A stretch of DNA of 64,000 nt, taken from positions 1 through 64,000 of the forward strand of contig JAPLKI010000010.1 in assembly GCA_026388155.1 (NCBI GenBank). The letters are read 5' to 3'. Numbering within the stretch: position 1 is the first letter of the stretch; each line of letters starts with the position of its first letter. Both the position numbers and the translations under genes were made by a program. Below are positions 1 to 64,000 of the stretch, one piece after another. The notes beneath the pieces are model-generated. The model had not been told where the DNA came from. It searched no databases and worked only from the letters and a program-made list of their open reading frames with translations. This stretch comes from Elusimicrobiota bacterium. Lineage in GTDB: Bacteria; Elusimicrobiota; Elusimicrobia; Elusimicrobiales; UBA9959.

Positions 1-2364
1 CGGCGGCGGCTACCCGACCAGATTCAGCTATTCGCTGACAGCGGAACTTAAAGCGGTAATGGCCGACCCCTTGAACGAAGGCGCGACGTACTGGTTTGTG
101 CCGTGGGCTTACGACCTGGCGCAGAACCGGGAATTCGGGGCTAACACCGGCGATCCGGCGCTGGAAACGGATATCCCGGCAACGGTGGGCACGCGTATAA
201 ATTACGACAATGTCCCTCCCGCTGCCAGAATAGTCGTTCCCTACGACGCCAATAAGGGCGGCATAAGGTCGCTGCCTTCCATTTCCGGCACGGCGCTGGA
301 CGGCTACCTGAACTCAAAAGTGCAGATAGCCATAAAACAGTACAGCCCGACCCCGTACTGGTTTGACGGCACTGGTTTTTCGTCGGCTCAAAGCGACCCG
401 AACTGGATAAATATAGTCAGCGGGGCAAGCGGTTTTCTGTCGCCGAACGCCACCTCCTGGATTTACTCGCCCGCCGCTTTGGCCGGCGCTTTCGCTTCCG
501 GCTATAACTACCTTATACTGGTCAGGTCGTCGGATGCGGCCTCTAATATCCAGACGGTGTTCGATAATGACATCTCCTCCATGGTGGTCAAAATAGATAA
601 AAACGCGCCCACTTCCGCTATTATCCTGCCGCTTAGCGACGCGGACGGATACAGCGGCCGCTACCAGGGCGCGCTTATAGGCCAGACAGCCACCCGGTTA
701 TCCGGAACGGCTGTTGAGAACCCCGTCGGTGCCGGTTTGCTTGTTTCCAGCATCCCGGCGACCAACAGCATATATATACGGCTTTCGTATCTTTCAAGCC
801 CGGATACCTATTACTGGGACGGCGGAGCTTTCAACAAAACCATTTCTTCTGACTCTGTATCGGCCTGGCGGAACACCACGGTCGGAGGTTCTTTCCCGAC
901 CTGGACCTGGAACTATGTGGAGGCCAACATCGCATGGGATGCGAGTGACAGGGAATATACCCTTGAAGTAAAAGCCATGGACGACGCCCGGCTGTCCGAC
1001 GACTCAGGCCTTGGTAATGTGGAAACGTGGCCCTACACCGCCACGCGCAAGTTCATAGTTGATAGTACACCGCCCACGGTGGGCATAACCACGCCGACCG
1101 TCAACGCCCTTACCGCGCTTGACAAGATATACGGCACGGCGGCGGCCGATCCCGCGGGGCATCAATACACGAAGGTGCGCATTTCCACGGGCACGCTTTC
1201 TTTCACAAGATACTGGGCCGGTACCGGAACGGGCTGGGTAACGGACCAGAATACGTGGCTTAACACGGTCCGGCAGGGGAACACCTCCTGGTATTACACG
1301 GTCGACCAGCCTATGTTCAGCGACGACACGATCTACACCGTGGAAGCCCGCTCGCTTGACTGGGCCGGCAACATGTCCGCCGTTTATTCCACTTCCACCT
1401 TCACCTACGATACGACGGCTCCCGCGGTTTCGGTCTCTTATCCGCTTGCCGGGGTGGTTTATTCGCAGATAAAGCTTTCCACGCCCATAGCCGGAAGTTC
1501 AAGCCAGCCGGGCCAGTCTTCGCCGTTCGCGCTCGTAAGCACGGTGGCGGTGCAGATAACCCAGAACCCCGGCGGCGCGGAAACCTGTTATAACGGGGCT
1601 GGAGGCTACGGCGTGTGCCCCATCTGGCTTGCGATCAACGGGGGGAGCCTGGCCAACTGGCAGTATAACAGCGCGGCGCTGAGTTTCACGAACGACAAAC
1701 AGTACCGTGTGGACGCCAAGGCCATTGACTACGCGGGGAACAGCTCCGTAAATTCCGTGACATTCGCCTATGACATTGACAAGCCCACTTCCACCATAGT
1801 CTATCCGCTTTCCGGCGTAACTACCGGGTTTAGCCAGCTGACCGGCACGGCTTCCGATGAGCGCGTCGCCGTGCGGAATTATGAGGCGTCGCTGGGCACC
1901 TACACGATAAAAGTGGCCATAAAGCGCGTTAACGCTCCCGCCGGCTGGTGGAACCAGACCAGCGGTAATTTCGGCGCGTCAAACCCCGTCTGGTACGAGG
2001 TTTATAACGCCACCAACACCAGCGGCGGCTACCCGACCAGGTTCAGCTATTCGCTGACAGCGGAAATTAAAGCGATAATGGCCGACCCCTTGAACGAAGG
2101 CGCAACGTACTGGTTTGTGCCGTGGGCTTACGATCTGGCGCAGAACCGGGAATTCGGGGCGAATACCGGCGATCCGGCGCTGGAAACGGATATCCCGGCA
2201 ACGGTGGGCACGCGTATAAATTACGACAATGTCCCGCCCACTACCAGAATAGTCGTTCCCTACGACGCCAATAAGGGCGGCATAAGGTCGCTGCCTTCCA
2301 TTTCCGGCACGGCGCTGGACGGCTACCTGAACTCAAAAGTGCAGATAGCCATAAGAAAATACGA
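1..2364 (+). repeat. Near-identical higher-order repeat in the giant gene (2,019-bp period)
   Basis: Positions 1-345 and 2020-2364 are nearly identical at DNA level, offset by 2,019 bp (673 codons); I see only scattered substitutions. More diverged third and fourth copies of the same block (marker VPWAYDLAQNRE or SWSYDLAQNRE) follow near 4064 and 8294. The unit spans several Ig-like domains, so the protein grew by duplicating multi-domain blocks. The first pair is young or kept alike by gene conversion. Confidence 0.9.
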
Positions 2365-5300
2365 CTCAAACCAATTCTGGTACAATGGCGCGGGCTTTAA
2401 CCAAAACACCACATACTGGATGGATGTAACAAGCGCGGGAGGCAGCTATCTGTCGCCGGCCGCCACTTCCTGGATTTACGCGCCTGCCACTTTAGACTCC
2501 GATTTCGCTTCAGGCTATAACTACCTGATACTGGTCAGGTCGTCGGATGCGGCGGGAAATATACAGAACGGATTCACCGATAATATTTCCTCCATGGTGG
2601 CCAAAATAGACAAAGCCGCGCCCACTTCTGTTATCGCGAGGCCCTTTAACGACGCTGATGGGTACAGCGGCCGTTACCAGGGCGCGAATATAGGCCAGAC
2701 AGCCGGTTCCACCCTGTTATCCGGCACGGCGTACGATAATCCCCCGGCCCTGAATTCGGACATACAGAACGGCTCGGTAACTATACGGCTTTCATATCTG
2801 ACGGGTACGACGACTAATTACTGGAACGGCGCCGGTTTTACCAATAGTACTTCCTCGGAAACATTCTGGAAAGTCGCCTTGCTCAGCGGTTCCGCCCCTA
2901 ACTGGACCTGGACCTACATGACGGATATCGCCTGGGCGGCGGGCGACTTGGAATACATACTTGAAGTAAAAGCCATGGATGACGCCCGGTTGTCCAATGA
3001 TGCCGGAGGCGGTAACTGGGAAGTGTGGCCCTACACCACGCGCAAGTTCATAGTCGACGATACTCCCCCCGCGGTAGGCATAACCACGCCGACCGTCAAC
3101 GCGCTTAAAGCGCTTACCGGGATATACGGCACGGCCAACGCCGCCCTGGCCGGCCACCGGCTGACCGAAATCCGCATTTCCACAGGCACGGGCGGCAACA
3201 CCAGTTATTGGAACGGTTCCGTCCCCGGCTGGACAACCGACAACACCTGGAATACTATAAATCCCCAGTTTACCTACCCGACTTCCTGGTATTATGCCGT
3301 CAACCCGGCCATGCTGAAGGACGATGTGGCCTACATGGCGGAGGCCCGCGCCACGGACTGGGCCGGCAATGTTTCCGCCGTTTACTCCACTTCCACCTTC
3401 ACTTATGACGTGTCGTCTCCGGCTGTTTCGGTCTCTTATCCGCTTGACGGGGTGTTTTATTCGCAGATAAAGCTTTCCACGCCTATAGCCGGAACTTCAA
3501 GCCAGCCCGGCCAATCTTCGCAGTTTGCGCTCGTAAGCACGGTGGCGGTGCAGATAGTAAGAAGCCCGGGCAGCGGCAGTGAGGCCTGTTTTAACGGCAC
3601 AACATTTGTCGGCTGTCCCCAGTGGGTCCCCGCGCAGGGCCCGGTTGCCGGCTGGAGTTACTCAAGCGGCAATCTGTCGCTCTCAAACACTACCCAGTAC
3701 CGCATAGACGCCAAAGCCGCCGACTTCGCCGGCAACGTTTCGGATCTCAAGTCCGTGACCATAATCTATGACATAGAAAAGCCCACTTCCACCATAACCT
3801 ATCCCCTGGCGGGCTATACCACCGGCTTTACCCTGATAAGCGGTACCGCGAGCGACGAGCGCTACGGCGTCAGGCAATATAACGCCAAACTTTCAAGTTA
3901 CACGGTTAAAGTGGCCGTCAAAAGAATTGACACGGCCCGCTGGTGGGACGGCTTCGACTTCCCCAGCTATGTCACCAATCCCATCTGGTATGAGGTCACT
4001 AACAGCACCAACCCGAATCCGAACCAGTTCGTTTACAATCTGCCGGCCAACCTTATTTCCTATATGTCCGATCCGGCACATCAGACTGCTAGCTATCTGC
4101 TGGTGCCGTGGGCTTATGATCTGGCGCAGAACCGCGAATACGGCCCGAACACGGGCGAGCCGCTGAACGCGGACATACCGGCGGGCGTGGGCACGGTTGT
4201 CGCCTTTGACAATGAAATGCCGCACTCCTATATAACCGCGCCCTCCATCGCCAGGTACAGGACCCTGGCGAATATTACCGGCACATCAGGCGACAATGCG
4301 AAGGTGGTTGAGACCCGTTTGACGATTTTCAATACGACCCTCAACGAATATTACGACCCCGCGCTGAACCCGCCATGGTCCGTGTCCCCCAAGACGGACA
4401 ATGACGCGCCGTGGCTGGCGGCGCAGCAGTCCCTGTACCAGAGCTCGTCTTCCTGGACTTATAATATACAGGATTCCACCTGGACCAGCGGAGCCTCTTA
4501 CCGTGTCAGGGCGCGGGCAAAGGATGCCGCCGGCAACTACGACACCGTTTATACCACGGCCACTTTCCTTTTTGATAATCAGGCGCCTGTTTCCACCGTC
4601 ACCGCGCCGGCTGACGGCAGTTACATTAACACCCAGGCGGACACACTCTCCGGCACCAGCTACGACCCGGGAGCTTCCGGTGTCGCCGGCCTGAACTTTT
4701 ACATCATCCGCGACGACGGCCGGTACTTTGACGGCGTCAGCGGCTGGAACGTGAACCCGCAGCCGATAGGCGCCAACGCCCCGTATAATAACTGGAGCTG
4801 GCCCCTTACCGCCGCGCTATACAACGGCAACGACGGCCGGAGGTTTACCATACAGACCAACGCGACAGATCTCGCGACAAATGTCGAGGGCTACGGGGTC
4901 AAGGCGTCTTTTGTCTATGACATTACCAGCCCCACCAGCGCCATAAGCTATCCCTATAACAACGGCTCCATAAGCCAGACCGGCAAAATAACCGGCGGTT
5001 CGTATGACGCGCCGAACGGTAAAGTGGATGATGTCTTGGTAGGGATCAAAGAGCTCTCCGGCGGCGCCCATACCGGACACTACTGGGATAGTTCCATTTC
5101 CAACTGGCCGGCGGCGGCCACCGTCAACAGCGTCGTCTCCTACGGGACTTTGAGCCCGTCGGCCACCTGGTGGCAGTTGAACGCCGCTCCCTGGGAGGCG
5201 GGCGTGACCTACGAAATAAATGCCTATGCCAGGGACAAGGCAGGCAATTACCAGCTGGTTTACGCCACGGCCACAAATGTACAATCCAACTTTACGAAGC

Positions 5301-8300
5301 CGTCCTCAAGCGTTACCTGGCCTTTGAACGGCAACGTTCTGTCGGCCGAACTGAATGTGGTTTCCGGTTCGGCTTCAGCCACCGCGCCGAGCATACTGGA
5401 TAAAGTCAGGGTATCCTATTACAAGGTCAGCCCTCCGGCCGGTTACTGGAACCGCGCCGCCATGCTCTGGAATTCCCCGACGGAGCTCTTCTACGACGCC
5501 AGTTTCCCCAACGGAGTCGATGGCGGCGTCTGGCTGGCCACCGGCATTTCCACGCCCAGCTGGGTTACCTCCTCTGGCCAGGCTATTGATTACCGGATTT
5601 TCGCCAAGGCGGTCGACCAGGCCGGAAACGAGGTGGACAAACCGGCGTCGCCCGGCCCGCTGAGCTCCTACATACAGTTCACGCTGAATCCGCCGCCGCC
5701 TGTTACGGGTATAACAACGCCCAACACCGCGATGCCGCATTGGAAGCTTTCGCCTATCCCCCAGATAATAGGCACGGCCGTCTATTCCACCACCGTCCAG
5801 CTCCGGATAGTGGACTATGGCCCGAACCTGGTTGAGGGCACGGGCAACGATGATGTGGCCTGGAACGGCGCGCAATGGATATCCACCGGCTCCTGCGTCG
5901 ATTCCTGCTTCGTGGGAGTAAATACCGTGTGGGACGGCTATTCCTGGGCATGGAGCATACCTTCCGGCTGGAATAACAATCGTAAATACAGGGTCGTCTC
6001 AAGAGGCAGAGACCTGAATGTGGGAACTTGGGAGGTCCCGGGGATCGGGAGAGAGTTCATAATTGATCCAACGGCGCCTGCCTCAGGCATAACCGCCCCC
6101 GGCACAACTTATTTGAAAACGCTGTCCGCCCTTTCCGGAACGGTTTCGGATACGGCGCCCGGCACTGTGCAAAGCGCGTTTTTCAGGGTAAAAAACGCGG
6201 CGATGAACTATTGGAACTGGCAGGCCTCCACCTTTACCGCGCTTGGCGCCAACACCGATCTGCCGGCTACGCTTTCCTGGGACGATGTGCTGAAGACCGG
6301 CACTGTGGGCTATACCACCGATTATTTTCTGAACGGGAGCGCCTGGGAAAACGACCATAGCTACACGGCTGAGCTTTATGTGACGGATAAGGCCGGTAAT
6401 CTCGGCTCGGCGGTGGCGGCGGCGTTCACTTTTGACAGTTCCTCGCCCACGGCGAGGATACTGGTTCCCTACGACGCCAACGGGAGCGGCATAAGATATC
6501 TTCCGTCCATATCCGGCACGGCTTCCGATAACAAAGGCAACAAGAGCGTCTATGTGGCCGTGCAGCAATTAAGCAGCCCGCCAATGTGGTATAACGGAAC
6601 CTCATTCGCCGAAAATAACCCCGTGTGGATATCCGTGACGGATAACGGCTGGCTTTCGCCCTCCGCCACTAGCTGGATTTATGCGCCGCCGGGCTTTGAC
6701 GCACAATTTACGGCCGAGCCGAACGGTACTAAATATGTGATACTCGCGTACGCCGCCGACATCGCGGGCAATGTTCAGGATATCTTCAACGCCGGCATTT
6801 CCTCTACGGTCGTTACGATAGATAAATATCCGCCTTACTCCGCGATAACTTTTCCGGCCGACGATCTGGACGGCGTGCACGGCCGGTACCAGGAAGGCAA
6901 GGTCGGCAAATTAGCGACCTCAAGCCGTTTCTCCGGCTCGGCCTCCGACATCCATTACCTCGTGAACAACTCCACTGTGGCGGATGTCAGCGTAAGGCTT
7001 TCATATCTTCTGAACGGGGATACTTACTACTGGACGGGGCTGGACTTCAGTTCCTGGACCGTCACTTCCGCCACCGCCTGGAAGCCGGCGTCGATAACCG
7101 GTTCGGCTCCGAACTGGGCCTGGGATTATCGCAACGATATAAACTGGCCGGCCGGCGACAGGGAATATAAACTGGAATCAAAAGCCATGGACGATTCCCG
7201 GCTTGCGGATGACACCGGCAGCGGCAACCAGGAAAACCCGTCCTCAAGGGGAGTGAACGTAAAATACTTTATTATAGACAACTCGGCCCCGTCCGTGCTT
7301 ATCACCACCCCGTCCGTAAATGTGCTTAAAGCGCTTACCGGGATATACGGCACGGCCAACGCCGACATAGCGGGGCATCAAAACAGCCAGGTGCGCATTT
7401 CCACCGGCGCCGGCGCTTTCACAATGTATTGGGACGGAGCGGCGGCGGGCTGGACAGCGCAACCCAATACCTGGAATAACGCGGTCCGGCTGGGGGACAC
7501 TTCCTGGTCTTATACGGTCGACCAGTCAATGTTCAAGGATGACACGGTATACACTATATCCGCCCGCGCCCTGGACTGGGCCGGCAATATTTCCGCCGTT
7601 TATTCCACTTCCACTTTCACCTACGACATTACCGGGCCGCTGGTTCAGATAAACACCCCCATAAACGGCGCCACTTACTCCCAGGTGCGGCTCTCCACTT
7701 TCTCGGGACAGGCTTTCAATAACCAGAGTTCGCCTTACACCGGACCAAGTACCGGCGCCGTGGCCCTCACCGACATTACCGACCCCGCCTACCCCGCCTG
7801 TTTCAACGGGACCTATTTCATCCTCTGCTCCGGAACTTTGTGGCTGCCGTCGCAGGGGACGTCGGTGGCTAACTGGTCTTTCCTTGTCCCGGATAGCAAT
7901 TTCACAAGCGACCACCAGTACAAATATGAAGCCCGCGCCTTTGACATAGTCGGCAACCCCTCCGGTATTTCAAGCGTGATAACCCAGTATGACCTGTATG
8001 CCCCCACTTCCACCGTAATCGGGACGGGGGGCAGCTACATTAACGCGCTTACCCAGATAAGCGGCACGGCCTCGGATGAGCGTTACGGCGAGAGCACCTA
8101 CGAGGCCGGTCTGGGCACTTATACCCTGAAGGTAGCGCTCAAGCTTAAATCCGGCGGCTGGTGGAACGGGGTCGGCAGTTTCGGCGGCGCCTACCCCATC
8201 TGGTATGAGGCGGCGGTGGATACCTCTCCATACATCCAGGGAGCCGCGGTGGTTAACTGGAACTGGAACGTGCCGGCCAACATTCAGACCGCGATGAGCG

Positions 8301-11300
8301 GCATCGGCACTACGGATTATCTGGCCGTTTCCTGGTCTTACGATCTGGCGCAGAACCGGGAATTCAATTCTCCCCCCGGTGTAGACCCCACTACGGTGCC
8401 GGGCGGGATCGGCAGCGTGATAAAATTTGACAATGAGCCTCCTTTAGCGGTTGCCACAGCGCCCGCCAATAACAGCTACCTTAATTCCGTAGACACATTA
8501 TACGGTACCGCTGTCGATAAGGGGGTTGTGGACAGGGTGTATGTGATGGTCAAAGCCAGGGGAGCTTTTAACCAATATTGGAACGGCACCTATAACGGCG
8601 ATCAGGGGGATTGGGATTATGCTCCCACCACCAAGTACACCCACTGGAACGCCGCCACTTATGCGGGCGGCGCCTGGTCCATACCCCTGCCGCCGCTCAC
8701 GCCTGTTGACAATTCAAAGATCTCGGTCTGGGTCAGAGCGGTAGATACAGCCGGCAACTGGATGAATATCCCGACTAATCCCCAGTTTGACGGCAACCTG
8801 AAAGCCGACGGGTCAACCGCCCAGTTCTTCACGTTTGACCGTACCATACCTTTAACTTCTATTACCGTTCCCGTGTCTTATATCCTGGCCAGATCAACCG
8901 GCATTATAAAAGGAGAAGCTCACGATGGAGGCAACGAACCGAGCGGCGTCAACCGCACTAAACTGAGATTCAGGCGGTCAGGCGACGCGTACTGGGATTT
9001 CAACAACAACAACTGGCTGGCCGCCCCGAATTTCTATGACTCGGATACTTTCTCGTCGCCGGAGTGGACCAAACTCGTCAACCAGGCCGCCTTTGAGGAC
9101 GGTTATCAGTATTACATCAACCACTATGCCGTCGATCTGGCGCAGAACAATATTTCCGGCGCCTATTTCTCAACTTTTACTTTCGTGGTGGACTTCACCA
9201 CGCCGTCCTCAAAGATAACGTTTCCCGCGCACAACAGCTTCCTCGCCTCGGTCCCGGCCATTACCGGCACGGCGGACGATTCGGCGGAAAATCTGCATCC
9301 CGGCTGGCCGCCGGAACGGAGTTTTGAATCGGGCATAAGCACCTCGGCTACGGCGGTCGAGCTGGCCATGCAGCGGCTTTCGGACGGCAAATGGTGGAAT
9401 GGCGCCGGCTTCCTGAACGGCACAAGGCAGTGGTACAAGGCCGATTTCACGGGCGTCTCTTCCGGCACCTGGAGTTACGGCCTCGCCGCCGGGGCCATAC
9501 AGGACGGAGCCACTTATTACGTGATGTCCAGGGTGGCGGATATAGCGGGCAATCTCCAGAGCGACTATACGACCAACTACTTTACCTTTGACACCACCCC
9601 GCCGGTCGGCCTTTCCACTGCGCCCTCCTCCTCCGCCGGCCACGTGATCGGTGTCCCCGGCATCTACGGTACCGCCCAGGACTCTTTGCCGGGCCAGTTA
9701 AGAACCTCCGGCGTGGTGCTGATGTCGATCATAATGAGCACCACCCCCGTACAGTGCTATGACCCGGTCGTTAATCAGTTCACGACGGACTGTCATGTCA
9801 CCGGGGCGTACCCGGGCGACAGGATATGGTTCTCCACCGGCGCCACCGCCAGTCCCGCGGGGCAGCCGGCGGCCTGGAGCTTTGATACCTCCCAGGTGCC
9901 CTGGATAAATGAAAGGTTTTACGATATCATAGCGCTGCCCATTGACGCCGCGGGCAACCAAAAAAGCTTCTGTGTCAACGGCATACTGAATCCCTGCAAC
10001 ACGCCGCCCGCGGACATTAATTTTTACCTTGAAACTCCGCCGGCCCTTGTCACTATTAACACCCCCGAAGGATACGATGGCAAGAACTTCATGGCCAGCA
10101 ACATCCATTCGGTGGGAGGCGGCGGCAGCACTTCGCTCAGGAAGGTGCAGCTCAGGATAAAGCGGCTCAAAGAACCGGTTGCCTGGTGGTATGAGAACGG
10201 GGCTGATAAATACTGGCAGGACAGTGATACTTCCACGATGATTTCTTATAACGGCAGCGCGTGGAGCCAGAACCTGTCCGGCGTCGATGCTTTCACGGTG
10301 GACAACGCTTCCTACACCCTCTCGGCCTTCGGCTATAACGAGATAGGGGTGATGGGCACTCCGGGCGCCGCGCTCACGATCATCATAGACAATACCAAGC
10401 CCGTCGGCACTATACTCGCGCCGAATAAACCCTATGTAAACTCCCTTACTTCCATAAGCGGCACGGCCACGGACCCCAGCAGTATCTCCTTCCTGCCTTC
10501 CCTGCAGAAGGATTACTCCGGCAATGTCTTCGTGCGGTTTAAGGAGTTGGACTCGCTCCGTTACTGGAACGGCTCGTCTTTTGCCAACGGCATCTCGGAT
10601 ATTGAAACCGATTACACAACAGCCAACATAGTAAACTGGTCCACCGCCCCCGCAACCCTGAACGGCGCGCTCAAGGACGGCAAAAACTACATGGTCTATC
10701 TTAGACCGAAGGATAAAGCCGGGAACATTGAGACGGACGAGAACCAGATGTCCCACTATCAGATCCTGTTCGATACCACGCTGCCGAGCGCCTCGTTTAC
10801 GTATCCGACGCCAAGGAAGATATTAAGGAGCCTTGATGCCATTACCGGCGCGGCCTATGATCCGATAGGTTCCAATACCCCCAACAGCAAATCCGATCTG
10901 GACCGCGTTGAGCTGCAGATGTACTATCTGATGTCGGGCGGGCAGCCTAAATACTGGGATGGAACGTCTTTCAACACCAACTTCTCCTCGTTTAACGTCG
11001 TTTCCGGCACCGACACCTGGAGCTACTCGCGGCCGAACTTTAACACGGGCGCCTTCAGCACCGGATATTTTTACGTGGTCCAGGCGCGGGCGGTGGACAA
11101 AGCTTCAAATTATCAGAACGGCTTTACGGACAACATTTCCTCCATGACCTTTATCTGGGACAGAACGCCGCCCTCCACCACGATAGTGATGCCCGCAAGC
11201 GGGGGAAAATACAAACCCTCGAACCTGGACGGCGGCTCGGCCCTGAACGGCGCCGCGGCCGACGCTGTGCTGCCATTCGCCCCCGACCAGATCAACAGGG

Positions 11301-14300
11301 TGCAGCTCAACCTGAGCTACCTGGAAGGGAACGACACTTATTACTGGGCCGGTTCGGCCTGGAGCAACCTCGTTTCCTCGGACACAGCCTGGCAGAACGC
11401 GCTCGGCGCAGCCGCCTGGAACTATTCATTTAACGGAAGCATGCCGCAGGAATGGGTTTCGGACAGGAACTATACGCTGATGACAAGGGCCTTTGACAAG
11501 GCCGAGCCGATGGACGCGAACGGCGGAAACATGCAGGACCCCCCGACTGTCCAGAAATTCGTTGTGGACGGCACGCCGCCGGTCTCAAGAGTTTCCGCGC
11601 CCGCGGACGGCAGTTTCATACAGCACACGCTTTCCCAGATATCGGGAACCAGCGCGGGGGGCCTTGCCGGATTGCAGGCGTCCGCCTCATTGGGCCTGAA
11701 ACTGCGTATTTACTACATTGACGACGCTAAAACATATTATTCGTCCGGGACGGCGCTGGACTGGAGTTCCAGCACGGTATTCAATCTGCCGCTTGAGTAT
11801 TCGGAGGTCGGCTCCTCTACCAGCACTATTACCTGGAAGTATCCGCCCGTTGGTTATAGCATACCCGTCTTTCCCACCAATAACCATGTTTACTACTTTG
11901 GCATAGCCGGCCTTGACGCGGCTGGCAACCAGGAAAGCTTCTCCTCTATGTCGGTGACCACGGACTTCAACTATCCCACCATCACCATCTCCACTCCTAT
12001 GGCCGGCACCGGCGCTTTCTACAGCGACGCGCGGCCCATTACATCGATCACCGGCAACTCCGCCGACGCGCCCGCCGGCATAGTGCCTCCGATAACGGCC
12101 GAGATAAGCCAGCTTCAGGCCGACCAGACCCTGGAAACCAAATGGGACGGCGCTCAGTGGAGCGTGAAGCCGTCCACTTTCCTGATAGTGAATTCCATAA
12201 ATCCCTGGGATATCCCGGCGCCTTCTCTGACGACGAACAAGCGCTACCGGGTAGTGCTGCGGTCGGTGGATAATGCCGGAAACCTTACCCCCACGGACTT
12301 ATCGGCCGGCACCGTATTCCGGGACTTTATATACGACGTCAACAAGCCGTCTTCTTCCATCCTCGTGCCCAGCCTGGCGTATCATAACCTGGCGCAGATA
12401 ACCACCCTTTCCGGAACTTCGGCGGAATGGGTCAGCAAGTCCGCCGAAGCGTATTCGGGTCTCAATTACGTGGAGATGCAGATAGTGGACCACACGGGCT
12501 CCGATTACAACTATAACGGCGCCGGCAGCTTTGACGGAGGGGATAACTGGCTCAGGCCTGATATAACCTACGGTGATAATCCGCCGCCCGACAGCAAGTT
12601 CGGCGTAGTGCTGCACCGTACGGCCTCGTGGACCTACGGGGGAGGGGCCAACGGCTGGCCGCCGGCCGCCGCGTTGAACGAGGGGTCCCTCTATAAAGTA
12701 AGGGTCAGGGCCATTGACCGCGCGATGAATCTGGAAAGTCCTTATATGGAGAAGCAGTTCACTTATGATAATTCGGCGCCTACCACCACGGTCACCATGC
12801 CCGGAGCTTTCGCCTATACCGCCATGCCGGTCATAAAGGGCGATTTTACCGAACCCGTGCCTTTGGCATCTGGCCCGAACCCCGGAGACGGGATACAGAT
12901 CGTGATCATGCAGAACAGCGGCGGCTATTACTGGGACGGCGCCGACTGGACAAAAACCGGTTTCACGGCCGCCAACTGGCTGAACGCGACGAATATATAT
13001 GCCTCTTCCTGGACATACGTAAATGCCACCCTTGCCAATGTGTTTAATACGCTGTCCCAGTCCAAGATCTTTACCGTTTACGTGAGGGGCAAGGATGTCG
13101 TGGGCAACCAGAACAGGGCGGACACGGTCCCCACGGCCGGAGGCGTCACGTTTACAATGGACCGCTTTATTCCTGTGTCCAATTCCACGTATCCCGCCGT
13201 GGGCGGGGGGCCCGTGGTTTATCTGAACGCCCCTATTTCAAACATAGCCGGCACTGCCCTGGATGTCGACAACGGCATTAACGCGTCAGGATTAAACAAT
13301 GTCTATGTAAGGGTGAGGCGCTTTGACGCGCTTGGCACTCCCTGTTATTTCGACTCCTTTGACGACAACTGGGTCGCGGATAATGCTTTGTCCGACTGGA
13401 TGTCCCAGGACGCGGGGTCGCTGACCACATGGATAAAGAAAATACCTTCCGGAGATTTCCAGGGGGTGAACCACGGAACCTGTTATGACGGCGGCGACAA
13501 GGGCAACGGTTTCAGGTTTGAAGTCCAGTCTTACGCGCGGGACAACACTCAACCCGCGCCCGGGACAGGCGGGCCCAATACCGAAGTCGCCTATTCCACG
13601 GCGGTTTTCGTGCTGGACTATTCAACTCCGAGCGCGGGAATGTCCGTGCCGTCCCACCTCAGCTATTTCAAGAGTTTATCCTCTTTGTCCGGCACGGCGC
13701 TGGACCCCAAGATCTTCAGCAACGCCATACCGAGCGGTCTGAAGACCATCTGGGTGGAACTCTCGGATACCGGCAGGACGCCGAATCAGTATTGGAAATT
13801 CGGTTCCCCCGGCTCGTGGCAGACAGGGTACAGTTCGGGCGCCATAACGGCTTCTTCCAACTGGACCGTGGCGGCGTCTTCTCTGCCCGTCAACGCTCCC
13901 GCGGGCGCCAATACCTGGGCGCTGGGCAGGTCCAGTTCGACTTTTGTCATTAAGGTGAAAGTGCAGGACGCCGCCGGCAATTATTCCGATTTCAATTTCA
14001 ACCAGTCCACCGTCACGCTGGACCTGGTGCTGCCGGTTTCCAGCGTCACTACGCCTACGCCGGACAATGGCAGTTTTATCTCCGTTCCCCTCATCTCAGG
14101 CACCGCGTCGGACCTTACGCTGGGCGTGCCTATAGCGGATATTTCCGCCGTGCAGGTGAGGATACAGCAGGATCTCGGCGCGGGCCAGGCTTCGGACTGC
14201 ATGGACACGCACGCCAACGGGTATTACTGGAACGGCTCCATCTGGCAGCCCTCGGAAGTCTGGCTGGGAGTCGACTCATACGATTACGGGACGGATATCT

Positions 14301-17300
14301 GGAACATGAACTTTTCCGCAGCGGTTTTCAATGCCCAATGCTGGTATATCGTCACCACAAGCGCCACGGACAACGCGGGCAACGCCCAGTCCGCCGCCGC
14401 GCCCGGTTACAGGAGGTTCAGGTTCTCTCCGCCGCCCGCCGCCACCGGTATAATGGTGCCCGGCCACATGCGGTATCAGAAGAGCCTTACGGGTATAAGC
14501 GGCACGGCTAATTCGGATACCAAGAGTATCGCGCTTGATTTGAGGGATCTGAACAACAACTCCTACTGGAATTTCAACAGCAGGTCCTGGCAGGTAAGCT
14601 ACAGTTCCACGACCCTTACCACGATCCCGGGCAACGGCAACTGGAGCTATACCAATACCGCGAGTCTGCCGCCATTTCAGGAGAGTGCTGCCGGTTACAA
14701 TTTCAAGTCCACGGGCTATAATTTATGGGGCGTGGCCGAAACGCCCTACATCAGCAAGGTCTACTTTGACATGACCGCGCCGCTTGCCTCGGTCATGACG
14801 CCCGACTCCGGGAAAATGTATTACAACGCCATTCCCGTATTGTCCGGCACGGCTATGGACCCGCCGGGAATCACGCCGCCCGCCGCCGGCATTTATAAGG
14901 TCTGGCTCCAGCTGCAGGCCCTGAACGGCGACTTCACGAACCGGTATTGGGATAACGAGGCATCCACTTTCACGGCCGTCTGGAACCAGGCTGGCAGTAC
15001 GGCCGCGTATTACGGCTCCACCTGGGAATACACGGTGAGTTCTCCCACGGCGGCTTTAATAAACGGCGTGCGGTACGCCGCGAGCGTCAAAGCTTCGGAT
15101 ACGACTTACGCCGACGGCTTCCTTATGGGCACGGAATCCGAGCTGACCGGGGAGAATTATTTTAATTTTGACATCACGGCTCCCACCGCCACGATCACTT
15201 CCGTCTATAGCGGGCAGGTAAGGTCGGCGGTCTCAGTGGGCTCGGGCACTATTAAGGAGGACCTGGTTCTTTACAACGCGGCCAACGGCATTCCGGCCGG
15301 CGCGCAGATACAGTCCATAAAACTGCATATAAAAGATAATAACGCCAACAGGTACTGGACCGGCTCCGAGTGGAACGATACGGACCCCACGGTTTCAACC
15401 CCGGCCGCGGTCTATCAGTCTTCCTGGGTCGTTACCGCGGTTTTGCCGGCCGCGTACTGGCTGGATAACAACAGCTACACTATGTGGGCCGAGGCGCTGG
15501 ACAAGGCCGGCAATCTCCAGGCTGGTTTCACGGATAACGGGTCTTCAGTCACGTTCACCATGGATAAAAAAGCGCCGCTTGCCGTGATAAACACGCCGAA
15601 GGCGAATATAAACATATCCTCGCTGGAACTTGTGAGCGGCACAGCCAACGATCCCAATCCCGCCACCAACTCCGGCATAGCCGGCGCGGGCAATGTGCAG
15701 GTGCAGATATACTATGGGGATATATCAGACCCTTTCTATTACGACGGCTCGTCGGATTTCTCCGACCAGATCAGCGGCGGAAGTTCCTGGTGGCCGGCCA
15801 CCGGCTGGACGGCTTTGAACGCTTCTTCCGGCACCTGGGTTTACGCGCCGCCAAGCCTTGCCGCGGCCGTGGCCAAGGCCGGAGACAATATATACACGGT
15901 AAAGGTGCGGGTACAGGATAACGCGGTACCGACGCATAACCCCTACCCGAGCCTCCTGGCTAATGTGGTCACTAACGCCAACATCGTGTATGACGTTACG
16001 CCGCCCGTCTCAAGGGTGACGGCGCCCAAAGACAATGCCATAATAAAAACGAATGGCCTGAAATCCATTACCGGCACCGCGCTGGACAACCTGGCCGGCA
16101 TCTCCGCCGAGGGACAGATAGAGGTGAGCATCTGCGAAAAAACCCCGGGGAATTTCTGCTGGGACGGGCTCGGGCTGGGTACTTTCACGCTGACCTCCGA
16201 GGCTTTCCATCCGCTCAGCGTGCAATTGCAGGAGGCTTCTTACAATGTGGCGGACGCGAAGTGGAGCTTTACGGCGCCGTACTGGAGCGACGGCTACACT
16301 TATGTGATAAAGGTGCGCGCCTCGGACAATGTTACTCCGCCCAACATCGAGACGGACATTCCATCTGTCACGTTCACCTATGATACTACGCCGCCCGAGG
16401 CGGCCATAACCTACCCCTTTAATTTGCCGGATCCCCGCGGCAAACTGAACGCGCTGGCCGCGGTTTCCGGCACCGCCTTCGATCGATTCGGCGTAAAGTC
16501 CGTTTCCGTCTCGATGCAGGAGGACGACAGCGGGCTCTGGTACGATACGGACACCTCAACTTTCGACTCCGTCACCCATAAGTGGATCGGCGCCGTCTTA
16601 TCGGGCGCGGGACCGAACTATACCTGGAGCGCGGATGTGCCTCCTCTGACCGACAACAAGAACTATAACATCCAGGTTACCGCAAATGACCAGGCCGGCA
16701 ACGTGTTCACGGCTCCCTCTAACGTGGTGGTGCTTTACGACATTTCCCCGCCGGTGTCCAGGGTCTCGGCTCCCCAGGCCAACGGCTTCGTGAAAAGTCT
16801 CGCGCTGATAACGGGCACGGCGCAGGACGTCAACTCCCACCCGTCAGGCGTAGTCGGCACACAGCTCACGATACGGCGCGACGCCCCGGGCTTCGAATAT
16901 TGGAACGGGTCTATCTGGGCGCCCTCAGAGGCCTGGCTGAACGGCGCGTCGGGGTCTCCCTGGACAAAGGACACCCAGCTGCCGCCGGCCGATAATCAGG
17001 ACGACGGTCTGCAGGACGGGCGCCTTTACACCATGCAGACGCGGGCTTATGACGTGGCGGGCAATACCGAGACGCCCACGGCCTTCAGTTCTTTTGTTTT
17101 TGATGTTTCAAGCCCGACGATCACTATAGCCCGGCCGCTTAACAACAACCGCTATAATATCACCGGCAAACCTCTCGTTCTCATCACAGGCTCCGCGGGC
17201 GACGTTTATAGCGTCAAGTATCCGTGGGTAAGGATCCACGATCAGCAGCTAGACGCATACTGGCTGGACGCCGCGGGAGACTGCCCCGGGGTAACGCTTC

Positions 17301-20300
17301 CATCCTGGGTCCAATTCTACAACAACTGTCCGGGTTACCCTGAAATATGGAATGTGGCGCTGGGCTCTGCCCCCGGCGGCGCTTTCAACTGGAGCTACGA
17401 CTCATCCGGAGTTCCCTGGCCGGACAGGGACAATACTCTGAGCGTGGAAGCGAAAGCCATGGACGAGGCCGGCAACTATCGCATAACCAGTTCCATCTTC
17501 AGTTTTGATAAGACGCCGCCCGTCTCCATGATACTTTATCCGCCGACGGACGGCGTTCACTATTCTTCCATGACCGAGATAAGCGGCACTTCAAAGGACT
17601 TAGGTTCTCAAATAAGCAACGTCACGATCAAGATGTGGTATCTGAACGGCCCGGACACGTATTACTGGAGCCCCGTTGTTTCGGGCGAAGGCAAGCACTG
17701 GTCCAACACTGACGCCGGGTGGTCGTCCATCGCCGGCGCGCCCGGCCCTAAAGGCGGTTCGGATCCCTGGTCCTATTCCATTGATTTCACCGATCCGGGC
17801 GAAGATGTATTCGCCTGGAAGCAGGGCACTCACGACGGACTTAACGGCAAAACTTTCCATATACTGACCAAGGCCATTGACGCCACCACGAACGAGCAGG
17901 TTGACTTCAGCAGCAGCACCAGGACCTTCGTGTTTGACAATGAGCCGCCGTTGTCGGCGCCCGAACAGCCTGGCCAGGGCATGGCTTATAACTCGCTCAC
18001 TTTTATTTACGGCACCGCCGCGGACCCTGTAAGCGGAGTCGCCAACGCTCAAATATCCGTCTTAAGCCAGGACGAACCGGGCGGAGCCATGTATTCCTCC
18101 GGCTTTGGCTTCACTTTACCCGGCGAGTATTGGATACCGCTTGACAACCTCTATCCTTCTTCCTGGACTTACACGGCGAGCCAGATGCCCTTCGAGGATC
18201 AAAAGCATTATATAGTCAAATCCTCGGCCACCGACGCAATAGGGAATGTGCAATCCGCGGTGGGACAGTCCAGATTCCTGTTTGACACGACACAGCCGCA
18301 GTCCTCGCTGGTATATCCCGCCAATACCATAGTCTACGAGGATACCGAGCTTATTGAGGGAAATTCCTCGGACCCCGGCTTTAACAGCCAGGACATATAC
18401 AACAGCACCGGTTCCGGCGTTCATCCGACCCAGGCCTGGCAGAAAGGCAGCGCGGAGATAATGGTGTTCCGGGATACCGCGCCTTACATGGGCGGTTCGG
18501 GGCCGCTTGACTTCGGTAAAGGAAAAGGCTGGGACGACACGGGTTACTTCTGGGCCGGCTCCTCCTGGACAGCCGCTTCGGAAGGGCCGAAGTGGGTCCA
18601 GGCGAGCGCGCCGGGCAGCGCGGGCAACTGGCAGTATGAAGGGCTTATCTGCGCCGACGACGCCGCGCGCGCCGCCGGTACCTGCTGGGTCCGGGGCAAA
18701 GACCCCTACGCCGCCTGGGTAAGGGCGACGGATAACGCGGGTAACCAGCAGGATAATATCAGCATGGGCCCCAAGTTCTATATCGCCGCCACCGCCAAGA
18801 GTTTCCTTGTGACCGTGGAGAAGACCAATATCAGCGCCGGCGAGATAGTCAATATGACCGTGGAAGCCAGGGACGCCGAGAACGGGACCGGCTATACGGC
18901 AGCCAGTTATCAGAGCACGGTGACTTTCCATATTGACCTCCCCACCGACGGGCCGGAGGTGATGGATGATGATACCTTCATTGACGAGACCCACGGCCTG
19001 CCGCAGCAGTATAAATTCCCTGACAGCAAATACGGTGTTTCGACTTTCCCGATACGGCTCAGGAAGAACGGCTCCAGGAACCTGTTCGTGGTGGACAAGG
19101 ACAACGCGAACATACACGGCGCCGTTGTCGTAAATGTGGGCCCCGCCGCCGCCGACAGACTGCAGGTGATAGCCGACTATGACGCCGGCGAGCTGCCGGA
19201 TCCCGGCAGTCTGGCCGGCAAAAAGGGCGCCCCAAGGAGCATACCCGCCGGCACCAATGTGTCTTTCCTTGTCCAGGCGACGGACAAGTACTGGAACCTG
19301 GTGGTGTCCTCCGCCGTGCACGCCTTTGTTTCCGATACGGATCCCAATAACGATACGGCTTCCCCGGACGGGTTTGTCGATTTCGTGGGCTCCGCCACCA
19401 TCTCCCGCACTTTCTATTCCGCCGATCCCGCCGGCTGGCACACGATCGTAGCGGGCCAGGGGCTTTATCCCAACCTGAACAACCCGTCCTCCGATGTGCC
19501 GATAACCCCCCTGTCGGCCGACCGGCTGGTGGCGCTGCTGCCCGGTGAAAGCCGGGTGCAGGGCAAGTTCGACGTGCCGCCTTTCGGCAAGAGCGGGACG
19601 CCCTCCGACCTGCTGGCGGGAACTCCCTTCGCGGTGGCCGTTTACGGGACGGACAAGTACTATAACACCGATCCCGCGGCCGGATTCCAGGTTTCCGCCG
19701 ACATAACAACCGACCCTTACGACATAAACCCCGCGCAGCAGAACCTTGTTGCGGGCTCCACCGCTTTCATCTTTACGCCCGTGGTGGCTGCCGCGCACAC
19801 CATAAAGGCGGAAAGCTCCGCCCTGCCGTCCGCCACCTCGGCATATTTCACCCCTAACCCCGCGACGGTCTGGTGGAATATTCCCGTGAAACTGCATTTG
19901 CTGGCGGGAGGCCAGTCCGGCGACCCTGGTAAACCGCCTTATACGGCCGATCCCGCTACGGGAGGCAGAAGCGGCTCCGTAACGCCGCTTAAAGCCGGCG
20001 TGTACACCAGTATGACCGTAAACCTGGTGGACGACTACTATAATGTGGTGAAAGGAACGACTCCTTTTATGAGCGTCTCCTCCAATACCCCGGTGGTTGA
20101 GATGTCTTTCCTGAACGACCCTTATATCAAAGCGTGGGGGCTGGCCTCGTCTGTCTTCCAGCAGGGCCTGGTGAACGGAACTACCATCTTCACTTTCGCG
20201 CCCGCGACCAGGAACCAGGGTGCCGGGCTCTCCGTGCAGGTTGCCGACACCGGAGCCACCAAATTCAGCACTGATACGGTCGGCGGTCTGATAGTGGCCC

Positions 20301-23300
20301 CGAACAAACCCGTGGCCCTTCAGCTCCTTGTGCCGCCGGAAACGGCGGTTGAGGGCTCTCTCACGGGTAAATCCGCCAGTGCCGCCGGACCGCTGACGGC
20401 CGGCACCAACTACAGCATTGAGGTGCGTTCGGTGGACGCGTACTGGAACTTTGCATCCGACACCAGAAAGGTGAAGCTGACATCGAATGACGTCTATGCC
20501 AGCACTAAACCTGCCACGCCTTTGAACAACGGCGTGGCCATCATTTCCTTTATCCCCAGCGCCGCCACCTCAAACCTGGTGATCAACGCCGTTGACGAGG
20601 GCCTGTCGCCTCCTAATCTTGACTCGCAGACTGACTCGGGCGTGACAGTCAACCCCGGCGCGCCCGTGAAAATGATGTTTGTCCTGCCGGACCAGTATCT
20701 TGTGCCCGGTAAGACCACGGAGCCTTACGGCGTGGCCGGCGACATTTCCACCCGGACGGCCGGCGTTTATTTCAACGTCGCGGTTTACGCCGCCGACACG
20801 CGCTACAACCGGGTTTACGGAGTGAACAAGAGCAATATCAGGGTCACGTCGGACGATATGTTCGCCAGTTATATAGGCGACTTTGACATGACGGACGGCA
20901 GCGTTGCGGTCAACAACATCAACCTGAGGAGCGCCGGCCCGGCGATCATCACGGCCACGGACCTGAGCGGCTCCGACCCGTACCTTGTGGGCGCCCTCAG
21001 TTCCGAATTCGTTCTTAACCCGGGCAATCCGACCAGGCTGCGCGCCATGGTGCCCGGCGAAAGCAGCGTGCCGGGCGACAATCTGGGCAACGGCCGGAGC
21101 GGCACCTCCACGGGCCAGAAGGCCGGCTACCCGTTCAACGTCACGGTTGATATTACCGACGCTTTCTGGAACCTGACCCCGGGTGCCAGCCAGGAAATAC
21201 GCCTTGTTTCGGACGACCATTACACACAAATCAGCCCTTTATCGCAGGTCATCATCGGGTCCGGCACCTTTATGGTCACCCCGGCGCGCACGGGAGACAA
21301 CGTCCTGCGCGCGGAGCTGGTGAACGCCGTTCCTCCCTGGGGCCCGACGTTGGCGCCGGATCTGGCCACGACGGTAAATGTGTCGCCCGGAGACCCTGTG
21401 CGTCTGCTTCTGTTGATGCCGGGGGAGGATTTTAACCAGGGCTTGCTCCCGGGCACGGGCACGGGCAAGGTCGGCGCCGCCAAGGACCAGACCGCCGGCG
21501 CCAGCTTCGGGGTGCGCGTAGGCGTTATTGACGCGTATTCCAACCTTGTGCCGGGCAGGCCCCTTGACGTGAAGGTCGGCACGCCTTCTGATAAATATGC
21601 GCCCGCTGTCAGCACGGCGCCCATAAACACCGCCGTCGGCTACACCGACCTTATGTACGTAAGCATGCGCACTGCGGCCACCCATTACCTTACCGCCACC
21701 GACTACGGACACTCCGGTATTTCGGACGACACGCAATCTTCCACTTTTACCGTCATCCCCGCGGCGCCGGTGGGGCTGCAGTTGCTGGTGCCCGGCGAAA
21801 CGGCTGTGCCCGGCTCGGGCGTTTACCCGGCTGGGGGAAAGATGGTTTCCGTTGACACCCGGACTGCCGGAGTCCCTTTCAGCGTGACCGTCAACCTGGT
21901 GGACCCGTACATGAACCTTTACAAGGGGTTCGCAAAAGGTCCTACGGTTTACGTGAATACCTCGGACCTGTACGACATAGAACCCTCAAGCGCGATACTG
22001 AACCAGGGGACCGCGCAGATGCCGGTGACCCTGGTGACCCGGTCAGCGGCGTCCTCTCTGAAGGCTTACCCGGTCAGCGCCGCCGACAATTATGTCTGCA
22101 GCGGCAATGCCCCCGACAGCATCTGCCGCAATGACGACGCGGCGGCAAAGTCTTTATTCAAGGTTTACACCTCAACCGGTGTGCGGCTTGAGGTGGTGCT
22201 GCCGGGCCAGTCGCTGGTGGAAGGCAAATGTAATGTCAGCCCGCCCTGCCTCGATCCGCTGATTTCCTGGCCCGGGCGCAGCGGCCCTCCTTCCATTCAC
22301 GTTATAGGGACAGGCGCGCTGTACGCGAGCGTTTACCTGACGGATATGTATTACAACAAAGCAACATACCTTTCCGGCGCGGCCCAGGATACTTACCCGC
22401 CGGCCATGATGCCGGAGGTGAAGCTTTCGCTGCCGCAGGACCCCAAGGCTGTCCCGCCGGCCGCGCAGACGCTGTTTGACGGCCTCGCCGTGTTCACTGT
22501 TGACGCGCGGACCTCTGTAAGCTCCTACACCGTAGTGGCGGCCACGACCGCGTTATCGGCCGCTTCCTACACAAGGGGGGTTTCCACTCTCACCGTCCAG
22601 ACCGGACCCGCCACTCACATGGTTTACGTGCTGCCCTCCACCACGGTCGTGGCCGGCGTACCCTTCTCAGCCACGCTCTATGTTAAAGACGCCTTTGAAA
22701 ACAACTGCGATACAGGCCCGAATGTCTACCTTGGAACAGCCATTTTTGACCTGGTGGCCTTGGACGACTTTAACCAGCTCCCTAGCCTTTTATCACAGAC
22801 GACCAATTTTATTCCTTCTGATCTGGGCGTTAAGAACCTTCCCAACTGGTTTACCATGCGCAAGGCCGGGATAAATACTCTGGGCGCCTATGACTCGCTG
22901 GAACCCGACGTCGTAAAGGTCTCGCCGCCGGCGAATATTTTTGTCCTGCCCGGGCCTCCCAGCCTTTACCGCGTTGTCCCCGATACCAACATAGAAGTGC
23001 CGGCCGGCACAAAAGTCTCGCCCGGGCGCCAGACGCTGACAGCGCAGCTTTCCGACATCTACGACAATCCGATTTCTTCGGCCGGGGTGCCGGTTTACAT
23101 TTCCATATCCGAAGTTTACGGCTCCACCGGCACGCTGCTGTACAAGAACGGGTTCGACTGGTTTGATATGGGCGTTTCAACCCTCATGTACACCGACGAT
23201 TCAGGCCAGGTTGGCGTTTCCACTCAGGTCGCCTACATGGTTTCCAGCCACTCTGGCGACTGGGCGCGTATATGGATGGGAACGACCACCGTTACCACCG

Positions 23301-26300
23301 ACCCCGTCGCCTACACCCTGGACCTGGCCGCAAAACAGAACCTCAGCGGCAAGTTGACCACCACGGGCGGCGGGCCTTCCAAGCTGCTGTTCATCTCCAG
23401 CCAGCCGGCGGCCACGGTCGGTATACAGGAGAGGGACGGCATCGGAGCCTTCTTTACGATAGAGCGCCGCGATGACTTTGACAATCTTACCAAGCAGGAG
23501 GAGACCGACATTCCCCTCACGCTGCCGGACGACCAGTATACGATCCATACCGACCTGGGCCGCATCCGGGGCACCACCACCAATTACGGAGATTACGGCT
23601 TCCGCAACATCGGGAACGACCATTTCATCATCCTGGCCAGCATAATGCCAAGCCAGACGCAGGTGTCTTTCCGCTACCATGACAGGACCTCCTCTTATTC
23701 CGGAGTGTCCCCGTCCTCCAATACTTTTGAAGGCGCCCGTCCCGGCTACTGGCAGATACAGGCCGGGAAAGGTACCATGCAGATCGTACACCAATTGCGC
23801 ATGGACCCCATGGAAATATCCAAGGTCTCTTTCAACAACCAGCCCAACACGCTCGTAGCGGGCAAGGTTACCGACTTGCTGGACGTTGTGCGCTATTTCA
23901 AGCCTGAGTTGAGGGACAGGTTTGACAACCCCTCAGTGGCCACCGAAACGGTCCGCGTGCAGCTGTCCACTTTCACCCGCCAGGCTTCGGCGCTGAACGA
24001 TTCTTTTGCTTTTTCGATCTCCAGCCTGACGCTTCCCGGATTGCCGGTGTTCGATTCACCTGTGACTTACCTTGACATTCCGCTGGACGCTTATGCGGCC
24101 ACTTTCTATTATCTGGATACCACGGCTTCCGGGGTCTACGCTTCTTCCGTGCCTGTAAAGCCGATAATAAGTATCGAGGCGCAGGACCATACCGACTGGA
24201 CGGCTTCAACCCAGTCCGTTACCGTGCTCCCCGACCAGACTCGCAAGGTTAATGTCACAAAGAACGCCGGCCAGACCATAGTAGCCGGGACGACTTCCCA
24301 GATGTTCGTGGTGGCCATAGAGGACCAGTACGGCAATCCTACGCCGCTGGTGGCCGGGCAGGAAGACTCCGAAGGGGCCGGCGTGGCCCTGAAGCTGGAT
24401 TCTGATTCCCTGGGCCGCGTCACCTTCTCATCGCCGGATGTCTCCAGCTTTACGGCAAAGCCCGGCGTCGCTAAGATGGCGCTGGGTGAGTCCGCGACCA
24501 GCTTCTACCTGATAGATACGCTGGTTTCCGCGCCTACCCACACTCTCACCATAAATTCGGTGGTGCCGCAGGGCTGGGAGCCCGCCGTTTCTTCTTACAC
24601 GATAATCGCGGCTCAGCCCGACCATTTGCTGTTCTACACCCAGCCGCGCCGCCTGGTGGCCGGCACCACCGTGCAGTACCAGGATTACGCGCATAACATT
24701 ACCACGCCGACCGTAATAACCATGGTGCTCAGGGACCGTTACGAAAACACAACTACCACCGATACCACAACCATGGTGCGCTTCTCCGCCGCGCGCAGCA
24801 GCACGTACGGCGGTATAGACGCGGCGAAACCCGTGCAGTCCGGAGGCAACGGCTGGCAGCTGCTCAAAACCAATCCGCTGGACTTCGAAATCTATTCGGG
24901 CCGGTCCTATGCCGACATCTATGTGTGGGATACCCAGGTGGGCACGGCTACCATAATGGCCGACACTTCGATCATCTCCACCCAAGGGGTTACTGAGGCA
25001 ACGCTGCCGCGGGTAACGCAGGACCAGTACATAACTCCCAACGCCGCGTCCTATTTCACGCTGCATCACACGTACACACTGTCCACCCCGCTGCGCGTGA
25101 ATATCGCCGGCTCGGTGACGATGCGCGCCCGGGATAGTTTCGGAAACATCGCCACCGGCGACGGTATAAACGGCAAATACTATACCGGCAAGATAAATAT
25201 GGGCACCAACTCCACGGGGTCCGCGGATCTGCGCGACGGGTTTAATAAGACCACTGATTACACTTTCGTGACGGGGGACCGGGGCGAGCGCCAGCTGCGG
25301 CTGATGGACACTTTCGTGGAAAGGCTGAAGGTCAGCGTCTGGGACTATTACAAGTCGACGACGACCTACGGCTACACGGGGGACGGCGCCCGCGGCCTGC
25401 CCGTGGGTTCGGACCCGGACGTTGAACTGTCGGGCCTGGTAGTAATTCCCACCGACCTGGCGCCCGAGGACCCGGTGCCTTCGGTCAAGCAATCAATAGG
25501 CCTTACGCGGCTTTCCCTCTACCAGGGTGACGGAGTTACGAGCGACACCCCGTCGCCCGTGCCCATGCTGAGGCTTACCATGAAGACCTCGCCCGCCGGC
25601 TCCCCGTCCGCCTATCTGCAGTCCATTCTGGTAAAGAGCTCCGGCACTTTACCCTACTCGGATGTGGCGGAGGCCGGGCTTTACGCCGATAACCCCGTAA
25701 ACGGACAGGTCGGAATCTTTGACGGGGAAAACACGCTTGGCGGGCCTCTGACCGACATATTCATCTCAAGCGGCGTTTACGACACGGGCCTCATGGGCTG
25801 GCATTTTGACGATCTTAATATAAAGCTTTCCACCGCGGTGCTGATCTCAAATACCCCGAGGAATTTCTTCCTCACTGTGCGCATCTCCACCGGGGCCACC
25901 ACGCCGCGGAATCTGGCGCTTATCGTGGAGAATCCGACCAGTGTGGTGCTGGTGTCGACTTACGTGGGCGTGGCCGCCAACAATTTCCCAATATTCACCT
26001 CCACCTCGCCGGTGCGGAACACTCCCGCCAAGGTGCATATTAAAGGCACCGATATAAGCGCCTGGTGGCAGCCCACGGTGGGCGGCGTCCTGCTCGAGCC
26101 GGACCAGTATCCTTACGTTGAGCAGGGACTGGAAAGAGCCGGCATGCTGAAACTGCAGGCCTGGACGGAGGGCTTTGTGGCCACACTGAAGTCCTTCCGG
26201 ATAATAAAAACCGGCTCCGGTCTGGGCTCCGACCTGTTGAGCGTGAGGGTTTTCCTTGACGCGTCCGGCACGGGCGACGATGCCTGGACGCTGGGTGACG

Positions 26301-29300
26301 GTATCTTTAATCGCAGCATTGACAAGGAAATTACCGATCCCAACAACCCGCCTGTTTCCGACCCGTCGGATACGGAACTTTTCACGCTGCCGCTGAGCAA
26401 CGCCGGCATGGACGGCAACATAACCATTTCCACCAGGACCTACTTTGTGGTTTATGAATTCGCGTCGGACGCGGTGCCTTCCCCGGCGGCGCCCGCGGCC
26501 CCCATAACCCACGGAGCCAGGCTTGAAACTTCGGGCGTGGGCCTGACCGACGGCGTGATAGTCGCCTTCAGCCCGATCGCTTCCTCGACCGTGCCGCTTT
26601 ATGCCACCGGCGATGTCGTGTATCTGGCGGCTATGAACAAGGCTGATCCGAATAATTTCTCAAAACCCACATTTGTGACTCAGAATGACGTCAACAAGGC
26701 CATAGCCAGGCTTACGATGCAGATAGGCGTGCCTAACGGCTCCACCTTTAAGGGCTCCGCCGTGTGGACGGGACTTAAGCTTGACAGGTGGATAAACTCG
26801 TCCGAGAACGGCGGCGACCCCTCTAAATGTTCAGGCGGCGCGCCTCTTTATAATAAAGCCTCCGACGTTAAAAAGATAGACGTGTGGTACGATTCGACCG
26901 GCGACGGCCTGCTGGAAACAACCACTACCGTAAAGGACACCGAAGTGCTGCTTGTGGGCGCGAAGAACAGAGTATTCCCTACCGGCGTCCTGGCTTTGCC
27001 GTTAGCGCCTGATAGCGGCGCCATAAAAGTGCTGGATATACAGAAATTCTTCCCTTCCGACACCACGTTCCCCATGGCGCCTGGCAGGCTTATAATCAAC
27101 GACGCTCAGAGCGACCCGGCGCTGAAAGAGGTGGTATATTACTCAAGCGTGAACGTGATTACGAACACCTTTAACGGCCTTACAAGGGGCGCCGAGTGCA
27201 CCACGGCGCTTAGCTGGTCTTCAGGTACCGTAATATCGGGCCAGGCCATACTGCCCCTTAAAGGCTTCGGCAGCACGCTGGACGGACAGTCTCTGTTCGT
27301 TACTCCCAAGGACTACTTTATCACCTACGACATAGATCCGCTTGCCACGGTGGATAATTTAGCCAATCTCGGCCTTTCCATCAGAAGCACCGATTATTTC
27401 ACCATAAAGGCGCCAAAACAGATGAGCACCTATAATATCGGTCCGAGCCTCTCCGTATCGCTGGTGGGCAAGGTTAAAGAATACGCCGATAAAGTTACGA
27501 TAAACGCCATCGATACCACCATGGGCGATACTTTGCAGCAGAAAAAGCTGAACCAGCCGATAATTTCGCTTACCGCGAAGACGGATACAGCGGACGCCCT
27601 GTGGCGCTGGCTGATCGTTTTCGCCACAGGCGCCGTGGTAGAGGACGGTACCGCAATGAACGACGTGGATGCGGTAAAGGTTTGGTATGATTCCGACAAC
27701 AACGGCCTTCTGGGCGGCTCCGATGTTCTGATAGGCTCCGGCACTTTCGGAAACACCTCTTATGGCCCGCTGGCTGCCAAAGTGTATATCAGCACGACGG
27801 CGCGCCTGCTGAGCGAGTCGCAGGCGCAGGTTGACAATGTTTCACAGCGTTTCTTCATTACCTATGATATGAAGGATTCCGCCTTGCCGAACGACGCTTA
27901 CGGCCTTCCGAGGTATATCGGCGCTTATTTAACTGCGGAGTCTTTCCCTATGGGAAGCCCGTCAATGGATGACGTAGCAAGGGACGCTTTCTCATGGCCG
28001 AACTACTACGACACGGGCTCGCCGCTGCCCTTCACCTCCAGGATGCGCGCCGTAATATCGGCTCCAAGCGTGGTCACGGTGGAGTCCAGGCCGATATTCG
28101 CATCCCCGCTTTCGCAAAATACGGCGGCGCCGGTTCTCGCCCAGGACATAGCCACTACGGGGCCGAGCGGGGACCCGGCATGGGTTATAAGTTCCACCGC
28201 CGGCCTTAACTCTTCCGGCTATTGCGTGGTTGACAACGAGATCATCCATTACGGCGACACCACCGCCGGCGCGCTCCTCTATGTGGAAAGGGGGCAGTTC
28301 GGCTCGGTGATGGTGAAGCACAGTTCCGGAGCCGTTATCGGAACCGAGGTTTTCCAGGGGACTGTAAACTGGCCGATGCTCAAGTTGACCGTGACTACCG
28401 ACGGCTATGGCGTGCGCTGGCAGGGCGTTAAACTTAAAAGGCTTCAGCCTGACGGCGGAACTTCCGAACCTTCCGACGACCTTAACGGTTACGACTCCGA
28501 TGTGAGTGAGGTAACTGTGTGGAAAGATAATGGCAACGGGATCTTTGACCGGGACCCGGCAACCGGCCAGAACTACACCGATACCGTGATCGGCCGCGGA
28601 CATTTCGGCGTGAGCCCCGACCCGGTGGGCAGGGTCACCATAAGCGTCGTAGACCCCGCCCTCAAGGGACAGCCCTACGTGGTGGTAAGCGCCACGTCGA
28701 CGGTGTTTTTTGTCTCCCTCAGCGTGGACAGGGCCGCCAATTTCTCGCATATAGCGCTTACGCCGCCCAACTCCGTCACGGGCGTGGAAGTGCCCGGTGT
28801 AACCAGCTTTATATTCGGGCCAGAGGGTGCCGGGCACACTTCCTATTTCCCGTCCCCGACCCAGAGCCAGGTGCAGGTGCTGCTGCCCGTGTTTAACACG
28901 ATAACAATGGAGCCGGACGACGTTTCGCCCGTAACCGTGACGCAGAACGACAAGAACGTGGGCTTTCTGGCCATGAACATGTATGTGGATAAAACCTCCG
29001 CCAAAGTTCAGGCTCTGCGCGTGAACAGGACCGGCACGGCCAACGATTCAGACATAGACCTGGTAAAGGTGTGGAAAGACTCCAACGGCGACTGCCTGCT
29101 CAGCGCGGTGGATGTTTCCACGGACGCTTCCGGCCTTTATCCGAACCTGATGTCTTACGGCAATGAGGCGTTCTCCGCCGGCACGGTCAACCTGACGCTC
29201 AAAAAGCCGCTGTTCGTAACAACGGCGCCGGCCTGCTTCTTTATCACTTACGATGTGGCGCAGTACGCCAGCGTGAAAACCACCATGGGGCTGAAGATCC

Positions 29301-32300
29301 TGTCGGCTTCGGATATGACGATCGGCGTGCCCAATCAGATCATCTTCTCCACCGGAGCGATCACCGCGCAAAGAACGGTCGTGGAGGTGGGCTCAAACAT
29401 GGACCTGGGCGCCAACGACGTGGCCTCCGAGCTGGTCGCGCAGGGAGGCGCGGGTCAGGCGCAGGAGGGAGTGCCCATGATAAGGTTTAACCTTATTACC
29501 GAGGCGGGCAGCGCCCGCTGGTCGGGTATAAAGCTGCAGCGCACCGGCGCCTCTAACGACCCAGGTTCGCCTTTCGCCAAGAACACGGACGTTAAATTCG
29601 TGCATATTTTACAGGACTCGAACCAGAACGACGCGCTGGATGTGAACGATACCGATATATCCAGGGCGGAGGCCGCGCTTGAACTGCCTTTTAAGAACAC
29701 AGACACGGCCTCGGCGGCCGTGCCGTTCAAGCTGGTGGTGGACTCAACTGTCGGCTTCCCGTCTTCGGGCAGGCTGTATCTTGACAACGCCGAACTGGTC
29801 ACTTATTCCACCGCCGGGTATGACGCGGTTTCGGGGCATCCTTACTTCAGCCTTATCTCTCGCGGAGACATACTTGGCGACCTGCCTACCCCCGTTATTA
29901 CCCACGACAAGGGCTCCAGCGCGGTGAAGGTCGATCTTTATGACCAGATCAACCCCCTGAACACCCAGCTGCAGATCCAACTGTCGCAGGTGCAGACGAT
30001 CTCGCCGCTGGCTCAAACCTATTTCGTGAGCTACGACGTGGGCGAAACAGCCGTGAAAAGCAACAAGATAGGCGTCAGTATAGGGGACAAGTCCTGGCTG
30101 ACCGTCAACACGCCGCATGATGTGGGCCCCTGGGTTTATCAGGGGATCACAAAACTGCTTCCCAAGGGCACGGGTACGGATATCTATCCTTTCAGTTCAA
30201 GCCTGGTGCCCATAAAGTCCCTGACGCTCGGCGTTTCCGCCAACAGCATAGCGCCCAAGGCCGCAGAACGCAACACCCAGAATGTGCCGGTGCTCACGCT
30301 TGATTTAAAGTCCCTCTCCGACTATGTGAACATCGGCCAGATACACCTGTTCCAGAACGGCACCATAAGCACCGATACCGCCGGCATGGGCGACGGGGAT
30401 ATCTCAAAGATCTCGCTTTGGAAGGACGACGGCGACGGAGCGTTCTCTCCGATGGCGGACTCGCTCATCGGCTCGGTGCAGCATTGCTCTTCCTGTTCTT
30501 TCAAGACCGGCGCGACCATAAATATAACGGACGGGAAGCTGCCTTATATAACCGTGGGAACCACTACTGTCATCGTGCATGTGGTGGTTTCCATAGGGAA
30601 CACCGACATGACCGGCGCGAGCACTCTGGGCCATCTGGCCGGCATCTCGCTGAATTCTTTCTACGATATTAAGGGACCCAACGGCTGGAGCCTTGCCGCC
30701 GGGCAGAACTATACCGACAAATTCCCGCTGAGTTCGGGGCTGGTGCTTGTATCCCCCTCGGTCATCCCGCTGACGCCCGTTTATAAAAAAATAATGGTCA
30801 CCGCCGCCGGCTACCCGGCCTTCGCCTCCATGACGGTGCAGGGCGCGCTGGTGCTGGGCGCCAACAATATGCCCCTGGCCGCGGACAACATGCCGTGGAT
30901 ATACGCCTCATCGTACACCAAATGCGGCCCGTCCGAGCCTCTTATGGACATAAACGGCGACGGAAAGCCGGACAATTTTGACTTCTTCGGCACCGGCAAA
31001 TGCGTCAATATAAGCCTGACCAACACGGGTATGCCCTCGTTTGATATAGACGGCGACGGTATACTTGACTATGACACCAACAATGACTATATTTCGGATA
31101 AAATATTTGACGACGGGTCGGGCAAGCCGCTTTACTTCATAGGCGATAATGTGCAGAACTCAAGCCTGCTGCTGCCCGTTTCCGACATGGGCGCCCTGCC
31201 CTCGGCCTGGGCGTCCAAAACCACGGAGCTGTCGGCCATGTGGAACCCGGCTTCGGGCCCCGTGGCGTCCTATGAGCTGACGCTGGGCGGAAATTATTCG
31301 GATCCGACCGGCATGAAAGGCTCCTGGCAGCCGGTAGGAGATATCCTTTCCGGCACGGTCAGCAATGTGGCTCTTTCGCCCGGACATTTTACGCACCTGA
31401 CCACCCGCATAGACGTTAATTCTTCCAGTTTCACGGTGGCCTCAACCGAGGGCTTCGCCCAGGAAGGCCTTGTTTATGTCGGCAATGAAATAATGTCCGT
31501 CACAAAGATCGACGCGACTTCTTTCAGAATAGACACGCGCGGCGTGCAGGGCTCGTTTAAAGGGCCGCACACCGCCTGGGGGGAGACGGTCTCCGACAGG
31601 GGTTATGTGCTCTCGGTAAGGGGCGTGACCGCGTCCGGCGCTTATATCCCGAGCGAGGCGGGCGCGCCGCTCATGATTTACCGCATAGACACCTCGGCGC
31701 CTACCGTGCCCGGTATCCCCGCACCCCAGGTGCCCAAGGGAACGGCTTCCGGCCCCGTTTTCTCGCTTAAGTGGGGCGCCTCGCAGGATAACGAGTCCAA
31801 TGTGATGTCGTACGAAATTCAGGAGCGCGAGGGAACGAACTCCGTGTGGAAAACCATAGCGGCCGTGCCGGGCTTCAAGACCGGCGGCGCTGTAAACAAT
31901 GTTTTCAGCGTGGGAGACGTCATAAATCCCGGCCAGAGCCCGACATCGCATCAGCCGGGAAAGTATTACACTTACAGGGCGCGCAGCTGGAACTTCGCCG
32001 GTCTGCATTCCGACTGGTCCGGCGCGTCGGACCCTGCCGGCGTTACAATTGACATTGAAAAGGGCCTGTTCGGCGCTTTATATAATGATCAAAACGGCAA
32101 GCCTGTTTATGTTTCCAATTATCCGAATCCCGTGGACACCAGAAAGGGCGGTGTGGAGGGGAAAACAGCCATTACCTACGCCTTAAACGACAATGCCGAG
32201 GTGTCTATAACGCTTTACGACCTGCTTGGCTATGTGGTTAAAGAGTATCATTTCTCAAGCGGTTCCGACGGCGGAAAACTTGGACCCAATTTCGTTTTGT

Positions 32301-32419
32301 GGGATGGTAAAAACGAGCTTGGAGGCTTTGTGTCAAAGGGCGGTTATATAGTGCGTGTGAAGGCCTCAAGCCCCAAGGGAAGCAAAACCATACTAAGGAA
32401 AGTGGGAATAATACATTAA
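2..32419 (+). CDS. Giant repeat-rich cell-surface protein (adhesin-like), 5' end outside window
   Basis: The frame is open from position 2 with no stop, so the true start lies upstream; the ATG at 59 is internal. From 2 to about 18790 there are Ig-like units of roughly 100-110 residues (some 55-60 judged by length), each with a TPP-type start, an SGTA-D motif, a YWNG-type strand and an A-D-AGN-F-FD ending. From about 18800 to 25440 there are filamin/invasin-like units (AG-F-V-V-A-D-Y-N). From about 25440 to 30770 there are modules with D-x-DGDG-like acidic loops. Two DxDGDG calcium-type motifs lie near 30946-31070, an FN3-like domain at about 31700-32045, and a FlgD/type-A-sorting-like C-terminal domain (SNYPNPV...YDLLGYVV) at 32110-32416. 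It is probably secreted and surface-anchored. The function is inferred; the reading frame is certain. Confidence 0.9.
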   Translation, partial: GGGYPTRFSYSLTAELKAVMADPLNEGATYWFVPWAYDLAQNREFGANTGDPALETDIPATVGTRINYDNVPPAARIVVPYDANKGGIRSLPSISGTALDGYLNSKVQIAIKQYSPTPYWFDGTGFSSAQSDPNWINIVSGASGFLSPNATSWIYSPAALAGAFASGYNYLILVRSSDAASNIQTVFDNDISSMVVKIDKNAPTSAIILPLSDADGYSGRYQGALIGQTATRLSGTAVENPVGAGLLVSSIPATNSIYIRLSYLSSPDTYYWDGGAFNKTISSDSVSAWRNTTVGGSFPTWTWNYVEANIAWDASDREYTLEVKAMDDARLSDDSGLGNVETWPYTATRKFIVDSTPPTVGITTPTVNALTALDKIYGTAAADPAGHQYTKVRISTGTLSFTRYWAGTGTGWVTDQNTWLNTVRQGNTSWYYTVDQPMFSDDTIYTVEARSLDWAGNMSAVYSTSTFTYDTTAPAVSVSYPLAGVVYSQIKLSTPIAGSSSQPGQSSPFALVSTVAVQITQNPGGAETCYNGAGGYGVCPIWLAINGGSLANWQYNSAALSFTNDKQYRVDAKAIDYAGNSSVNSVTFAYDIDKPTSTIVYPLSGVTTGFSQLTGTASDERVAVRNYEASLGTYTIKVAIKRVNAPAGWWNQTSGNFGASNPVWYEVYNATNTSGGYPTRFSYSLTAEIKAIMADPLNEGATYWFVPWAYDLAQNREFGANTGDPALETDIPATVGTRINYDNVPPTTRIVVPYDANKGGIRSLPSISGTALDGYLNSKVQIAIRKYDSNQFWYNGAGFNQNTTYWMDVTSAGGSYLSPAATSWIYAPATLDSDFASGYNYLILVRSSDAAGNIQNGFTDNISSMVAKIDKAAPTSVIARPFNDADGYSGRYQGANIGQTAGSTLLSGTAYDNPPALNSDIQNGSVTIRLSYLTGTTTNYWNGAGFTNSTSSETFWKVALLSGSAPNWTWTYMTDIAWAAGDLEYILEVKAMDDARLSNDAGGGNWEVWPYTTRKFIVDDTPPAVGITTPTVNALKALTGIYGTANAALAGHRLTEIRISTGTGGNTSYWNGSVPGWTTDNTWNTINPQFTYPTSWYYAVNPAMLKDDVAYMAEARATDWAGNVSAVYSTSTFTYDVSSPAVSVSYPLDGVFYSQIKLSTPIAGTSSQPGQSSQFALVSTVAVQIVRSPGSGSEACFNGTTFVGCPQWVPAQGPVAGWSYSSGNLSLSNTTQYRIDAKAADFAGNVSDLKSVTIIYDIEKPTSTITYPLAGYTTGFTLISGTASDERYGVRQYNAKLSSYTVKVAVKRIDTARWWDGFDFPSYVTNPIWYEVTNSTNPNPNQFVYNLPANLISYMSDPAHQTASYLLVPWAYDLAQNREYGPNTGEPLNADIPAGVGTVVAFDNEMPHSYITAPSIARYRTLANITGTSGDNAKVVETRLTIFNTTLNEYYDPALNPPWSVSPKTDNDAPWLAAQQSLYQSSSSWTYNIQDSTWTSGASYRVRARAKDAAGNYDTVYTTATFLFDNQAPVSTVTAPADGSYINTQADTLSGTSYDPGASGVAGLNFYIIRDDGRYFDGVSGWNVNPQPIGANAPYNNWSWPLTAALYNGNDGRRFTIQTNATDLATNVEGYGVKASFVYDITSPTSAISYPYNNGSISQTGKITGGSYDAPNGKVDDVLVGIKELSGGAHTGHYWDSSISNWPAAATVNSVVSYGTLSPSATWWQLNAAPWEAGVTYEINAYARDKAGNYQLVYATATNVQSNFTKPSSSVTWPLNGNVLSAELNVVSGSASATAPSILDKVRVSYYKVSPPAGYWNRAAMLWNSPTELFYDASFPNGVDGGVWLATGISTPSWVTSSGQAIDYRIFAKAVDQAGNEVDKPASPGPLSSYIQFTLNPPPPVTGITTPNTAMPHWKLSPIPQIIGTAVYSTTVQLRIVDYGPNLVEGTGNDDVAWNGAQWISTGSCVDSCFVGVNTVWDGYSWAWSIPSGWNNNRKYRVVSRGRDLNVGTWEVPGIGREFIIDPTAPASGITAPGTTYLKTLSALSGTVSDTAPGTVQSAFFRVKNAAMNYWNWQASTFTALGANTDLPATLSWDDVLKTGTVGYTTDYFLNGSAWENDHSYTAELYVTDKAGNLGSAVAAAFTFDSSSPTARILVPYDANGSGIRYLPSISGTASDNKGNKSVYVAVQQLSSPPMWYNGTSFAENNPVWISVTDNGWLSPSATSWIYAPPGFDAQFTAEPNGTKYVILAYAADIAGNVQDIFNAGISSTVVTIDKYPPYSAITFPADDLDGVHGRYQEGKVGKLATSSRFSGSASDIHYLVNNSTVADVSVRLSYLLNGDTYYWTGLDFSSWTVTSATAWKPASITGSAPNWAWDYRNDINWPAGDREYKLESKAMDDSRLADDTGSGNQENPSSRGVNVKYFIIDNSAPSVLITTPSVNVLKALTGIYGTANADIAGHQNSQVRISTGAGAFTMYWDGAAAGWTAQPNTWNNAVRLGDTSWSYTVDQSMFKDDTVYTISARALDWAGNISAVYSTSTFTYDITGPLVQINTPINGATYSQVRLSTFSGQAFNNQSSPYTGPSTGAVALTDITDPAYPACFNGTYFILCSGTLWLPSQGTSVANWSFLVPDSNFTSDHQYKYEARAFDIVGNPSGISSVITQYDLYAPTSTVIGTGGSYINALTQISGTASDERYGESTYEAGLGTYTLKVALKLKSGGWWNGVGSFGGAYPIWYEAAVDTSPYIQGAAVVNWNWNVPANIQTAMSGIGTTDYLAVSWSYDLAQNREFNSPPGVDPTTVPGGIGSVIKFDNEPPLAVATAPANNSYLNSVDTLYGTAVDKGVVDRVYVMVKARGAFNQYWNGTYNGDQGDWDYAPTTKYTHWNAATYAGGAWSIPLPPLTPVDNSKISVWVRAVDTAGNWMNIPTNPQFDGNLKADGSTAQFFTFDRTIPLTSITVPVSYILARSTGIIKGEAHDGGNEPSGVNRTKLRFRRSGDAYWDFNNNNWLAAPNFYDSDTFSSPEWTKLVNQAAFEDGYQYYINHYAVDLAQNNISGAYFSTFTFVVDFTTPSSKITFPAHNSFLASVPAITGTADDSAENLHPGWPPERSFESGISTSATAVELAMQRLSDGKWWNGAGFLNGTRQWYKADFTGVSSGTWSYGLAAGAIQDGATYYVMSRVADIAGNLQSDYTTNYFTFDTTPPVGLSTAPSSSAGHVIGVPGIYGTAQDSLPGQLRTSGVVLMSIIMSTTPVQCYDPVVNQFTTDCHVTGAYPGDRIWFSTGATASPAGQPAAWSFDTSQVPWINERFYDIIALPIDAAGNQKSFCVNGILNPCNTPPADINFYLETPPALVTINTPEGYDGKNFMASNIHSVGGGGSTSLRKVQLRIKRLKEPVAWWYENGADKYWQDSDTSTMISYNGSAWSQNLSGVDAFTVDNASYTLSAFGYNEIGVMGTPGAALTIIIDNTKPVGTILAPNKPYVNSLTSISGTATDPSSISFLPSLQKDYSGNVFVRFKELDSLRYWNGSSFANGISDIETDYTTANIVNWSTAPATLNGALKDGKNYMVYLRPKDKAGNIETDENQMSHYQILFDTTLPSASFTYPTPRKILRSLDAITGAAYDPIGSNTPNSKSDLDRVELQMYYLMSGGQPKYWDGTSFNTNFSSFNVVSGTDTWSYSRPNFNTGAFSTGYFYVVQARAVDKASNYQNGFTDNISSMTFIWDRTPPSTTIVMPASGGKYKPSNLDGGSALNGAAADAVLPFAPDQINRVQLNLSYLEGNDTYYWAGSAWSNLVSSDTAWQNALGAAAWNYSFNGSMPQEWVSDRNYTLMTRAFDKAEPMDANGGNMQDPPTVQKFVVDGTPPVSRVSAPADGSFIQHTLSQISGTSAGGLAGLQASASLGLKLRIYYIDDAKTYYSSGTALDWSSSTVFNLPLEYSEVGSSTSTITWKYPPVGYSIPVFPTNNHVYYFGIAGLDAAGNQESFSSMSVTTDFNYPTITISTPMAGTGAFYSDARPITSITGNSADAPAGIVPPITAEISQLQADQTLETKWDGAQWSVKPSTFLIVNSINPWDIPAPSLTTNKRYRVVLRSVDNAGNLTPTDLSAGTVFRDFIYDVNKPSSSILVPSLAYHNLAQITTLSGTSAEWVSKSAEAYSGLNYVEMQIVDHTGSDYNYNGAGSFDGGDNWLRPDITYGDNPPPDSKFGVVLHRTASWTYGGGANGWPPAAALNEGSLYKVRVRAIDRAMNLESPYMEKQFTYDNSAPTTTVTMPGAFAYTAMPVIKGDFTEPVPLASGPNPGDGIQIVIMQNSGGYYWDGADWTKTGFTAANWLNATNIYASSWTYVNATLANVFNTLSQSKIFTVYVRGKDVVGNQNRADTVPTAGGVTFTMDRFIPVSNSTYPAVGGGPVVYLNAPISNIAGTALDVDNGINASGLNNVYVRVRRFDALGTPCYFDSFDDNWVADNALSDWMSQDAGSLTTWIKKIPSGDFQGVNHGTCYDGGDKGNGFRFEVQSYARDNTQPAPGTGGPNTEVAYSTAVFVLDYSTPSAGMSVPSHLSYFKSLSSLSGTALDPKIFSNAIPSGLKTIWVELSDTGRTPNQYWKFGSPGSWQTGYSSGAITASSNWTVAASSLPVNAPAGANTWALGRSSSTFVIKVKVQDAAGNYSDFNFNQSTVTLDLVLPVSSVTTPTPDNGSFISVPLISGTASDLTLGVPIADISAVQVRIQQDLGAGQASDCMDTHANGYYWNGSIWQPSEVWLGVDSYDYGTDIWNMNFSAAVFNAQCWYIVTTSATDNAGNAQSAAAPGYRRFRFSPPPAATGIMVPGHMRYQKSLTGISGTANSDTKSIALDLRDLNNNSYWNFNSRSWQVSYSSTTLTTIPGNGNWSYTNTASLPPFQESAAGYNFKSTGYNLWGVAETPYISKVYFDMTAPLASVMTPDSGKMYYNAIPVLSGTAMDPPGITPPAAGIYKVWLQLQALNGDFTNRYWDNEASTFTAVWNQAGSTAAYYGSTWEYTVSSPTAALINGVRYAASVKASDTTYADGFLMGTESELTGENYFNFDITAPTATITSVYSGQVRSAVSVGSGTIKEDLVLYNAANGIPAGAQIQSIKLHIKDNNANRYWTGSEWNDTDPTVSTPAAVYQSSWVVTAVLPAAYWLDNNSYTMWAEALDKAGNLQAGFTDNGSSVTFTMDKKAPLAVINTPKANINISSLELVSGTANDPNPATNSGIAGAGNVQVQIYYGDISDPFYYDGSSDFSDQISGGSSWWPATGWTALNASSGTWVYAPPSLAAAVAKAGDNIYTVKVRVQDNAVPTHNPYPSLLANVVTNANIVYDVTPPVSRVTAPKDNAIIKTNGLKSITGTALDNLAGISAEGQIEVSICEKTPGNFCWDGLGLGTFTLTSEAFHPLSVQLQEASYNVADAKWSFTAPYWSDGYTYVIKVRASDNVTPPNIETDIPSVTFTYDTTPPEAAITYPFNLPDPRGKLNALAAVSGTAFDRFGVKSVSVSMQEDDSGLWYDTDTSTFDSVTHKWIGAVLSGAGPNYTWSADVPPLTDNKNYNIQVTANDQAGNVFTAPSNVVVLYDISPPVSRVSAPQANGFVKSLALITGTAQDVNSHPSGVVGTQLTIRRDAPGFEYWNGSIWAPSEAWLNGASGSPWTKDTQLPPADNQDDGLQDGRLYTMQTRAYDVAGNTETPTAFSSFVFDVSSPTITIARPLNNNRYNITGKPLVLITGSAGDVYSVKYPWVRIHDQQLDAYWLDAAGDCPGVTLPSWVQFYNNCPGYPEIWNVALGSAPGGAFNWSYDSSGVPWPDRDNTLSVEAKAMDEAGNYRITSSIFSFDKTPPVSMILYPPTDGVHYSSMTEISGTSKDLGSQISNVTIKMWYLNGPDTYYWSPVVSGEGKHWSNTDAGWSSIAGAPGPKGGSDPWSYSIDFTDPGEDVFAWKQGTHDGLNGKTFHILTKAIDATTNEQVDFSSSTRTFVFDNEPPLSAPEQPGQGMAYNSLTFIYGTAADPVSGVANAQISVLSQDEPGGAMYSSGFGFTLPGEYWIPLDNLYPSSWTYTASQMPFEDQKHYIVKSSATDAIGNVQSAVGQSRFLFDTTQPQSSLVYPANTIVYEDTELIEGNSSDPGFNSQDIYNSTGSGVHPTQAWQKGSAEIMVFRDTAPYMGGSGPLDFGKGKGWDDTGYFWAGSSWTAASEGPKWVQASAPGSAGNWQYEGLICADDAARAAGTCWVRGKDPYAAWVRATDNAGNQQDNISMGPKFYIAATAKSFLVTVEKTNISAGEIVNMTVEARDAENGTGYTAASYQSTVTFHIDLPTDGPEVMDDDTFIDETHGLPQQYKFPDSKYGVSTFPIRLRKNGSRNLFVVDKDNANIHGAVVVNVGPAAADRLQVIADYDAGELPDPGSLAGKKGAPRSIPAGTNVSFLVQATDKYWNLVVSSAVHAFVSDTDPNNDTASPDGFVDFVGSATISRTFYSADPAGWHTIVAGQGLYPNLNNPSSDVPITPLSADRLVALLPGESRVQGKFDVPPFGKSGTPSDLLAGTPFAVAVYGTDKYYNTDPAAGFQVSADITTDPYDINPAQQNLVAGSTAFIFTPVVAAAHTIKAESSALPSATSAYFTPNPATVWWNIPVKLHLLAGGQSGDPGKPPYTADPATGGRSGSVTPLKAGVYTSMTVNLVDDYYNVVKGTTPFMSVSSNTPVVEMSFLNDPYIKAWGLASSVFQQGLVNGTTIFTFAPATRNQGAGLSVQVADTGATKFSTDTVGGLIVAPNKPVALQLLVPPETAVEGSLTGKSASAAGPLTAGTNYSIEVRSVDAYWNFASDTRKVKLTSNDVYASTKPATPLNNGVAIISFIPSAATSNLVINAVDEGLSPPNLDSQTDSGVTVNPGAPVKMMFVLPDQYLVPGKTTEPYGVAGDISTRTAGVYFNVAVYAADTRYNRVYGVNKSNIRVTSDDMFASYIGDFDMTDGSVAVNNINLRSAGPAIITATDLSGSDPYLVGALSSEFVLNPGNPTRLRAMVPGESSVPGDNLGNGRSGTSTGQKAGYPFNVTVDITDAFWNLTPGASQEIRLVSDDHYTQISPLSQVIIGSGTFMVTPARTGDNVLRAELVNAVPPWGPTLAPDLATTVNVSPGDPVRLLLLMPGEDFNQGLLPGTGTGKVGAAKDQTAGASFGVRVGVIDAYSNLVPGRPLDVKVGTPSDKYAPAVSTAPINTAVGYTDLMYVSMRTAATHYLTATDYGHSGISDDTQSSTFTVIPAAPVGLQLLVPGETAVPGSGVYPAGGKMVSVDTRTAGVPFSVTVNLVDPYMNLYKGFAKGPTVYVNTSDLYDIEPSSAILNQGTAQMPVTLVTRSAASSLKAYPVSAADNYVCSGNAPDSICRNDDAAAKSLFKVYTSTGVRLEVVLPGQSLVEGKCNVSPPCLDPLISWPGRSGPPSIHVIGTGALYASVYLTDMYYNKATYLSGAAQDTYPPAMMPEVKLSLPQDPKAVPPAAQTLFDGLAVFTVDARTSVSSYTVVAATTALSAASYTRGVSTLTVQTGPATHMVYVLPSTTVVAGVPFSATLYVKDAFENNCDTGPNVYLGTAIFDLVALDDFNQLPSLLSQTTNFIPSDLGVKNLPNWFTMRKAGINTLGAYDSLEPDVVKVSPPANIFVLPGPPSLYRVVPDTNIEVPAGTKVSPGRQTLTAQLSDIYDNPISSAGVPVYISISEVYGSTGTLLYKNGFDWFDMGVSTLMYTDDSGQVGVSTQVAYMVSSHSGDWARIWMGTTTVTTDPVAYTLDLAAKQNLSGKLTTTGGGPSKLLFISSQPAATVGIQERDGIGAFFTIERRDDFDNLTKQEETDIPLTLPDDQYTIHTDLGRIRGTTTNYGDYGFRNIGNDHFIILASIMPSQTQVSFRYHDRTSSYSGVSPSSNTFEGARPGYWQIQAGKGTMQIVHQLRMDPMEISKVSFNNQPNTLVAGKVTDLLDVVRYFKPELRDRFDNPSVATETVRVQLSTFTRQASALNDSFAFSISSLTLPGLPVFDSPVTYLDIPLDAYAATFYYLDTTASGVYASSVPVKPIISIEAQDHTDWTASTQSVTVLPDQTRKVNVTKNAGQTIVAGTTSQMFVVAIEDQYGNPTPLVAGQEDSEGAGVALKLDSDSLGRVTFSSPDVSSFTAKPGVAKMALGESATSFYLIDTLVSAPTHTLTINSVVPQGWEPAVSSYTIIAAQPDHLLFYTQPRRLVAGTTVQYQDYAHNITTPTVITMVLRDRYENTTTTDTTTMVRFSAARSSTYGGIDAAKPVQSGGNGWQLLKTNPLDFEIYSGRSYADIYVWDTQVGTATIMADTSIISTQGVTEATLPRVTQDQYITPNAASYFTLHHTYTLSTPLRVNIAGSVTMRARDSFGNIATGDGINGKYYTGKINMGTNSTGSADLRDGFNKTTDYTFVTGDRGERQLRLMDTFVERLKVSVWDYYKSTTTYGYTGDGARGLPVGSDPDVELSGLVVIPTDLAPEDPVPSVKQSIGLTRLSLYQGDGVTSDTPSPVPMLRLTMKTSPAGSPSAYLQSILVKSSGTLPYSDVAEAGLYADNPVNGQVGIFDGENTLGGPLTDIFISSGVYDTGLMGWHFDDLNIKLSTAVLISNTPRNFFLTVRISTGATTPRNLALIVENPTSVVLVSTYVGVAANNFPIFTSTSPVRNTPAKVHIKGTDISAWWQPTVGGVLLEPDQYPYVEQGLERAGMLKLQAWTEGFVATLKSFRIIKTGSGLGSDLLSVRVFLDASGTGDDAWTLGDGIFNRSIDKEITDPNNPPVSDPSDTELFTLPLSNAGMDGNITISTRTYFVVYEFASDAVPSPAAPAAPITHGARLETSGVGLTDGVIVAFSPIASSTVPLYATGDVVYLAAMNKADPNNFSKPTFVTQNDVNKAIARLTMQIGVPNGSTFKGSAVWTGLKLDRWINSSENGGDPSKCSGGAPLYNKASDVKKIDVWYDSTGDGLLETTTTVKDTEVLLVGAKNRVFPTGVLALPLAPDSGAIKVLDIQKFFPSDTTFPMAPGRLIINDAQSDPALKEVVYYSSVNVITNTFNGLTRGAECTTALSWSSGTVISGQAILPLKGFGSTLDGQSLFVTPKDYFITYDIDPLATVDNLANLGLSIRSTDYFTIKAPKQMSTYNIGPSLSVSLVGKVKEYADKVTINAIDTTMGDTLQQKKLNQPIISLTAKTDTADALWRWLIVFATGAVVEDGTAMNDVDAVKVWYDSDNNGLLGGSDVLIGSGTFGNTSYGPLAAKVYISTTARLLSESQAQVDNVSQRFFITYDMKDSALPNDAYGLPRYIGAYLTAESFPMGSPSMDDVARDAFSWPNYYDTGSPLPFTSRMRAVISAPSVVTVESRPIFASPLSQNTAAPVLAQDIATTGPSGDPAWVISSTAGLNSSGYCVVDNEIIHYGDTTAGALLYVERGQFGSVMVKHSSGAVIGTEVFQGTVNWPMLKLTVTTDGYGVRWQGVKLKRLQPDGGTSEPSDDLNGYDSDVSEVTVWKDNGNGIFDRDPATGQNYTDTVIGRGHFGVSPDPVGRVTISVVDPALKGQPYVVVSATSTVFFVSLSVDRAANFSHIALTPPNSVTGVEVPGVTSFIFGPEGAGHTSYFPSPTQSQVQVLLPVFNTITMEPDDVSPVTVTQNDKNVGFLAMNMYVDKTSAKVQALRVNRTGTANDSDIDLVKVWKDSNGDCLLSAVDVSTDASGLYPNLMSYGNEAFSAGTVNLTLKKPLFVTTAPACFFITYDVAQYASVKTTMGLKILSASDMTIGVPNQIIFSTGAITAQRTVVEVGSNMDLGANDVASELVAQGGAGQAQEGVPMIRFNLITEAGSARWSGIKLQRTGASNDPGSPFAKNTDVKFVHILQDSNQNDALDVNDTDISRAEAALELPFKNTDTASAAVPFKLVVDSTVGFPSSGRLYLDNAELVTYSTAGYDAVSGHPYFSLISRGDILGDLPTPVITHDKGSSAVKVDLYDQINPLNTQLQIQLSQVQTISPLAQTYFVSYDVGETAVKSNKIGVSIGDKSWLTVNTPHDVGPWVYQGITKLLPKGTGTDIYPFSSSLVPIKSLTLGVSANSIAPKAAERNTQNVPVLTLDLKSLSDYVNIGQIHLFQNGTISTDTAGMGDGDISKISLWKDDGDGAFSPMADSLIGSVQHCSSCSFKTGATINITDGKLPYITVGTTTVIVHVVVSIGNTDMTGASTLGHLAGISLNSFYDIKGPNGWSLAAGQNYTDKFPLSSGLVLVSPSVIPLTPVYKKIMVTAAGYPAFASMTVQGALVLGANNMPLAADNMPWIYASSYTKCGPSEPLMDINGDGKPDNFDFFGTGKCVNISLTNTGMPSFDIDGDGILDYDTNNDYISDKIFDDGSGKPLYFIGDNVQNSSLLLPVSDMGALPSAWASKTTELSAMWNPASGPVASYELTLGGNYSDPTGMKGSWQPVGDILSGTVSNVALSPGHFTHLTTRIDVNSSSFTVASTEGFAQEGLVYVGNEIMSVTKIDATSFRIDTRGVQGSFKGPHTAWGETVSDRGYVLSVRGVTASGAYIPSEAGAPLMIYRIDTSAPTVPGIPAPQVPKGTASGPVFSLKWGASQDNESNVMSYEIQEREGTNSVWKTIAAVPGFKTGGAVNNVFSVGDVINPGQSPTSHQPGKYYTYRARSWNFAGLHSDWSGASDPAGVTIDIEKGLFGALYNDQNGKPVYVSNYPNPVDTRKGGVEGKTAITYALNDNAEVSITLYDLLGYVVKEYHFSSGSDGGKLGPNFVLWDGKNELGGFVSKGGYIVRVKASSPKGSKTILRKVGIIH

Positions 32420-32420
32420 A

Positions 32421-32505
32421 GGCAGGGGTTGGGGGCTAGCGGTGAGGGGGGTATAAGGAACTCCTTCCCTAAACCCCTATACGCCAGCCTCTATCCGCTG
32501 CTATT
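32421..32505. repeat. Intergenic hairpin repeat, family A copy 1
   Basis: Imperfect inverted repeat between the giant gene and the riboswitch promoter. The arms are degenerate units like CTAGCGG and CCGCTG/CCCCTA. The centre holds ATAAGGAACTCCTTCCCT (32453-32470), the reverse complement of the core seen in other copies. It has no T-tract, so it is not a typical intrinsic terminator, but it could block 3' exonucleases. Confidence 0.75.
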
Positions 32506-32526
32506 GACATGTCAATGGCCTGGGCC

Positions 32527-32554
32527 TTGACAAATGGTTTATACATGCTATACT
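32527..32554 (+). promoter_or_regulatory. Sigma-70-type promoter of the riboswitch/PorV transcript
   Basis: A perfect -35 box TTGACA (32527-32532) and a -10 box TATACT (32549-32554) are separated by 16 bp. The -10 is preceded by TGC, giving an extended -10. Transcription should start near 32561, about 30 nt before the riboswitch fold. This is the best-looking promoter in the window. Confidence 0.7.
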
Positions 32555-32589
32555 ATGTATGAGAGCAAAAGTGTAACTAATTTGTAATA

Positions 32590-32680
32590 GTGCAATGTTA
32601 CGATAATAGCAAAGCCGGCCAAAGCCGGCGGCGCAAAGCCAAGACCCGCTAAGTACGGCGGGGGTCAGGTTGCCGAAAAC
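32590..32680 (+). promoter_or_regulatory. GEMM-I type cyclic-dinucleotide riboswitch (c-di-GMP, or cGAMP-class variant)
   Basis: Key GEMM-I signatures appear in order: GCAAA (32609-32613), a 6-bp hairpin GCCGGC/GCCGGC with a CAAA loop (32614-32629), GGCGCAAAGCC (32630-32640), a second hairpin GACCC...GGGTC containing CTAAG/TACGG-like receptor elements (32643-32666), and GGTTGCCGA (32668-32676). Spacing through the first hairpin matches the Vibrio Vc2 aptamer base for base. The base equivalent to Vc2 G20 is A (32608), which is the hallmark of the GEMM-Ib group that prefers 3',3'-cGAMP. The loop CAAA is not GNRA, and the second hairpin is short. It lies between a strong promoter and a terminator hairpin. 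The family call is fairly sure; the ligand is uncertain. Confidence 0.75.
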
Positions 32681-32681
32681 G

Positions 32682-34355
32682 ATGAAACGCATAGTATTTC
32701 ATATACTTGCCCCGTCTGGAATATGGGCCGTTGTAAAGCGCATTGAGCGCTTGGGCCTTTCCACGGGGCTTTTTGTTTCCGTCGGCGCCCTGGAAAAATT
32801 CTCTTTCTCCCTGCTCTTTCTTGCCGCAGCCTTAAGCTTTCAGCCTTCAGCTTTGCTGGCCCAGGGCGGCGGACAGCCCGGCCAGTTCATGTCTTACGGC
32901 GCCGGCGCGCGCGGGCTTGGCATGGGCGGGGCGTTCTTCGCCGTGGCCGACGACGCCTCGGCCTCTTACTGGAATCCGGCGGGGCTTACGCTTCTTGAGC
33001 GCAGTGAATTCACCGCCATGCAGGCGACCATGTTCTCCGATACCACGCTTTCTTTCTTTACCTACGCCCATCCCACCTCCACCAGGGGCACCTGGGCCGT
33101 GAGCATGACGCAGATTAAATCCCTGGGTTTTGAAAAAATTTCCATAACGGCAAATCCCGGCGGCGACGAAATAATAGACATAAAGAGCCTCGGCTCTTTT
33201 GACAACATGGAGCGCGCCATGGCTTTCTCGTGGGGCCGCGATGTGTCCGACAAGCTTTCCTTCGGCATCATGGCGAAAAATATCACCCGTTCCCTTGACA
33301 CTTCAAAAGACTCTTTTAACGCAATAGACATCGCCATGATGCAGAAATTTTCCCCAACCTACAGGATGGCGATAGGTGTGCAGAATGTGTTCTCAATGGC
33401 ATCCGGCGACACCGAAGACAAACTGCCTCTTACCCTGAAATTAGGCCAGGCGCTCAGCCTTTTTAAAGGCAGCCTGCTGTTCGGCCTTGATTTTATCAAA
33501 CCGCAGAGCTCCGCAATGAACTGGCGTTTCGGAGGCGAGTACTGGCTTATGTACTGGGCGGCTTTGCGTTTCGGCGTAATGGGCGCGCCCGGCATTCAGG
33601 AAGCCGATTTCGGAGTAGGCATAAAGTACAAGAGCCTGGGCTTTGACATATCGCAGGGCATTCATGCGCTCGGCACCACCACAAGGTTCTCGGTTACCAT
33701 GCGCATGGGCCAGTCCAATAAAACCAAGCACGACAGCGATGTGCGCACGATAGTGCGCCAGGCTATGCAATACTTCAAGGCCGGTTATTTCACAAGGGCC
33801 ATAGAGAAGCTTAAGAACGCCATAGACTCCGATCCCGGCAACATGGAAATAAAACGCATGCTTATACGCTTGAGCGCCGCCGTGGACTATGTGCCCGACG
33901 CCACCGGCGTCGAAGAAGTGCCCACGCTCGCCCGGCGCGGCATTATCGCTTATGTGGACGGCAAGGATCTGCACAATGCGGTCAATATTCTGCGCCACGC
34001 TTTCAACAAAGACTCCAAAAACGACCACCTGCTCTCGCTCCTGAATATGGTGGAGAAAGAAGCCGGCGTCACCGAACTTTCCCGTAAGCCCGAGGGGCCG
34101 GAAATATTCACCTACATAGACCAGCGCACCTACGACGCCCGCCAGGCCATTTATGACGGGAAGTACGACCTGTCCATGAAACGCGCCCAGGATATACTTG
34201 AACTTGAGCCGAATAATGAAACCGCTCTTGAAATAATGGGCAGTTCTTTCTATCTGATGAATCAGAAAGATAAAGCCAAGGTGATGTGGGAAAAAGTGTT
34301 GGACATCAATCCTGATAATAAGATAGTGAAAGAATTCCTACAGCAGATAAAATAA
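32682..34355 (+). CDS. PorV/UPF0164-like outer-membrane beta-barrel protein with C-terminal TPRs
   Basis: Residues from about 70 carry the family signature: ARGLGMGGAFFAVADDASA and YWNPAGLTLL. Alternating hydrophobic strands typical of a FadL/PorV-like barrel run to about residue 330. The rest (about 345-557) is helical with TPR-like repeats (for example ALEIMGSSFYLMNQKDKAKV), likely periplasmic. A hydrophobic signal segment FSLLFLAAALSF ends at SALLAQ. The start is uncertain: ATG 32682 would give about 40 extra residues before the signal core and would place the terminator hairpin inside the gene. A CTG at 32790 would give a normal signal peptide after the terminator. Neither has a clear Shine-Dalgarno. 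In T9SS bacteria PorV carries cargo at the outer membrane. Here the gene directly follows a giant surface protein with a sorting-like C-terminus, so a partnership is plausible but inferred. Confidence 0.8.
   Translation: MKRIVFHILAPSGIWAVVKRIERLGLSTGLFVSVGALEKFSFSLLFLAAALSFQPSALLAQGGGQPGQFMSYGAGARGLGMGGAFFAVADDASASYWNPAGLTLLERSEFTAMQATMFSDTTLSFFTYAHPTSTRGTWAVSMTQIKSLGFEKISITANPGGDEIIDIKSLGSFDNMERAMAFSWGRDVSDKLSFGIMAKNITRSLDTSKDSFNAIDIAMMQKFSPTYRMAIGVQNVFSMASGDTEDKLPLTLKLGQALSLFKGSLLFGLDFIKPQSSAMNWRFGGEYWLMYWAALRFGVMGAPGIQEADFGVGIKYKSLGFDISQGIHALGTTTRFSVTMRMGQSNKTKHDSDVRTIVRQAMQYFKAGYFTRAIEKLKNAIDSDPGNMEIKRMLIRLSAAVDYVPDATGVEEVPTLARRGIIAYVDGKDLHNAVNILRHAFNKDSKNDHLLSLLNMVEKEAGVTELSRKPEGPEIFTYIDQRTYDARQAIYDGKYDLSMKRAQDILELEPNNETALEIMGSSFYLMNQKDKAKVMWEKVLDINPDNKIVKEFLQQIK
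32709..32774 (+). terminator. Intrinsic terminator, probable riboswitch expression platform
   Basis: A long stem pairs GCCCCGT (32709-32715) with ACGGGGC (32763-32769), continues as GGAA...TTCC and GGCC...GGCC, and has an inner AAGCGC/GCGCTT hairpin. Five T residues follow directly (32770-32774). It starts about 30 nt after the aptamer, the usual layout for ligand-controlled termination. It overlaps the 5' part of the downstream reading frame, which makes that gene's start uncertain. Confidence 0.65.
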
Positions 34356-34460
34356 CGGCAGGGGCAATAACTGCAGGGGTTGGGGGCTGGCGGCTAGGGA
34401 CAGAAAATATTATAAGGAACTCCTTCCCTAAACCCCTAATCCCTAGCCCCTATACCCTAT
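34356..34460. repeat. Intergenic hairpin repeat, family A copy 2
   Basis: Starts at the stop codon of the PorV-like gene. The arms are GGGGTTGGGGGCTGGCGG-like and CCCTAGCCCCTA-like. The core ATAAGGAACTCCTTCCCT (34412-34429) is identical to copy 1. Confidence 0.75.
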
Positions 34461-34517
34461 CACTTGTTCTATTTTTGCAACGATTCTGCAATAAGGTAAA
34501 GGTAAAATAGTATTGCT

Positions 34518-36473
34518 ATGCGCAGATCACTGCTTGCAATTATTCTGGCGGTCCTGGCCGTCCATCGCGTTTTTGCCCAGGCTAACACGCCCGCCGCCGT
34601 ACCGGATACCATGGGTGTTTCCCTGATGGAGAAGCAGGCTTCTCTCCGGCTGGAGGTGGAAAGTAAAATAAAAAGCGAGATCCTTGATCCGATCATGGGT
34701 CCCGGCAAGTCCTTCGTTTTCGCCGATGTGGAGATGGAAGTGGTCTCAAAAAAGTCGGAACAAAACACAGAGGAAATGGGAGCTATTCAGAAATACAAGG
34801 AGAGGGGGGCAAAAACCGGAAGCACCGATACGGATTTTATATTACCGGGAATTCCAAGACAACCGGCTGTTACGGGGGCAGACAATGCCCGCCCGGAGGC
34901 CGCGCGGGGCCAGCAGACGCAGCAGCAGAAGGGCATACAGCAGGTGCGCTACGGCCTTGAAACCGACATCACCCGTTTTCAGGTGACCGTTATCCACGAT
35001 GAGACCGTTTCCCCGGAAAGCCTTAAAACCGCCCGTGAGCGCGTTGACGATTTCCTGATACCTTACAAGATCCACGGCCATGACGCCGCCACGGTCGTTT
35101 TCAAACCCACCAGGTTCAAGAGTTATAATATCCTTGAGGATTTAAGGCGCCCGGGGGTTTATCTGCCGCTCCTCTACGCACTGCTTTTCCTGCTGATGCT
35201 GCTGTTTCTTTTCGGGCCCCTTTGGGGTTTTTTCAGGAAATATATAAAGGCTATCCTTGCAAAGCCGGGCGCCGAGGTCAATATTGACCAGAAAATGGAA
35301 GAAGGCGGCGGCGGCGGCGAAAAAAACGACGCCACTGAAGAAGGGCATCAGCAAATTGACATGAATTTTCTCCAGAAAGAGGAGGAAAAAAAAGATGAAG
35401 AGGATGAGCTTATGAAAAAATTTGAGCCGTTTACTTATTTAACCGAGGAAAATCTGAAAAAACTCGTCTATTTTTTTCTGCTTAAAAAGGAAGACCCATG
35501 GGTTATAGCGCTGGTATTAAGCTACTTGAAGCCGGAACTTTCCCGTCAGGCGCTTTCCATGCTGCCGCTTGAAATGCAGTCCAGGGTGGCTCTTGAAGCG
35601 CTGACCGTGCGTCAGGCCAAGCGCGAGCAGATAGAGGCCATAGACAAGGATATACGGGAAAACGTTGATTTTGTGATGGGGGGCATAGAACGCCTGGCCA
35701 AGATGCTTGAGGACAGCGATGCCTTCACCAGAAAAAACATAATAGAGTATCTCAAAACCCAAAAACCAGATGTTTACGAAAAAATTAAAAAGATAATCCT
35801 TATATTCGAGAATCTGATCAGTTTCACCGATAAGGATTTGCAGACCATAATAAGGAGCGTGAGCAACGAAGACATAGCCAAAGCGATTTATAAAGCCGAT
35901 CCCCAGCTGGTGAATAAGTTCTTCGCCAATATGTCGCAGGGCGCGGTCAATGCCATAAAGGAGGTAATGGAATACTCAGGTGAAATCAGCCCTACTCAGG
36001 TAGATGAGGCCCAAATGAAGATTTTGGACGCCGTAAAAAGCCTGGAGGCCGAGGGAAAGATAAGCGCCCGCCAGCAGAACACCCAGGAGGTTTATATCAT
36101 AGACAGCGATGAAGTCGCCTCCGGCGAACAGCGCAGGCAGAAATTGAAGAGTATCGCCCCTGATGTAATTGAAGCCCGGCCGCCTCAGGGACAGGCTTCG
36201 AACCCGGAGGAGGCTCAACAAGCGGCTCAGTATCTGTCGGCCGGAATTGAGTTATACAACCAGGGAAAGCTGGCCGAAAGCCTGCAGTATTTTGAGTATG
36301 CCTCAGGACTCAACGCCCTGGACGCCCAGATCTGGCAGTGCCTGGGCACGGTTTATTACGCCCTGAACAGAATGGACGAAGCTATGCGGGCCTATGAACG
36401 CTACGCTTCACTCTCAAACGACCCGGCCGTGAATGAATGGCTGGCCGGGTTTAAGCAGCAGGCGGGGAAATAA
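34518..36473 (+). CDS. FliF-FliG-TPR fusion: rotor-ring-like protein
   Basis: Domains in order (651 aa): signal peptide or first TM (1-20); a FliF C-terminal/ring-building-like stretch (about 34-200, including ILDPIMGPGK, the equivalent of LEPVVGPG); a TM helix (about 212-240); an acidic/glycine linker (255-305); FliG middle domain (305-425, IALVLSYLKPE); FliG C-terminal domain (428-520, FTDKDLQTIIRSV, KFFANMSQ, VDEAQMKI); and TPRs (570-650). FliF RBM1/RBM2 are missing. By-eye alignment to E. coli FliG gives K264=Y458, R281=G475, D288=E482, D289=V483 and R297=S491, so most torque charges are lost. The FliM-binding EHPQ motif reads EDPW (325-328). It should sit in the inner membrane with FliG in the cytoplasm. 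MotA and MotB are encoded downstream on the same strand. Domain assignment is strong; the job is inferred. Confidence 0.88.
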   Translation: MRRSLLAIILAVLAVHRVFAQANTPAAVPDTMGVSLMEKQASLRLEVESKIKSEILDPIMGPGKSFVFADVEMEVVSKKSEQNTEEMGAIQKYKERGAKTGSTDTDFILPGIPRQPAVTGADNARPEAARGQQTQQQKGIQQVRYGLETDITRFQVTVIHDETVSPESLKTARERVDDFLIPYKIHGHDAATVVFKPTRFKSYNILEDLRRPGVYLPLLYALLFLLMLLFLFGPLWGFFRKYIKAILAKPGAEVNIDQKMEEGGGGGEKNDATEEGHQQIDMNFLQKEEEKKDEEDELMKKFEPFTYLTEENLKKLVYFFLLKKEDPWVIALVLSYLKPELSRQALSMLPLEMQSRVALEALTVRQAKREQIEAIDKDIRENVDFVMGGIERLAKMLEDSDAFTRKNIIEYLKTQKPDVYEKIKKIILIFENLISFTDKDLQTIIRSVSNEDIAKAIYKADPQLVNKFFANMSQGAVNAIKEVMEYSGEISPTQVDEAQMKILDAVKSLEAEGKISARQQNTQEVYIIDSDEVASGEQRRQKLKSIAPDVIEARPPQGQASNPEEAQQAAQYLSAGIELYNQGKLAESLQYFEYASGLNALDAQIWQCLGTVYYALNRMDEAMRAYERYASLSNDPAVNEWLAGFKQQAGK

Positions 36474-36612
36474 CGCAAGCCTGAAGGCTTGCGCGCCATA
36501 AGCCATATGCTCTAGGCCATAAGCTATGTGGCTGTTCCAGCCGCGCCATAGGCCGTAAGCTTTTAAGGAGTTCTTTACAAGCCTATGGCATATGGCGTAA
36601 AGCTTATGGCAA
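36474..36612. repeat. Stem-loop plus intergenic hairpin repeat, family B copy 1
   Basis: An 8-bp hairpin CGCAAGCC/GGCTTGCG (36474-36493) directly follows the FliFG stop; no T-run. Then comes a long inverted repeat of GCCATAAGC-type units (36494-36612) with a centre AAGGAGTTCTTTA. The remaining stretch up to 36745 shows no convincing gene or promoter. Confidence 0.7.
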
Positions 36613-36745
36613 TCCTGTCCACAGCCTGTTAACAATTCTTTAACCTTAGTGCAATGTCGGATTTATAGAATATGGGTGTGGAAGTGAAGTCTGAAATTAT
36701 ATTTCAGCGCCTGCAGGCTTGTAACTTGTAACGGGAACTAATTCT

Positions 36746-39046
36746 ATGGACGACAGTGAAAAGAAACCTCCAAAACCCGGCATACCGCCTTTGCCGCCTG
36801 GAATTTTAAGGCCCGGCCTGCCTTTACCCCAGCCGGGCGCGCGTCCGGCCCCGGTCGGCGGCTTGGGGCTGCCCAACCCTTTCGCTCAAAATTCGCCGCC
36901 CCAGTTCCAGAGCGCAGCCGCTTACCCCGATGCCCGCGCGCAGCAGGCCGCGAGCGAATCTGCGGCTGAAACCGCCAGAATGAAAGAAGAAAAAGATAAG
37001 CTCGAAAAAAAGATTTTAGAGATGGAAAAGCTGCTTTCCCAGGAGAAAGAGCGCGCTCTTTTAGCCACCCTTAAAAACCAGCAGGATGAGACGCTCTCTT
37101 CAAAAGTGGAATCTTCCCTCAAGGATATACAGGACCGCATGCGCCGCGATAAGCGCGATCAGGAAGTGGAGGAGGAACGCCTTACTTTTAAAGGCAAGAT
37201 AAAAGAGCTTGAAACCCGCCTGATGCAGGAGCGCGAAACCTGGATGCAGAGTCTTAAAGGGCAGGTGGCCGAGCGCGAAACACAGGGGCGCGACGTGGAA
37301 GGACATTTTATTTACCGTTTGCAGGAGATGGAGCGCCGCTGGCTTGACGAGAAAGCGCAATGGCAGAAGGAAATTTCAAGCCGTGAGGACGCCATCCGTT
37401 CGCTCAAGTCCTCGGCCGAGCGGTTGCGTGAAGTCGAGGACGAATTCCGCAGCGTCAGCCTTGAAAAATCCCTGGCTGAAAAGGAAATCTCAAAGCTCCG
37501 CGACGATGTCGCGCGCGCGGAAAGAGAAAAAGCGTCCATAGAGTCCTATATCAAGGCCATGCCGGAGAAGGAGCGGGAACTTGCCGAACTGAGAAGCGAA
37601 GCCGCGATCTTGAAGATGAAGGAGGAAAGGACGCACAGCGATTTTAAGCATCAGGAAGAAAAATACCTCCTTGAAATAGAAAAGCTGCAGCGGGAGCTGG
37701 GCGGCCTCTCCGACAAAAAAAATTCGGAAAAAACGGAGGAACTGAGGGCGCAGATGACCCGCCATGAGGCGCTGCTCCAGGAAAAAGACAAGACCATAGC
37801 CGAAGTTTCAGGCGACAAAGTGCGCGCTATTTCAGAGATGCTGAAAATAAAGGGTTTCGTCTCAAAAGTGCAGGCGATAAATGCGGTGCTTGACAAAGAA
37901 AGAGGACAGCTGCGCATTGAAAAGATGCAACTGGCCCAGAACATGGCGGCCCAGCTTGAAGAGATCAAAAAACTGCGGCAGGAGCAGGAACTTTTCAAAG
38001 CGTCCCACCACGGCGAGATCGAGGAATTTTCAAAAAAATACAGCGAGGACATCGAAAAAATTAAAACCGGAATGGCCTCGGAGTTCGCCCGCCAGCATAC
38101 CGAGAAAATAGCCGAACTTTCCCGCAAGCAGGCCGAGAAAATAGCCGAACTTTCCCGCCAGCGGGACGAGAAAATAGCCGAGCTTTCCCGGCAGCGGGAC
38201 GAGAAAATAACCGAGCTTTCCCGCCAGCAGGACGAGAAAATCGGGAAGCTTACACGCGCTCATATGGAAGAGATGTCTTCTTACGCGGCGAAATGTCAGG
38301 CGGATCACGACTTGAAACTTTCCGAGTTGCGCTCCAGGCTTGAACGGTCCTCCTCCGATTTTAAAGCCCAGATCGAGGCCGAGTATGCGGCTAAATTTAA
38401 ACAGCTCAAAGAGCTTGCCGTAATTTCCGAGGGAGAGAAAACACATCTTGAGATTGAAAACCGCAGGTTCTCCGAGAAGTTCAATAATTTTGAAAGGGTC
38501 GCCGCTTCAAAGCAGGAAGAACTCGCGGCCAAAGCTGAGGCGCAGTACGGCGCGCTGGCTTCACAAAAGGCCGAATTGGAAAAATACGTCCGCGCCTTTG
38601 AAAACGAAAGGTCAAAAATGGCCGGAGACCTTGCCTACGTCAAAAATCAGCTTGAGGCCGAAAGGTCAAAAATGGCCGGAGACTTTTCCGCCGCCAAAAG
38701 CCGGCTTGAGGCCCTTGCCGCTCAGAAATCCGCCGCCGAGGCGGAACTCGCCCGGCTTTCAGGCCAGCTCAGGACGGAAAGCGCCAATCGCGCCGGTTTT
38801 GAGGCCGAGATGCTTTCGCTTAAGAACAGAGTCCGTGACCTTGAACAGGCCGCCGCTGAAAATGAGAGCCTGTTCGCCTCCGAACGGGATAACGCGGAGG
38901 CTATGAAGACTGCCGCCCGGGCTCAGCTTGCGGATTGTGAGGCCAAAATCGCGGAGCTTTCAGGAGAACTGGAAAAATATAAGGCGGTTGAAAGTTCTCT
39001 TGGTTCCAGGCTCAAGTGGGCGATTAAGGGTAAGACAAGCGAATAG
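36746..39046 (+). CDS. Long coiled-coil protein with proline-rich N-terminus
   Basis: 766 residues. Residues 1-50 are rich in P and G (GIPPLPPGILRPG). From about 70 to the end the sequence is almost entirely charged coiled coil (E/K/R/L/A), with no signal peptide or TM, so it is probably cytoplasmic. Residues about 453-507 form five 11-residue units of type EKIAELSRQRD (hendecads). There is no enzymatic motif. It sits between FliFG and FlbD-MotA-MotB on the same strand and may act as a cytoplasmic scaffold or filament of that machine; this is inference. The start ATG has only a weak upstream GGGAAC. The stop codon lies in the next repeat element. No family recognised. Confidence 0.85.
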   Translation: MDDSEKKPPKPGIPPLPPGILRPGLPLPQPGARPAPVGGLGLPNPFAQNSPPQFQSAAAYPDARAQQAASESAAETARMKEEKDKLEKKILEMEKLLSQEKERALLATLKNQQDETLSSKVESSLKDIQDRMRRDKRDQEVEEERLTFKGKIKELETRLMQERETWMQSLKGQVAERETQGRDVEGHFIYRLQEMERRWLDEKAQWQKEISSREDAIRSLKSSAERLREVEDEFRSVSLEKSLAEKEISKLRDDVARAEREKASIESYIKAMPEKERELAELRSEAAILKMKEERTHSDFKHQEEKYLLEIEKLQRELGGLSDKKNSEKTEELRAQMTRHEALLQEKDKTIAEVSGDKVRAISEMLKIKGFVSKVQAINAVLDKERGQLRIEKMQLAQNMAAQLEEIKKLRQEQELFKASHHGEIEEFSKKYSEDIEKIKTGMASEFARQHTEKIAELSRKQAEKIAELSRQRDEKIAELSRQRDEKITELSRQQDEKIGKLTRAHMEEMSSYAAKCQADHDLKLSELRSRLERSSSDFKAQIEAEYAAKFKQLKELAVISEGEKTHLEIENRRFSEKFNNFERVAASKQEELAAKAEAQYGALASQKAELEKYVRAFENERSKMAGDLAYVKNQLEAERSKMAGDFSAAKSRLEALAAQKSAAEAELARLSGQLRTESANRAGFEAEMLSLKNRVRDLEQAAAENESLFASERDNAEAMKTAARAQLADCEAKIAELSGELEKYKAVESSLGSRLKWAIKGKTSE
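38102..38266 (+). repeat. Five tandem 33-bp repeats (hendecad coiled coil)
   Basis: Units start at 38102, 38135, 38168, 38201 and 38234. They encode EKIAELSRKQA, EKIAELSRQRD (twice), EKITELSRQQD and EKIGKLTRAHM. The 11-residue period fits a hendecad (right-handed or nearly straight) coiled coil, and the DNA identity suggests slippage-driven expansion. Confidence 0.9.
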
Positions 39047-39143
39047 CAAATAGTGGCCGGCGATTAGCGAATAGTCGTAAAGCATCTCTTGATCTATTTC
39101 GCTACTTCCCTGATTCGTGATTTCACTATTCGCTAACCCCCGC
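39040..39143. repeat. Intergenic hairpin repeat, family A' (GAATAGCG units)
   Basis: Arms of GCGAATAGC-type units at 39040-39075 and CTATTCGCTA-type units at 39095-39137. The left arm contains the TAG stop of the coiled-coil gene. Same unit type as 60419-60505 and as the insert in mfd. Confidence 0.65.
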
Positions 39144-39152
39144 CTCTTTAAG

Positions 39153-39158
39153 TATAAT
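39153..39158 (+). promoter_or_regulatory. -10 box TATAAT, predicted leaderless start for flbD
   Basis: A perfect TATAAT ends 7 nt before the flbD ATG (39166), so transcription would begin at or next to the start codon. No Shine-Dalgarno is present. No good -35 is seen about 17 nt upstream. Confidence 0.4.
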
Positions 39159-39165
39159 TATTAAA

Positions 39166-39390
39166 ATGATCAAGCTTAAAAAACTTAACGGTTTTGAAAT
39201 TGTGGTGAACGCCGAGCTTATTGAGAGCGTCGAGGCCACCCCCGATACCGTGATAAATCTTGCCACCGGCAACAGGTTCATTGTCAGGGATTCCGTGGAT
39301 GAGGTGGTGGCCAGGGTGGTGGAATATAAAAAGAAGGTCTATAGTGAGCGGAAAGTGATAAATCCCATAGAGGGATTTGAAAAGAAGTAA
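39166..39390 (+). CDS. flbD: FlbD family protein
   Basis: 74 residues, the full length of this small family. It matches the typical pattern MIKLKKLNG...NAELIESVEATPDTVI...V.ESVDEVVA.V.EYKK. In flagellated bacteria flbD commonly sits next to motA/motB in flagellar operons; its exact role is poorly defined. Here it lies 101 bp upstream of motA, strengthening the flagellar-motor ancestry of the block. Probably leaderless, with -10 TATAAT 7 nt upstream. The family call is confident. Confidence 0.9.
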   Translation: MIKLKKLNGFEIVVNAELIESVEATPDTVINLATGNRFIVRDSVDEVVARVVEYKKKVYSERKVINPIEGFEKK

Positions 39391-39392
39391 TG

Positions 39393-39482
39393 TAAGTTTG
39401 CGAGTTGTGAGTTGTGGGTTAGGAGTTAAAAGATCCTGAACTCTTAAACTCTAAACTCATAACTCTAAACTTACAACTTCCC
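39393..39482. repeat. Intergenic hairpin repeat, family C (GAGTTNTGAGTT units)
   Basis: Left arm of GAGTTGTGAGTTGTGGGTT type (39402-39425) and right arm CTCTAAACTCATAACTC type (39441-39470) are complementary. Separates flbD from motA. Confidence 0.65.
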
Positions 39483-39491
39483 GGAGAATTT

Positions 39492-40277
39492 ATGGATATA
39501 GCCACAATAAGCGGAATAATAGTTTTTCTCGGTTTCATTTTAGGCGCCGTGTATAAACAGGAAGGCTTAGCCGGCTTCAAACCGTTCATGAACCTGGAGG
39601 CTTTCCTTGTTGTCATGGGCGGAACTTTTTGCGCCATTTTGGTGAATTATCCGCTTTCCGCTGTTATAGGTGTGGGCAGGGTGCTTAGGCAGGTGCTGAC
39701 TTCCAAGGGCGAGGATACCTCGCGGCTGGTTTCCACCTTCGTCACGCTTTCCCAGAAAGCCAAAAAGGAGGGGTTCCTGGCGCTTGAAGGGGATGTGAAA
39801 GCCCTGGACAATGATTTTTTAAAAAGGGGAGTGCAGCTTGTTATAGACGGGGCGGATCATGAATTTATAAAGAATATGCTGGAAACCGAGCTGGATTTTA
39901 TAAGGGAACGCCATAAAGTGGGACGGGAAATTTTCAACGCCCTTGGCACTTACGCCCCGGCTTTCGGCATCATAGGCACGGTGTTGGGTATGATACTGCT
40001 GCTTGCCAACATAGACGATGTAACCCAGGTCCCGCGGCGCATGGCGCTGGCGCTTTCGTCCGCTTTCTTCGGCCTTGGGGCCGGTTACTGGCTTTTTCTG
40101 CCCATGGCCGGAAAACTCAAACACCGCTCCGAGGAAGAGCTTTTCGTCAAAGAAATAATCATAACCGGCGTGCTCCTTTTACAGAGCGGCTCCACGCCCA
40201 GCGTGGTGGAAGCGAACCTGAAGGCTTATCTTGACCCTTCAAAACGCGCCGCTGTGAAAAAGGAAGCTAAGCCGTAG
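39492..40277 (+). CDS. motA: MotA-type stator protein (proton or sodium channel subunit)
   Basis: 261 residues with four TM helices and the large cytoplasmic loop of MotA/PomA. Functional residues are kept by eye: K91 and E99 align with E. coli R90 and E98 (rotor contact), P156 (TYAPAF) with P173 and P204 (LFLPMAG) with P222. The Shine-Dalgarno GGAG lies upstream (39482-39485). motB follows after 16 bp, so the two are co-transcribed. With MotB it should form the 5:2 ion-driven stator at the inner membrane. The stator contact residues look conventional, in contrast to the divergent FliG part encoded at 34518. Confidence 0.93.
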   Translation: MDIATISGIIVFLGFILGAVYKQEGLAGFKPFMNLEAFLVVMGGTFCAILVNYPLSAVIGVGRVLRQVLTSKGEDTSRLVSTFVTLSQKAKKEGFLALEGDVKALDNDFLKRGVQLVIDGADHEFIKNMLETELDFIRERHKVGREIFNALGTYAPAFGIIGTVLGMILLLANIDDVTQVPRRMALALSSAFFGLGAGYWLFLPMAGKLKHRSEEELFVKEIIITGVLLLQSGSTPSVVEANLKAYLDPSKRAAVKKEAKP

Positions 40278-40293
40278 CGGAGAATAATATTTT

Positions 40294-41043
40294 ATGTCGT
40301 TAAAAGTCAGGGGAATGATCCCGGAAGATGACATCCGTGTGGCGCTAATAGGCCATCCCGCGCCGCCCTGGCTGGTAAATTACGCCGACCTGATGACTGA
40401 GATGGTGTGCTTTTTCGTCATTCTTTACGCCCTGTCCGCAGCCCTTAACAAGGAAATGCAAAAAGCCCAGAAGGATATAACGGAAATGATGAAGAATGGC
40501 AATATACAGGGCCAGGTTAAAATGGATAAAGAGGGAATGCGCATTACCCTTGAAGAGCAGGGTCAGTTCGCTTTTTTTGAAAGCGGCCGGAGCGAAATAA
40601 CCGACAACATGCGCTCAAAGCTGGACAAAATAGCCCCTGTGCTTAAAACCCTCGCCGCCAAGCACGATATAATAGTGGAGGGCCATACCGATAACATCCC
40701 TATCGGCGCCAACGGCGCCAAACAATTCGCCACAAACTGGGAGCTTTCCACCGCCAGAGCCACCAGCGTGGTGAGATATCTTCTCAGTTCGGATTTTCCG
40801 CCCAAAAGGATGGCCGCCATAGGTTACGGGGAGTTTCATCCCATTGCCGCAAACGATACTGAGGAAAACCGCCGCAAGAACCGCCGGGTGGTGTTTTTAG
40901 TGAAAACCGGCCCGTACATTGACGCGTCGCCGGAAACTCCCGGGATAAAGCCCGCGGTTCCGGCGTCAACGGTGCTCACTCCCGAACAAGCGCCGTCCGG
41001 CGAGGCCAATGAGCAAGCCCCGCCGGGTGCAGCCCCCCAGTAA
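40294..41043 (+). CDS. motB: MotB-type stator protein with OmpA-like peptidoglycan-binding domain
   Basis: 249 residues. A single TM with PPWLVNYADLMTEMVCFF places the ion-carrying aspartate at D32, the same number as in E. coli. The OmpA-like domain (about 85-205) has VEGHTDNIPIG and NRRKNRRVVF for peptidoglycan anchoring. The C-terminal tail (207-249) is P/A/E-rich. Odd: E36 lies one helical turn after D32, where most MotB/PomB proteins have a hydrophobic residue. The Shine-Dalgarno is CGGAGA about 12 nt before ATG. Forms the stator with MotA. Confidence 0.93.
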   Translation: MSLKVRGMIPEDDIRVALIGHPAPPWLVNYADLMTEMVCFFVILYALSAALNKEMQKAQKDITEMMKNGNIQGQVKMDKEGMRITLEEQGQFAFFESGRSEITDNMRSKLDKIAPVLKTLAAKHDIIVEGHTDNIPIGANGAKQFATNWELSTARATSVVRYLLSSDFPPKRMAAIGYGEFHPIAANDTEENRRKNRRVVFLVKTGPYIDASPETPGIKPAVPASTVLTPEQAPSGEANEQAPPGAAPQ

Positions 41044-41082
41044 GCGCGGAGCGGGCTCCGGCAAAGGGAGATAAATGGTGTT

Positions 41083-41128
41083 TTCTAAGCGTATGGCCGA
41101 TGGCTTATGGCATACGGCGGTAAGTTAA
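41083..41128. repeat. Intergenic hairpin repeat, family B copy 2 (short)
   Basis: A short GCGTATGGCCGATGGC/GGCTTATGGCATACGGC-like inverted repeat between motB and the lipoprotein gene. Confidence 0.55.
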
Positions 41129-41146
41129 CCGACAGGCGGCGAGAAA

Positions 41147-41884
41147 ATGAAAAACTTCTTCAAATCAGCGGTTTTAATCGCGGCGTTTGCCGTGAGCACC
41201 GGATGTTTCGGGGGTCTTCAAGCCCTCAAGGTCACTGATTTTACCGATCAGAGGGTAACTGACCTTTCCCTTACCAAAAAAGTCACCGGCAAGCATGAGT
41301 ATATTTTCTTTTCCACCACCAAAATGGGAGTGTTCCTGGATGGCAGTATACAGGGGATAGTTACCGACTATCTGGGCAATCCCATAGAAGGCGTGACCGT
41401 GAAGATCATCCCTGAAACGGGAAAAAAGGAGGGAGGCAGCGCCGACGTTTTTGCCGTCACGGAGGAAAATGCTAATTCATATATCAATCTTTCTTTCACT
41501 CCGGGTATAAGCGACACAATGGGTCTTTATAAGATACATTTTTCCCTGCCGGTGGTGGATAACGAGGTGGATCTGAGAGGCAAGATAGTTTATAACCCGG
41601 GCTGGGACCAGCAGAAAATAAATTTAGGGAAAGCCTATGAGCCTCAAGCCAAGGATACTCCCTTTCGCCTTTACTACAACCTGAAAACCGGTTTTCTGGC
41701 GTTTGCCGAGGGCGTGCGTAAGATAATAATGCAGCCCGTGGGCGAGGGCGTAGGCCGTATGCAGGTTTTGCCCGGCGCCAAGGCGCCAGTCGAGGTCATC
41801 AAGTCTAAGGAGGATGCAGCCCCTGCCCCGGCCGCCGGAAAGGCGGAAGAGGACCTCTTCAAGGGGTTTGATTTCGGACAGTAA
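41147..41884 (+). CDS. Lipoprotein with carboxypeptidase-regulatory-like domain
   Basis: 245 residues. An N-terminal hydrophobic signal ends in STGC with lipidation cysteine C20 (the -3 Ser is unusual). Residues about 67-92 (IQGIVTDYLGNPIEGVTVKI) match the CarboxypepD_reg-like beta-sandwich pattern, common in envelope proteins. The tail is A/E/P-rich and ends KGFDFGQ. It is the last gene of the co-oriented motor block, 104 bp after motB, so it may be an envelope partner of that machine; this is inference from position. No specific family recognised. Confidence 0.75.
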   Translation: MKNFFKSAVLIAAFAVSTGCFGGLQALKVTDFTDQRVTDLSLTKKVTGKHEYIFFSTTKMGVFLDGSIQGIVTDYLGNPIEGVTVKIIPETGKKEGGSADVFAVTEENANSYINLSFTPGISDTMGLYKIHFSLPVVDNEVDLRGKIVYNPGWDQQKINLGKAYEPQAKDTPFRLYYNLKTGFLAFAEGVRKIIMQPVGEGVGRMQVLPGAKAPVEVIKSKEDAAPAPAAGKAEEDLFKGFDFGQ

Positions 41885-41886
41885 AA

Positions 41887-42043
41887 CAAGCCATAAGCTT
41901 TAGGCCATAAGCCATAGGCAGAAAAGTTGCCATAAGCTATAAGCCGTATGCCATATGTAATATGCTTTTTAAGAAGTTTCCTTATCGCGTATAGCCTCCG
42001 GCATAAGGCTTATGGCGGGTACGGCTCATTAAGGCCTATGGCT
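41887..42043. repeat. Intergenic hairpin repeat, family B copy 3
   Basis: A long inverted repeat of GCCATAAGC/GCTTATGGC units between the lipoprotein gene and mnmA. The central AAGAAGTTTCCTTAT (41971-41985) is a variant of the family A core. Confidence 0.7.
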
Positions 42044-42051
42044 TCCCATCT

Positions 42052-43113
42052 ATGAAAGTTGCCGTCGCTATGTCCGGGGGGGTTGATTCCTCGGTGGCGG
42101 CGGCTTTGCTTAAACAACAGGGTTTTGAGGTTATAGGCCTTACACTTCGCCTTTTTCACGAGACCGGCCGCGGCGGGATTGCCTGCTGCGGCGGAGAGGC
42201 GTCCGTCCTAAGGGCGCGCGGTGCCGCGCACGCTATAGGCATAAGGCATTATTTTAAAAACGCCCGGGAACTGTTCTCTAAAAAAGTTATAGACAATTTT
42301 GTGAGCGTCTACCTTGCGGGCGGTACGCCGAACCCCTGCGTGGAGTGCAACCGCCATCTTAAGTTTTCGTATCTTTTTGACCTCGCGCGGGACCTCGGGG
42401 CCGGGGCGCTCGCAACCGGGCATTACGCCCGTATTGAAAATGCCGGGGGGGGGCCGGCGTTGCTGCGGGGTCTTGACCCGCTTAAAGACCAAAGCTATTT
42501 TCTCTATTGTCTTAAGAAAGAGCGGTTGGGGCGAATACTCTTTCCGCTTGGAGCCATGGCTAAAACCGAAGTGCGCGCGCTGGCCGCCAAACTGGCGCTT
42601 CCCACTGCGGCTTCGGCGGAGAGCAAGGATATTTGTTTCGTCACGGAAGGAAATTATGACGCCTGGCTTAAGAAAACAGCGGGAATAAAACCGCGTAAAG
42701 GCTCCGTGCTTGACCAAAGCGGAAAAGTGACGGGTTCTCATCTGGGTTTTTTTAATTTCACCGTCGGCCAGCGGAAAGGCCTTGGCGTTTACGGGGCCGA
42801 GCGCCTTTACGTGACGGAAATAAGGCCGGGTTCAAATGAGGTGGTTGTGGGGCCGCTTAAACTGGCGCATAAATCCGTCTTCACAATCGCCTCGGCAAAC
42901 TGGCTGGCCGAAGCGCCGCATCCGGGCGCCCGCCTTTGGGCTCAAATCCGCTACCGCCACAAACCAGCCGCCTGCAGATTTAAAAAAGAAGATAACGCGG
43001 GGCTGAAATTTATTTTTGAGGAGCCGCAGTTCGCCGTTGCAAAGGGTCAGTCCGCCGTGTTTTACGACGGAGACAGGGTTCTGGGCGGGGGGATAATAGC
43101 GGGGAGCGAATAG
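42052..43113 (+). CDS. mnmA: tRNA-specific 2-thiouridylase MnmA
   Basis: 353 residues, normal length. Makes s2U34 in the wobble position of Lys/Glu/Gln tRNAs in the cytoplasm. Seen: the PP-loop SGGVDSS near the N-terminus, TPNPCVECN with the first catalytic cysteine, GHYARI, KDQSYFL, and SKDICFV with the second catalytic cysteine. The C-terminal FTVGQRKGLG region and beta-barrel are present. There is no clear Shine-Dalgarno; the start lies 9 bp after a repeat element. Contains a G9 run (42445-42453) but the frame is intact. Confidence 0.95.
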   Translation: MKVAVAMSGGVDSSVAAALLKQQGFEVIGLTLRLFHETGRGGIACCGGEASVLRARGAAHAIGIRHYFKNARELFSKKVIDNFVSVYLAGGTPNPCVECNRHLKFSYLFDLARDLGAGALATGHYARIENAGGGPALLRGLDPLKDQSYFLYCLKKERLGRILFPLGAMAKTEVRALAAKLALPTAASAESKDICFVTEGNYDAWLKKTAGIKPRKGSVLDQSGKVTGSHLGFFNFTVGQRKGLGVYGAERLYVTEIRPGSNEVVVGPLKLAHKSVFTIASANWLAEAPHPGARLWAQIRYRHKPAACRFKKEDNAGLKFIFEEPQFAVAKGQSAVFYDGDRVLGGGIIAGSE

Positions 43114-43213
43114 TGATCAGTGATTGAGTGATTAAGTGATTAAGCAAGAGATTCAGTAACTAAACGGTAGTTTCAAAACTAAATCACTATTTACTCAATC
43201 ACTTAATCACTGG
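43112..43213. repeat. Intergenic hairpin repeat, family D (AGTGATT units)
   Basis: Left arm AGTGATTGAGTGATTAAGTG type (43117-43144), right arm AAATCACTATTTACTCAATC type (43180-43211). Starts at the mnmA stop. Repeat arms made of tandem 7-8 nt units as in other families, but with a different motif. Confidence 0.65.
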
Positions 43214-43242
43214 GCTAATCCGCCTAGATTCAAGGAGATATT

Positions 43243-44364
43243 ATGAAGAGAAAAATTATCGCTGTGATTTTCGGCGGCAGGTCGCCGGAGCATGAAGTTT
43301 CCATAGAGTCCGCAAAGACTGTCTGCGCCGAGCTTTTAAAAGGCGGATTCCTGCCGAAACCTGTTTATATCACAAAGCGGGGCGATTGGCGCCTGGCAAA
43401 TTACCAGGTCCTTAAGCGGGGAGGAAAACCCGCCGGCGAATTTATTGAGCCTTCTTTTAAGGAGGGTTGTTTTAAAACGGAGAGCGGCGCAAAATTGAAG
43501 CCCGCGGCTGTGTTCCCGATAATCCACGGCGCTACGGGCGAAGATGGCAAGTTGCAGGGCTTGCTTGAGCTTCTGGGTATGGCATATGTCGGCTGCGGGG
43601 TCATGGCCTCGGCGCTCGGTATGGATAAGATTATTTCAAAAAAACTCGCCGCAGACGCCGGGGCGCCGGTCCTTCCTCATATAATTGTCCGCGCTTCGGA
43701 TAAAAACCGTATCGGGCCGAAACTCAAAAAAGCCGCGGGACTCGGGTTTCCTCTTTTTGTCAAGCCGGTGACTTTGGGCTCTTCGGTGGGCATACGCAAA
43801 GTGAAAAAAGCGGCCGCGCTTAAGGCCGCCGTAAACTTCGCTTTCCGTTATGACACGGCCGTGATGATAGAAAAAGGGGTGGATTACGCCAGGGAGATAG
43901 TTTGCGGAGTGCTTGGGGAGGGCGCCGGCGCGCGTGCAAGCGTGTGCGGGGAGGTTCGTCCTGTCGGAGGCCATGAATTTTATGATTATGAGTCAAAATA
44001 CCTGGATGAAAACGGCATGGAGTTTAATCTGCCGGCCGCGCTTTCAAAGAAGACGGCCGGCAAGCTGAGGGGGCTTTCAACGGCGGTATTCGCGGCGCTG
44101 GGCTGCCATGGGATGGCCAGGATCGATTTTCTAATGGACCCGAAAAATGAAAAAAAATTTTATTTTTGTGAGATAAACACCGTTCCGGGTTTCACCTCGC
44201 ACAGCCTTTATCCGAGGCTCTGGGCCTCCACGGGTCTTGCGCCGGCGGAAACGGTTAAAAAACTGGTTGAGCTGGCCATTAAAAGGCAGGCACAGCAGTC
44301 ACGACTGAGCACCGACAGGAACACAGGCGCACAGGCGCACAAGAGCACAAGCAAAAGGATCTGA
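43243..44364 (+). CDS. ddl: D-alanine--D-alanine ligase
   Basis: 373 residues. ATP-grasp enzyme making the D-Ala-D-Ala dipeptide for peptidoglycan. Seen: FGGRSPEHEVS at the N-terminus, IHGATGEDGKLQG, FVKPVTLGSSVGI, DYESKYLDENG and EINTVPGFTSHSLYP. The Shine-Dalgarno AAGGAG is 5 nt before the ATG. Normal folds end near ELAIKRQ; about 25 more residues are read from the left arm of the family E repeat, a non-conserved tail. With alr (54040) and PBP1A (51832) it gives this region a cell-wall theme. Confidence 0.95.
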   Translation: MKRKIIAVIFGGRSPEHEVSIESAKTVCAELLKGGFLPKPVYITKRGDWRLANYQVLKRGGKPAGEFIEPSFKEGCFKTESGAKLKPAAVFPIIHGATGEDGKLQGLLELLGMAYVGCGVMASALGMDKIISKKLAADAGAPVLPHIIVRASDKNRIGPKLKKAAGLGFPLFVKPVTLGSSVGIRKVKKAAALKAAVNFAFRYDTAVMIEKGVDYAREIVCGVLGEGAGARASVCGEVRPVGGHEFYDYESKYLDENGMEFNLPAALSKKTAGKLRGLSTAVFAALGCHGMARIDFLMDPKNEKKFYFCEINTVPGFTSHSLYPRLWASTGLAPAETVKKLVELAIKRQAQQSRLSTDRNTGAQAHKSTSKRI

Positions 44365-44476
44365 TAATCTGATGATTTGAGAGTTGGGGGAACTGCAGTT
44401 GCTTCGGGTGCTACAAAACTTCAATGGTGGTTTCTTGCTTCTTACTTGTGCCCTTGTGTTCTTGTGACTTGTGCTC
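44310..44476. repeat. Hairpin repeat, family E copy 1, between convergent genes
   Basis: Left arm rich in CACAGGCGCACAAG units (44320-44354) inside the 3' end of ddl. Right arm TTACTTGTGCCCTTGTG type (44435-44474) ends just before the stop of the convergent gene. The arms are roughly complementary. Confidence 0.6.
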
Positions 44477-44480
44477 CCCT

Positions 44481-46607
44481 CTACTTCCCCGTGTCTTCCT
44501 CGTCCACATATTCGTATTCATCCGCCGGCGCGGCCTGCTTTTGCGCCGCCTGTAAGTGTTGTTTCGGAGTTGTGGCATGCGTACGGACCGGTTTAGCCTG
44601 CCGTTTATTCTTTGCGGCCCTGGCTTTCGGCTGCTTTTTTGACGCAGAGGCCGCTACCAGAGCTTCCATGCCGGCGTTGCCGGTGGTGTCCAGCGGCTTT
44701 ACGTCGTTTCGTTTGACGTTTGCTTTATAAGTGAAGGCAAGCTGGGACTTTCCGTTTTTGGAAGGAACTACGGCGGAGATCTGATAATATCCTTCGGTTC
44801 CGGTGAAGTTACCTTCCCACTCCAGTTTTTCCGAATCCCATCCCGCTTTCGCGGCCTCCTGGCGTATGGCGTTTTCAAGGGTTAAGCCCCCCGGCCGCAG
44901 GGTGTAGTTGCGAATGAAATAAATCACCTCGGGAGGGACAGCCTCCACTTTTGCCTGTGAAGTCTGCTTCTGCGCAGTGTCACCCTGGGTATGTTCTGCG
45001 TCCGTGTTCAGATTGGCGCCTTCCGTGCCCGTGCTCAGGTTGGGGCCTTCGGCGCCCTGCGGAGCCTGATCCTGGCCTGTGGGGAACTGGGCGGTTTGAG
45101 CGTCCTGAACGGCCATTTTTGTGTTCGCGTTATGGTTCGTCAGAAATGGTATGGGAAAAGGGATGTATTTTGTCGCGTCAAATATCTTCTGCTGCTTAAG
45201 TACGAAAACAGCGACAAGCGCTATGGCCGCTATCAGGAGCAGTGTAGTTATCAATCTGAAAAGTTTGCCGAAAAAACTCCCTATTCTTATTTTTTTTCTG
45301 CCGGTATCAACAATCGCCGGCTTTTTTTCTTCTTTTTTGGATTCTTCGGTCTTTGCATTTTCCTGCGCCGGAGGTTTCCCTACACCGAATACGGAGTCTG
45401 AGTTCTTCTCTATTGTGACGGTCTGGTTTTCCTGCGCGGGAGCGAAATTCCCTCCGGGCGCCAGTGAGACCCCGTCCTGCCGCGTGCCGGAGGATAGTGA
45501 TATTTTTATATCTGAAATCTCGCTTTCAAGTAAACTCAGCCTGCCAAGCAGATCGCGCTGGAACTGGCTGTTGTCAATTGAGGCCAGCACTGTGCCCATT
45601 TGTTCAAGTTTCTGCTTTAGCGGTTCCAACTGGGAATTAAGTTCCTGGCGGGTCAGGGTGTTTTCGTCGAAAGTGTGTGTTTTGGACGGGAATGTTTCAC
45701 CTCCCGCCTGATCGGCCGCCGCGGGAACTTCTTTGGGCGGCTCCGCGACTGAGGCGCCAAAACTTATATCGGCTGCCGGCTTGAAATTTTTAAAAAGTTC
45801 TTCCGAGTTTTTTATTTCAGCGGGGGGGGGGGCCTGCTCTTCGGCGGAAATAGCGTCGGCCCTTTTGCCTATCTGGGAAAGCGTCAGCGGGTCAAAACTG
45901 GCGGACGCGTTCCTGGCCAGCTCCGTGACCGGATGCTCAATTTTCCCGTCGCTTTTAAGCGCGCCAAAATGGCTCACCTCTATGTTCATGTTTTCCAGAG
46001 AGCTTGGCGGGGGAGCCGCGGGTTCAAACGAAGACGCGGCCAGCGGTTTTAATTTTACCGCCTCCGGCGCCGTCGCCGCCCGGCTTTCTTCCTGCGCGGG
46101 CAAGCCGGAAATACTTCTGCCGTCGGACCTCTGTATCTCTCCGGCACCGGGGACAGCCGGCTGCTCTTCCGGAGCCGTGCTAAGCGGGTCGGGAACTAAA
46201 GATCCTCTCATGGTCATCCCGAAGGCCGGCGTACTCTGGGGTAGAGACGGGCTCTTTACTCCACCACCCGCTTGCCCCTCGCTTTTTCCGACAGGGCCAA
46301 AGTGCGGGGCTTGCCCGGCTTCGGCGGGCCCTTCCGGCCTTAAAGTGGGCGGCGGGGTTAATTGGGCCGCGAAATTGCCGGCCGGTTCGGCAGACGGGCT
46401 TCGGGACTTCAGGGCGCCTGAAGCGGAAAAATTCAGCATAGCCGAAACTTCGGGGTAAGTGGACGCCTCTTTCCAATCCTCGGTTTTTTCCCCAACCGGG
46501 GTTTGCGGGCAGATAAGAGAAGAAGCGCCGAAGTTCGGAAGTTCTGATAATTTCTCTTTTTCAAAAGGGCCGAGGATCTCATTGTTTATGTATGCCCAAT
46601 ATTTCAT
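44481..46607 (-). CDS. GYF-domain-like membrane protein with C-terminal extracytoplasmic domain
   Basis: 708 residues from ATG 46607, chosen for the AGGAAGG Shine-Dalgarno just upstream; a longer frame to 46811 lacks support. Residues 1-50 (MKYWAYINNEILGPFEKEKL, EDWKEA) match the GYF_2/DUF4339 type of peptide-binding domain. Then comes a long P/A/E-rich segment, a short coiled coil near 330-390, a TM helix near 446-470 (LLLIAAIALVAVFVL), and a C-terminal domain at about 550-620 without recognised family. Residues about 82-118 (TPPP...AGGGVK) come from an inserted palindrome. A C11 tract in the coding strand (plus-strand G-run 45822-45832) encodes APPPA. Function unknown; perhaps a scaffold. 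Confidence 0.75.
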   Translation of the reverse strand: MKYWAYINNEILGPFEKEKLSELPNFGASSLICPQTPVGEKTEDWKEASTYPEVSAMLNFSASGALKSRSPSAEPAGNFAAQLTPPPTLRPEGPAEAGQAPHFGPVGKSEGQAGGGVKSPSLPQSTPAFGMTMRGSLVPDPLSTAPEEQPAVPGAGEIQRSDGRSISGLPAQEESRAATAPEAVKLKPLAASSFEPAAPPPSSLENMNIEVSHFGALKSDGKIEHPVTELARNASASFDPLTLSQIGKRADAISAEEQAPPPAEIKNSEELFKNFKPAADISFGASVAEPPKEVPAAADQAGGETFPSKTHTFDENTLTRQELNSQLEPLKQKLEQMGTVLASIDNSQFQRDLLGRLSLLESEISDIKISLSSGTRQDGVSLAPGGNFAPAQENQTVTIEKNSDSVFGVGKPPAQENAKTEESKKEEKKPAIVDTGRKKIRIGSFFGKLFRLITTLLLIAAIALVAVFVLKQQKIFDATKYIPFPIPFLTNHNANTKMAVQDAQTAQFPTGQDQAPQGAEGPNLSTGTEGANLNTDAEHTQGDTAQKQTSQAKVEAVPPEVIYFIRNYTLRPGGLTLENAIRQEAAKAGWDSEKLEWEGNFTGTEGYYQISAVVPSKNGKSQLAFTYKANVKRNDVKPLDTTGNAGMEALVAASASKKQPKARAAKNKRQAKPVRTHATTPKQHLQAAQKQAAPADEYEYVDEEDTGK
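46254..46362. repeat. In-frame palindromic element (PPP...GGGVK type), copy in GYF-like gene
   Basis: Arms CTTTACTCCACCACCCGCTT (46254-46273) and AAGTGGGCGGCGGGGTTAAT (46343-46362) are complementary at about 14 of 20 positions. On the coding strand it reads TPPP...QAGGGVK without breaking the frame. Related by arm sequence to 48694-48759. Confidence 0.6.
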
Positions 46608-46803
46608 AAATGCCTTCCTAAATCTTTGATCGCTTTTCGCTTGCTTTAAGACCTGAAACTTGCAACTATCCTTATCTCTCTGCTCTATTCTGTCTTCAGC
46701 GGCTGTGCAAAGGAAAAGAAACAAAAAATCAAGATATCTGCCTGAACCGTCTTTAAATTCTAATCCAGTCGTGTTACGGAAATAATAACTTATAGTTAAA
46801 TTA

Positions 46804-46809
46804 TTATAC
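46804..46809 (-). promoter_or_regulatory. Possible -10 box for the GYF-like gene
   Basis: TATAAT on the minus strand in an A/T-rich stretch about 195 nt upstream of ATG 46607. No clear -35 is visible. Confidence 0.25.
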
Positions 46810-46833
46810 AATGTAACAGGATTTACCTTATAA

Positions 46834-46940
46834 GGGGCAGGGACTAGGGATTGGCGACTAGGGGTTTAGGGAAGGAGTTCCTTATTCCTTCAGCCTCTTC
46901 CCACTACCCTGGCTGCCAGCCCCTATCCGCTGCCACTGTA
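46834..46940. repeat. Intergenic hairpin repeat, family A copy 3
   Basis: Arms GGCAGGGACTAGGGATTGG and CCAGCCCCTATCCGCTGCC. Core AGGGAAGGAGTTCCTTAT (46869-46886), opposite orientation to copies 1 and 2. Lies between divergent genes and ends 3 nt before the next ATG. Confidence 0.75.
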
Positions 46941-46942
46941 AT

Positions 46943-47719
46943 ATGGACATAAAGACCATACGCGTTCTTATTTATTTTTTCCTGGCGGTTATCGCCGCTT
47001 TCACTTTTTTTATTTTTCTTAACGCCGTGGGCGCCCGTGCGCCGGCCGGCGCCGATGCGCTCGCGCAATCCGCTATGGCAAACGCGCAGTACAGCTTTTC
47101 CCAAAAAGAGGCGCTGCCTGTCCCTGTGGCGCAGCATTTTTCCAGCTCAAGCGTGAGGGCCGAGGGCGCCATAATGATAGTGCGGGAGAGTAAATTTCAG
47201 GGGGTGGCTGAGCCTCCGAAAAGCGGCATGGAAATGTTAAACGAAATGTCAGGCGCGAACAGGAATAAAATTCAGCCCATAGCCCTTGAAGACAGCGACC
47301 TTGAAAGGAAAATAGTTCCTCTGGAGGAGCAGTCTAAAGCTCCGGGTTTGGCGGGTTCGTCGGTGCCAGCTCTTGGCAAGGCCCCAAAGGGAGGACTTGC
47401 CATGATAAAGGCCCCGGCGGGCTACGAGCTGTTTACCAGTTCGGAAACATGGGCCGCTTTCGCCGGTTCCCATAAATGTGATCCCGTTAAGGCTGATTTT
47501 TTAAAGGAAAATGTGCTGATTTTGGTTTCGCTTTCTGATTTTCCAAGCGGCATTTTCAAAATAACGGCTTTGAAAAATGAAAAAAAAGAGCTGGTTGTGC
47601 GCTATAAGGTGGATCCTTTTGCCATGTCGGTCTCAAACAAAGAGGGCACGCAGCAAGCTTATTCGGCCATACCTGTCCCAAAGTCAGGCCGCCAGGTGCG
47701 ACTTGAACAGGTGCCTTAA
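46943..47719 (+). CDS. Membrane-anchored protein with PrcB-like C-terminal domain
   Basis: 258 residues. One N-terminal TM anchor (about 7-29) or uncleaved signal, then a low-complexity linker. Residues about 160-258 (ADFLKENVLILVSL, SGIFKITAL, PVPKSGRQVRLEQ) resemble the PrcB_C domain, a small beta-rich domain found in protease-complex and cell-envelope proteins. No catalytic residues. No Shine-Dalgarno; the ATG follows directly on a repeat element. The family match is by eye; function unknown. Confidence 0.65.
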   Translation: MDIKTIRVLIYFFLAVIAAFTFFIFLNAVGARAPAGADALAQSAMANAQYSFSQKEALPVPVAQHFSSSSVRAEGAIMIVRESKFQGVAEPPKSGMEMLNEMSGANRNKIQPIALEDSDLERKIVPLEEQSKAPGLAGSSVPALGKAPKGGLAMIKAPAGYELFTSSETWAAFAGSHKCDPVKADFLKENVLILVSLSDFPSGIFKITALKNEKKELVVRYKVDPFAMSVSNKEGTQQAYSAIPVPKSGRQVRLEQVP

Positions 47720-47831
47720 CGGCAGCATATAGGGGCTAGCGTACAGTGGATAGGGAAGGAGAGGGGCTGGTGGCTGCAGAAATAAGAAACTCCTTCCCTA
47801 GACCCCTATCCGCTAACCCCTAGCCACTATA
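47720..47831. repeat. Intergenic hairpin repeat, family A copy 4
   Basis: Arms TATAGGGGCTAGCGTACAG and CCGCTAACCCCTAGCCACTA; core ATAAGAAACTCCTTCCCT (47782-47799). Fills the gap between two convergent genes. Confidence 0.75.
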
Positions 47832-47835
47832 GTAT

Positions 47836-48447
47836 TTAGATCTTTTTTCTAAAGAATCCCTTCTTCAAAGGATCTTCTTCGAAGCCCACGCGCCTCATAT
47901 AGGCGGAATGTTTGAGCGAGCCGCTTAAAGCGGTGAAGGCTGCGTAGCCTCTGAAAGTTTCAGCGTTCTGCGGCCTGTTGAACAGGTAACGGGCGCTTTT
48001 AAGGTCCCTGTAATCTTCCACTACGTAATCCAGGTGAACGCGTATATCAGGGGTTTCTACGGTATAAATGAACAGGCCCACAGGCAACAGGTTCCTTAAA
48101 ATAAAAACACATCGCGGATTTTCAACCGCTTTAAGCGAGAAATCCGGGAAGAAGGCCCAAATATCTTTGGCGTGATAGGCCAGGAAATTTTCAAGCAGGC
48201 GGTCGGAGGGGGGTACATCCATAAGCTGGAAAATGTCTTTACGCGCGCGCAGTTGGATCAGATAGTAAAGATCCACCCCGGCTATAAAAAGATTCACAGT
48301 CAGCACCGGCCAGGCTCCCGCCAGAAAACCGTAAAGTGAAAAAATGGCCGCTCCAAGAAAATTAAGCAGCCGCAGCCTCCATACATTGCTGGTTAAAAGA
48401 GACACCGCTATCAGCGCCGAGGCCAGATAACCGATAATTTCAATCAT
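47836..48447 (-). CDS. YgjV-like inner-membrane protein
   Basis: 203 residues. The N-terminal third has about three TM helices (IIGYLASALIAVSLLTSNVW, LNFLGAAIFSLYGFLAG, PVLTVNLFIAGVDLYYL), the pattern of the YgjV/Imp family. The soluble C-terminal part (LDYVVEDYRDLKSARYLF, AYMRRVGF) has a GNAT-acetyltransferase flavour, but I cannot see the acetyl-CoA P-loop. No Shine-Dalgarno; the ATG abuts a repeat element. Function unknown. Confidence 0.65.
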   Translation of the reverse strand: MIEIIGYLASALIAVSLLTSNVWRLRLLNFLGAAIFSLYGFLAGAWPVLTVNLFIAGVDLYYLIQLRARKDIFQLMDVPPSDRLLENFLAYHAKDIWAFFPDFSLKAVENPRCVFILRNLLPVGLFIYTVETPDIRVHLDYVVEDYRDLKSARYLFNRPQNAETFRGYAAFTALSGSLKHSAYMRRVGFEEDPLKKGFFRKKI

Positions 48448-48451
48448 ATAA

Positions 48452-48545
48452 TAACGGCAGGGTATAGGGTCTAGCGTATAGGGAATAGGGATGGAGTTGC
48501 CGATTTTCTTTCCCTAGCCGCTATCCGCTGGCCCCTATCCTCTGC
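48452..48545. repeat. Intergenic hairpin repeat, family A copy 5
   Basis: Arms GGCAGGGTATAGGGTCTAGCG and CGCTATCCGCTGGCCCCTAT; weaker core AGGGATGGAGTTGCC. It covers the last codons and stop of pdxA. Confidence 0.7.
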
Positions 48546-49572
48546 TGTGTGTTGCCAGTTTTACGGCGAAAAGCGCGGCCCCGATCATGCCCTGCGCATC
48601 GGCCAGGCCTTTTCCGGCTATGTCAAAGGCGGTGCCGTGTGCGGGCGAGGTGCGGATGAATGACAGCCCCCAGGTCCAGTGCACGGCCGCTTTCTTAATC
48701 CCACCACCTGCTTCAAATTGAAGATTTGCCTTCGGCAAATAAGCAGGTGGTGGGATAAGTCCGCAGATCTTTAGCGGGACGAGCGCCTGGTCATGGTAAA
48801 GACAAAGCACGCCGTCGGCCTCTCCGTTTAAATGCTTTTCCCAGGCCGTGTCGGAGCCATAAGGGCCGAGGACTCCGAGTCCCCGGGCTTTTAGCTTTCT
48901 CAAAGCAGGCAGTATTACCGTTATTTCCTCACGCCCCAGCAAACCGCCGTCTCCGGCGTGCGGGTTCAGCGCGCAAACGGCCACGCGCGGCCTTTTAATT
49001 CCCAGGCGCTTCAAAGCGCCGGCAAATAACAGGGCCTTCTGTTCAATGAGGAGGGGTGTTATCTTTTTTGGCAGATCTTTGAGCGGCAGATGTTCGGTTA
49101 CAAGGGCGGCGTTTATCGCTCCGCGGGAGAAGATCATCAGCGGTTCTTCATTTTCAAGGGCTCTGAAAAGATCTGTATGTGCGAACTGCCGCGCACCCGC
49201 CATTTTCCACGCAGCTTTACATATCGGCGCCGTGACTAAAGCGTCAAAGGCGCCGGTTTTTAACAGTTTCCATGCCGCGAGCACCGCTTTATATGAAGCC
49301 AGACCCGCCGCAGCTGTCGGGCGCTTTTTTGAGAGGTCAAGACCCGGAGCGTCCACGGCAAGCATCGGGCAAAGTTCCGGACTCCAGCCCGCTCCGACTA
49401 AGGCGGACGAGTCTCCCGCAATAAAAAGCTCCGCCGCCGCTCTGAGGGAGGCTGAACGCGCCGCTTTAACGGCGATCTCAGGGCCGATGCCCAAAGGATC
49501 GCCCGCGGTAATAAGAAGTTTGGGTTTCAAAGTAATGCCGTGATTAGTCGCAAGTCTCAAGTAAACTTTCAT
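48535..49572 (-). CDS. pdxA: 4-hydroxythreonine-4-phosphate dehydrogenase PdxA
   Basis: 345 residues. Oxidises 4-phosphohydroxy-L-threonine in pyridoxal-phosphate synthesis; metal- and NAD-dependent. Seen: ITAGDPLGIGPEI, AHTDLF (metal histidine), LNPHAGDGGLLGREE, YHDQALVPLK and SFIRTSPAHGTAFDIAGKG. Two oddities: 22 residues (IPPPAYLPKANLQF...GGGIK) are inserted between LKICGL and the conserved SFIRTS region by a 66-bp palindrome, and the first ~10 residues come from a hairpin repeat. A TTG at 49530 could be the ancestral start. The frame is intact. Confidence 0.9.
   Translation of the reverse strand: MKVYLRLATNHGITLKPKLLITAGDPLGIGPEIAVKAARSASLRAAAELFIAGDSSALVGAGWSPELCPMLAVDAPGLDLSKKRPTAAAGLASYKAVLAAWKLLKTGAFDALVTAPICKAAWKMAGARQFAHTDLFRALENEEPLMIFSRGAINAALVTEHLPLKDLPKKITPLLIEQKALLFAGALKRLGIKRPRVAVCALNPHAGDGGLLGREEITVILPALRKLKARGLGVLGPYGSDTAWEKHLNGEADGVLCLYHDQALVPLKICGLIPPPAYLPKANLQFEAGGGIKKAAVHWTWGLSFIRTSPAHGTAFDIAGKGLADAQGMIGAALFAVKLATHSRG
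48694..48759. repeat. 66-bp palindromic insertion inside pdxA
   Basis: Arms CTTAATCCCACCACCTGCTT (48694-48713) and AAGCAGGTGGTGGGATAAG (48741-48759), with an inner perfect ATTTGCC/GGCAAAT hairpin (48724-48740). 66 bp = 22 codons, so the frame survives. It has no counterpart in usual PdxA proteins. Confidence 0.85.
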
Positions 49573-49604
49573 TCTTCACTTGTGTCCTGTGACTTGAGAC
49601 TTGC
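49550..49604. repeat. Hairpin repeat, family E copy 2, over the pdxA start
   Basis: Perfect 13-bp inverted repeat GCAAGTCTCAAGT (49550-49562) / ACTTGAGACTTGC (49592-49604). The pdxA ATG (49570-49572) lies in the loop, so the first codons are repeat-derived. Confidence 0.75.
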
Positions 49605-49641
49605 AACTGACTAGACTTGTGTCTGGCGGCGCACCGCGCCG

Positions 49642-50757
49642 CTAGTTCGCCGCCTGCGGCTTTTTGTTTTCCAGGAAAATTTCTATTTTAGCGTCCTTGC
49701 GCAGGTCTTTCAGGTAGTCAACCATAGCCTTGGCGAAATTGCCCTGGGCTATTATCTGGCCGAGGTCGTCTTTTACTATATCGTAATTCAGCTTCTGCTG
49801 GGCCCGTTTCTCGTCAAGCCGGAGGATGTGGTAGCCGAACTTGCTCGCCACCGGGCTTGAAATTTCTCCGACATTCATCGTGAAGGCCTTGCTTTCCAGT
49901 TCCTTGGGCAGAAGGCCCTTAAGGGCGTAGCCCAAATCCCCTCCTTTTTTAGCGCTCTCGGGGTCCTGGGAATATTTCTGGGCGGCGTCCTCAAAATCAA
50001 GCCCGCCGTCCAGCTCTTTTTTTATTTCCTCCGCCCTTGTAAGAGCTGCCGTCTTTTCGGCAAGCGTCGGAGCCGCCTCCAACTTTATAAGTATGTGGCG
50101 CAGGCGCACGCGCTCGGCCGTTAACTCCCTGAAGCGCTGGGAAACGGCTTTCAGGTCCTGCAGGGCGTCTTCATCCATACCTTTCAGGGAAGCGGTGTCA
50201 TCTTTCAGAACGAAGTTTATATTATCGAAGTACTTCTTTACATCGCCTTCCGAAGGCATTTTCACCTTCGGCCTTACGACATCATCCACCAGCTTGCGCA
50301 CCATGAGCTGTTTTTTTATGCGCGCGCTGAATTCCTCAAGCGTGATCCCCTCTTTTTTCAGTTCGTCGCGGAACGCCGAATCGGCGTTTTCCTGGCTCAA
50401 GGGCGTGCCCGCCTCATCTTTTGAAAAACGGGTTTTTATTTCATTTAAGCCGTTTTCCAGCTCACGGGGATAGACCTTTATTTTCAGGTTTTCGGCTTTT
50501 TGCCTGAGAATAGCCTCGTCTATCAGCTTATCCAGGGTCGCTTTGTCTATCTGGGCGTCCGCGTCTTTCTGGAAGAAAAAATCAGGCATCATGGCGCGGT
50601 ACTGTTCTATCAAAGCGTCTTTGGTCTTGTTGTATTCGGACATCAGAACAGGTTCGTTGTTAACCTTGGCGGCCAGCCCGTCAAGCTCCTTCGCCAGCGC
50701 CGGAGCCGCCATTGCCGCCGCGGCAAGCGCGGCAGCCGCACTATTTATAATTTTCAT
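49642..50757 (-). CDS. SurA-like periplasmic chaperone / peptidyl-prolyl isomerase
   Basis: 371 residues. Signal peptide with an Ala-rich core (1-22), SurA N-terminal chaperone region (about 25-190, VNNEPVLMSEY), and one parvulin PPIase domain (about 215-325, RLRHILIKLE, DPESAKKGGDLGY, SSPVASKFGYHILRL). SurA of E. coli has two parvulin domains; here there is one. Good Shine-Dalgarno GGAGG. It overlaps the upstream gene (50741-51544) by 17 bp, so both are one operon for outer-membrane protein folding. Confidence 0.9.
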   Translation of the reverse strand: MKIINSAAAALAAAAMAAPALAKELDGLAAKVNNEPVLMSEYNKTKDALIEQYRAMMPDFFFQKDADAQIDKATLDKLIDEAILRQKAENLKIKVYPRELENGLNEIKTRFSKDEAGTPLSQENADSAFRDELKKEGITLEEFSARIKKQLMVRKLVDDVVRPKVKMPSEGDVKKYFDNINFVLKDDTASLKGMDEDALQDLKAVSQRFRELTAERVRLRHILIKLEAAPTLAEKTAALTRAEEIKKELDGGLDFEDAAQKYSQDPESAKKGGDLGYALKGLLPKELESKAFTMNVGEISSPVASKFGYHILRLDEKRAQQKLNYDIVKDDLGQIIAQGNFAKAMVDYLKDLRKDAKIEIFLENKKPQAAN

Positions 50758-51544
50758 CTAAAACCTCCACTTTAATTTTGGATTGGAATTCGTTCAGGTA
50801 GGCGTCAAATTTCTTTTTCTCCAGGATCCGCTTTATACGCTCTTTTGCCTCGCTGCCGCCTGCTTTATCCTGTGAGATCTTTTTAAGAATGTGGTAACCC
50901 AGGCTGGTTTTAACCACGCCCTGCACTTCACCTACGCGCATTGTGAAAGCCATATCCTCCAATTCCGGTATAAATTCCCCGTACATCACCGGCGGCAGAC
51001 GGATGTTTTCCTTGTCCATGGAGTATTCCTTGGCTGTCCTGGTGAAATCGGCTCCGGCTTTCAGTCTCTTCATGGTTTTTTCGGCTTCTTCCGAATTGTC
51101 AAGGATAATGTGGTCCACCACTATTTTATAGGGGTATTTTTGATAGTACGCTTCAGCCTCGTCATCGGTAACCTTAAGTTTGTCGGAACGCAGGCTTTCA
51201 ACCCACATCTTAGTGAGGGTAAAGTCTTTGTATTCGCCGAGTTTCGCCCGCATCTCCAGTTCCATTTGTTTCACGCGAGCTTTGTATTCGGCTGAATCGG
51301 CGACGGGGGATTTCCTTGCGGCCAGCTCGAGCAGCTTTTCATGTATGAGTATGTCCAGAAACTGCTTGCGGCCGGGTTTAGTGGCCAGATACTGCTGAGC
51401 GTTCGGGCTTATTTCCATAAGCTTCTCATTAACATAGCTTTCGGTAAGCTTTTCGGAGCCTACCCTTGCTACAACCTTGTCTCCCTGCTTTGAGCAGGAG
51501 GCCAGAAACAGCGTTGAAAAGATAAACAATAGGATGGTTTTCAT
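50741..51544 (-). CDS. PrsA-like parvulin lipoprotein
   Basis: 267 residues. Lipoprotein signal with lipobox FLASC (C17). A chaperone helical region is followed by a divergent PPIC domain: VDHIILDNSEEAEKTMKRL, GEFIPELEDMAF and VKTSLGYHILKK. A periplasmic, membrane-tethered foldase. The 3' end overlaps the start of the SurA-like gene by 17 bp, indicating translational coupling. Weak Shine-Dalgarno (AAGG, close to ATG). Confidence 0.85.
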   Translation of the reverse strand: MKTILLFIFSTLFLASCSKQGDKVVARVGSEKLTESYVNEKLMEISPNAQQYLATKPGRKQFLDILIHEKLLELAARKSPVADSAEYKARVKQMELEMRAKLGEYKDFTLTKMWVESLRSDKLKVTDDEAEAYYQKYPYKIVVDHIILDNSEEAEKTMKRLKAGADFTRTAKEYSMDKENIRLPPVMYGEFIPELEDMAFTMRVGEVQGVVKTSLGYHILKKISQDKAGGSEAKERIKRILEKKKFDAYLNEFQSKIKVEVLDENYK

Positions 51545-51587
51545 ACCTTAAATTTAGCATTTTAAGGCTTATTCCCGCAATTCAAGG

Positions 51588-51720
51588 AACATGCGAATAA
51601 CCGGCGAATGAGAGGATATGCGAATAAATGCGAAGACGATACCGATAGACCGTATAGATTTGAAGAAGTGTTCGTGTTAATTCGCATGAGCCGTTAATTC
51701 GCATAAAATTCGCATGGGCT
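51588..51720. repeat. Intergenic hairpin repeat, family F (ATTCGCAT units)
   Basis: Left arm ATGCGAATAACCGGCGAATG type (51591-51632), right arm TTAATTCGCATGAGCC and AATTCGCATGGG (51677-51717), complementary. Lies between divergent operons. Confidence 0.65.
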
Positions 51721-51725
51721 ACTTT

Positions 51726-51734
51726 TGATATAAT
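51726..51734 (+). promoter_or_regulatory. Extended -10 promoter (TGATATAAT) for the PBP1A gene
   Basis: TGaTATAAT at 51726-51734. No -35 match, as allowed for extended -10 promoters. Predicted start near 51741, right at a small upstream ATG (51743). Confidence 0.5.
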
Positions 51735-51742
51735 TATTGGCG

Positions 51743-51835
51743 ATGACCCCACCACCTTTTTATGCGCTGAAAGCGCATGTTGAATTTAAAACCTCATGCG
51801 AGCGACCTCCGGTTGCTAAAGAGGTGACGGGGTGA
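51743..51835 (+). CDS. Possible 30-residue upstream ORF overlapping the PBP1A start
   Basis: ATG at 51743, 8 nt after the -10 box (leaderless), TGA at 51833-51835. The stop overlaps the PBP1A GTG as GTGA, a classic coupling overlap. The peptide starts MTPPPFYALKAHVEF, resembling the PPPAYLPKANLQF encoded by the pdxA insert. The DNA is a palindromic element (arms ACCCCACCACCTTTTT 51746-51761 and AAAGAGGTGACGGGGT 51818-51833), so it may simply be a repeat that supplies the start region. Confidence 0.35.
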   Translation: MTPPPFYALKAHVEFKTSCERPPVAKEVTG

Positions 51836-53958
51836 AATTTTTGTCCCGCCTTTTCGATTATCTTGACGGCCTTTCGGCGCGCGCGTTGGCGCTTAGAGCG
51901 CTGTATATCGTGGGCGTCTGCTCGGCTGTCGTTATTATCGCGGCCTCGCTGATGATGCGCAAGATCGTTTCCGATATCCCATCCATAGACAAGCTGGACG
52001 AATACACTCCGTCGCTCGCCACCTATGTTTATGATGTCAATAACCAGATCATAGCCGAGTTCTCGGTGGAAAAGCGGGCCATCCTTCCGCTTTCAAAGAT
52101 CCCCGTGGATATGCAGAACGCGGTCATAGCCATGGAAGACCAGAATTTCTTCCGTCATTGGGGTATATCCCCGCGCGGTATTTTACGCGCCCTGCTGCGC
52201 AATATTCTGCATCGCCGCAGCGCCCAGGGCGGCTCCACCCTCACCCAGCAGCTTTCCCGCGGCATCTTCCTCAAGCCGGAAAAGACCGTTACCAGGAAGG
52301 TAAAGGAGATCTTCCTGGCGCTGCAGATAGAGCGCAATTTCTCAAAGCCTGAAATACTGCAAATGTATTTAAACCAGATTTATTTCGGCAACGGCGTTTA
52401 TGGCGTGCAGTCGGCCGCCAAACTTTATTTCGGCAAGGATGTCGGGGAAATGACCCTTGCGGAATGCGCGCTGCTTGCCGGCGTCATACCTTCTCCTGAG
52501 CGCTACTCCCCTTTTAACAGCCCGGAAAAGGCGAACCAGCGGCGCCAGCTGGTGCTTCAGCGTATGCTTGCCGAGAAATTTGTAACTTCAAAGGAAGTGG
52601 AGGAGGCGCTTAAGGCCCCCATTCCTCAGTCCAGGTCCACTCTGTTTTCAAGCCACGCCGCCTATTTCGTTGAGAACGTCCGCCAGCAGCTTGAGCCTAA
52701 GTACGGCATAGACCAGCTTTGGAAGGGCGGCCTTAAAATTTACACCACGCTGGATCTGTCCATGCAGATTCCTGCCGAAGATGTGATGGAAAAATATCTT
52801 TCCAAATACGATCAGGACTCATCTAAACAGAACCCCCCCGATCCGGCTGCCGCCGCCGCCCCCGCGGTTTCCTCAGTCAGCCTGCAGGGAGCTTTTGTCA
52901 TATTGGATGTCAAAACAGGGGCCATAAGGGCCATGGTCGGCGGCAGGAATTTCCGCGACAGCAAGTTTAACCGCGTTACGCAGGCGGCCAGGCAGGCGGG
53001 TTCCACTTTCAAGCCGATGGTATGGATGGCCGCGCTTCAAAACGGCTACACCCCGTCGACCATAATCCAGGATTCTCCGATGGCCTATTATTACGACGGC
53101 AAGGATTGGCGTTTGCTCGAGGGGGCGACGGACCAGTACTCCATAAACATGGCTATCCAGCCTTTTGCCGGCAATAAAGATTTTAAAATCTGGGTGCCCA
53201 ACGATTTCGACGATAAATTCCTGGGCAGGGTAACGCTTCGCCGCGCGCTTGAACTTTCAAGGAACCTGGCTTCCATATACCTGGTTACGCGCATCGGGCC
53301 CACACAGGTGGTGGATGTCGCTCACCGCGCCGGCGTAAAGCGCAATTTGGACGCCGTGCCTTCCATAGGCCTTGGCACCTCGCTCGTCAGCCCGCTTGAA
53401 ATGGCCAGCGCCTTTTCCACTTTCGCCAACGGCGGCATTCACACCGAGCCTTTTTCCGTGCTTAAGGTGGTTGATAACCAGGGCAAAATTCTGCAGGAGT
53501 ATGTGCCAGAAGAAACAGAAAGCTTTTCGCCCCAGCTTTCGTATGTGCTGGTAAACATGATGAAAGGCGTGGTGCAGCGCGGCACCGGCTCCTACGCCAG
53601 CCGCCTCAAGCGGCCCCTTGCCGGCAAGACCGGCACCAGCCAGGAGTCAAAGGATATGTGGTTTGTAGGAATGACGCCTGATCTGGCGGCTGCCGCCTGG
53701 ATGGGTTACGACGACTTTATATCACTGCCCATGAAAGACTGGACCGGCGGCGGAACTGTGGTGCCATGGTGGACCGAAGTAATGGAAACCGTGCTTAAAG
53801 ACCAGCCTGTGAGAGATTTTCCGGTGCCTGAAGGCATAACTTTTGCCACCATTGACCCGGAAACCGGTAAACTCGCTCTTCCAACCTGCAAGAAAAGGCT
53901 TCTGGAAGCCTTCATCAAAGACACCGAACCACAGGAATTCTGCGATGCGGCGCACTAA
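51832..53958 (+). CDS. Class A penicillin-binding protein 1A
   Basis: 708 residues from GTG with GAGGTG just upstream. N-terminal TM (about 20-42), GT51 glycosyltransferase domain (about 55-230, AMEDQNFFRHWG, GGSTLTQQL) polymerising lipid II, then transpeptidase domain with S391TFK (SxxK nucleophile), S476RN and K599TGT. A bifunctional murein synthase anchored in the inner membrane. The start codon and Shine-Dalgarno lie in the right arm of a palindromic element. Slightly shorter than E. coli PBP1A (about 850). Confidence 0.95.
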   Translation: MKFLSRLFDYLDGLSARALALRALYIVGVCSAVVIIAASLMMRKIVSDIPSIDKLDEYTPSLATYVYDVNNQIIAEFSVEKRAILPLSKIPVDMQNAVIAMEDQNFFRHWGISPRGILRALLRNILHRRSAQGGSTLTQQLSRGIFLKPEKTVTRKVKEIFLALQIERNFSKPEILQMYLNQIYFGNGVYGVQSAAKLYFGKDVGEMTLAECALLAGVIPSPERYSPFNSPEKANQRRQLVLQRMLAEKFVTSKEVEEALKAPIPQSRSTLFSSHAAYFVENVRQQLEPKYGIDQLWKGGLKIYTTLDLSMQIPAEDVMEKYLSKYDQDSSKQNPPDPAAAAAPAVSSVSLQGAFVILDVKTGAIRAMVGGRNFRDSKFNRVTQAARQAGSTFKPMVWMAALQNGYTPSTIIQDSPMAYYYDGKDWRLLEGATDQYSINMAIQPFAGNKDFKIWVPNDFDDKFLGRVTLRRALELSRNLASIYLVTRIGPTQVVDVAHRAGVKRNLDAVPSIGLGTSLVSPLEMASAFSTFANGGIHTEPFSVLKVVDNQGKILQEYVPEETESFSPQLSYVLVNMMKGVVQRGTGSYASRLKRPLAGKTGTSQESKDMWFVGMTPDLAAAAWMGYDDFISLPMKDWTGGGTVVPWWTEVMETVLKDQPVRDFPVPEGITFATIDPETGKLALPTCKKRLLEAFIKDTEPQEFCDAAH

Positions 53959-54053
53959 CGGCAGGGGTTAGCGGATAGCGGTTAGAGATTAGGGAAGGAG
54001 TTTCCTTATTCCTAACCGCTCGCCCCTAGCCGCTATATGCTATCCAATATATA
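53959..54053. repeat. Intergenic hairpin repeat, family A copy 6
   Basis: Arms GGCAGGGGTTAGCGGATAGCG and CTCGCCCCTAGCCGCTATA; core AGGGAAGGAGTTTCCTTAT (53991-54009). It supplies the TAG stop of alr on the minus strand. Confidence 0.75.
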
Positions 54054-55122
54054 TTCTCGGTATTCGCGCGTTGGCGGCTGTGCGCCGCACATGAAGGGAT
54101 ACCGGCGCGCCTACTTTCGCTTCAGGTATGTTTGTAACGTCAAGCAGGCTGTGGGCTATGCCGCATTTGCCAGCGAAGAAAGCCTTTTTCCCGTTTATCA
54201 GGCCCCAATAGACAAAACCGGCCGTTATTTTGATTGAGCGTTCGGCGGGTTCCATGGTAAGGCCATCCGAGTAGCCCGCCGGTATGGTGGCCACGGTCAT
54301 GTTTTTTGAAGCGGCGTAAGCGCTTGAGTAGCCTACAGATTCGCCTTTTCTCACTTTCCTTACTGAAATTATCCTTGAGTAAAACTTCCAGGGCCGTTCA
54401 AGGCCTTTTATGGGCGGGCCTTTTGCTTTTTCCCGGTAAACATCCGTGGGATAAATACCGTAAATCAGGTTGCCGACGCGCGCCATGTCCAATTGCCAAT
54501 GCGGCAAATCGCAAAGAAGAGCGCTGTTGGCGGCGTGCAGTTTAATACCGGGAAAAATGGCCTTTGCTTTAATTCCAAGCTTCTGGAACGCCGCAAGTTT
54601 TTCTTCCGCCTCGGTCATATTTGTCCTGGGAGCGTAGGCAAGGTGGGTGGAGAGGGCGCAGGGGCGGACTCTTTTAAAACCGGCGGCGGATGCGAGAAAA
54701 GCTCCTGATTCGCCCGGGCGCACTCCCCAGCGGCCAAGTCCTGAATCTATGTCTATGTGATAGGGGTAAAGGCTAGAGCCTGGCGCGCTTCGGTCCAGGG
54801 CTTTTATAAAAGCGAGAGAGTCCGCCGTGGGAATAAGGCGGTTCTTTATTATTGTCCGCGTTTCTTCGGGAAGGGAGGGAGCCAATAAATTTATTTCCGC
54901 CCGGGTCAGAGCCCGCCTTAAAACAGCGCCTTCGTCGGCGGTAAGCACACCCAGGCAGTCGGCGCCGCTTGAGAGCGCCGCGCGCGAAACCGCTTCGGCG
55001 CCGTGTCCGTAGCCGTCGGCTTTTACCACCGCCATAAGCTTTACGCCCGGCTTCAAAACGCGTTTAACGGCGCGAACGTTATTTTTGAGAAGTTTAAGGT
55101 CAATTTCGATCCATTTAAGCAT
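54040..55122 (-). CDS. alr: Alanine racemase
   Basis: 360 residues. PLP enzyme interconverting L- and D-Ala, supplying Ddl. Seen: VVKADGYGHG with PLP lysine K34 in the TIM barrel, HIDIDSGLGRWGV, HAANSALL, and SVGYSSAYAASKNM with the likely catalytic tyrosine, plus AGYSDGL. Full length. No clear Shine-Dalgarno. The stop codon lies in the flanking repeat. Confidence 0.95.
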   Translation of the reverse strand: MLKWIEIDLKLLKNNVRAVKRVLKPGVKLMAVVKADGYGHGAEAVSRAALSSGADCLGVLTADEGAVLRRALTRAEINLLAPSLPEETRTIIKNRLIPTADSLAFIKALDRSAPGSSLYPYHIDIDSGLGRWGVRPGESGAFLASAAGFKRVRPCALSTHLAYAPRTNMTEAEEKLAAFQKLGIKAKAIFPGIKLHAANSALLCDLPHWQLDMARVGNLIYGIYPTDVYREKAKGPPIKGLERPWKFYSRIISVRKVRKGESVGYSSAYAASKNMTVATIPAGYSDGLTMEPAERSIKITAGFVYWGLINGKKAFFAGKCGIAHSLLDVTNIPEAKVGAPVSLHVRRTAANARIPRIYIG

Positions 55123-55131
55123 AGGTTAACT

Positions 55132-55262
55132 AACAGCGGATAGGGGCGAGCGGATAGAGAATTAGGGATGGAGTTGTTCTTTATCTGTTTTAAGACGTTA
55201 TTTACAGCTAACTCCTTTGCTATTCTCTATTCGCTATTTCGCTAATCCCTGCCGTTATTATA
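55132..55262. repeat. Intergenic hairpin repeat, family A copy 7
   Basis: Arms AGCGGATAGGGGCGAGCGG and CTATTCGCTATTTCGCTAAT, a mix of family A and A' units; core-like AGGGATGGAGTTGTTC. Fills the gap between divergent alr and mfd. Confidence 0.7.
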
Positions 55263-55272
55263 TCATTTAGGT

Positions 55273-58200
55273 ATGGATTTCACGGTTGTAAAGGGCGCTC
55301 CCAATGTCGGAGCCAGGGTATGGTTCCTCCTTAAAGAAATGCAAAAGGAGCCTTTATGTATGTTTCTGCTCACAAGTGAGGAGGAACTGCAGCTTTATTC
55401 CAACGCTTTTCAGTCGCTGGCCCCGTTTGCCGGACATCTGCCTGATTACGAAGTGGTTTTATGGTCTCAGTTGCCTGAGGTTAAGGCGCGCGCGTTGAAA
55501 ACCATTTATGGCGGCGCGGCCGCCGGTAAAAAAATATTTTTTATTTCTTCGGTTGAGGCTTTTGGCGATAAGCTGCCTTCCCCTGACTCTTACAAGGCGC
55601 TTGGCTTCAGTTTTAAAACAGGCTGGTCTTATTCAAGGCAGGAAATGCAGAACCGGTTCTTGAAAGCCGGCTACCGCCGCGTATCGTTCGTGGAGGAACG
55701 GGGACAGTGCGCTTTCAGGGGCTCGGTGGTGGATTTTTTCGCGCCAGATCTCGAAAAGCCGGTGAGGCTTTTTTTCACGGACTCGCTTGAAAGCATAAGA
55801 TTTTTTGAAATAGACACCCAGCACACCTCGGGCTTCCTTGAAAACGTAAGCGTGGCTCCGGCTTCCGCCGCCGACGCCTCGGTCAGTCCGGCCTCCCTTA
55901 TGGACGGGGGCTGGAAGTTTTTCGCGGATTCGCCGGTTCCGCCTGAGGCTCTGGCTTTTGAAACCCCCCGTGCCGGCGCTTTCCGGTTTGCCGCTCTCCC
56001 GGATGGCGGCGAGGCGCTTGATTTCGGAGCGGTAAAAAACCTCAACTTCAATTCCGACACGGCATTGCTCGCGGGCGAACTTGCCCGGCTTAAAGCGAAG
56101 GGCCTGGCAACAACTTTATTCTGCCTTAACCGGGGCGAATCGGAGCGTCTTGCGGAAATGCTATCCGAGCATGGCGCGGGCGGACAGACCAAAATAACTT
56201 TGGGCTATCTGGAAGAAGGTTTTGTCCACCAGGGCTCAAAGGCGGCCTTCATCACCTCTTCGGAACTTTTCAGGCGCAGTTACAGCCTTGGCCCCGCTTC
56301 CGGAGCGCCGAAGGCCAAATTCTACAAGTGGACCGATCTTAAAATAGGGGATTTTGTGGTGCACGAAGACTACGGCGTGGGCCGCTATCTGGGCGTGAAA
56401 AAAATATTTTACCGCGGCCCCGGCGGCGAAGAAGTGGAAGACGCCGACTGCCTTTCCATTGAATACGCCAGAGGCGACAAGCTGATGGTTCCGCTTTACG
56501 AATTCGGCCGGGTGCAGAAATACCTGAGCTCGGAGGGTAAGACGCCCAGAGTGTCGCACATGGACACCAAAACCTGGCACGAACTGAAGAACCGGGTTAA
56601 AGCCGAGGTCCAGACTTTGGCAAGAGACATACTTCGCCTTGAGGCTGAGCGCGCCGCGCTTAAAACCGAAGGCTTCGCCGGCGGCGGACATCTTGAAGAA
56701 GAATTCGCGGGGGCATTCCCTTTTGAGGAAACCCCGGACCAGCAAAAAGCCATAAATGACGTGCTGGGCGAAATGGAAGGCACTCTTCCCATGAACCGGC
56801 TGGTGGTGGGGGATGTGGGTTTTGGAAAGACCGAAGTGGCCATGCGCGCCGCCATGCGCGCGGCGCTCGCGGGCAGGCAGGTCGCTGTGCTTGTGCCCAC
56901 CACCATACTGGCCGACCAGCACTTCCGCAATTTTTCAGGCAGGTTCAGGGAGTTTCCGGTGGTGATAAAGGTCATTTCCCGCTTTGAAACCAAAGCGTCG
57001 CAGAAAAAAATACTGGAAGAGCTTTCCCGCGGCAAGGTGGATATTATAATCGGCACCCACCGGCTTTTGCAGAAGGACGTGAAATTCTCCAATCTCGGCC
57101 TGCTTATAGTGGACGAAGAACACCGCTTCGGCGTGAAGGACAAGGATACCGTTAAAAGCATGGCCAAAGGCGTGCACGCCCTGATGCTTTCCGCCACCCC
57201 CATACCGCGCACGCTGTATCAGTCGCTTTCTTCCCTTAAAGGGATGTCCGTAATTGAAAGTCCGCCCGTGGGGCGCCTGCCCATTTCCACCGTTGTGCGG
57301 CCTTACGATGATAAGACCGTAATTGACGCCGTGCGCTACGAGCTTGCGCGCGGCGGGCAGGTTTATTATGTGCATAACCGGGTGCGCACCATAGAGACAA
57401 AGGCTGCGCAGCTTAAAAAACTTATGCCGGAGCTGCGGATCGCCGTGGTGCACGGCCAGCTGCGCGCGGAAAGCGTTGAAAAGCATATGTGGGATTTTTT
57501 GAATAAAAAATACGATGTGCTGCTTGCCTCCACAATTATAGAGTCCGGACTTGATATACCAAGCGTCAATACCCTGCTGGTGGAAAATGCCCACGAACTG
57601 GGACTCGCCCAGCTTTATCAGCTGCGCGGGCGGATAGGACGGGAAAAGCAGAAAGCTTACTGCTATCTTTTTTACCCGACATGGATGAATAAGAAAGTAA
57701 ATAGCGAAAAGCGAATAGCGAATAGCGTGGAGGGGACAGTAGACAATGTAAGAGAGAGGACTGTTCCCCGCCACCTGTCACCTGAGACCGTCATTTCCGA
57801 AGATGCCGCCAAGCGGCTTGGCGCCCTTGAGGAGTTTACGGAGCTTGGCTCGGGTTTTCGTCTGGCCATGCGCGACCTTGAAATCCGCGGCGCGGGCGAG
57901 CTTCTGGGGGTGCGCCAGCACGGTTTTATTAATACTATCGGTCTTGAAATGTATATAAAACTCCTGAACGGAGAGATAAACCGCCTTAAAGGGCGTGAGG
58001 ACCCGAGGCAGGTGAGCGAGCCTAAAATAGATCTGCTCATCCCGGCTTTTATTCCGGAGGATTATGTGGGCGACGAGATGGAGCGGCTTAATTTTTATAA
58101 AAAACTGCTGAATGCCGGCGAAGACCAGGTGGATAAGACGCTTTCCGGCTTTGAGGATATTTCGGGGCCGGCCCCGGTTCAGCTCAGAAATCTGGCGGAA

Positions 58201-58437
58201 ATAATAAAACTGCGCAAAAAACTCGGCCGCTGCCTGGTGCGCTCGGTAATGCAGAAAGAGGGGGAAATGGAAATATTGTTCCTTCCGGGGGCGCAGGTCA
58301 GCGCCAAGGCGGTCAACAAATGGCAGGAGCTTTTCGGGCCGCGCATTACTTTTTTGCCGTCGCGCCTGGGCGACGGCCTGCGGATAAAATTCTCCGGCGG
58401 CCCATTGGAACTGCTTAACCAGGTGCTTGCCGCTTAA
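55273..58437 (+). CDS. mfd: Transcription-repair coupling factor Mfd
   Basis: 1054 residues. Removes stalled RNA polymerase and recruits UvrA. UvrB-like N-terminal part (about 1-300), RNAP-interacting CarD-like domain (about 355-410, GDFVVHEDYGVGRYLG), RecG-like helicase with Walker A GDVGFGKTEVA (about 513) and DEEH (about 615), motif VI QLRGRIGREKQKAYCYL, then the TRG motif ELGSGFRLAMRDLEIRGAGEL and the C-terminal domain. Between motif VI and TRG about 35-38 extra residues (about 804-842) are encoded by repeat DNA, in frame. It ends in a 4-bp overlap with the convergent gene. Confidence 0.95.
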   Translation: MDFTVVKGAPNVGARVWFLLKEMQKEPLCMFLLTSEEELQLYSNAFQSLAPFAGHLPDYEVVLWSQLPEVKARALKTIYGGAAAGKKIFFISSVEAFGDKLPSPDSYKALGFSFKTGWSYSRQEMQNRFLKAGYRRVSFVEERGQCAFRGSVVDFFAPDLEKPVRLFFTDSLESIRFFEIDTQHTSGFLENVSVAPASAADASVSPASLMDGGWKFFADSPVPPEALAFETPRAGAFRFAALPDGGEALDFGAVKNLNFNSDTALLAGELARLKAKGLATTLFCLNRGESERLAEMLSEHGAGGQTKITLGYLEEGFVHQGSKAAFITSSELFRRSYSLGPASGAPKAKFYKWTDLKIGDFVVHEDYGVGRYLGVKKIFYRGPGGEEVEDADCLSIEYARGDKLMVPLYEFGRVQKYLSSEGKTPRVSHMDTKTWHELKNRVKAEVQTLARDILRLEAERAALKTEGFAGGGHLEEEFAGAFPFEETPDQQKAINDVLGEMEGTLPMNRLVVGDVGFGKTEVAMRAAMRAALAGRQVAVLVPTTILADQHFRNFSGRFREFPVVIKVISRFETKASQKKILEELSRGKVDIIIGTHRLLQKDVKFSNLGLLIVDEEHRFGVKDKDTVKSMAKGVHALMLSATPIPRTLYQSLSSLKGMSVIESPPVGRLPISTVVRPYDDKTVIDAVRYELARGGQVYYVHNRVRTIETKAAQLKKLMPELRIAVVHGQLRAESVEKHMWDFLNKKYDVLLASTIIESGLDIPSVNTLLVENAHELGLAQLYQLRGRIGREKQKAYCYLFYPTWMNKKVNSEKRIANSVEGTVDNVRERTVPRHLSPETVISEDAAKRLGALEEFTELGSGFRLAMRDLEIRGAGELLGVRQHGFINTIGLEMYIKLLNGEINRLKGREDPRQVSEPKIDLLIPAFIPEDYVGDEMERLNFYKKLLNAGEDQVDKTLSGFEDISGPAPVQLRNLAEIIKLRKKLGRCLVRSVMQKEGEMEILFLPGAQVSAKAVNKWQELFGPRITFLPSRLGDGLRIKFSGGPLELLNQVLAA
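57698..57785. repeat. In-frame repeat insertion inside mfd
   Basis: Two parts: degenerate TAGCGAAAAGCGAATAGCG units (57698-57727), the same units as 60419-60460 upstream of tmRNA, then an inverted repeat GGGGACAGT (57732-57740) / ACTGTTCCCC (57760-57769). Conserved Mfd sequence resumes at ISEDAAKRL. Confidence 0.75.
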
Positions 58438-60293
58438 GGCGGGGAAAGTTTTTTACGGCCTGAAAAAAGCCCGATGACAACCGCCAGAAAAGTCAGAATG
58501 GATATCAGCGAGCCTATCGTAAACGCTACGGGCTTGTAACTGAATTTTATGGTATGCGTTCCCGCAGTGAGATCCGCGGACATGAATGTGTTTTCAAACG
58601 GCGCTATAGCGGTTTTTTTGCCGTCCACTTCCAGGTTCCAGCCTTTTGAATAAACCTCGGACCATATTAATTTTGTCTTTTCGTCTAAAACGGTTTTTGC
58701 CGTTAAACCGCCGGAGGACGGCATTGCGACGTCTTCTATTTTGCAGTTTTCCTTTTCGCAGAACAGCCACTGTTTTCCCGAAGGCCTGAATTTTATCTTT
58801 ATGGCTTGCGCCGCGGAATACAGATCTATTTCATGGCTGCACGCGGCAATGTCAAGCAGCCGTTCCCGCTCCGGCCCGGAGGAAGCGCTGATGCGTTCAT
58901 TATAAGCCGCGGCCGAAGCCAGCCGCAGCGGCTGATAACTTTTAACTTCCGGCAGCCCGAACGCCGTGCCGTAAGAAGGCATAAGGATCTCTTTGATCGT
59001 GCCATAATCGCTTTTTTCAAGGAGCATTTTCGATTCGAGGGCGGCTATCAGTTCCTCGGAATGAAATATCCGCTGTCCGGGCCCTTTCCCGCTGAAAACC
59101 GAAACCATTCTCGGTTTTTCTTCAAAAAAAGAAGGGTACGCCCAGGCTGTTCTGTTAAGCGTTCCGTGCAGCGCTATTTCAGCGGTCAGCAGGCCGAAAA
59201 TAATGAGCCTGGTTCTCCCGCTTTTCAGCATCACAAGACCCGCTCCGCCAAGCAGCGCTGAAAACACCGAAGCCGGGAAAAGCCAATGCGCCGGGAACCT
59301 GAAAACGGTTATTCCCGGGATAAAACGGTATGCCGGATTGAATTTCCCGAAGCACAGCAGGAGCGACACGAAAATTCCGGCCGCAAGCCACCGTTCTTTT
59401 CTGCCGCCTTTGACGGCTGCGTAAATTCCGAGGGGAACCGCCGTGAAAAAAGGATAAAAATACATTACCGCCGGATCACCGGAAATATCCGGCGCGAAGC
59501 GGAACCAGAAAGGTATAAATATCTGTTTTAAAAGCTGCAAAGGCGGGACAGAATACTCAAATGCCGTTGTTTTTGCCAAAAAAAGCCCCCGCATTGACTC
59601 TGAAAGCATTTGAAGAAAAGGAAGTATCTGAAAAGCCGCCAGCGCCAGGAAAATAATAACCGCCCCTGAAAGGCACAAAACATATTTCCTGCCTTTTGCG
59701 AGCGCTGTGGCGGACATTAAAATAACGCTTATCAGAAAATACGGCGGAAAACCCGCAAGCCATTGCATTGTGAGCGCTATGCCGCAGGGTATGGTTTTCC
59801 GTTCAAGAAGCAGAAAAAGGGACAATGGAAGCCATGCGGCTGAGGCAAAATATGTCGGCTGCGTCGCTTTTGCCAGGAAAAAGCCTCCGAAGACGAACAT
59901 GGCGGCCGCCGCGAAAGCTTCTGTTTCGGGGCAGGCATAGAGCTTTTTGAATAAAGCCCTGAAGGACCAGAAGGCGAGTGCCGAATGAAAAAATATCCAG
60001 AGCTTCATAAAAGTCCGGAAATCCCCGAACCTGAACAGTTGGAACAGGGGATAGGTAAAAAAATTCTGCGGATCGGCCAGAAACGGCTCACCCATGTTCG
60101 AATAATAATTCCAAAGCGGAAACGTCAGGCTTTCCGCGGCGCCTTTCGCCAGTTTCCAGTGCGGATAGTAGAAGGTCAGCATATTCCCGTCAGCGGGTAT
60201 TAAGCCGCCAAGTAAAAGAGGATGCCAGCAGATAAGGGCCAGAAGAAAGAATCCGGCGATAACGGCTGCCGGTTTTTTCAATGAGTCTCTCAT
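58434..60293 (-). CDS. YfhO-like polytopic membrane protein
   Basis: 619 residues from ATG 60293, just before the first TM; a longer frame to 60374 has no added support. About 12 TM helices. The first loop GGLIPADGNMLTFYYPHW and WNYYSNMGEPFLADPQN are typical of YfhO/GT-C-type proteins that use lipid-linked sugars for envelope glycosylation. The C-terminal beta domain (VYSKGWNLEVDGKK, LTAGTHTIKFSYKP) plus a last TM is also typical. The substrate is unknown. Convergent with mfd, overlapping 4 bp. No good Shine-Dalgarno. Confidence 0.8.
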   Translation of the reverse strand: MRDSLKKPAAVIAGFFLLALICWHPLLLGGLIPADGNMLTFYYPHWKLAKGAAESLTFPLWNYYSNMGEPFLADPQNFFTYPLFQLFRFGDFRTFMKLWIFFHSALAFWSFRALFKKLYACPETEAFAAAAMFVFGGFFLAKATQPTYFASAAWLPLSLFLLLERKTIPCGIALTMQWLAGFPPYFLISVILMSATALAKGRKYVLCLSGAVIIFLALAAFQILPFLQMLSESMRGLFLAKTTAFEYSVPPLQLLKQIFIPFWFRFAPDISGDPAVMYFYPFFTAVPLGIYAAVKGGRKERWLAAGIFVSLLLCFGKFNPAYRFIPGITVFRFPAHWLFPASVFSALLGGAGLVMLKSGRTRLIIFGLLTAEIALHGTLNRTAWAYPSFFEEKPRMVSVFSGKGPGQRIFHSEELIAALESKMLLEKSDYGTIKEILMPSYGTAFGLPEVKSYQPLRLASAAAYNERISASSGPERERLLDIAACSHEIDLYSAAQAIKIKFRPSGKQWLFCEKENCKIEDVAMPSSGGLTAKTVLDEKTKLIWSEVYSKGWNLEVDGKKTAIAPFENTFMSADLTAGTHTIKFSYKPVAFTIGSLISILTFLAVVIGLFSGRKKLSPP

Positions 60294-60406
60294 TGGAAAA
60301 GGATACAATATTTGTGGCCAAATCGGTGTTTTGCGATATGGAGCCTGCTTGCCGCGCGTGATTTCTTTGCCCATGATTTATAGGCATGGCAGACAGCTTT
60401 TTTGCG

Positions 60407-60415
60407 TGCTATAAT
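60407..60415 (+). promoter_or_regulatory. Extended -10 promoter of tmRNA
   Basis: TGCTATAAT at 60407-60415 with a weak -35 ATGGCA (60386-60391, 18-bp spacer). Transcription would start near 60422, giving a 5' leader made of the hairpin repeat that must be trimmed to reach the mature tmRNA end at 60513. Confidence 0.5.
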
Positions 60416-60418
60416 ATA

Positions 60419-60505
60419 GGTAGCGAAATAGCGAACAGCGAATAGCGAAGTAGCAAAATAGGCCTTAATCACTATTCGCTAGTTGCTATTCGCTAATCGC
60501 TGCAG
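60419..60505. repeat. Hairpin repeat, family A' (GAATAGCG units) in the tmRNA leader
   Basis: Left arm TAGCGAAATAGCGAACAGCG (60420-60439) continuing GAATAGCGAAGTAGC; right arm CTATTCGCTAGTTGC and TATTCGCTAATCGC (60473-60500). Strong self-complementarity. Confidence 0.7.
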
Positions 60506-60512
60506 TAAGATT

Positions 60513-60861
60513 GGGGGCGAATAGGTTCGACGTTAACTTGTTCTGTCAGATCAGCAGGCCATGGTTGACCAGGCCATGTAAAACAGGGTCAAAAAAACAA
60601 AAGCCAACTCCAACGAGATGGCCTGGGCGCACGCTTAAGTGTGCCTCGCTCGCAGACTGCCGCCCGCGCGGAATGTAGAGCGTTACAATGCGGGATGCTG
60701 TCTTTTGGGGCGCGCTTCGTCCCTGGAAGGCAAAAGACAATACGGAGCTTGTCCGGTACTTGCCGCCCTGAGCTTAGTCCGGACGAGACACATTCGGGGC
60801 TAAGCCTGTAGCGGTTCTGACAAGCGGTTGACGGACCCGGGTGCGAATCCCGGCGCCTCCA
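60513..60861 (+). ncRNA. ssrA: Transfer-messenger RNA (tmRNA)
   Basis: 349 nt, one-piece. The 5' end GGGGGCGAATAGGTTCGACG pairs over 7 bp (one G-U) with 3' CGCCTCC, and CCA is encoded at 60859-60861. The T-arm-like GGACCCGGGTGCGAATCCCGG is present. A tag reading frame ends at TAA 60636-60638 at the base of the GGCGCAC/GTGTGCC hairpin. Rescues stalled ribosomes with SmpB and tags the product for proteolysis. A terminator follows. Confidence 0.93.
60591..60638 (+). other. tmRNA proteolysis-tag reading frame (KKTKANSNEMAWAHA)
   Basis: After GTC (60588-60590) the likely resume codon AAA opens a 15-codon frame ending TAA, reading KKTKANSNEMAWAHA. Most bacterial tags end in ALAA or a close variant; AHA is unusual. 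The resume codon is inferred by analogy with E. coli (GUC then GCA); the stop is firm. Confidence 0.65.
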
Positions 60862-60867
60862 TAATTT

Positions 60868-60903
60868 AAAAAGGGCAGAGTGTTGTGACACCTGCCCTTT
60901 TTA
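60868..60903 (+). terminator. Intrinsic terminator of tmRNA
   Basis: AAAAAGGGCAG and CTGCCCTTTTT form an 11-bp stem with a 13-nt loop (AGTGTTGTGACAC), ending in T's. Starts 6 nt after the CCA end. Confidence 0.9.
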
Positions 60904-60971
60904 AATTGTGACTATTGTTGGTTGAAGTTATCCCCGAAGACGGATGCGGCGGAACTGTTTAAAATTTAATA

Positions 60972-60988
60972 AAAAAGCCCCGCTTTTT
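60972..60988. terminator. Small bidirectional hairpin with A/T tails
   Basis: AAAAAGC-CCC-GCTTTTT, a 7-bp stem with a 3-nt loop. Could be a weak or remnant terminator. Apart from it, 60904-61159 holds no gene I can support; A/T-rich TATTATAAAAT just before the next start may be a -10 region. Confidence 0.4.
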
Positions 60989-61159
60989 GTATTATAGCGA
61001 GAGGGAAATGTTTTTGCAAATTTTAGGCGGTTGAAAGCTTAAAGTCTAGGGATAACTTACAATAAGTGCCCTTATGTTGCCTACAGATTAAGTCCCCCCG
61101 GCTTTTCGCCGCTTTCTTTCGCTATCCGCCCCTTATTTATTATAAAATTAAAATTGAAA

Positions 61160-62497
61160 ATGAAAAATGATAGGGCGTTGAATCTGTTGGTCGCTTGCGG
61201 GCTTTTTGCGGCTGTCTCCTGGCTGCTGTTCGCCCACGGGCGCTATTTTCTATGGATCTTTCCCGCCTACGGGGCGGTTTTTCTGTGGTTTTCCTGGCGC
61301 CCTGAAAAAGAGATAAAATTTGTTTTTCTTTTCCTGGCCACGGCTGCCGGCTTCATTATGCCTAAGCTTTCTCCGGAAGCCGATTCCCTGTCCGGCGCCG
61401 CGCTGACGCTTGCCGAAATACTCTCGCTTTGGCTTCTGTTTTACGCTCTTTCCAGCTCGGAAAGAGGCAGGGCCTCAAAGCGCGAGAAAATTTCGGCTGC
61501 ACTCGCCAAGGCCAGCGAGCGGGAAAAAAATCTGCGGGAAGAACTTCAGCGCTATTGTGAACACAGGGAAAGTCTGCTGGGTAAAATAAAGCTCCAGGAG
61601 GAGGTCGCTGTTTCCATAAGGCAGATGGCTTCCGCCTCCGGCGCCGCGGAAATAAAGCTGGCGCTGGAAGCCAGAATGAAAAGTGTTTTCGAGGGCTGCG
61701 ATTCACGCCTTGATTCCGGGGCTCCTGTTGATTTTCTTGAAACCTGGGTGATGGAGCGCAAAATCCCGCTTTTAGTGCGGAATTCGCAGGAGGAAACCCG
61801 GTTTTCCCGCGCGCTGTTCGCGCCGTCGCAGCGTTCGCTGATGGCGGTTCCTCTTTATTTTTTCGGTTCCGTGGACGGATTTCTGCGCGTTTCCTCGCCT
61901 GAACCCGGCCGTTTTGCGCAGGAGGACCTGCGCGCGGCCGAGCTTTTGGCGACTTTCGCCAGCGTGAGCATGGAAAATATTTATCTTTTTGATAAAGTGC
62001 GTGAACTGGCCATAAAAGACGCCTTAACCGGGCTTTACACCCACCGCGCTTTTCAAAGCAGGATAGATGAGGAAATATTGCGCTCCGCCCGCGCGAAAGC
62101 GCCTTTTTCGCTTGTGATGGCCGATATAGACCACTTCAAGTCCTACAACGACAATTACGGCCATCAGGCCGGCGACGAAGTGCTGAAGGCCGTCGCGGAA
62201 GTTTTTGCGTCGGGAGTGCGCGATATAGATTTCGTGGCCCGTTATGGCGGGGAGGAATTCGCCATAATATTTACCGGCGCCGACAAGCTGCAGGCCGCTG
62301 AAGCGGCGGACCAGCTGCGCAGGCGCCTTGAAAGCCGAAAATTCTCCTTTAACGGCAGGCCCTCAGGGGTAACGGCCAGTTTCGGCGCGGCCCAATTCCC
62401 GTCCGACGGCGCCATAGCAAGCCAGTTGGTGCGCACCGCCGATGAACGTCTTTATAAGGCCAAAGAAGATGGCCGCAACAGGGTGGTGTATGAATAA
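61160..62497 (+). CDS. Membrane GAF-GGDEF diguanylate cyclase with intact I-site
   Basis: 445 residues from ATG 61160 (a TTG at 61154 is also possible; no Shine-Dalgarno). Three to four TM helices (to about 100), a coiled-coil signalling helix, a GAF-like sensor (about 150-275), then GGDEF (285-445): MADIDHFKSYNDNYGHQAGD, RYGGEEF and inhibitory RDID exactly five residues before GGEEF. The base-contact Asp in GDEV is kept, so the product should be c-di-GMP rather than cGAMP. Product inhibition is expected. Overlaps the next gene by 8 nt. Confidence 0.92.
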   Translation: MKNDRALNLLVACGLFAAVSWLLFAHGRYFLWIFPAYGAVFLWFSWRPEKEIKFVFLFLATAAGFIMPKLSPEADSLSGAALTLAEILSLWLLFYALSSSERGRASKREKISAALAKASEREKNLREELQRYCEHRESLLGKIKLQEEVAVSIRQMASASGAAEIKLALEARMKSVFEGCDSRLDSGAPVDFLETWVMERKIPLLVRNSQEETRFSRALFAPSQRSLMAVPLYFFGSVDGFLRVSSPEPGRFAQEDLRAAELLATFASVSMENIYLFDKVRELAIKDALTGLYTHRAFQSRIDEEILRSARAKAPFSLVMADIDHFKSYNDNYGHQAGDEVLKAVAEVFASGVRDIDFVARYGGEEFAIIFTGADKLQAAEAADQLRRRLESRKFSFNGRPSGVTASFGAAQFPSDGAIASQLVRTADERLYKAKEDGRNRVVYE

Positions 62498-63764
62498 GGC
62501 CGGACTTCTGGCTGTCCTGGTCGCTTTTGCCCCGCTTGTTTCCTATTTTTTGGGCCGCTTCAACAATTATGCCGGTTTCGCGGCCGGAACTGTATGGCTT
62601 TTTGTTTCCGGTTCTCTGCTGTTCGCCGCCGGGGCGACAGCCGGACCCTCCATGGCGCTTTGTCTTTGGAGTTCGGCGGCTCTTTTTCATTCGCTGCTGT
62701 TGAATTCGGCAAAAGAGCGGGCGCCCGAGGCTATGACGGGGAAATTAGCGGAAATTAAAAAGCTTGAAAAATCTCTTGCCGGGGAAAAGGCCGCCCTGGC
62801 GCTCGCCTCCGGCTCCGAAAAAAAAGCCCACATACTCTATTCCACCATAAAGCTTTTGTCGGAGACCGTTTCCCCTGAAAATGCCAGAAGCAGATTTTCC
62901 AAGTATCTGGCGGATTATTTCGAAACAGGGGATTTCGCTTTTTTCCTTGAGGATCTGAATTCCGGGGACGCGCCCATGGAACTTTTTGCCTCAGGCGGAA
63001 ATAATTCCGGGCTCAATTCCTGGCAAAAACTGAGCGCCGCTTTAACCGCCGCCGGTAAAGACACCCGCTCGCCCTGTGTTCTGGCTTCCCCCGCGCCCTA
63101 TGTCTGCGTGCCGGTGTCCAATTCCGGAGAGACGCTCGGTTTTTTCGCTTTCAGGCCGCCTGAGGGCGCGGCGCCTGAAGACTCGCTCGCCGCTTCGGCC
63201 AGGTTCGTTTCCGAGATCTCGTTCGCCGTGCAGCGCATACAGCTTTTCCGCCGGGTGGAGTGGCTTTCCCTGACGGACGGGCTTACAGGGGTGGGCCGCC
63301 GTAACGCTCTGGATGACAAGATGAACGAGGAAATACGCCGGGCGCTCGCTTTCAAAACCACGCTTGGCTTTATGATAGCCGACATTGACCATTTTAAGCG
63401 CGTAAACGACATCTACGGCCACCAGTTCGGCGACGCGGTGCTGAAGAAAGTGGGGGAACTGCTGAAAGACGGAGTTTATGAAACCGACTTCGTCGGCCGC
63501 TACGGCGGAGAAGAATTCGGCATTGTCCTGCCCAGGGCGGACGCAGCCGGCGTTCTCAGGAAAGCCGAAGCTCTGCGCCTGAGGATAGCCGGGGAAAATT
63601 TTCAGTTGGGCTTTGAAAGTGTTAGAATAACGGTGTCCATCGGAATAGCCCATTTCCCGCGCGACGGCCGCAACGCATCAGAGTTGTTTGCCAAAGCCGA
63701 TGCCGCGCTTTACGCCGCCAAGGAAGGCGGCCGCAACCGCGTTGTGGACGCGGGCAGTGTATAA
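62490..63764 (+). CDS. Membrane GGDEF diguanylate cyclase lacking the I-site
   Basis: 424 residues from ATG 62490, which overlaps the upstream stop in ATGAATAA; AGGGTGG upstream acts as Shine-Dalgarno, so translation is coupled. About three TM helices (to about 75), a coiled coil, a GAF-like region (about 120-250), then GGDEF: IADIDHFKRVNDIYGHQFGD and RYGGEEF. The I-site position reads YETD instead of RxxD, so no classical feedback inhibition. The selectivity Asp (GDAV) is kept, predicting c-di-GMP. A tandem paralogue of the preceding gene. Confidence 0.92.
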   Translation: MNKAGLLAVLVAFAPLVSYFLGRFNNYAGFAAGTVWLFVSGSLLFAAGATAGPSMALCLWSSAALFHSLLLNSAKERAPEAMTGKLAEIKKLEKSLAGEKAALALASGSEKKAHILYSTIKLLSETVSPENARSRFSKYLADYFETGDFAFFLEDLNSGDAPMELFASGGNNSGLNSWQKLSAALTAAGKDTRSPCVLASPAPYVCVPVSNSGETLGFFAFRPPEGAAPEDSLAASARFVSEISFAVQRIQLFRRVEWLSLTDGLTGVGRRNALDDKMNEEIRRALAFKTTLGFMIADIDHFKRVNDIYGHQFGDAVLKKVGELLKDGVYETDFVGRYGGEEFGIVLPRADAAGVLRKAEALRLRIAGENFQLGFESVRITVSIGIAHFPRDGRNASELFAKADAALYAAKEGGRNRVVDAGSV

Positions 63765-63774
63765 CGGTTGTTCC

Positions 63775-63863
63775 AACTGCGCCATAAGCCGTATGCTTTA
63801 GGCCATAAGCTGTATAGGAAATTACTTAAAAGCGTATGGCATATGGCGTAAAGCTTATGGCAG
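63775..63863. repeat. Intergenic hairpin repeat, family B copy 4
   Basis: Arms GCGCCATAAGCCGTATGC/GCGTATGGCATATGGC and GCTTATGGC units. The centre AGGAAATTACTT is a weak relative of the common core. Confidence 0.7.
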
Positions 63864-63897
63864 CCTGTTGCATTAACTTTGTTTTTTGGAGGATTAA

Positions 63898-64000
63898 ATG
63901 GAAGACCCCAACATAACCAACCCGACCCCTGCTCCGGCCCCGATTCCTTCCGCGCCGAAGCCGGCGGCGGTTTCGCAGACCAGGATATGGTTGAAGGCAG
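63898..64000 (+). CDS. Start of an unidentified protein, cut by the window end
   Basis: ATG 63898 with a strong Shine-Dalgarno GGAGG (63888-63892). The 34 visible codons give MEDPNITNPTPAPAPIPSAP, then KPAAVSQTRIWLKA. The proline/alanine-rich start followed by a basic-aromatic turn suggests a cytoplasmic tail before a membrane or other domain, but nothing can be assigned. Confidence 0.7.
   Translation, partial: MEDPNITNPTPAPAPIPSAPKPAAVSQTRIWLKA

Follow-up and report, generated by a model that had tools for sequence, protein, structure and literature searches.

The stretch of DNA analysed here (64,000 nucleotides from an Elusimicrobiota bacterium, hereafter the window) contains a riboswitch aptamer followed by a run of genes on the same strand. 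The first of these genes, at 32682..34355 (+), encodes a PorV/PorQ-like outer-membrane protein with TPR (Pfam UPF0164 and TPR). It scores 109.1 bits with the NCBIfam model PorV_fam, above the cut-off of 90, and does not reach the PorV and PorQ equivalog models. Behind it lie, in this order, a FliG-like protein (FliG_M, FliG_C) with TPR at 34518..36473 (+; Pfam FliG_C, 97.4 bits), a gene without family, a MotA-like proton channel at 39492..40277 (+; Pfam MotA_ExbB, 92 bits) and a MotB-like protein with the Pfam domains MotB_plug and OmpA at 40294..41043 (+). The gaps between the genes measure 16 to 445 nt, and the run from the PorV-like to the MotB-like gene is possibly one operon. The combination of a FliG-like protein with TPR, MotA and MotB (34518-41043) beside a PorV-like protein resembles a motor cluster.

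In front of the aptamer, a sigma-70-type promoter was recognized at 32527..32554 (+), composed of TTGACA, 16 nt and TATACT, with TG before the second hexamer (11/12 matches). The consensus scan yielded two overlapping sites, compared to 0.4 expected in shuffles; they are matches to a consensus rather than mapped transcription starts. The region upstream of the riboswitch is occupied by an open reading frame of 10,786 codons (59-32419, +) of the repetitive surface-protein type. Near its C-terminus, a weak FlgD_ig match is found, whose 21.1 bits fall short of the cut-off (27). Furthermore, two GGDEF diguanylate cyclases are encoded at 61154..62497 (+; NDNYGHQAGD / GGEEF) and 62442..63764 (+; NDIYGHQFGD / GGEEF). 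Profile matches and motif reading assign both to the Asp type, in agreement with the initial annotation.

The whole-window Rfam scan (cmscan) resulted in two matches: a tmRNA at 60513-60864 and the c-di-GMP-I aptamer, RF01051 (GEMM-I), at 32598-32677 (+), with 59.8 bits and an E-value of 3.4e-9 over the full model (1-87). The gathering score of RF01051 is 35 bits, which places the RNA well within GEMM-I. Model position 11, the consensus G directly 5' of the GC of the lower P2, is aligned with an A (32608..32608, +). In the numbering of Vc2, this position is taken to be that of G20. The equivalence agrees with PMC9262584, in which G11 of the Cd1 aptamer corresponds to Vc2 G20. A GEMM-I aptamer core with A at this position had been proposed beforehand from the sequence, and both elements are confirmed by the covariance model and its alignment.

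By sequence reading, the 5' side of the lower P2 is G-C (32609..32610, +), facing G-C at 32633-32634. P2 is closed by a CAAA loop and P3 is short. J1/2 is AUAAUA and resembles the ACAAUA found in the Geobacter-type aptamers, a point that counts against c-di-GMP as the ligand. The genome (3.36 Mb, 96.9% complete) carries one further GEMM-I match, also with A (G000:C6:8585-8659, minus strand, 59.9 bits; L001 1501-1575). In both copies, the consensus GAC before GCAAAG is GGC. The second copy is preceded by a promoter-like TTGACA. About 150 nt downstream of it, a hairpin-like stretch with a terminal T-run is present, ahead of a reading frame of 339 codons.

Across the order, the aptamer was encountered in 48 of 149 genomes, all of them within one family of 59 genomes, with a total of 107 matches. 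All 107 were read: 96 have A and 11 have G. The A form is present in 46 of the 48 aptamer-bearing genomes (39 with A only, 7 with A and G), and the remaining two have G only. Nearly all A aptamers have a U before the A, as in Geobacter, and the base of P2 is G-C/C-G in 107/107. Among the 86 aptamers with a P2 of 16 nt, the most common loops are GAAA (28), UAAA (24) and CAAA (17). The CAAA loop and the short second hairpin, described earlier as unusual, are indeed present in the window, but they are ordinary within this family.

At the level of the phylum, 139 of 340 genomes have a GEMM-I match. Among the best-scoring 115 loci listed outside the family, 94 have G and 21 have A by eye; a script reads 92 G and 18 A, with 5 unresolved, and the higher-scoring selection favours G. 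Locus L070, unmatched in a first base-calling script, is G by eye and also according to the later script. A thus arose or persisted in several families of the phylum and became the rule in that of the window.

The initial annotation took the A at 32608 as the mark of a GEMM-Ib riboswitch that senses 3',3'-cGAMP, with the source of cGAMP to be sought elsewhere in the genome. Such a true cGAMP riboswitch would imply that G20 changed to A20 in the family, and that 3',3'-cGAMP is made by an enzyme other than a Ser-type GGDEF. The prevalence of A, nearly always after U, suits this view, as does the co-occurrence of A and G aptamers in 7 of 48 genomes, which is expected for two signals told apart. 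On the other hand, A is the rule in the family (96 of 107 aptamers), and the enzymes of the family speak against the cGAMP reading. The GGDEF proteins of the genome have Asp at the selectivity position in all cases (5/5). The genome also encodes four PilZ domains, and no EAL domain was found in it. For six relatives, 30 of the 35 GGDEF matches have a locus and were considered: 25 are Asp and one is Asn by script, and four (L294-L297), for which the script gave no motif, were counted as Asp from the pattern rows. The sole Asn-type protein (L298 in G112) would favour a cGAMP source, but was rejected as such, being present in one relative only.

The search was extended with a DNA pattern in which the GGDEF selectivity position is Ser, Thr or Cys (Hypr screen). 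No true Ser-type case was detected by this pattern in the 59 genomes of the family or the 340 of the phylum; the single Ser match, the same one in both scans (G098), is not within a GGDEF. The Asp version of the pattern matches 56 of the 59 family genomes. A CD-NTase, another candidate source in favour of cGAMP, is encoded in the genome of the window (L143 892-2181, minus strand; PADLOC, 339.5 bits). CD-NTases (SMODS) occur in only 6 of the 59 family genomes, this one included, compared to A aptamers in 46 of the 48 aptamer-bearing ones, and this candidate was also discarded. A further group of proteins (L035, L036 and the relatives L307-L317), recurrent in the family, displays GGDDF (GGDDY in one case) with Asp at the selectivity position. 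They are perhaps inactive cyclases.

As a control, the Ser pattern was applied to 50 genomes of a named collection that carry A-type aptamers, with ten further loci left out. The scan of this collection produced at least 123 A-type matches in at least 118 loci. According to the pattern, a true Ser-type GGDEF is present in 11 of 21 Deltaproteobacteria, 0 of 23 Firmicutes and 0 of 6 Omnitrophota, after discounting 3 of 20 matches that are not GGDEF. The comparison also revealed a second mark accompanying the Geobacter-type aptamers, C-U/G-G at the base of P2, which is a distinction made in this analysis and not a published definition. It is present in 29 of the 123 A-type matches listed, against 94 with G-C/C-G, and among the 80 listed loci with printed names, it is restricted to Deltaproteobacteria (17/17). 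Genomes with C-U/G-G have a Ser-type GGDEF in 9 of 16 cases, compared to 2 of 34 for G-C/C-G (Fisher p 1.8e-4, with kinship ignored). Since the pattern retrieves Ser in only 9 of the 16 genomes with Geobacter-type aptamers, its absence is not proof. The aptamer of the window lacks C-U/G-G and has G-C/C-G, like A-type aptamers of Firmicutes and Omnitrophota, which argues against a Geobacter-type sensor. A-type GEMM-I aptamers therefore exist in Firmicutes, Omnitrophota and Elusimicrobia genomes without a Ser-pattern GGDEF.

Published aptamers point in the same direction. In the Bc2 RNA of Bacillus thuringiensis, a natural A-type, A11 is predicted to face Galpha, and the RNA is reported to respond both in vitro and in vivo: c-di-GMP raises read-through, and A11T abolishes the effect (PMC4933901). 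The word cGAMP does not occur in the text of that paper; hence, the c-di-GMP response of Bc2 does not exclude cGAMP binding. For Cd1, PMC9262584 reports no large effect of G11A on c-di-GMP binding. Moreover, a PorV orthologue is located behind A-type aptamers in families f1 (37/37) and f13 (3) and behind G-type aptamers in f14 (4) and f15 (1). The same gene in the same layout, with the start codon abutting the aptamer, fits one ligand for both types, and this weighs against a cGAMP riboswitch.

As a general rule, the cGAMP reading is contradicted by the A-type aptamers found elsewhere; for this RNA, it is quite improbable. The likelier ligand of the riboswitch in the window, as far as the sequence comparisons indicate, is c-di-GMP, and perhaps it also answers to cGAMP, if any is present. 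An explanation compatible with this, to which we assign even chances, is that the A-type aptamer binds both dinucleotides and that the A and G copies set the affinity for c-di-GMP rather than the choice of ligand. The presence of both aptamer types in seven genomes would fit. In PMC9262584, the G20 equivalent is reported as a selectivity factor and not a hard filter, and cGAMP riboswitches are reported to be able to bind c-di-GMP via a protonated adenine. By itself, an A in place of G20 is no basis for calling cGAMP riboswitches, as this base is common in lineages without a recognisable cGAMP cyclase. Orthologous riboswitches that differ at the ligand-facing base, yet control the same gene, constitute testable sets.

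The arrangement of the aptamer and the gene is strict. In the window, the ATG of the PorV-like gene lies 4 nt past the aptamer match. In all 37 PorV loci of the family, the first ATG is situated 3 to 7 nt past the aptamer, open and in frame with the protein, and it is the sole start codon common to all of them. These PorV loci are those in which the protein was found within reach by a motif script, loci cut by a contig end being uncounted. In the sister families, an in-frame ATG abuts the aptamer in 8/8 PorV loci, of the A-type (f13) as well as the G-type (f14, f15). Many relatives have a further candidate start, an NTG in frame ahead of AAG-CG, within the terminator described below; in the window this codon is GTA, and the alternative was rejected.

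Within the signal-peptide codons, an intrinsic terminator hairpin (GCCCCGU ... ACGGGGC) is predicted at 32709..32769 (+), with a folding energy of -31.3 kcal/mol. It ends at +92 and is followed by the tail UUUUUGU (32770..32776, +), a U-tract whose codons, according to sequence and alignment, contribute to the hydrophobic core of the signal peptide. The z-score of the region 32700-32780 is -3.29. Of the 37 family PorV loci, 35 (all except L016 and L041) have such a hairpin and U-tract roughly 31 to 114 nt past the aptamer, in the codons ahead of the signal-peptide cleavage region, compared to 17 of 111 dinucleotide shuffles. In the sister families, seven of the eight PorV loci were examined for it (L139 was left out); two have none and one has a weak one.

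An alignment of the terminator (A1) comprises 31 of the 37 PorV loci, L019, L027, L041, L042, L051 and L080 being omitted for length or divergence. In these 31 loci, 89.6% of the cells pair, versus 85.4% in shuffled alignments. The covariation score is 0.171 versus 0.128, a value as high being reached in 0 of 500 shuffles, with compensatory changes across the family; two of the five measures (double-change pairs and pair types) are not above shuffles. Even very divergent sequences still fold into the terminator: L009 (z -5.87), L027 (z -5.40) and L042 (z -4.32).

In a second group of the same family, with a long aptamer, the T-run precedes the ATG, and in the loci inspected an SD-like GGAGG is placed ahead of this codon, which makes the in-gene terminator peculiar to the PorV group. 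At long-aptamer loci such as L057, L065 and L101, the 3' end of the aptamer (GGCUGCCGAA-like) is followed by a second GGCUGCCGAA-like stretch within ~40 nt, and this second stretch is the 5' arm of the terminator.

How the aptamer communicates with the terminator can be approached from the few elements around the ATG. The only SD-like bases (GGGGGUCAGG) precede the ATG by 12 to 22 nt and are part of the aptamer. Since the 3' strand of P1 also ends a few bases before this codon, a bound aptamer should block ribosomes. Against a role of these bases, 12 to 22 nt is far for a Shine-Dalgarno sequence, and in other family genes led by a riboswitch, a GGAGG-like site lies near the ATG. An ordinary antiterminator would also connect both parts: the 3' strand of P3 (GGCGGGG) would pair with the 5' arm of the terminator (CCCCGUC), in a c-di-GMP riboswitch that does not involve translation. 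In the window, this is possible, with 7 pairs and -15.0 kcal/mol between the two stretches. Over 11 loci, however, own pairs average -12.2 kcal/mol and swapped pairs -11.6 kcal/mol; the complementarity does not track the partner, without a sign of co-evolution, and it is weak in L009, L027 and L042. The antiterminator is thus considered unlikely. As the terminator and the aptamer share no sequence, and P3 shows no co-variation with the terminator arm, translation is the simplest link.

The explanation we consider rather probable is that a GEMM-I riboswitch answering to c-di-GMP controls the PorV-like gene at the head of the FliG-, MotA- and MotB-like run, as an OFF switch that couples translation to termination. 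The ligand-bound aptamer would hold its own 3' strand and the sole SD-like bases beside the start codon. With no ribosome loaded, the hairpin in the signal-peptide codons would form, and transcription would stop. Without ligand, the ATG would be used for initiation, and the hairpin would be kept open by the leading ribosome. The ligand, the OFF direction and the coupling are what we infer from this arrangement; switching off by the ligand would make sense for motor genes when c-di-GMP is high.

More tentatively, the expression platform may be the coding sequence itself. The aptamer would gate the adjoining ATG and the in-gene terminator would end transcription when the first ribosome is kept off, converting repressed translation into a transcription stop, in a layout kept in at least four Elusimicrobia families while the ligand-facing base varied between G and A. 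Literature searches retrieved no paper on riboswitches of Elusimicrobia or Elusimicrobiota, and papers on Elusimicrobia and c-di-GMP, going by titles and the start of abstracts, contained nothing on such a riboswitch. Nothing on the succession of aptamer, ATG and in-gene terminator was found in the literature on terminators in coding regions, which is no proof of absence in print. More remarkable than the A base is where the terminator lies, inside the controlled gene. A conserved terminator in an open reading frame beside an aptamer would add a new type of expression platform.

Compared to the known c-di-GMP-I class (RF01051), the RNA of the window has the common fold and core junction, with a score well above the gathering threshold. 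It differs by the A in place of the G facing Galpha, the short P3 and the terminator beyond the start codon. Bc2 is likewise a natural GEMM-I with an A (A11) predicted to face Galpha; in contrast to the window, it is reported to work as an ON switch, and its terminator precedes the start codon, in the 5' UTR. Bc2 was compared here by its published description (PMC4933901), and not by sequence. With the Geobacter GEMM-Ib cGAMP riboswitches (pgcA, pilM), the window shares the A at the G20 position and the preceding U, whereas the Geobacter-type aptamers differ in the C-U/G-G of their P2 base, and many of their genomes have a Ser-type GGDEF. Attenuation of transcription through the translation of a leader peptide is a known mode of control. 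The window resembles it in that a ribosome could hold the terminator open just past the start codon; in contrast to leader peptides, the frame translated here is the main gene, and the aptamer abuts its start codon.

Follow-up and report, generated by a model that had tools for sequence, protein, structure and literature searches.

A conserved Elusimicrobiota gene cluster encoding a FliF-FliG-TPR fusion protein and a flagellar-type stator, a putative rotary motor without a flagellum

A gene cluster encoding a single-chain FliF-FliG-TPR rotor protein and a MotA/MotB stator was identified in the window, a stretch of 64,000 nucleotides at the start of contig JAPLKI010000010.1 of an Elusimicrobiota bacterium (GenBank assembly GCA_026388155.1). 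The FliG and FliF homology of the rotor open reading frame is secure, the cluster is conserved in the phylum, and genes for flagellar export and switching are lacking. On balance, the cluster probably specifies an ion-driven rotary motor that uses flagellar torque parts without a flagellum and is coupled to a giant adhesin at the outer membrane. To our knowledge, the bacterial flagellar rotor has been known only within flagella having an export apparatus. Conservation of a rotor and stator that lack export gate, switch ring and filament would mean that the torque module can stand alone, which would bear on the evolutionary assembly of the flagellum and would offer a minimal natural motor of about five proteins for torque studies.

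Gene cluster, paralogues and distribution

The order of the genes is giant Ig-like protein, PorV, rotor, coiled-coil protein, FlbD, MotA, MotB and lipoprotein. The features are as follows.

2 to 32419, forward strand: giant secreted Ig-like protein (10,805 aa or more; Big_3_2/Big_13 repeats), its gene truncated at the 5' end by the start of the contig
about 32111 to 32416, forward strand: T9SS/FlgD-like C-terminal domain of the giant protein (last ~102 aa), from profile matches
32682 to 34355, forward strand: PorV/PorQ-family outer-membrane barrel with C-terminal TPRs (NF033709, 109.1 bits, cut-off 90)
34518 to 36473, forward strand: FliF(RBM3)-TM-FliG(M+C)-TPR single-chain rotor protein, 651 aa, ATG start
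36746 to 39046, forward strand: cytoplasmic Pro-rich/coiled-coil protein, 766 aa, with no signal peptide or TM; in 46 of 52 loci
39166 to 39390, forward strand: FlbD/SwrD homologue, 74 aa (PF06289, 91.5 bits, E 2.5e-26)
39492 to 40277, forward strand: MotA stator subunit (PF01618, 3.1e-26)
40294 to 41043, forward strand: MotB stator subunit with Asp32 and OmpA domain (MotB_plug 9.5e-12, OmpA 6.5e-21)
41147 to 41884, forward strand: lipoprotein with lipobox VSTGC and a CarboxypepD_reg-like domain (0.0094); in 35 of 52 loci

Several related short repeats of the CATAAGC/GCTTATG type are present in the intergenic region between the rotor and coiled-coil genes (36474-36745). On the reverse strand, 44481-46811 encodes a protein of 776 aa that has one strong TM and matches GYF_2 weakly; its gene is found beside ddl in many relatives.

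The tail of the giant protein was matched by the profiles T9SSA_dep_M6i (2.7e-6), TIGR04183 (1.4e-4) and FlgD_ig (1.1e-5), the last two just under their curated cut-offs (21.8 versus 23 bits and 25.7 versus 27 bits, respectively). The same tail (E ~1e-50) precedes PorV by 110-442 bp in most class A loci. It was counted directly upstream of PorV at 27 of the 52, window included, and many of the other loci are too short or come from deeper lineages. In the deep branch the tail domain occurs as short proteins of 130-255 aa, and the giant protein does not adjoin the cluster in L115 and several deeper lineages (L120-L131). PorV adjoins FliF-FliG at nearly every orthologous locus, and the order PorV, FliF-FliG, coiled coil, FlbD, MotA, MotB, lipoprotein is repeated across the phylum; these seven components are present at 33 of the 52 class A loci and all eight at 24. 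PorV and the lipoprotein are connected to the motor by gene neighbourhood only.

Four FliG_C proteins are encoded in the source genome, all of them FliF-FliG fusions, and MotA, MotB and a PorV-family gene lie in or near each cassette, the PorV-family gene of the type C cassette scoring below the PorV cut-off. The fusions of types B, C and D (G000 contigs C1, C16 and C22; loci L040, L041/L043 and L042) are without TPR tails. As many as five paralogues occur in one genome. Types A, B, C and D were separated in a tree of the FliG_MC region, in which the order of the types and their link to flagellar FliG are unsupported at depth and the L120 row is mis-sliced. Histidine kinases lie beside the type B and type C cassettes. 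In type C, two histidine kinases and two CheY-like receivers are located between the stator and rotor genes (L041:11301-17345), a layout that suggests phosphorelay control of the type C motor. The type D cassette contains two MotB-like genes in tandem. A candidate PorV at L042:6568-7485 was rejected as a TPR cross-match per NCBIfam.

In profile searches of the source genome, both FlhA and FliM/FliN were absent. Within its family, FliG_C was found in 32 of 37 genomes, FlhA in two and FliMN_C in one, the flagellated G009; in the phylum sample, the corresponding counts for FliG_C and FlhA were 46/140 and 1/140. The FlhA carriers are the family members G009 and G027, both with flagellar gene operons, and G082 outside the family; G027 also has a class A cassette. 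All named relatives of the rotor belong to the Elusimicrobiota, and genome contigs were scanned for fusions with class A peptide patterns. The original prediction described a smaller system, with no mention of FlbD, of the adjoining PorV and giant-protein genes, of the three paralogues of the cassette or of the lack of a flagellum. No description of the system was found in the open-access literature searched (Elusimicrobia motors, FliF-FliG fusions and non-flagellar FliG), and Elusimicrobia are unmentioned in a survey of MotAB across 27 phyla (PMC12505986).

Domain structure of the rotor protein

The rotor was originally described as a single chain with a short FliF-like ring part, one TM after the signal, FliG middle and C-terminal domains, and TPRs. 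This architecture was confirmed, all of the domains being present in one 651-aa open reading frame, as follows.

34518 to 34580, forward strand: signal peptide, aa 1-21 (...VFA/Q), overlapping a hydrophobic segment at aa 4-22
34623 to 35111, forward strand: FliF RBM3, aa 36-198, split by a collar-like insert (AF2 topology, Foldseek and hhalign)
35151 to 35225, forward strand: TM helix equivalent to FliF TM2, aa 212-236 (hydrophobicity and AF2 model)
35478 to 35666, forward strand: FliG_M, aa 321-383, with EDPW at 325-328 equivalent to EHPQ (PF14841, 1.5e-10)
35748 to 36062, forward strand: FliG_C with torque helix, aa 411-515 (PF01706, 7.6e-28)
36204 to 36461, forward strand: TPRs, aa 563-648, placed after FliG_C (Pfam, with matches at aa 575-633, and AF2)

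Both FliG matches (PF14841 and PF01706) exceed their cut-offs. Chance likeness was excluded by a phmmer match to the FliG structure 1lkv (E 1.8e-30), together with the orthologues at 47 other loci in the phylum. By Foldseek, the FliG part matched 1lkv (3.6e-11), 1qc7 (TMt 0.97) and the FliG of 8ucs (TMt 0.93). FliG_N was not found in the rotor with PF14842 or TIGR00207: the former gave a weak match only (0.0068) that overlaps FliG_M, and the latter scored 116 bits against a cut-off of 226.7.

The periplasmic part was identified as FliF RBM3 through the type B profile, hhalign and Foldseek. Its top Pfam match is PF08345, which in type A reaches 16.6 bits, under the cut-off of 23.8; types B (35.0 bits) and C (26.8 bits) exceed this cut-off, and type D, like type A, is sub-threshold. 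In profile-profile alignment with hhalign, type A was joined to type B at 97.2%, and type B to FliF RBM3 plus TM2 at 97.7% (E 1.8e-12, 173 columns), and controls with MotA, MotB and PorV did not exceed 1.2%. When the AF2 model of aa 30-250 was searched with Foldseek, the best 18 PDB matches were all FliF S-ring/RBM3 structures (prob 0.97-1.00). The modelled topology is helix 36-60, strand 65-79, the insert, strand 145-161, helix 166-179 and strand 192-198. Besides the signal peptide, the rotor has a single hydrophobic segment, at about aa 214-232, and a linker separates this TM from FliG_M. RBM1/RBM2 (PF01514) gave zero matches in the genome at E 1, and TM1 is also missing from the rotor. In the TPR part, Tyr/Trp columns are invariant across 24 orthologues.

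Torque-helix residues and the stator

Residues were mapped by a gap-free HMM alignment to Thermotoga maritima FliG and then converted to E. coli numbering. The correspondences first drawn by eye were exact (K264=Y458, R281=G475, D288=E482, D289=V483, R297=S491 and EHPQ=EDPW), as was the assignment of the facing MotA residues K91 and E99 to R90 and E98. Conservation was counted over 48 orthologues, comprising the window rotor and those at the 47 other loci. The R281 position is Gly in 48/48; the R297 position is Thr or Ser in 44 and Asn or Ala in four; at the D289 position Ile (33) is commonest, followed by Ser (7), Ala and Glu (3 each), and Val and Gln (1 each); 43 orthologues lack K264; and the Gln of EHPQ is replaced by Trp in 45. 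The D288 position (E482) is Glu in every orthologue, position 485 is always acidic and position 481 always basic, and a Lys stands at the position after K264 (459) in 29 of the 48.

The claim that torque and switch-binding residues are missing thus held for most canonical contacts (R281, R297, D289 and the Gln of EHPQ), which are replaced. It did not hold for the face as a whole, which is not bare; the charges at 459, 481, 482 and 485 correspond in part to the conserved charges at shifted positions that were named at the outset as speaking against the claim. The claim is also overstated in that the phylum's own flagellar FliGs lack R281, R297 and EHPQ: in those of G027 (L044) and G009 (L045), from the family of the source genome and ordinary FliGs of 320 aa, R281 is replaced by Glu and R297 by Ser, and EHPQ is gone. 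In E. coli FliG, R281, D288 and D289 are primary and K264 and R297 secondary, and most single charge neutralisations are tolerated in Vibrio FliG (PMC6079164). The deep-branching L132, L134 and L135 retain K264 and have Glu-Glu at 288/289, which points to a gradual erosion of the torque residues. As for the FliM interface, which at first seemed rebuilt, the EHPQ motif is indeed replaced; with FliM/FliN absent from the genome, the interface is partnerless rather than rebuilt.

The stator is of the flagellar type, with a MotA fold including the torque loop and a MotB with D32, plug region and OmpA domain; the best PDB match of MotA is the MotA of 8ucs (1.4e-49). The ion-channel residues MotB D32 (35/35 in class A) and MotA Pro173/Pro222 are conserved. 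The charge of MotA R90 is present as Lys in 38/38, and the E98 position is Glu in 21 of these and Gln in the other 17. In most class A loci the FlbD gene lies between those for the coiled-coil protein and MotA, immediately before the latter; the Bacillus homologue of FlbD, SwrD, is reported to increase the power of the motor (Hall 2018, as cited by PMC9195833).

The canonical pairs R281-E98 and D289-R90 are lost from this rotor-stator set. In class A, MotA position 98 is Glu in 20 and Gln in 7 loci that have a Lys at FliG 264/265, against Glu in one and Gln in 10 that have none (Fisher p 0.0006, computed ignoring phylogeny). In type B, MotA has K98, and an acid is present at FliG 265 in 6/8. 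The Q-Q pairing is essentially one clade, and in Elusimicrobiales MotA varies between Glu and Gln with FliG unchanged. This charge co-variation, though it rests on few independent changes, is compatible with a direct, co-adapted rotor-stator contact.

Proposed machine and alternative readings

Ring formation, rotation, the ion, the torque path, partner contacts and the output are predicted as follows. FliF-FliG-TPR chains would assemble into one inner-membrane ring, with RBM3 and collar in the periplasm, one TM per subunit and FliG in the cytoplasm. Such a ring is plausible since RBM3 alone makes the S-ring in FliF structures. The rotor protein itself consists of FliF's C-terminal half fused to a FliG that lacks FliG_N. 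The function of FliG_N is to bind FliF; as the fusion replaces this binding, the domain would be dispensable. MotA5MotB2 units, anchored to peptidoglycan through MotB and aided by FlbD, would push the FliG torque helix, and the TPRs and the coiled-coil protein may stand in for the FliM/FliN ring as a cytoplasmic scaffold. Rotation is likely. Torque would leave through the RBM3/collar ring, probably by way of the lipoprotein and the PorV-family barrel, so as to move the giant Ig-like adhesin at the outer membrane and give gliding or adhesin movement, as with GldLM and SprB. Because a flagellum is usually absent and the adjacent genes encode a giant surface protein and a protein of the outer membrane, the motor probably drives something other than a flagellum at the cell surface. 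A bolder reading, given slightly less than an even chance, is that stand-alone FliF-FliG/MotAB motors, in several paralogous types per genome, constitute a third type of machine made of flagellar parts, next to flagellum and injectisome, and move a giant adhesin held by PorV for gliding throughout the phylum. If an adhesin is driven in this way, the gliding engine would be distinct from GldLM and from Agl/Glt.

The system shares with the flagellar MS/C-ring, MotAB and FlbD/SwrD the split RBM3, TM2, FliG_M and FliG_C, MotA, the D32 and OmpA domain of MotB, and FlbD. It differs from the flagellar rotor in that RBM1, RBM2, TM1 and FliG_N are gone, FliF and FliG are fused and a TPR tail is added, and from the flagellum in that FlhA and FliM/FliN are absent, flagellar genes are unseen in the cluster, and PorV, the giant adhesin and a lipoprotein adjoin. 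A natural FliF-FliG fusion occurs in Chlamydiaceae, bacteria not thought to be flagellated (Bergeron 2016, PMC4768692). That fusion keeps part of the SctJ region and FliG_M only, with RBM3 absent (PMC4768692), whereas the reverse applies here: RBM3 and FliG_C remain, without the SctJ region, and MotAB is adjacent. Engineered FliF-FliG fusions are cited as assembling and rotating in Salmonella (cited in PMC4768692), and an engineered Vibrio S-ring fusion forms rings (PMC11481574, PDB 8z4d); these sit in an otherwise normal flagellum, whereas the present fusion is natural and usually occurs without one.

In Bacteroidota, GldLM moves the SprB adhesin of Flavobacterium (PMC8986121). Shared with that GldLM/T9SS system are an inner-membrane ion motor and a PorV-family barrel, to which a translocon resembling SprA and a large adhesin whose tail resembles a C-terminal sorting domain, each scoring below profile cut-offs, may be added. 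The differences are that the motor here is MotAB with a FliF-FliG ring, that GldL was not found, that PorV lies inside the motor cluster and that SprA and the motor do not vary together. In an unlikely alternative, the motor energises type IX-like secretion itself by replacing GldLM for an SprA-type translocon, with adhesin movement secondary or absent. The source genome does encode an SprA-like protein (TIGR04189, E 2.4e-42) of 1840 aa at L142:8703-14225 (contig C25), scoring 144.5 bits against an equivalog cut-off of 200, and TIGR03513 (GldL) had no match in it at E 1; PorV within the clusters and the T9SS-like tail of the giant protein fit as well. The SprA gene, however, is not near the cluster. 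Of 61 relatives, 60 have SprA, among them 24 genomes of family f2 and five of f1 that lack FliG_C, so the motor cannot be a general requirement for secretion in the phylum. Co-occurrence is likewise unsupportive of a motor required for SprA-type secretion, as SprA is found with or without FliG. Adhesin movement is favoured over powering secretion since genomes without the motor also have SprA.

Less probable still is a non-rotating ring, the stator and ring remnants serving as a mechanosensor or signalling scaffold for histidine kinases. Kinase genes adjoining the B and C cassettes could suggest sensing, CheY-like regulators adjoin C, and degenerate canonical torque residues and the TPR and coiled-coil scaffolds would suit such a role; however, the kinase is absent from type A, the most conserved cassette, and MotB D32, MotA Pro173/Pro222, FlbD and the invariant E482 are all preserved.

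A decaying flagellar relic is strongly disfavoured. Flagellar homologues without FlhA, FliM and FliN, and FlhA persisting in two family members and one other member of the phylum, might be expected of one; it was ruled out by intact open reading frames with many invariant columns across 24-48 orthologues, by up to five paralogues per genome with a conserved new set of partners, and by the coexistence of flagellar operon and cassette in G027. An ordinary flagellar switch protein misrepresented by assembly or annotation, which the clear FliG_M and FliG_C domains might recall, was refuted: FlhA, FliM/FliN and a PF01514 FliF are all absent, and the same fusion recurs in dozens of independent assemblies.
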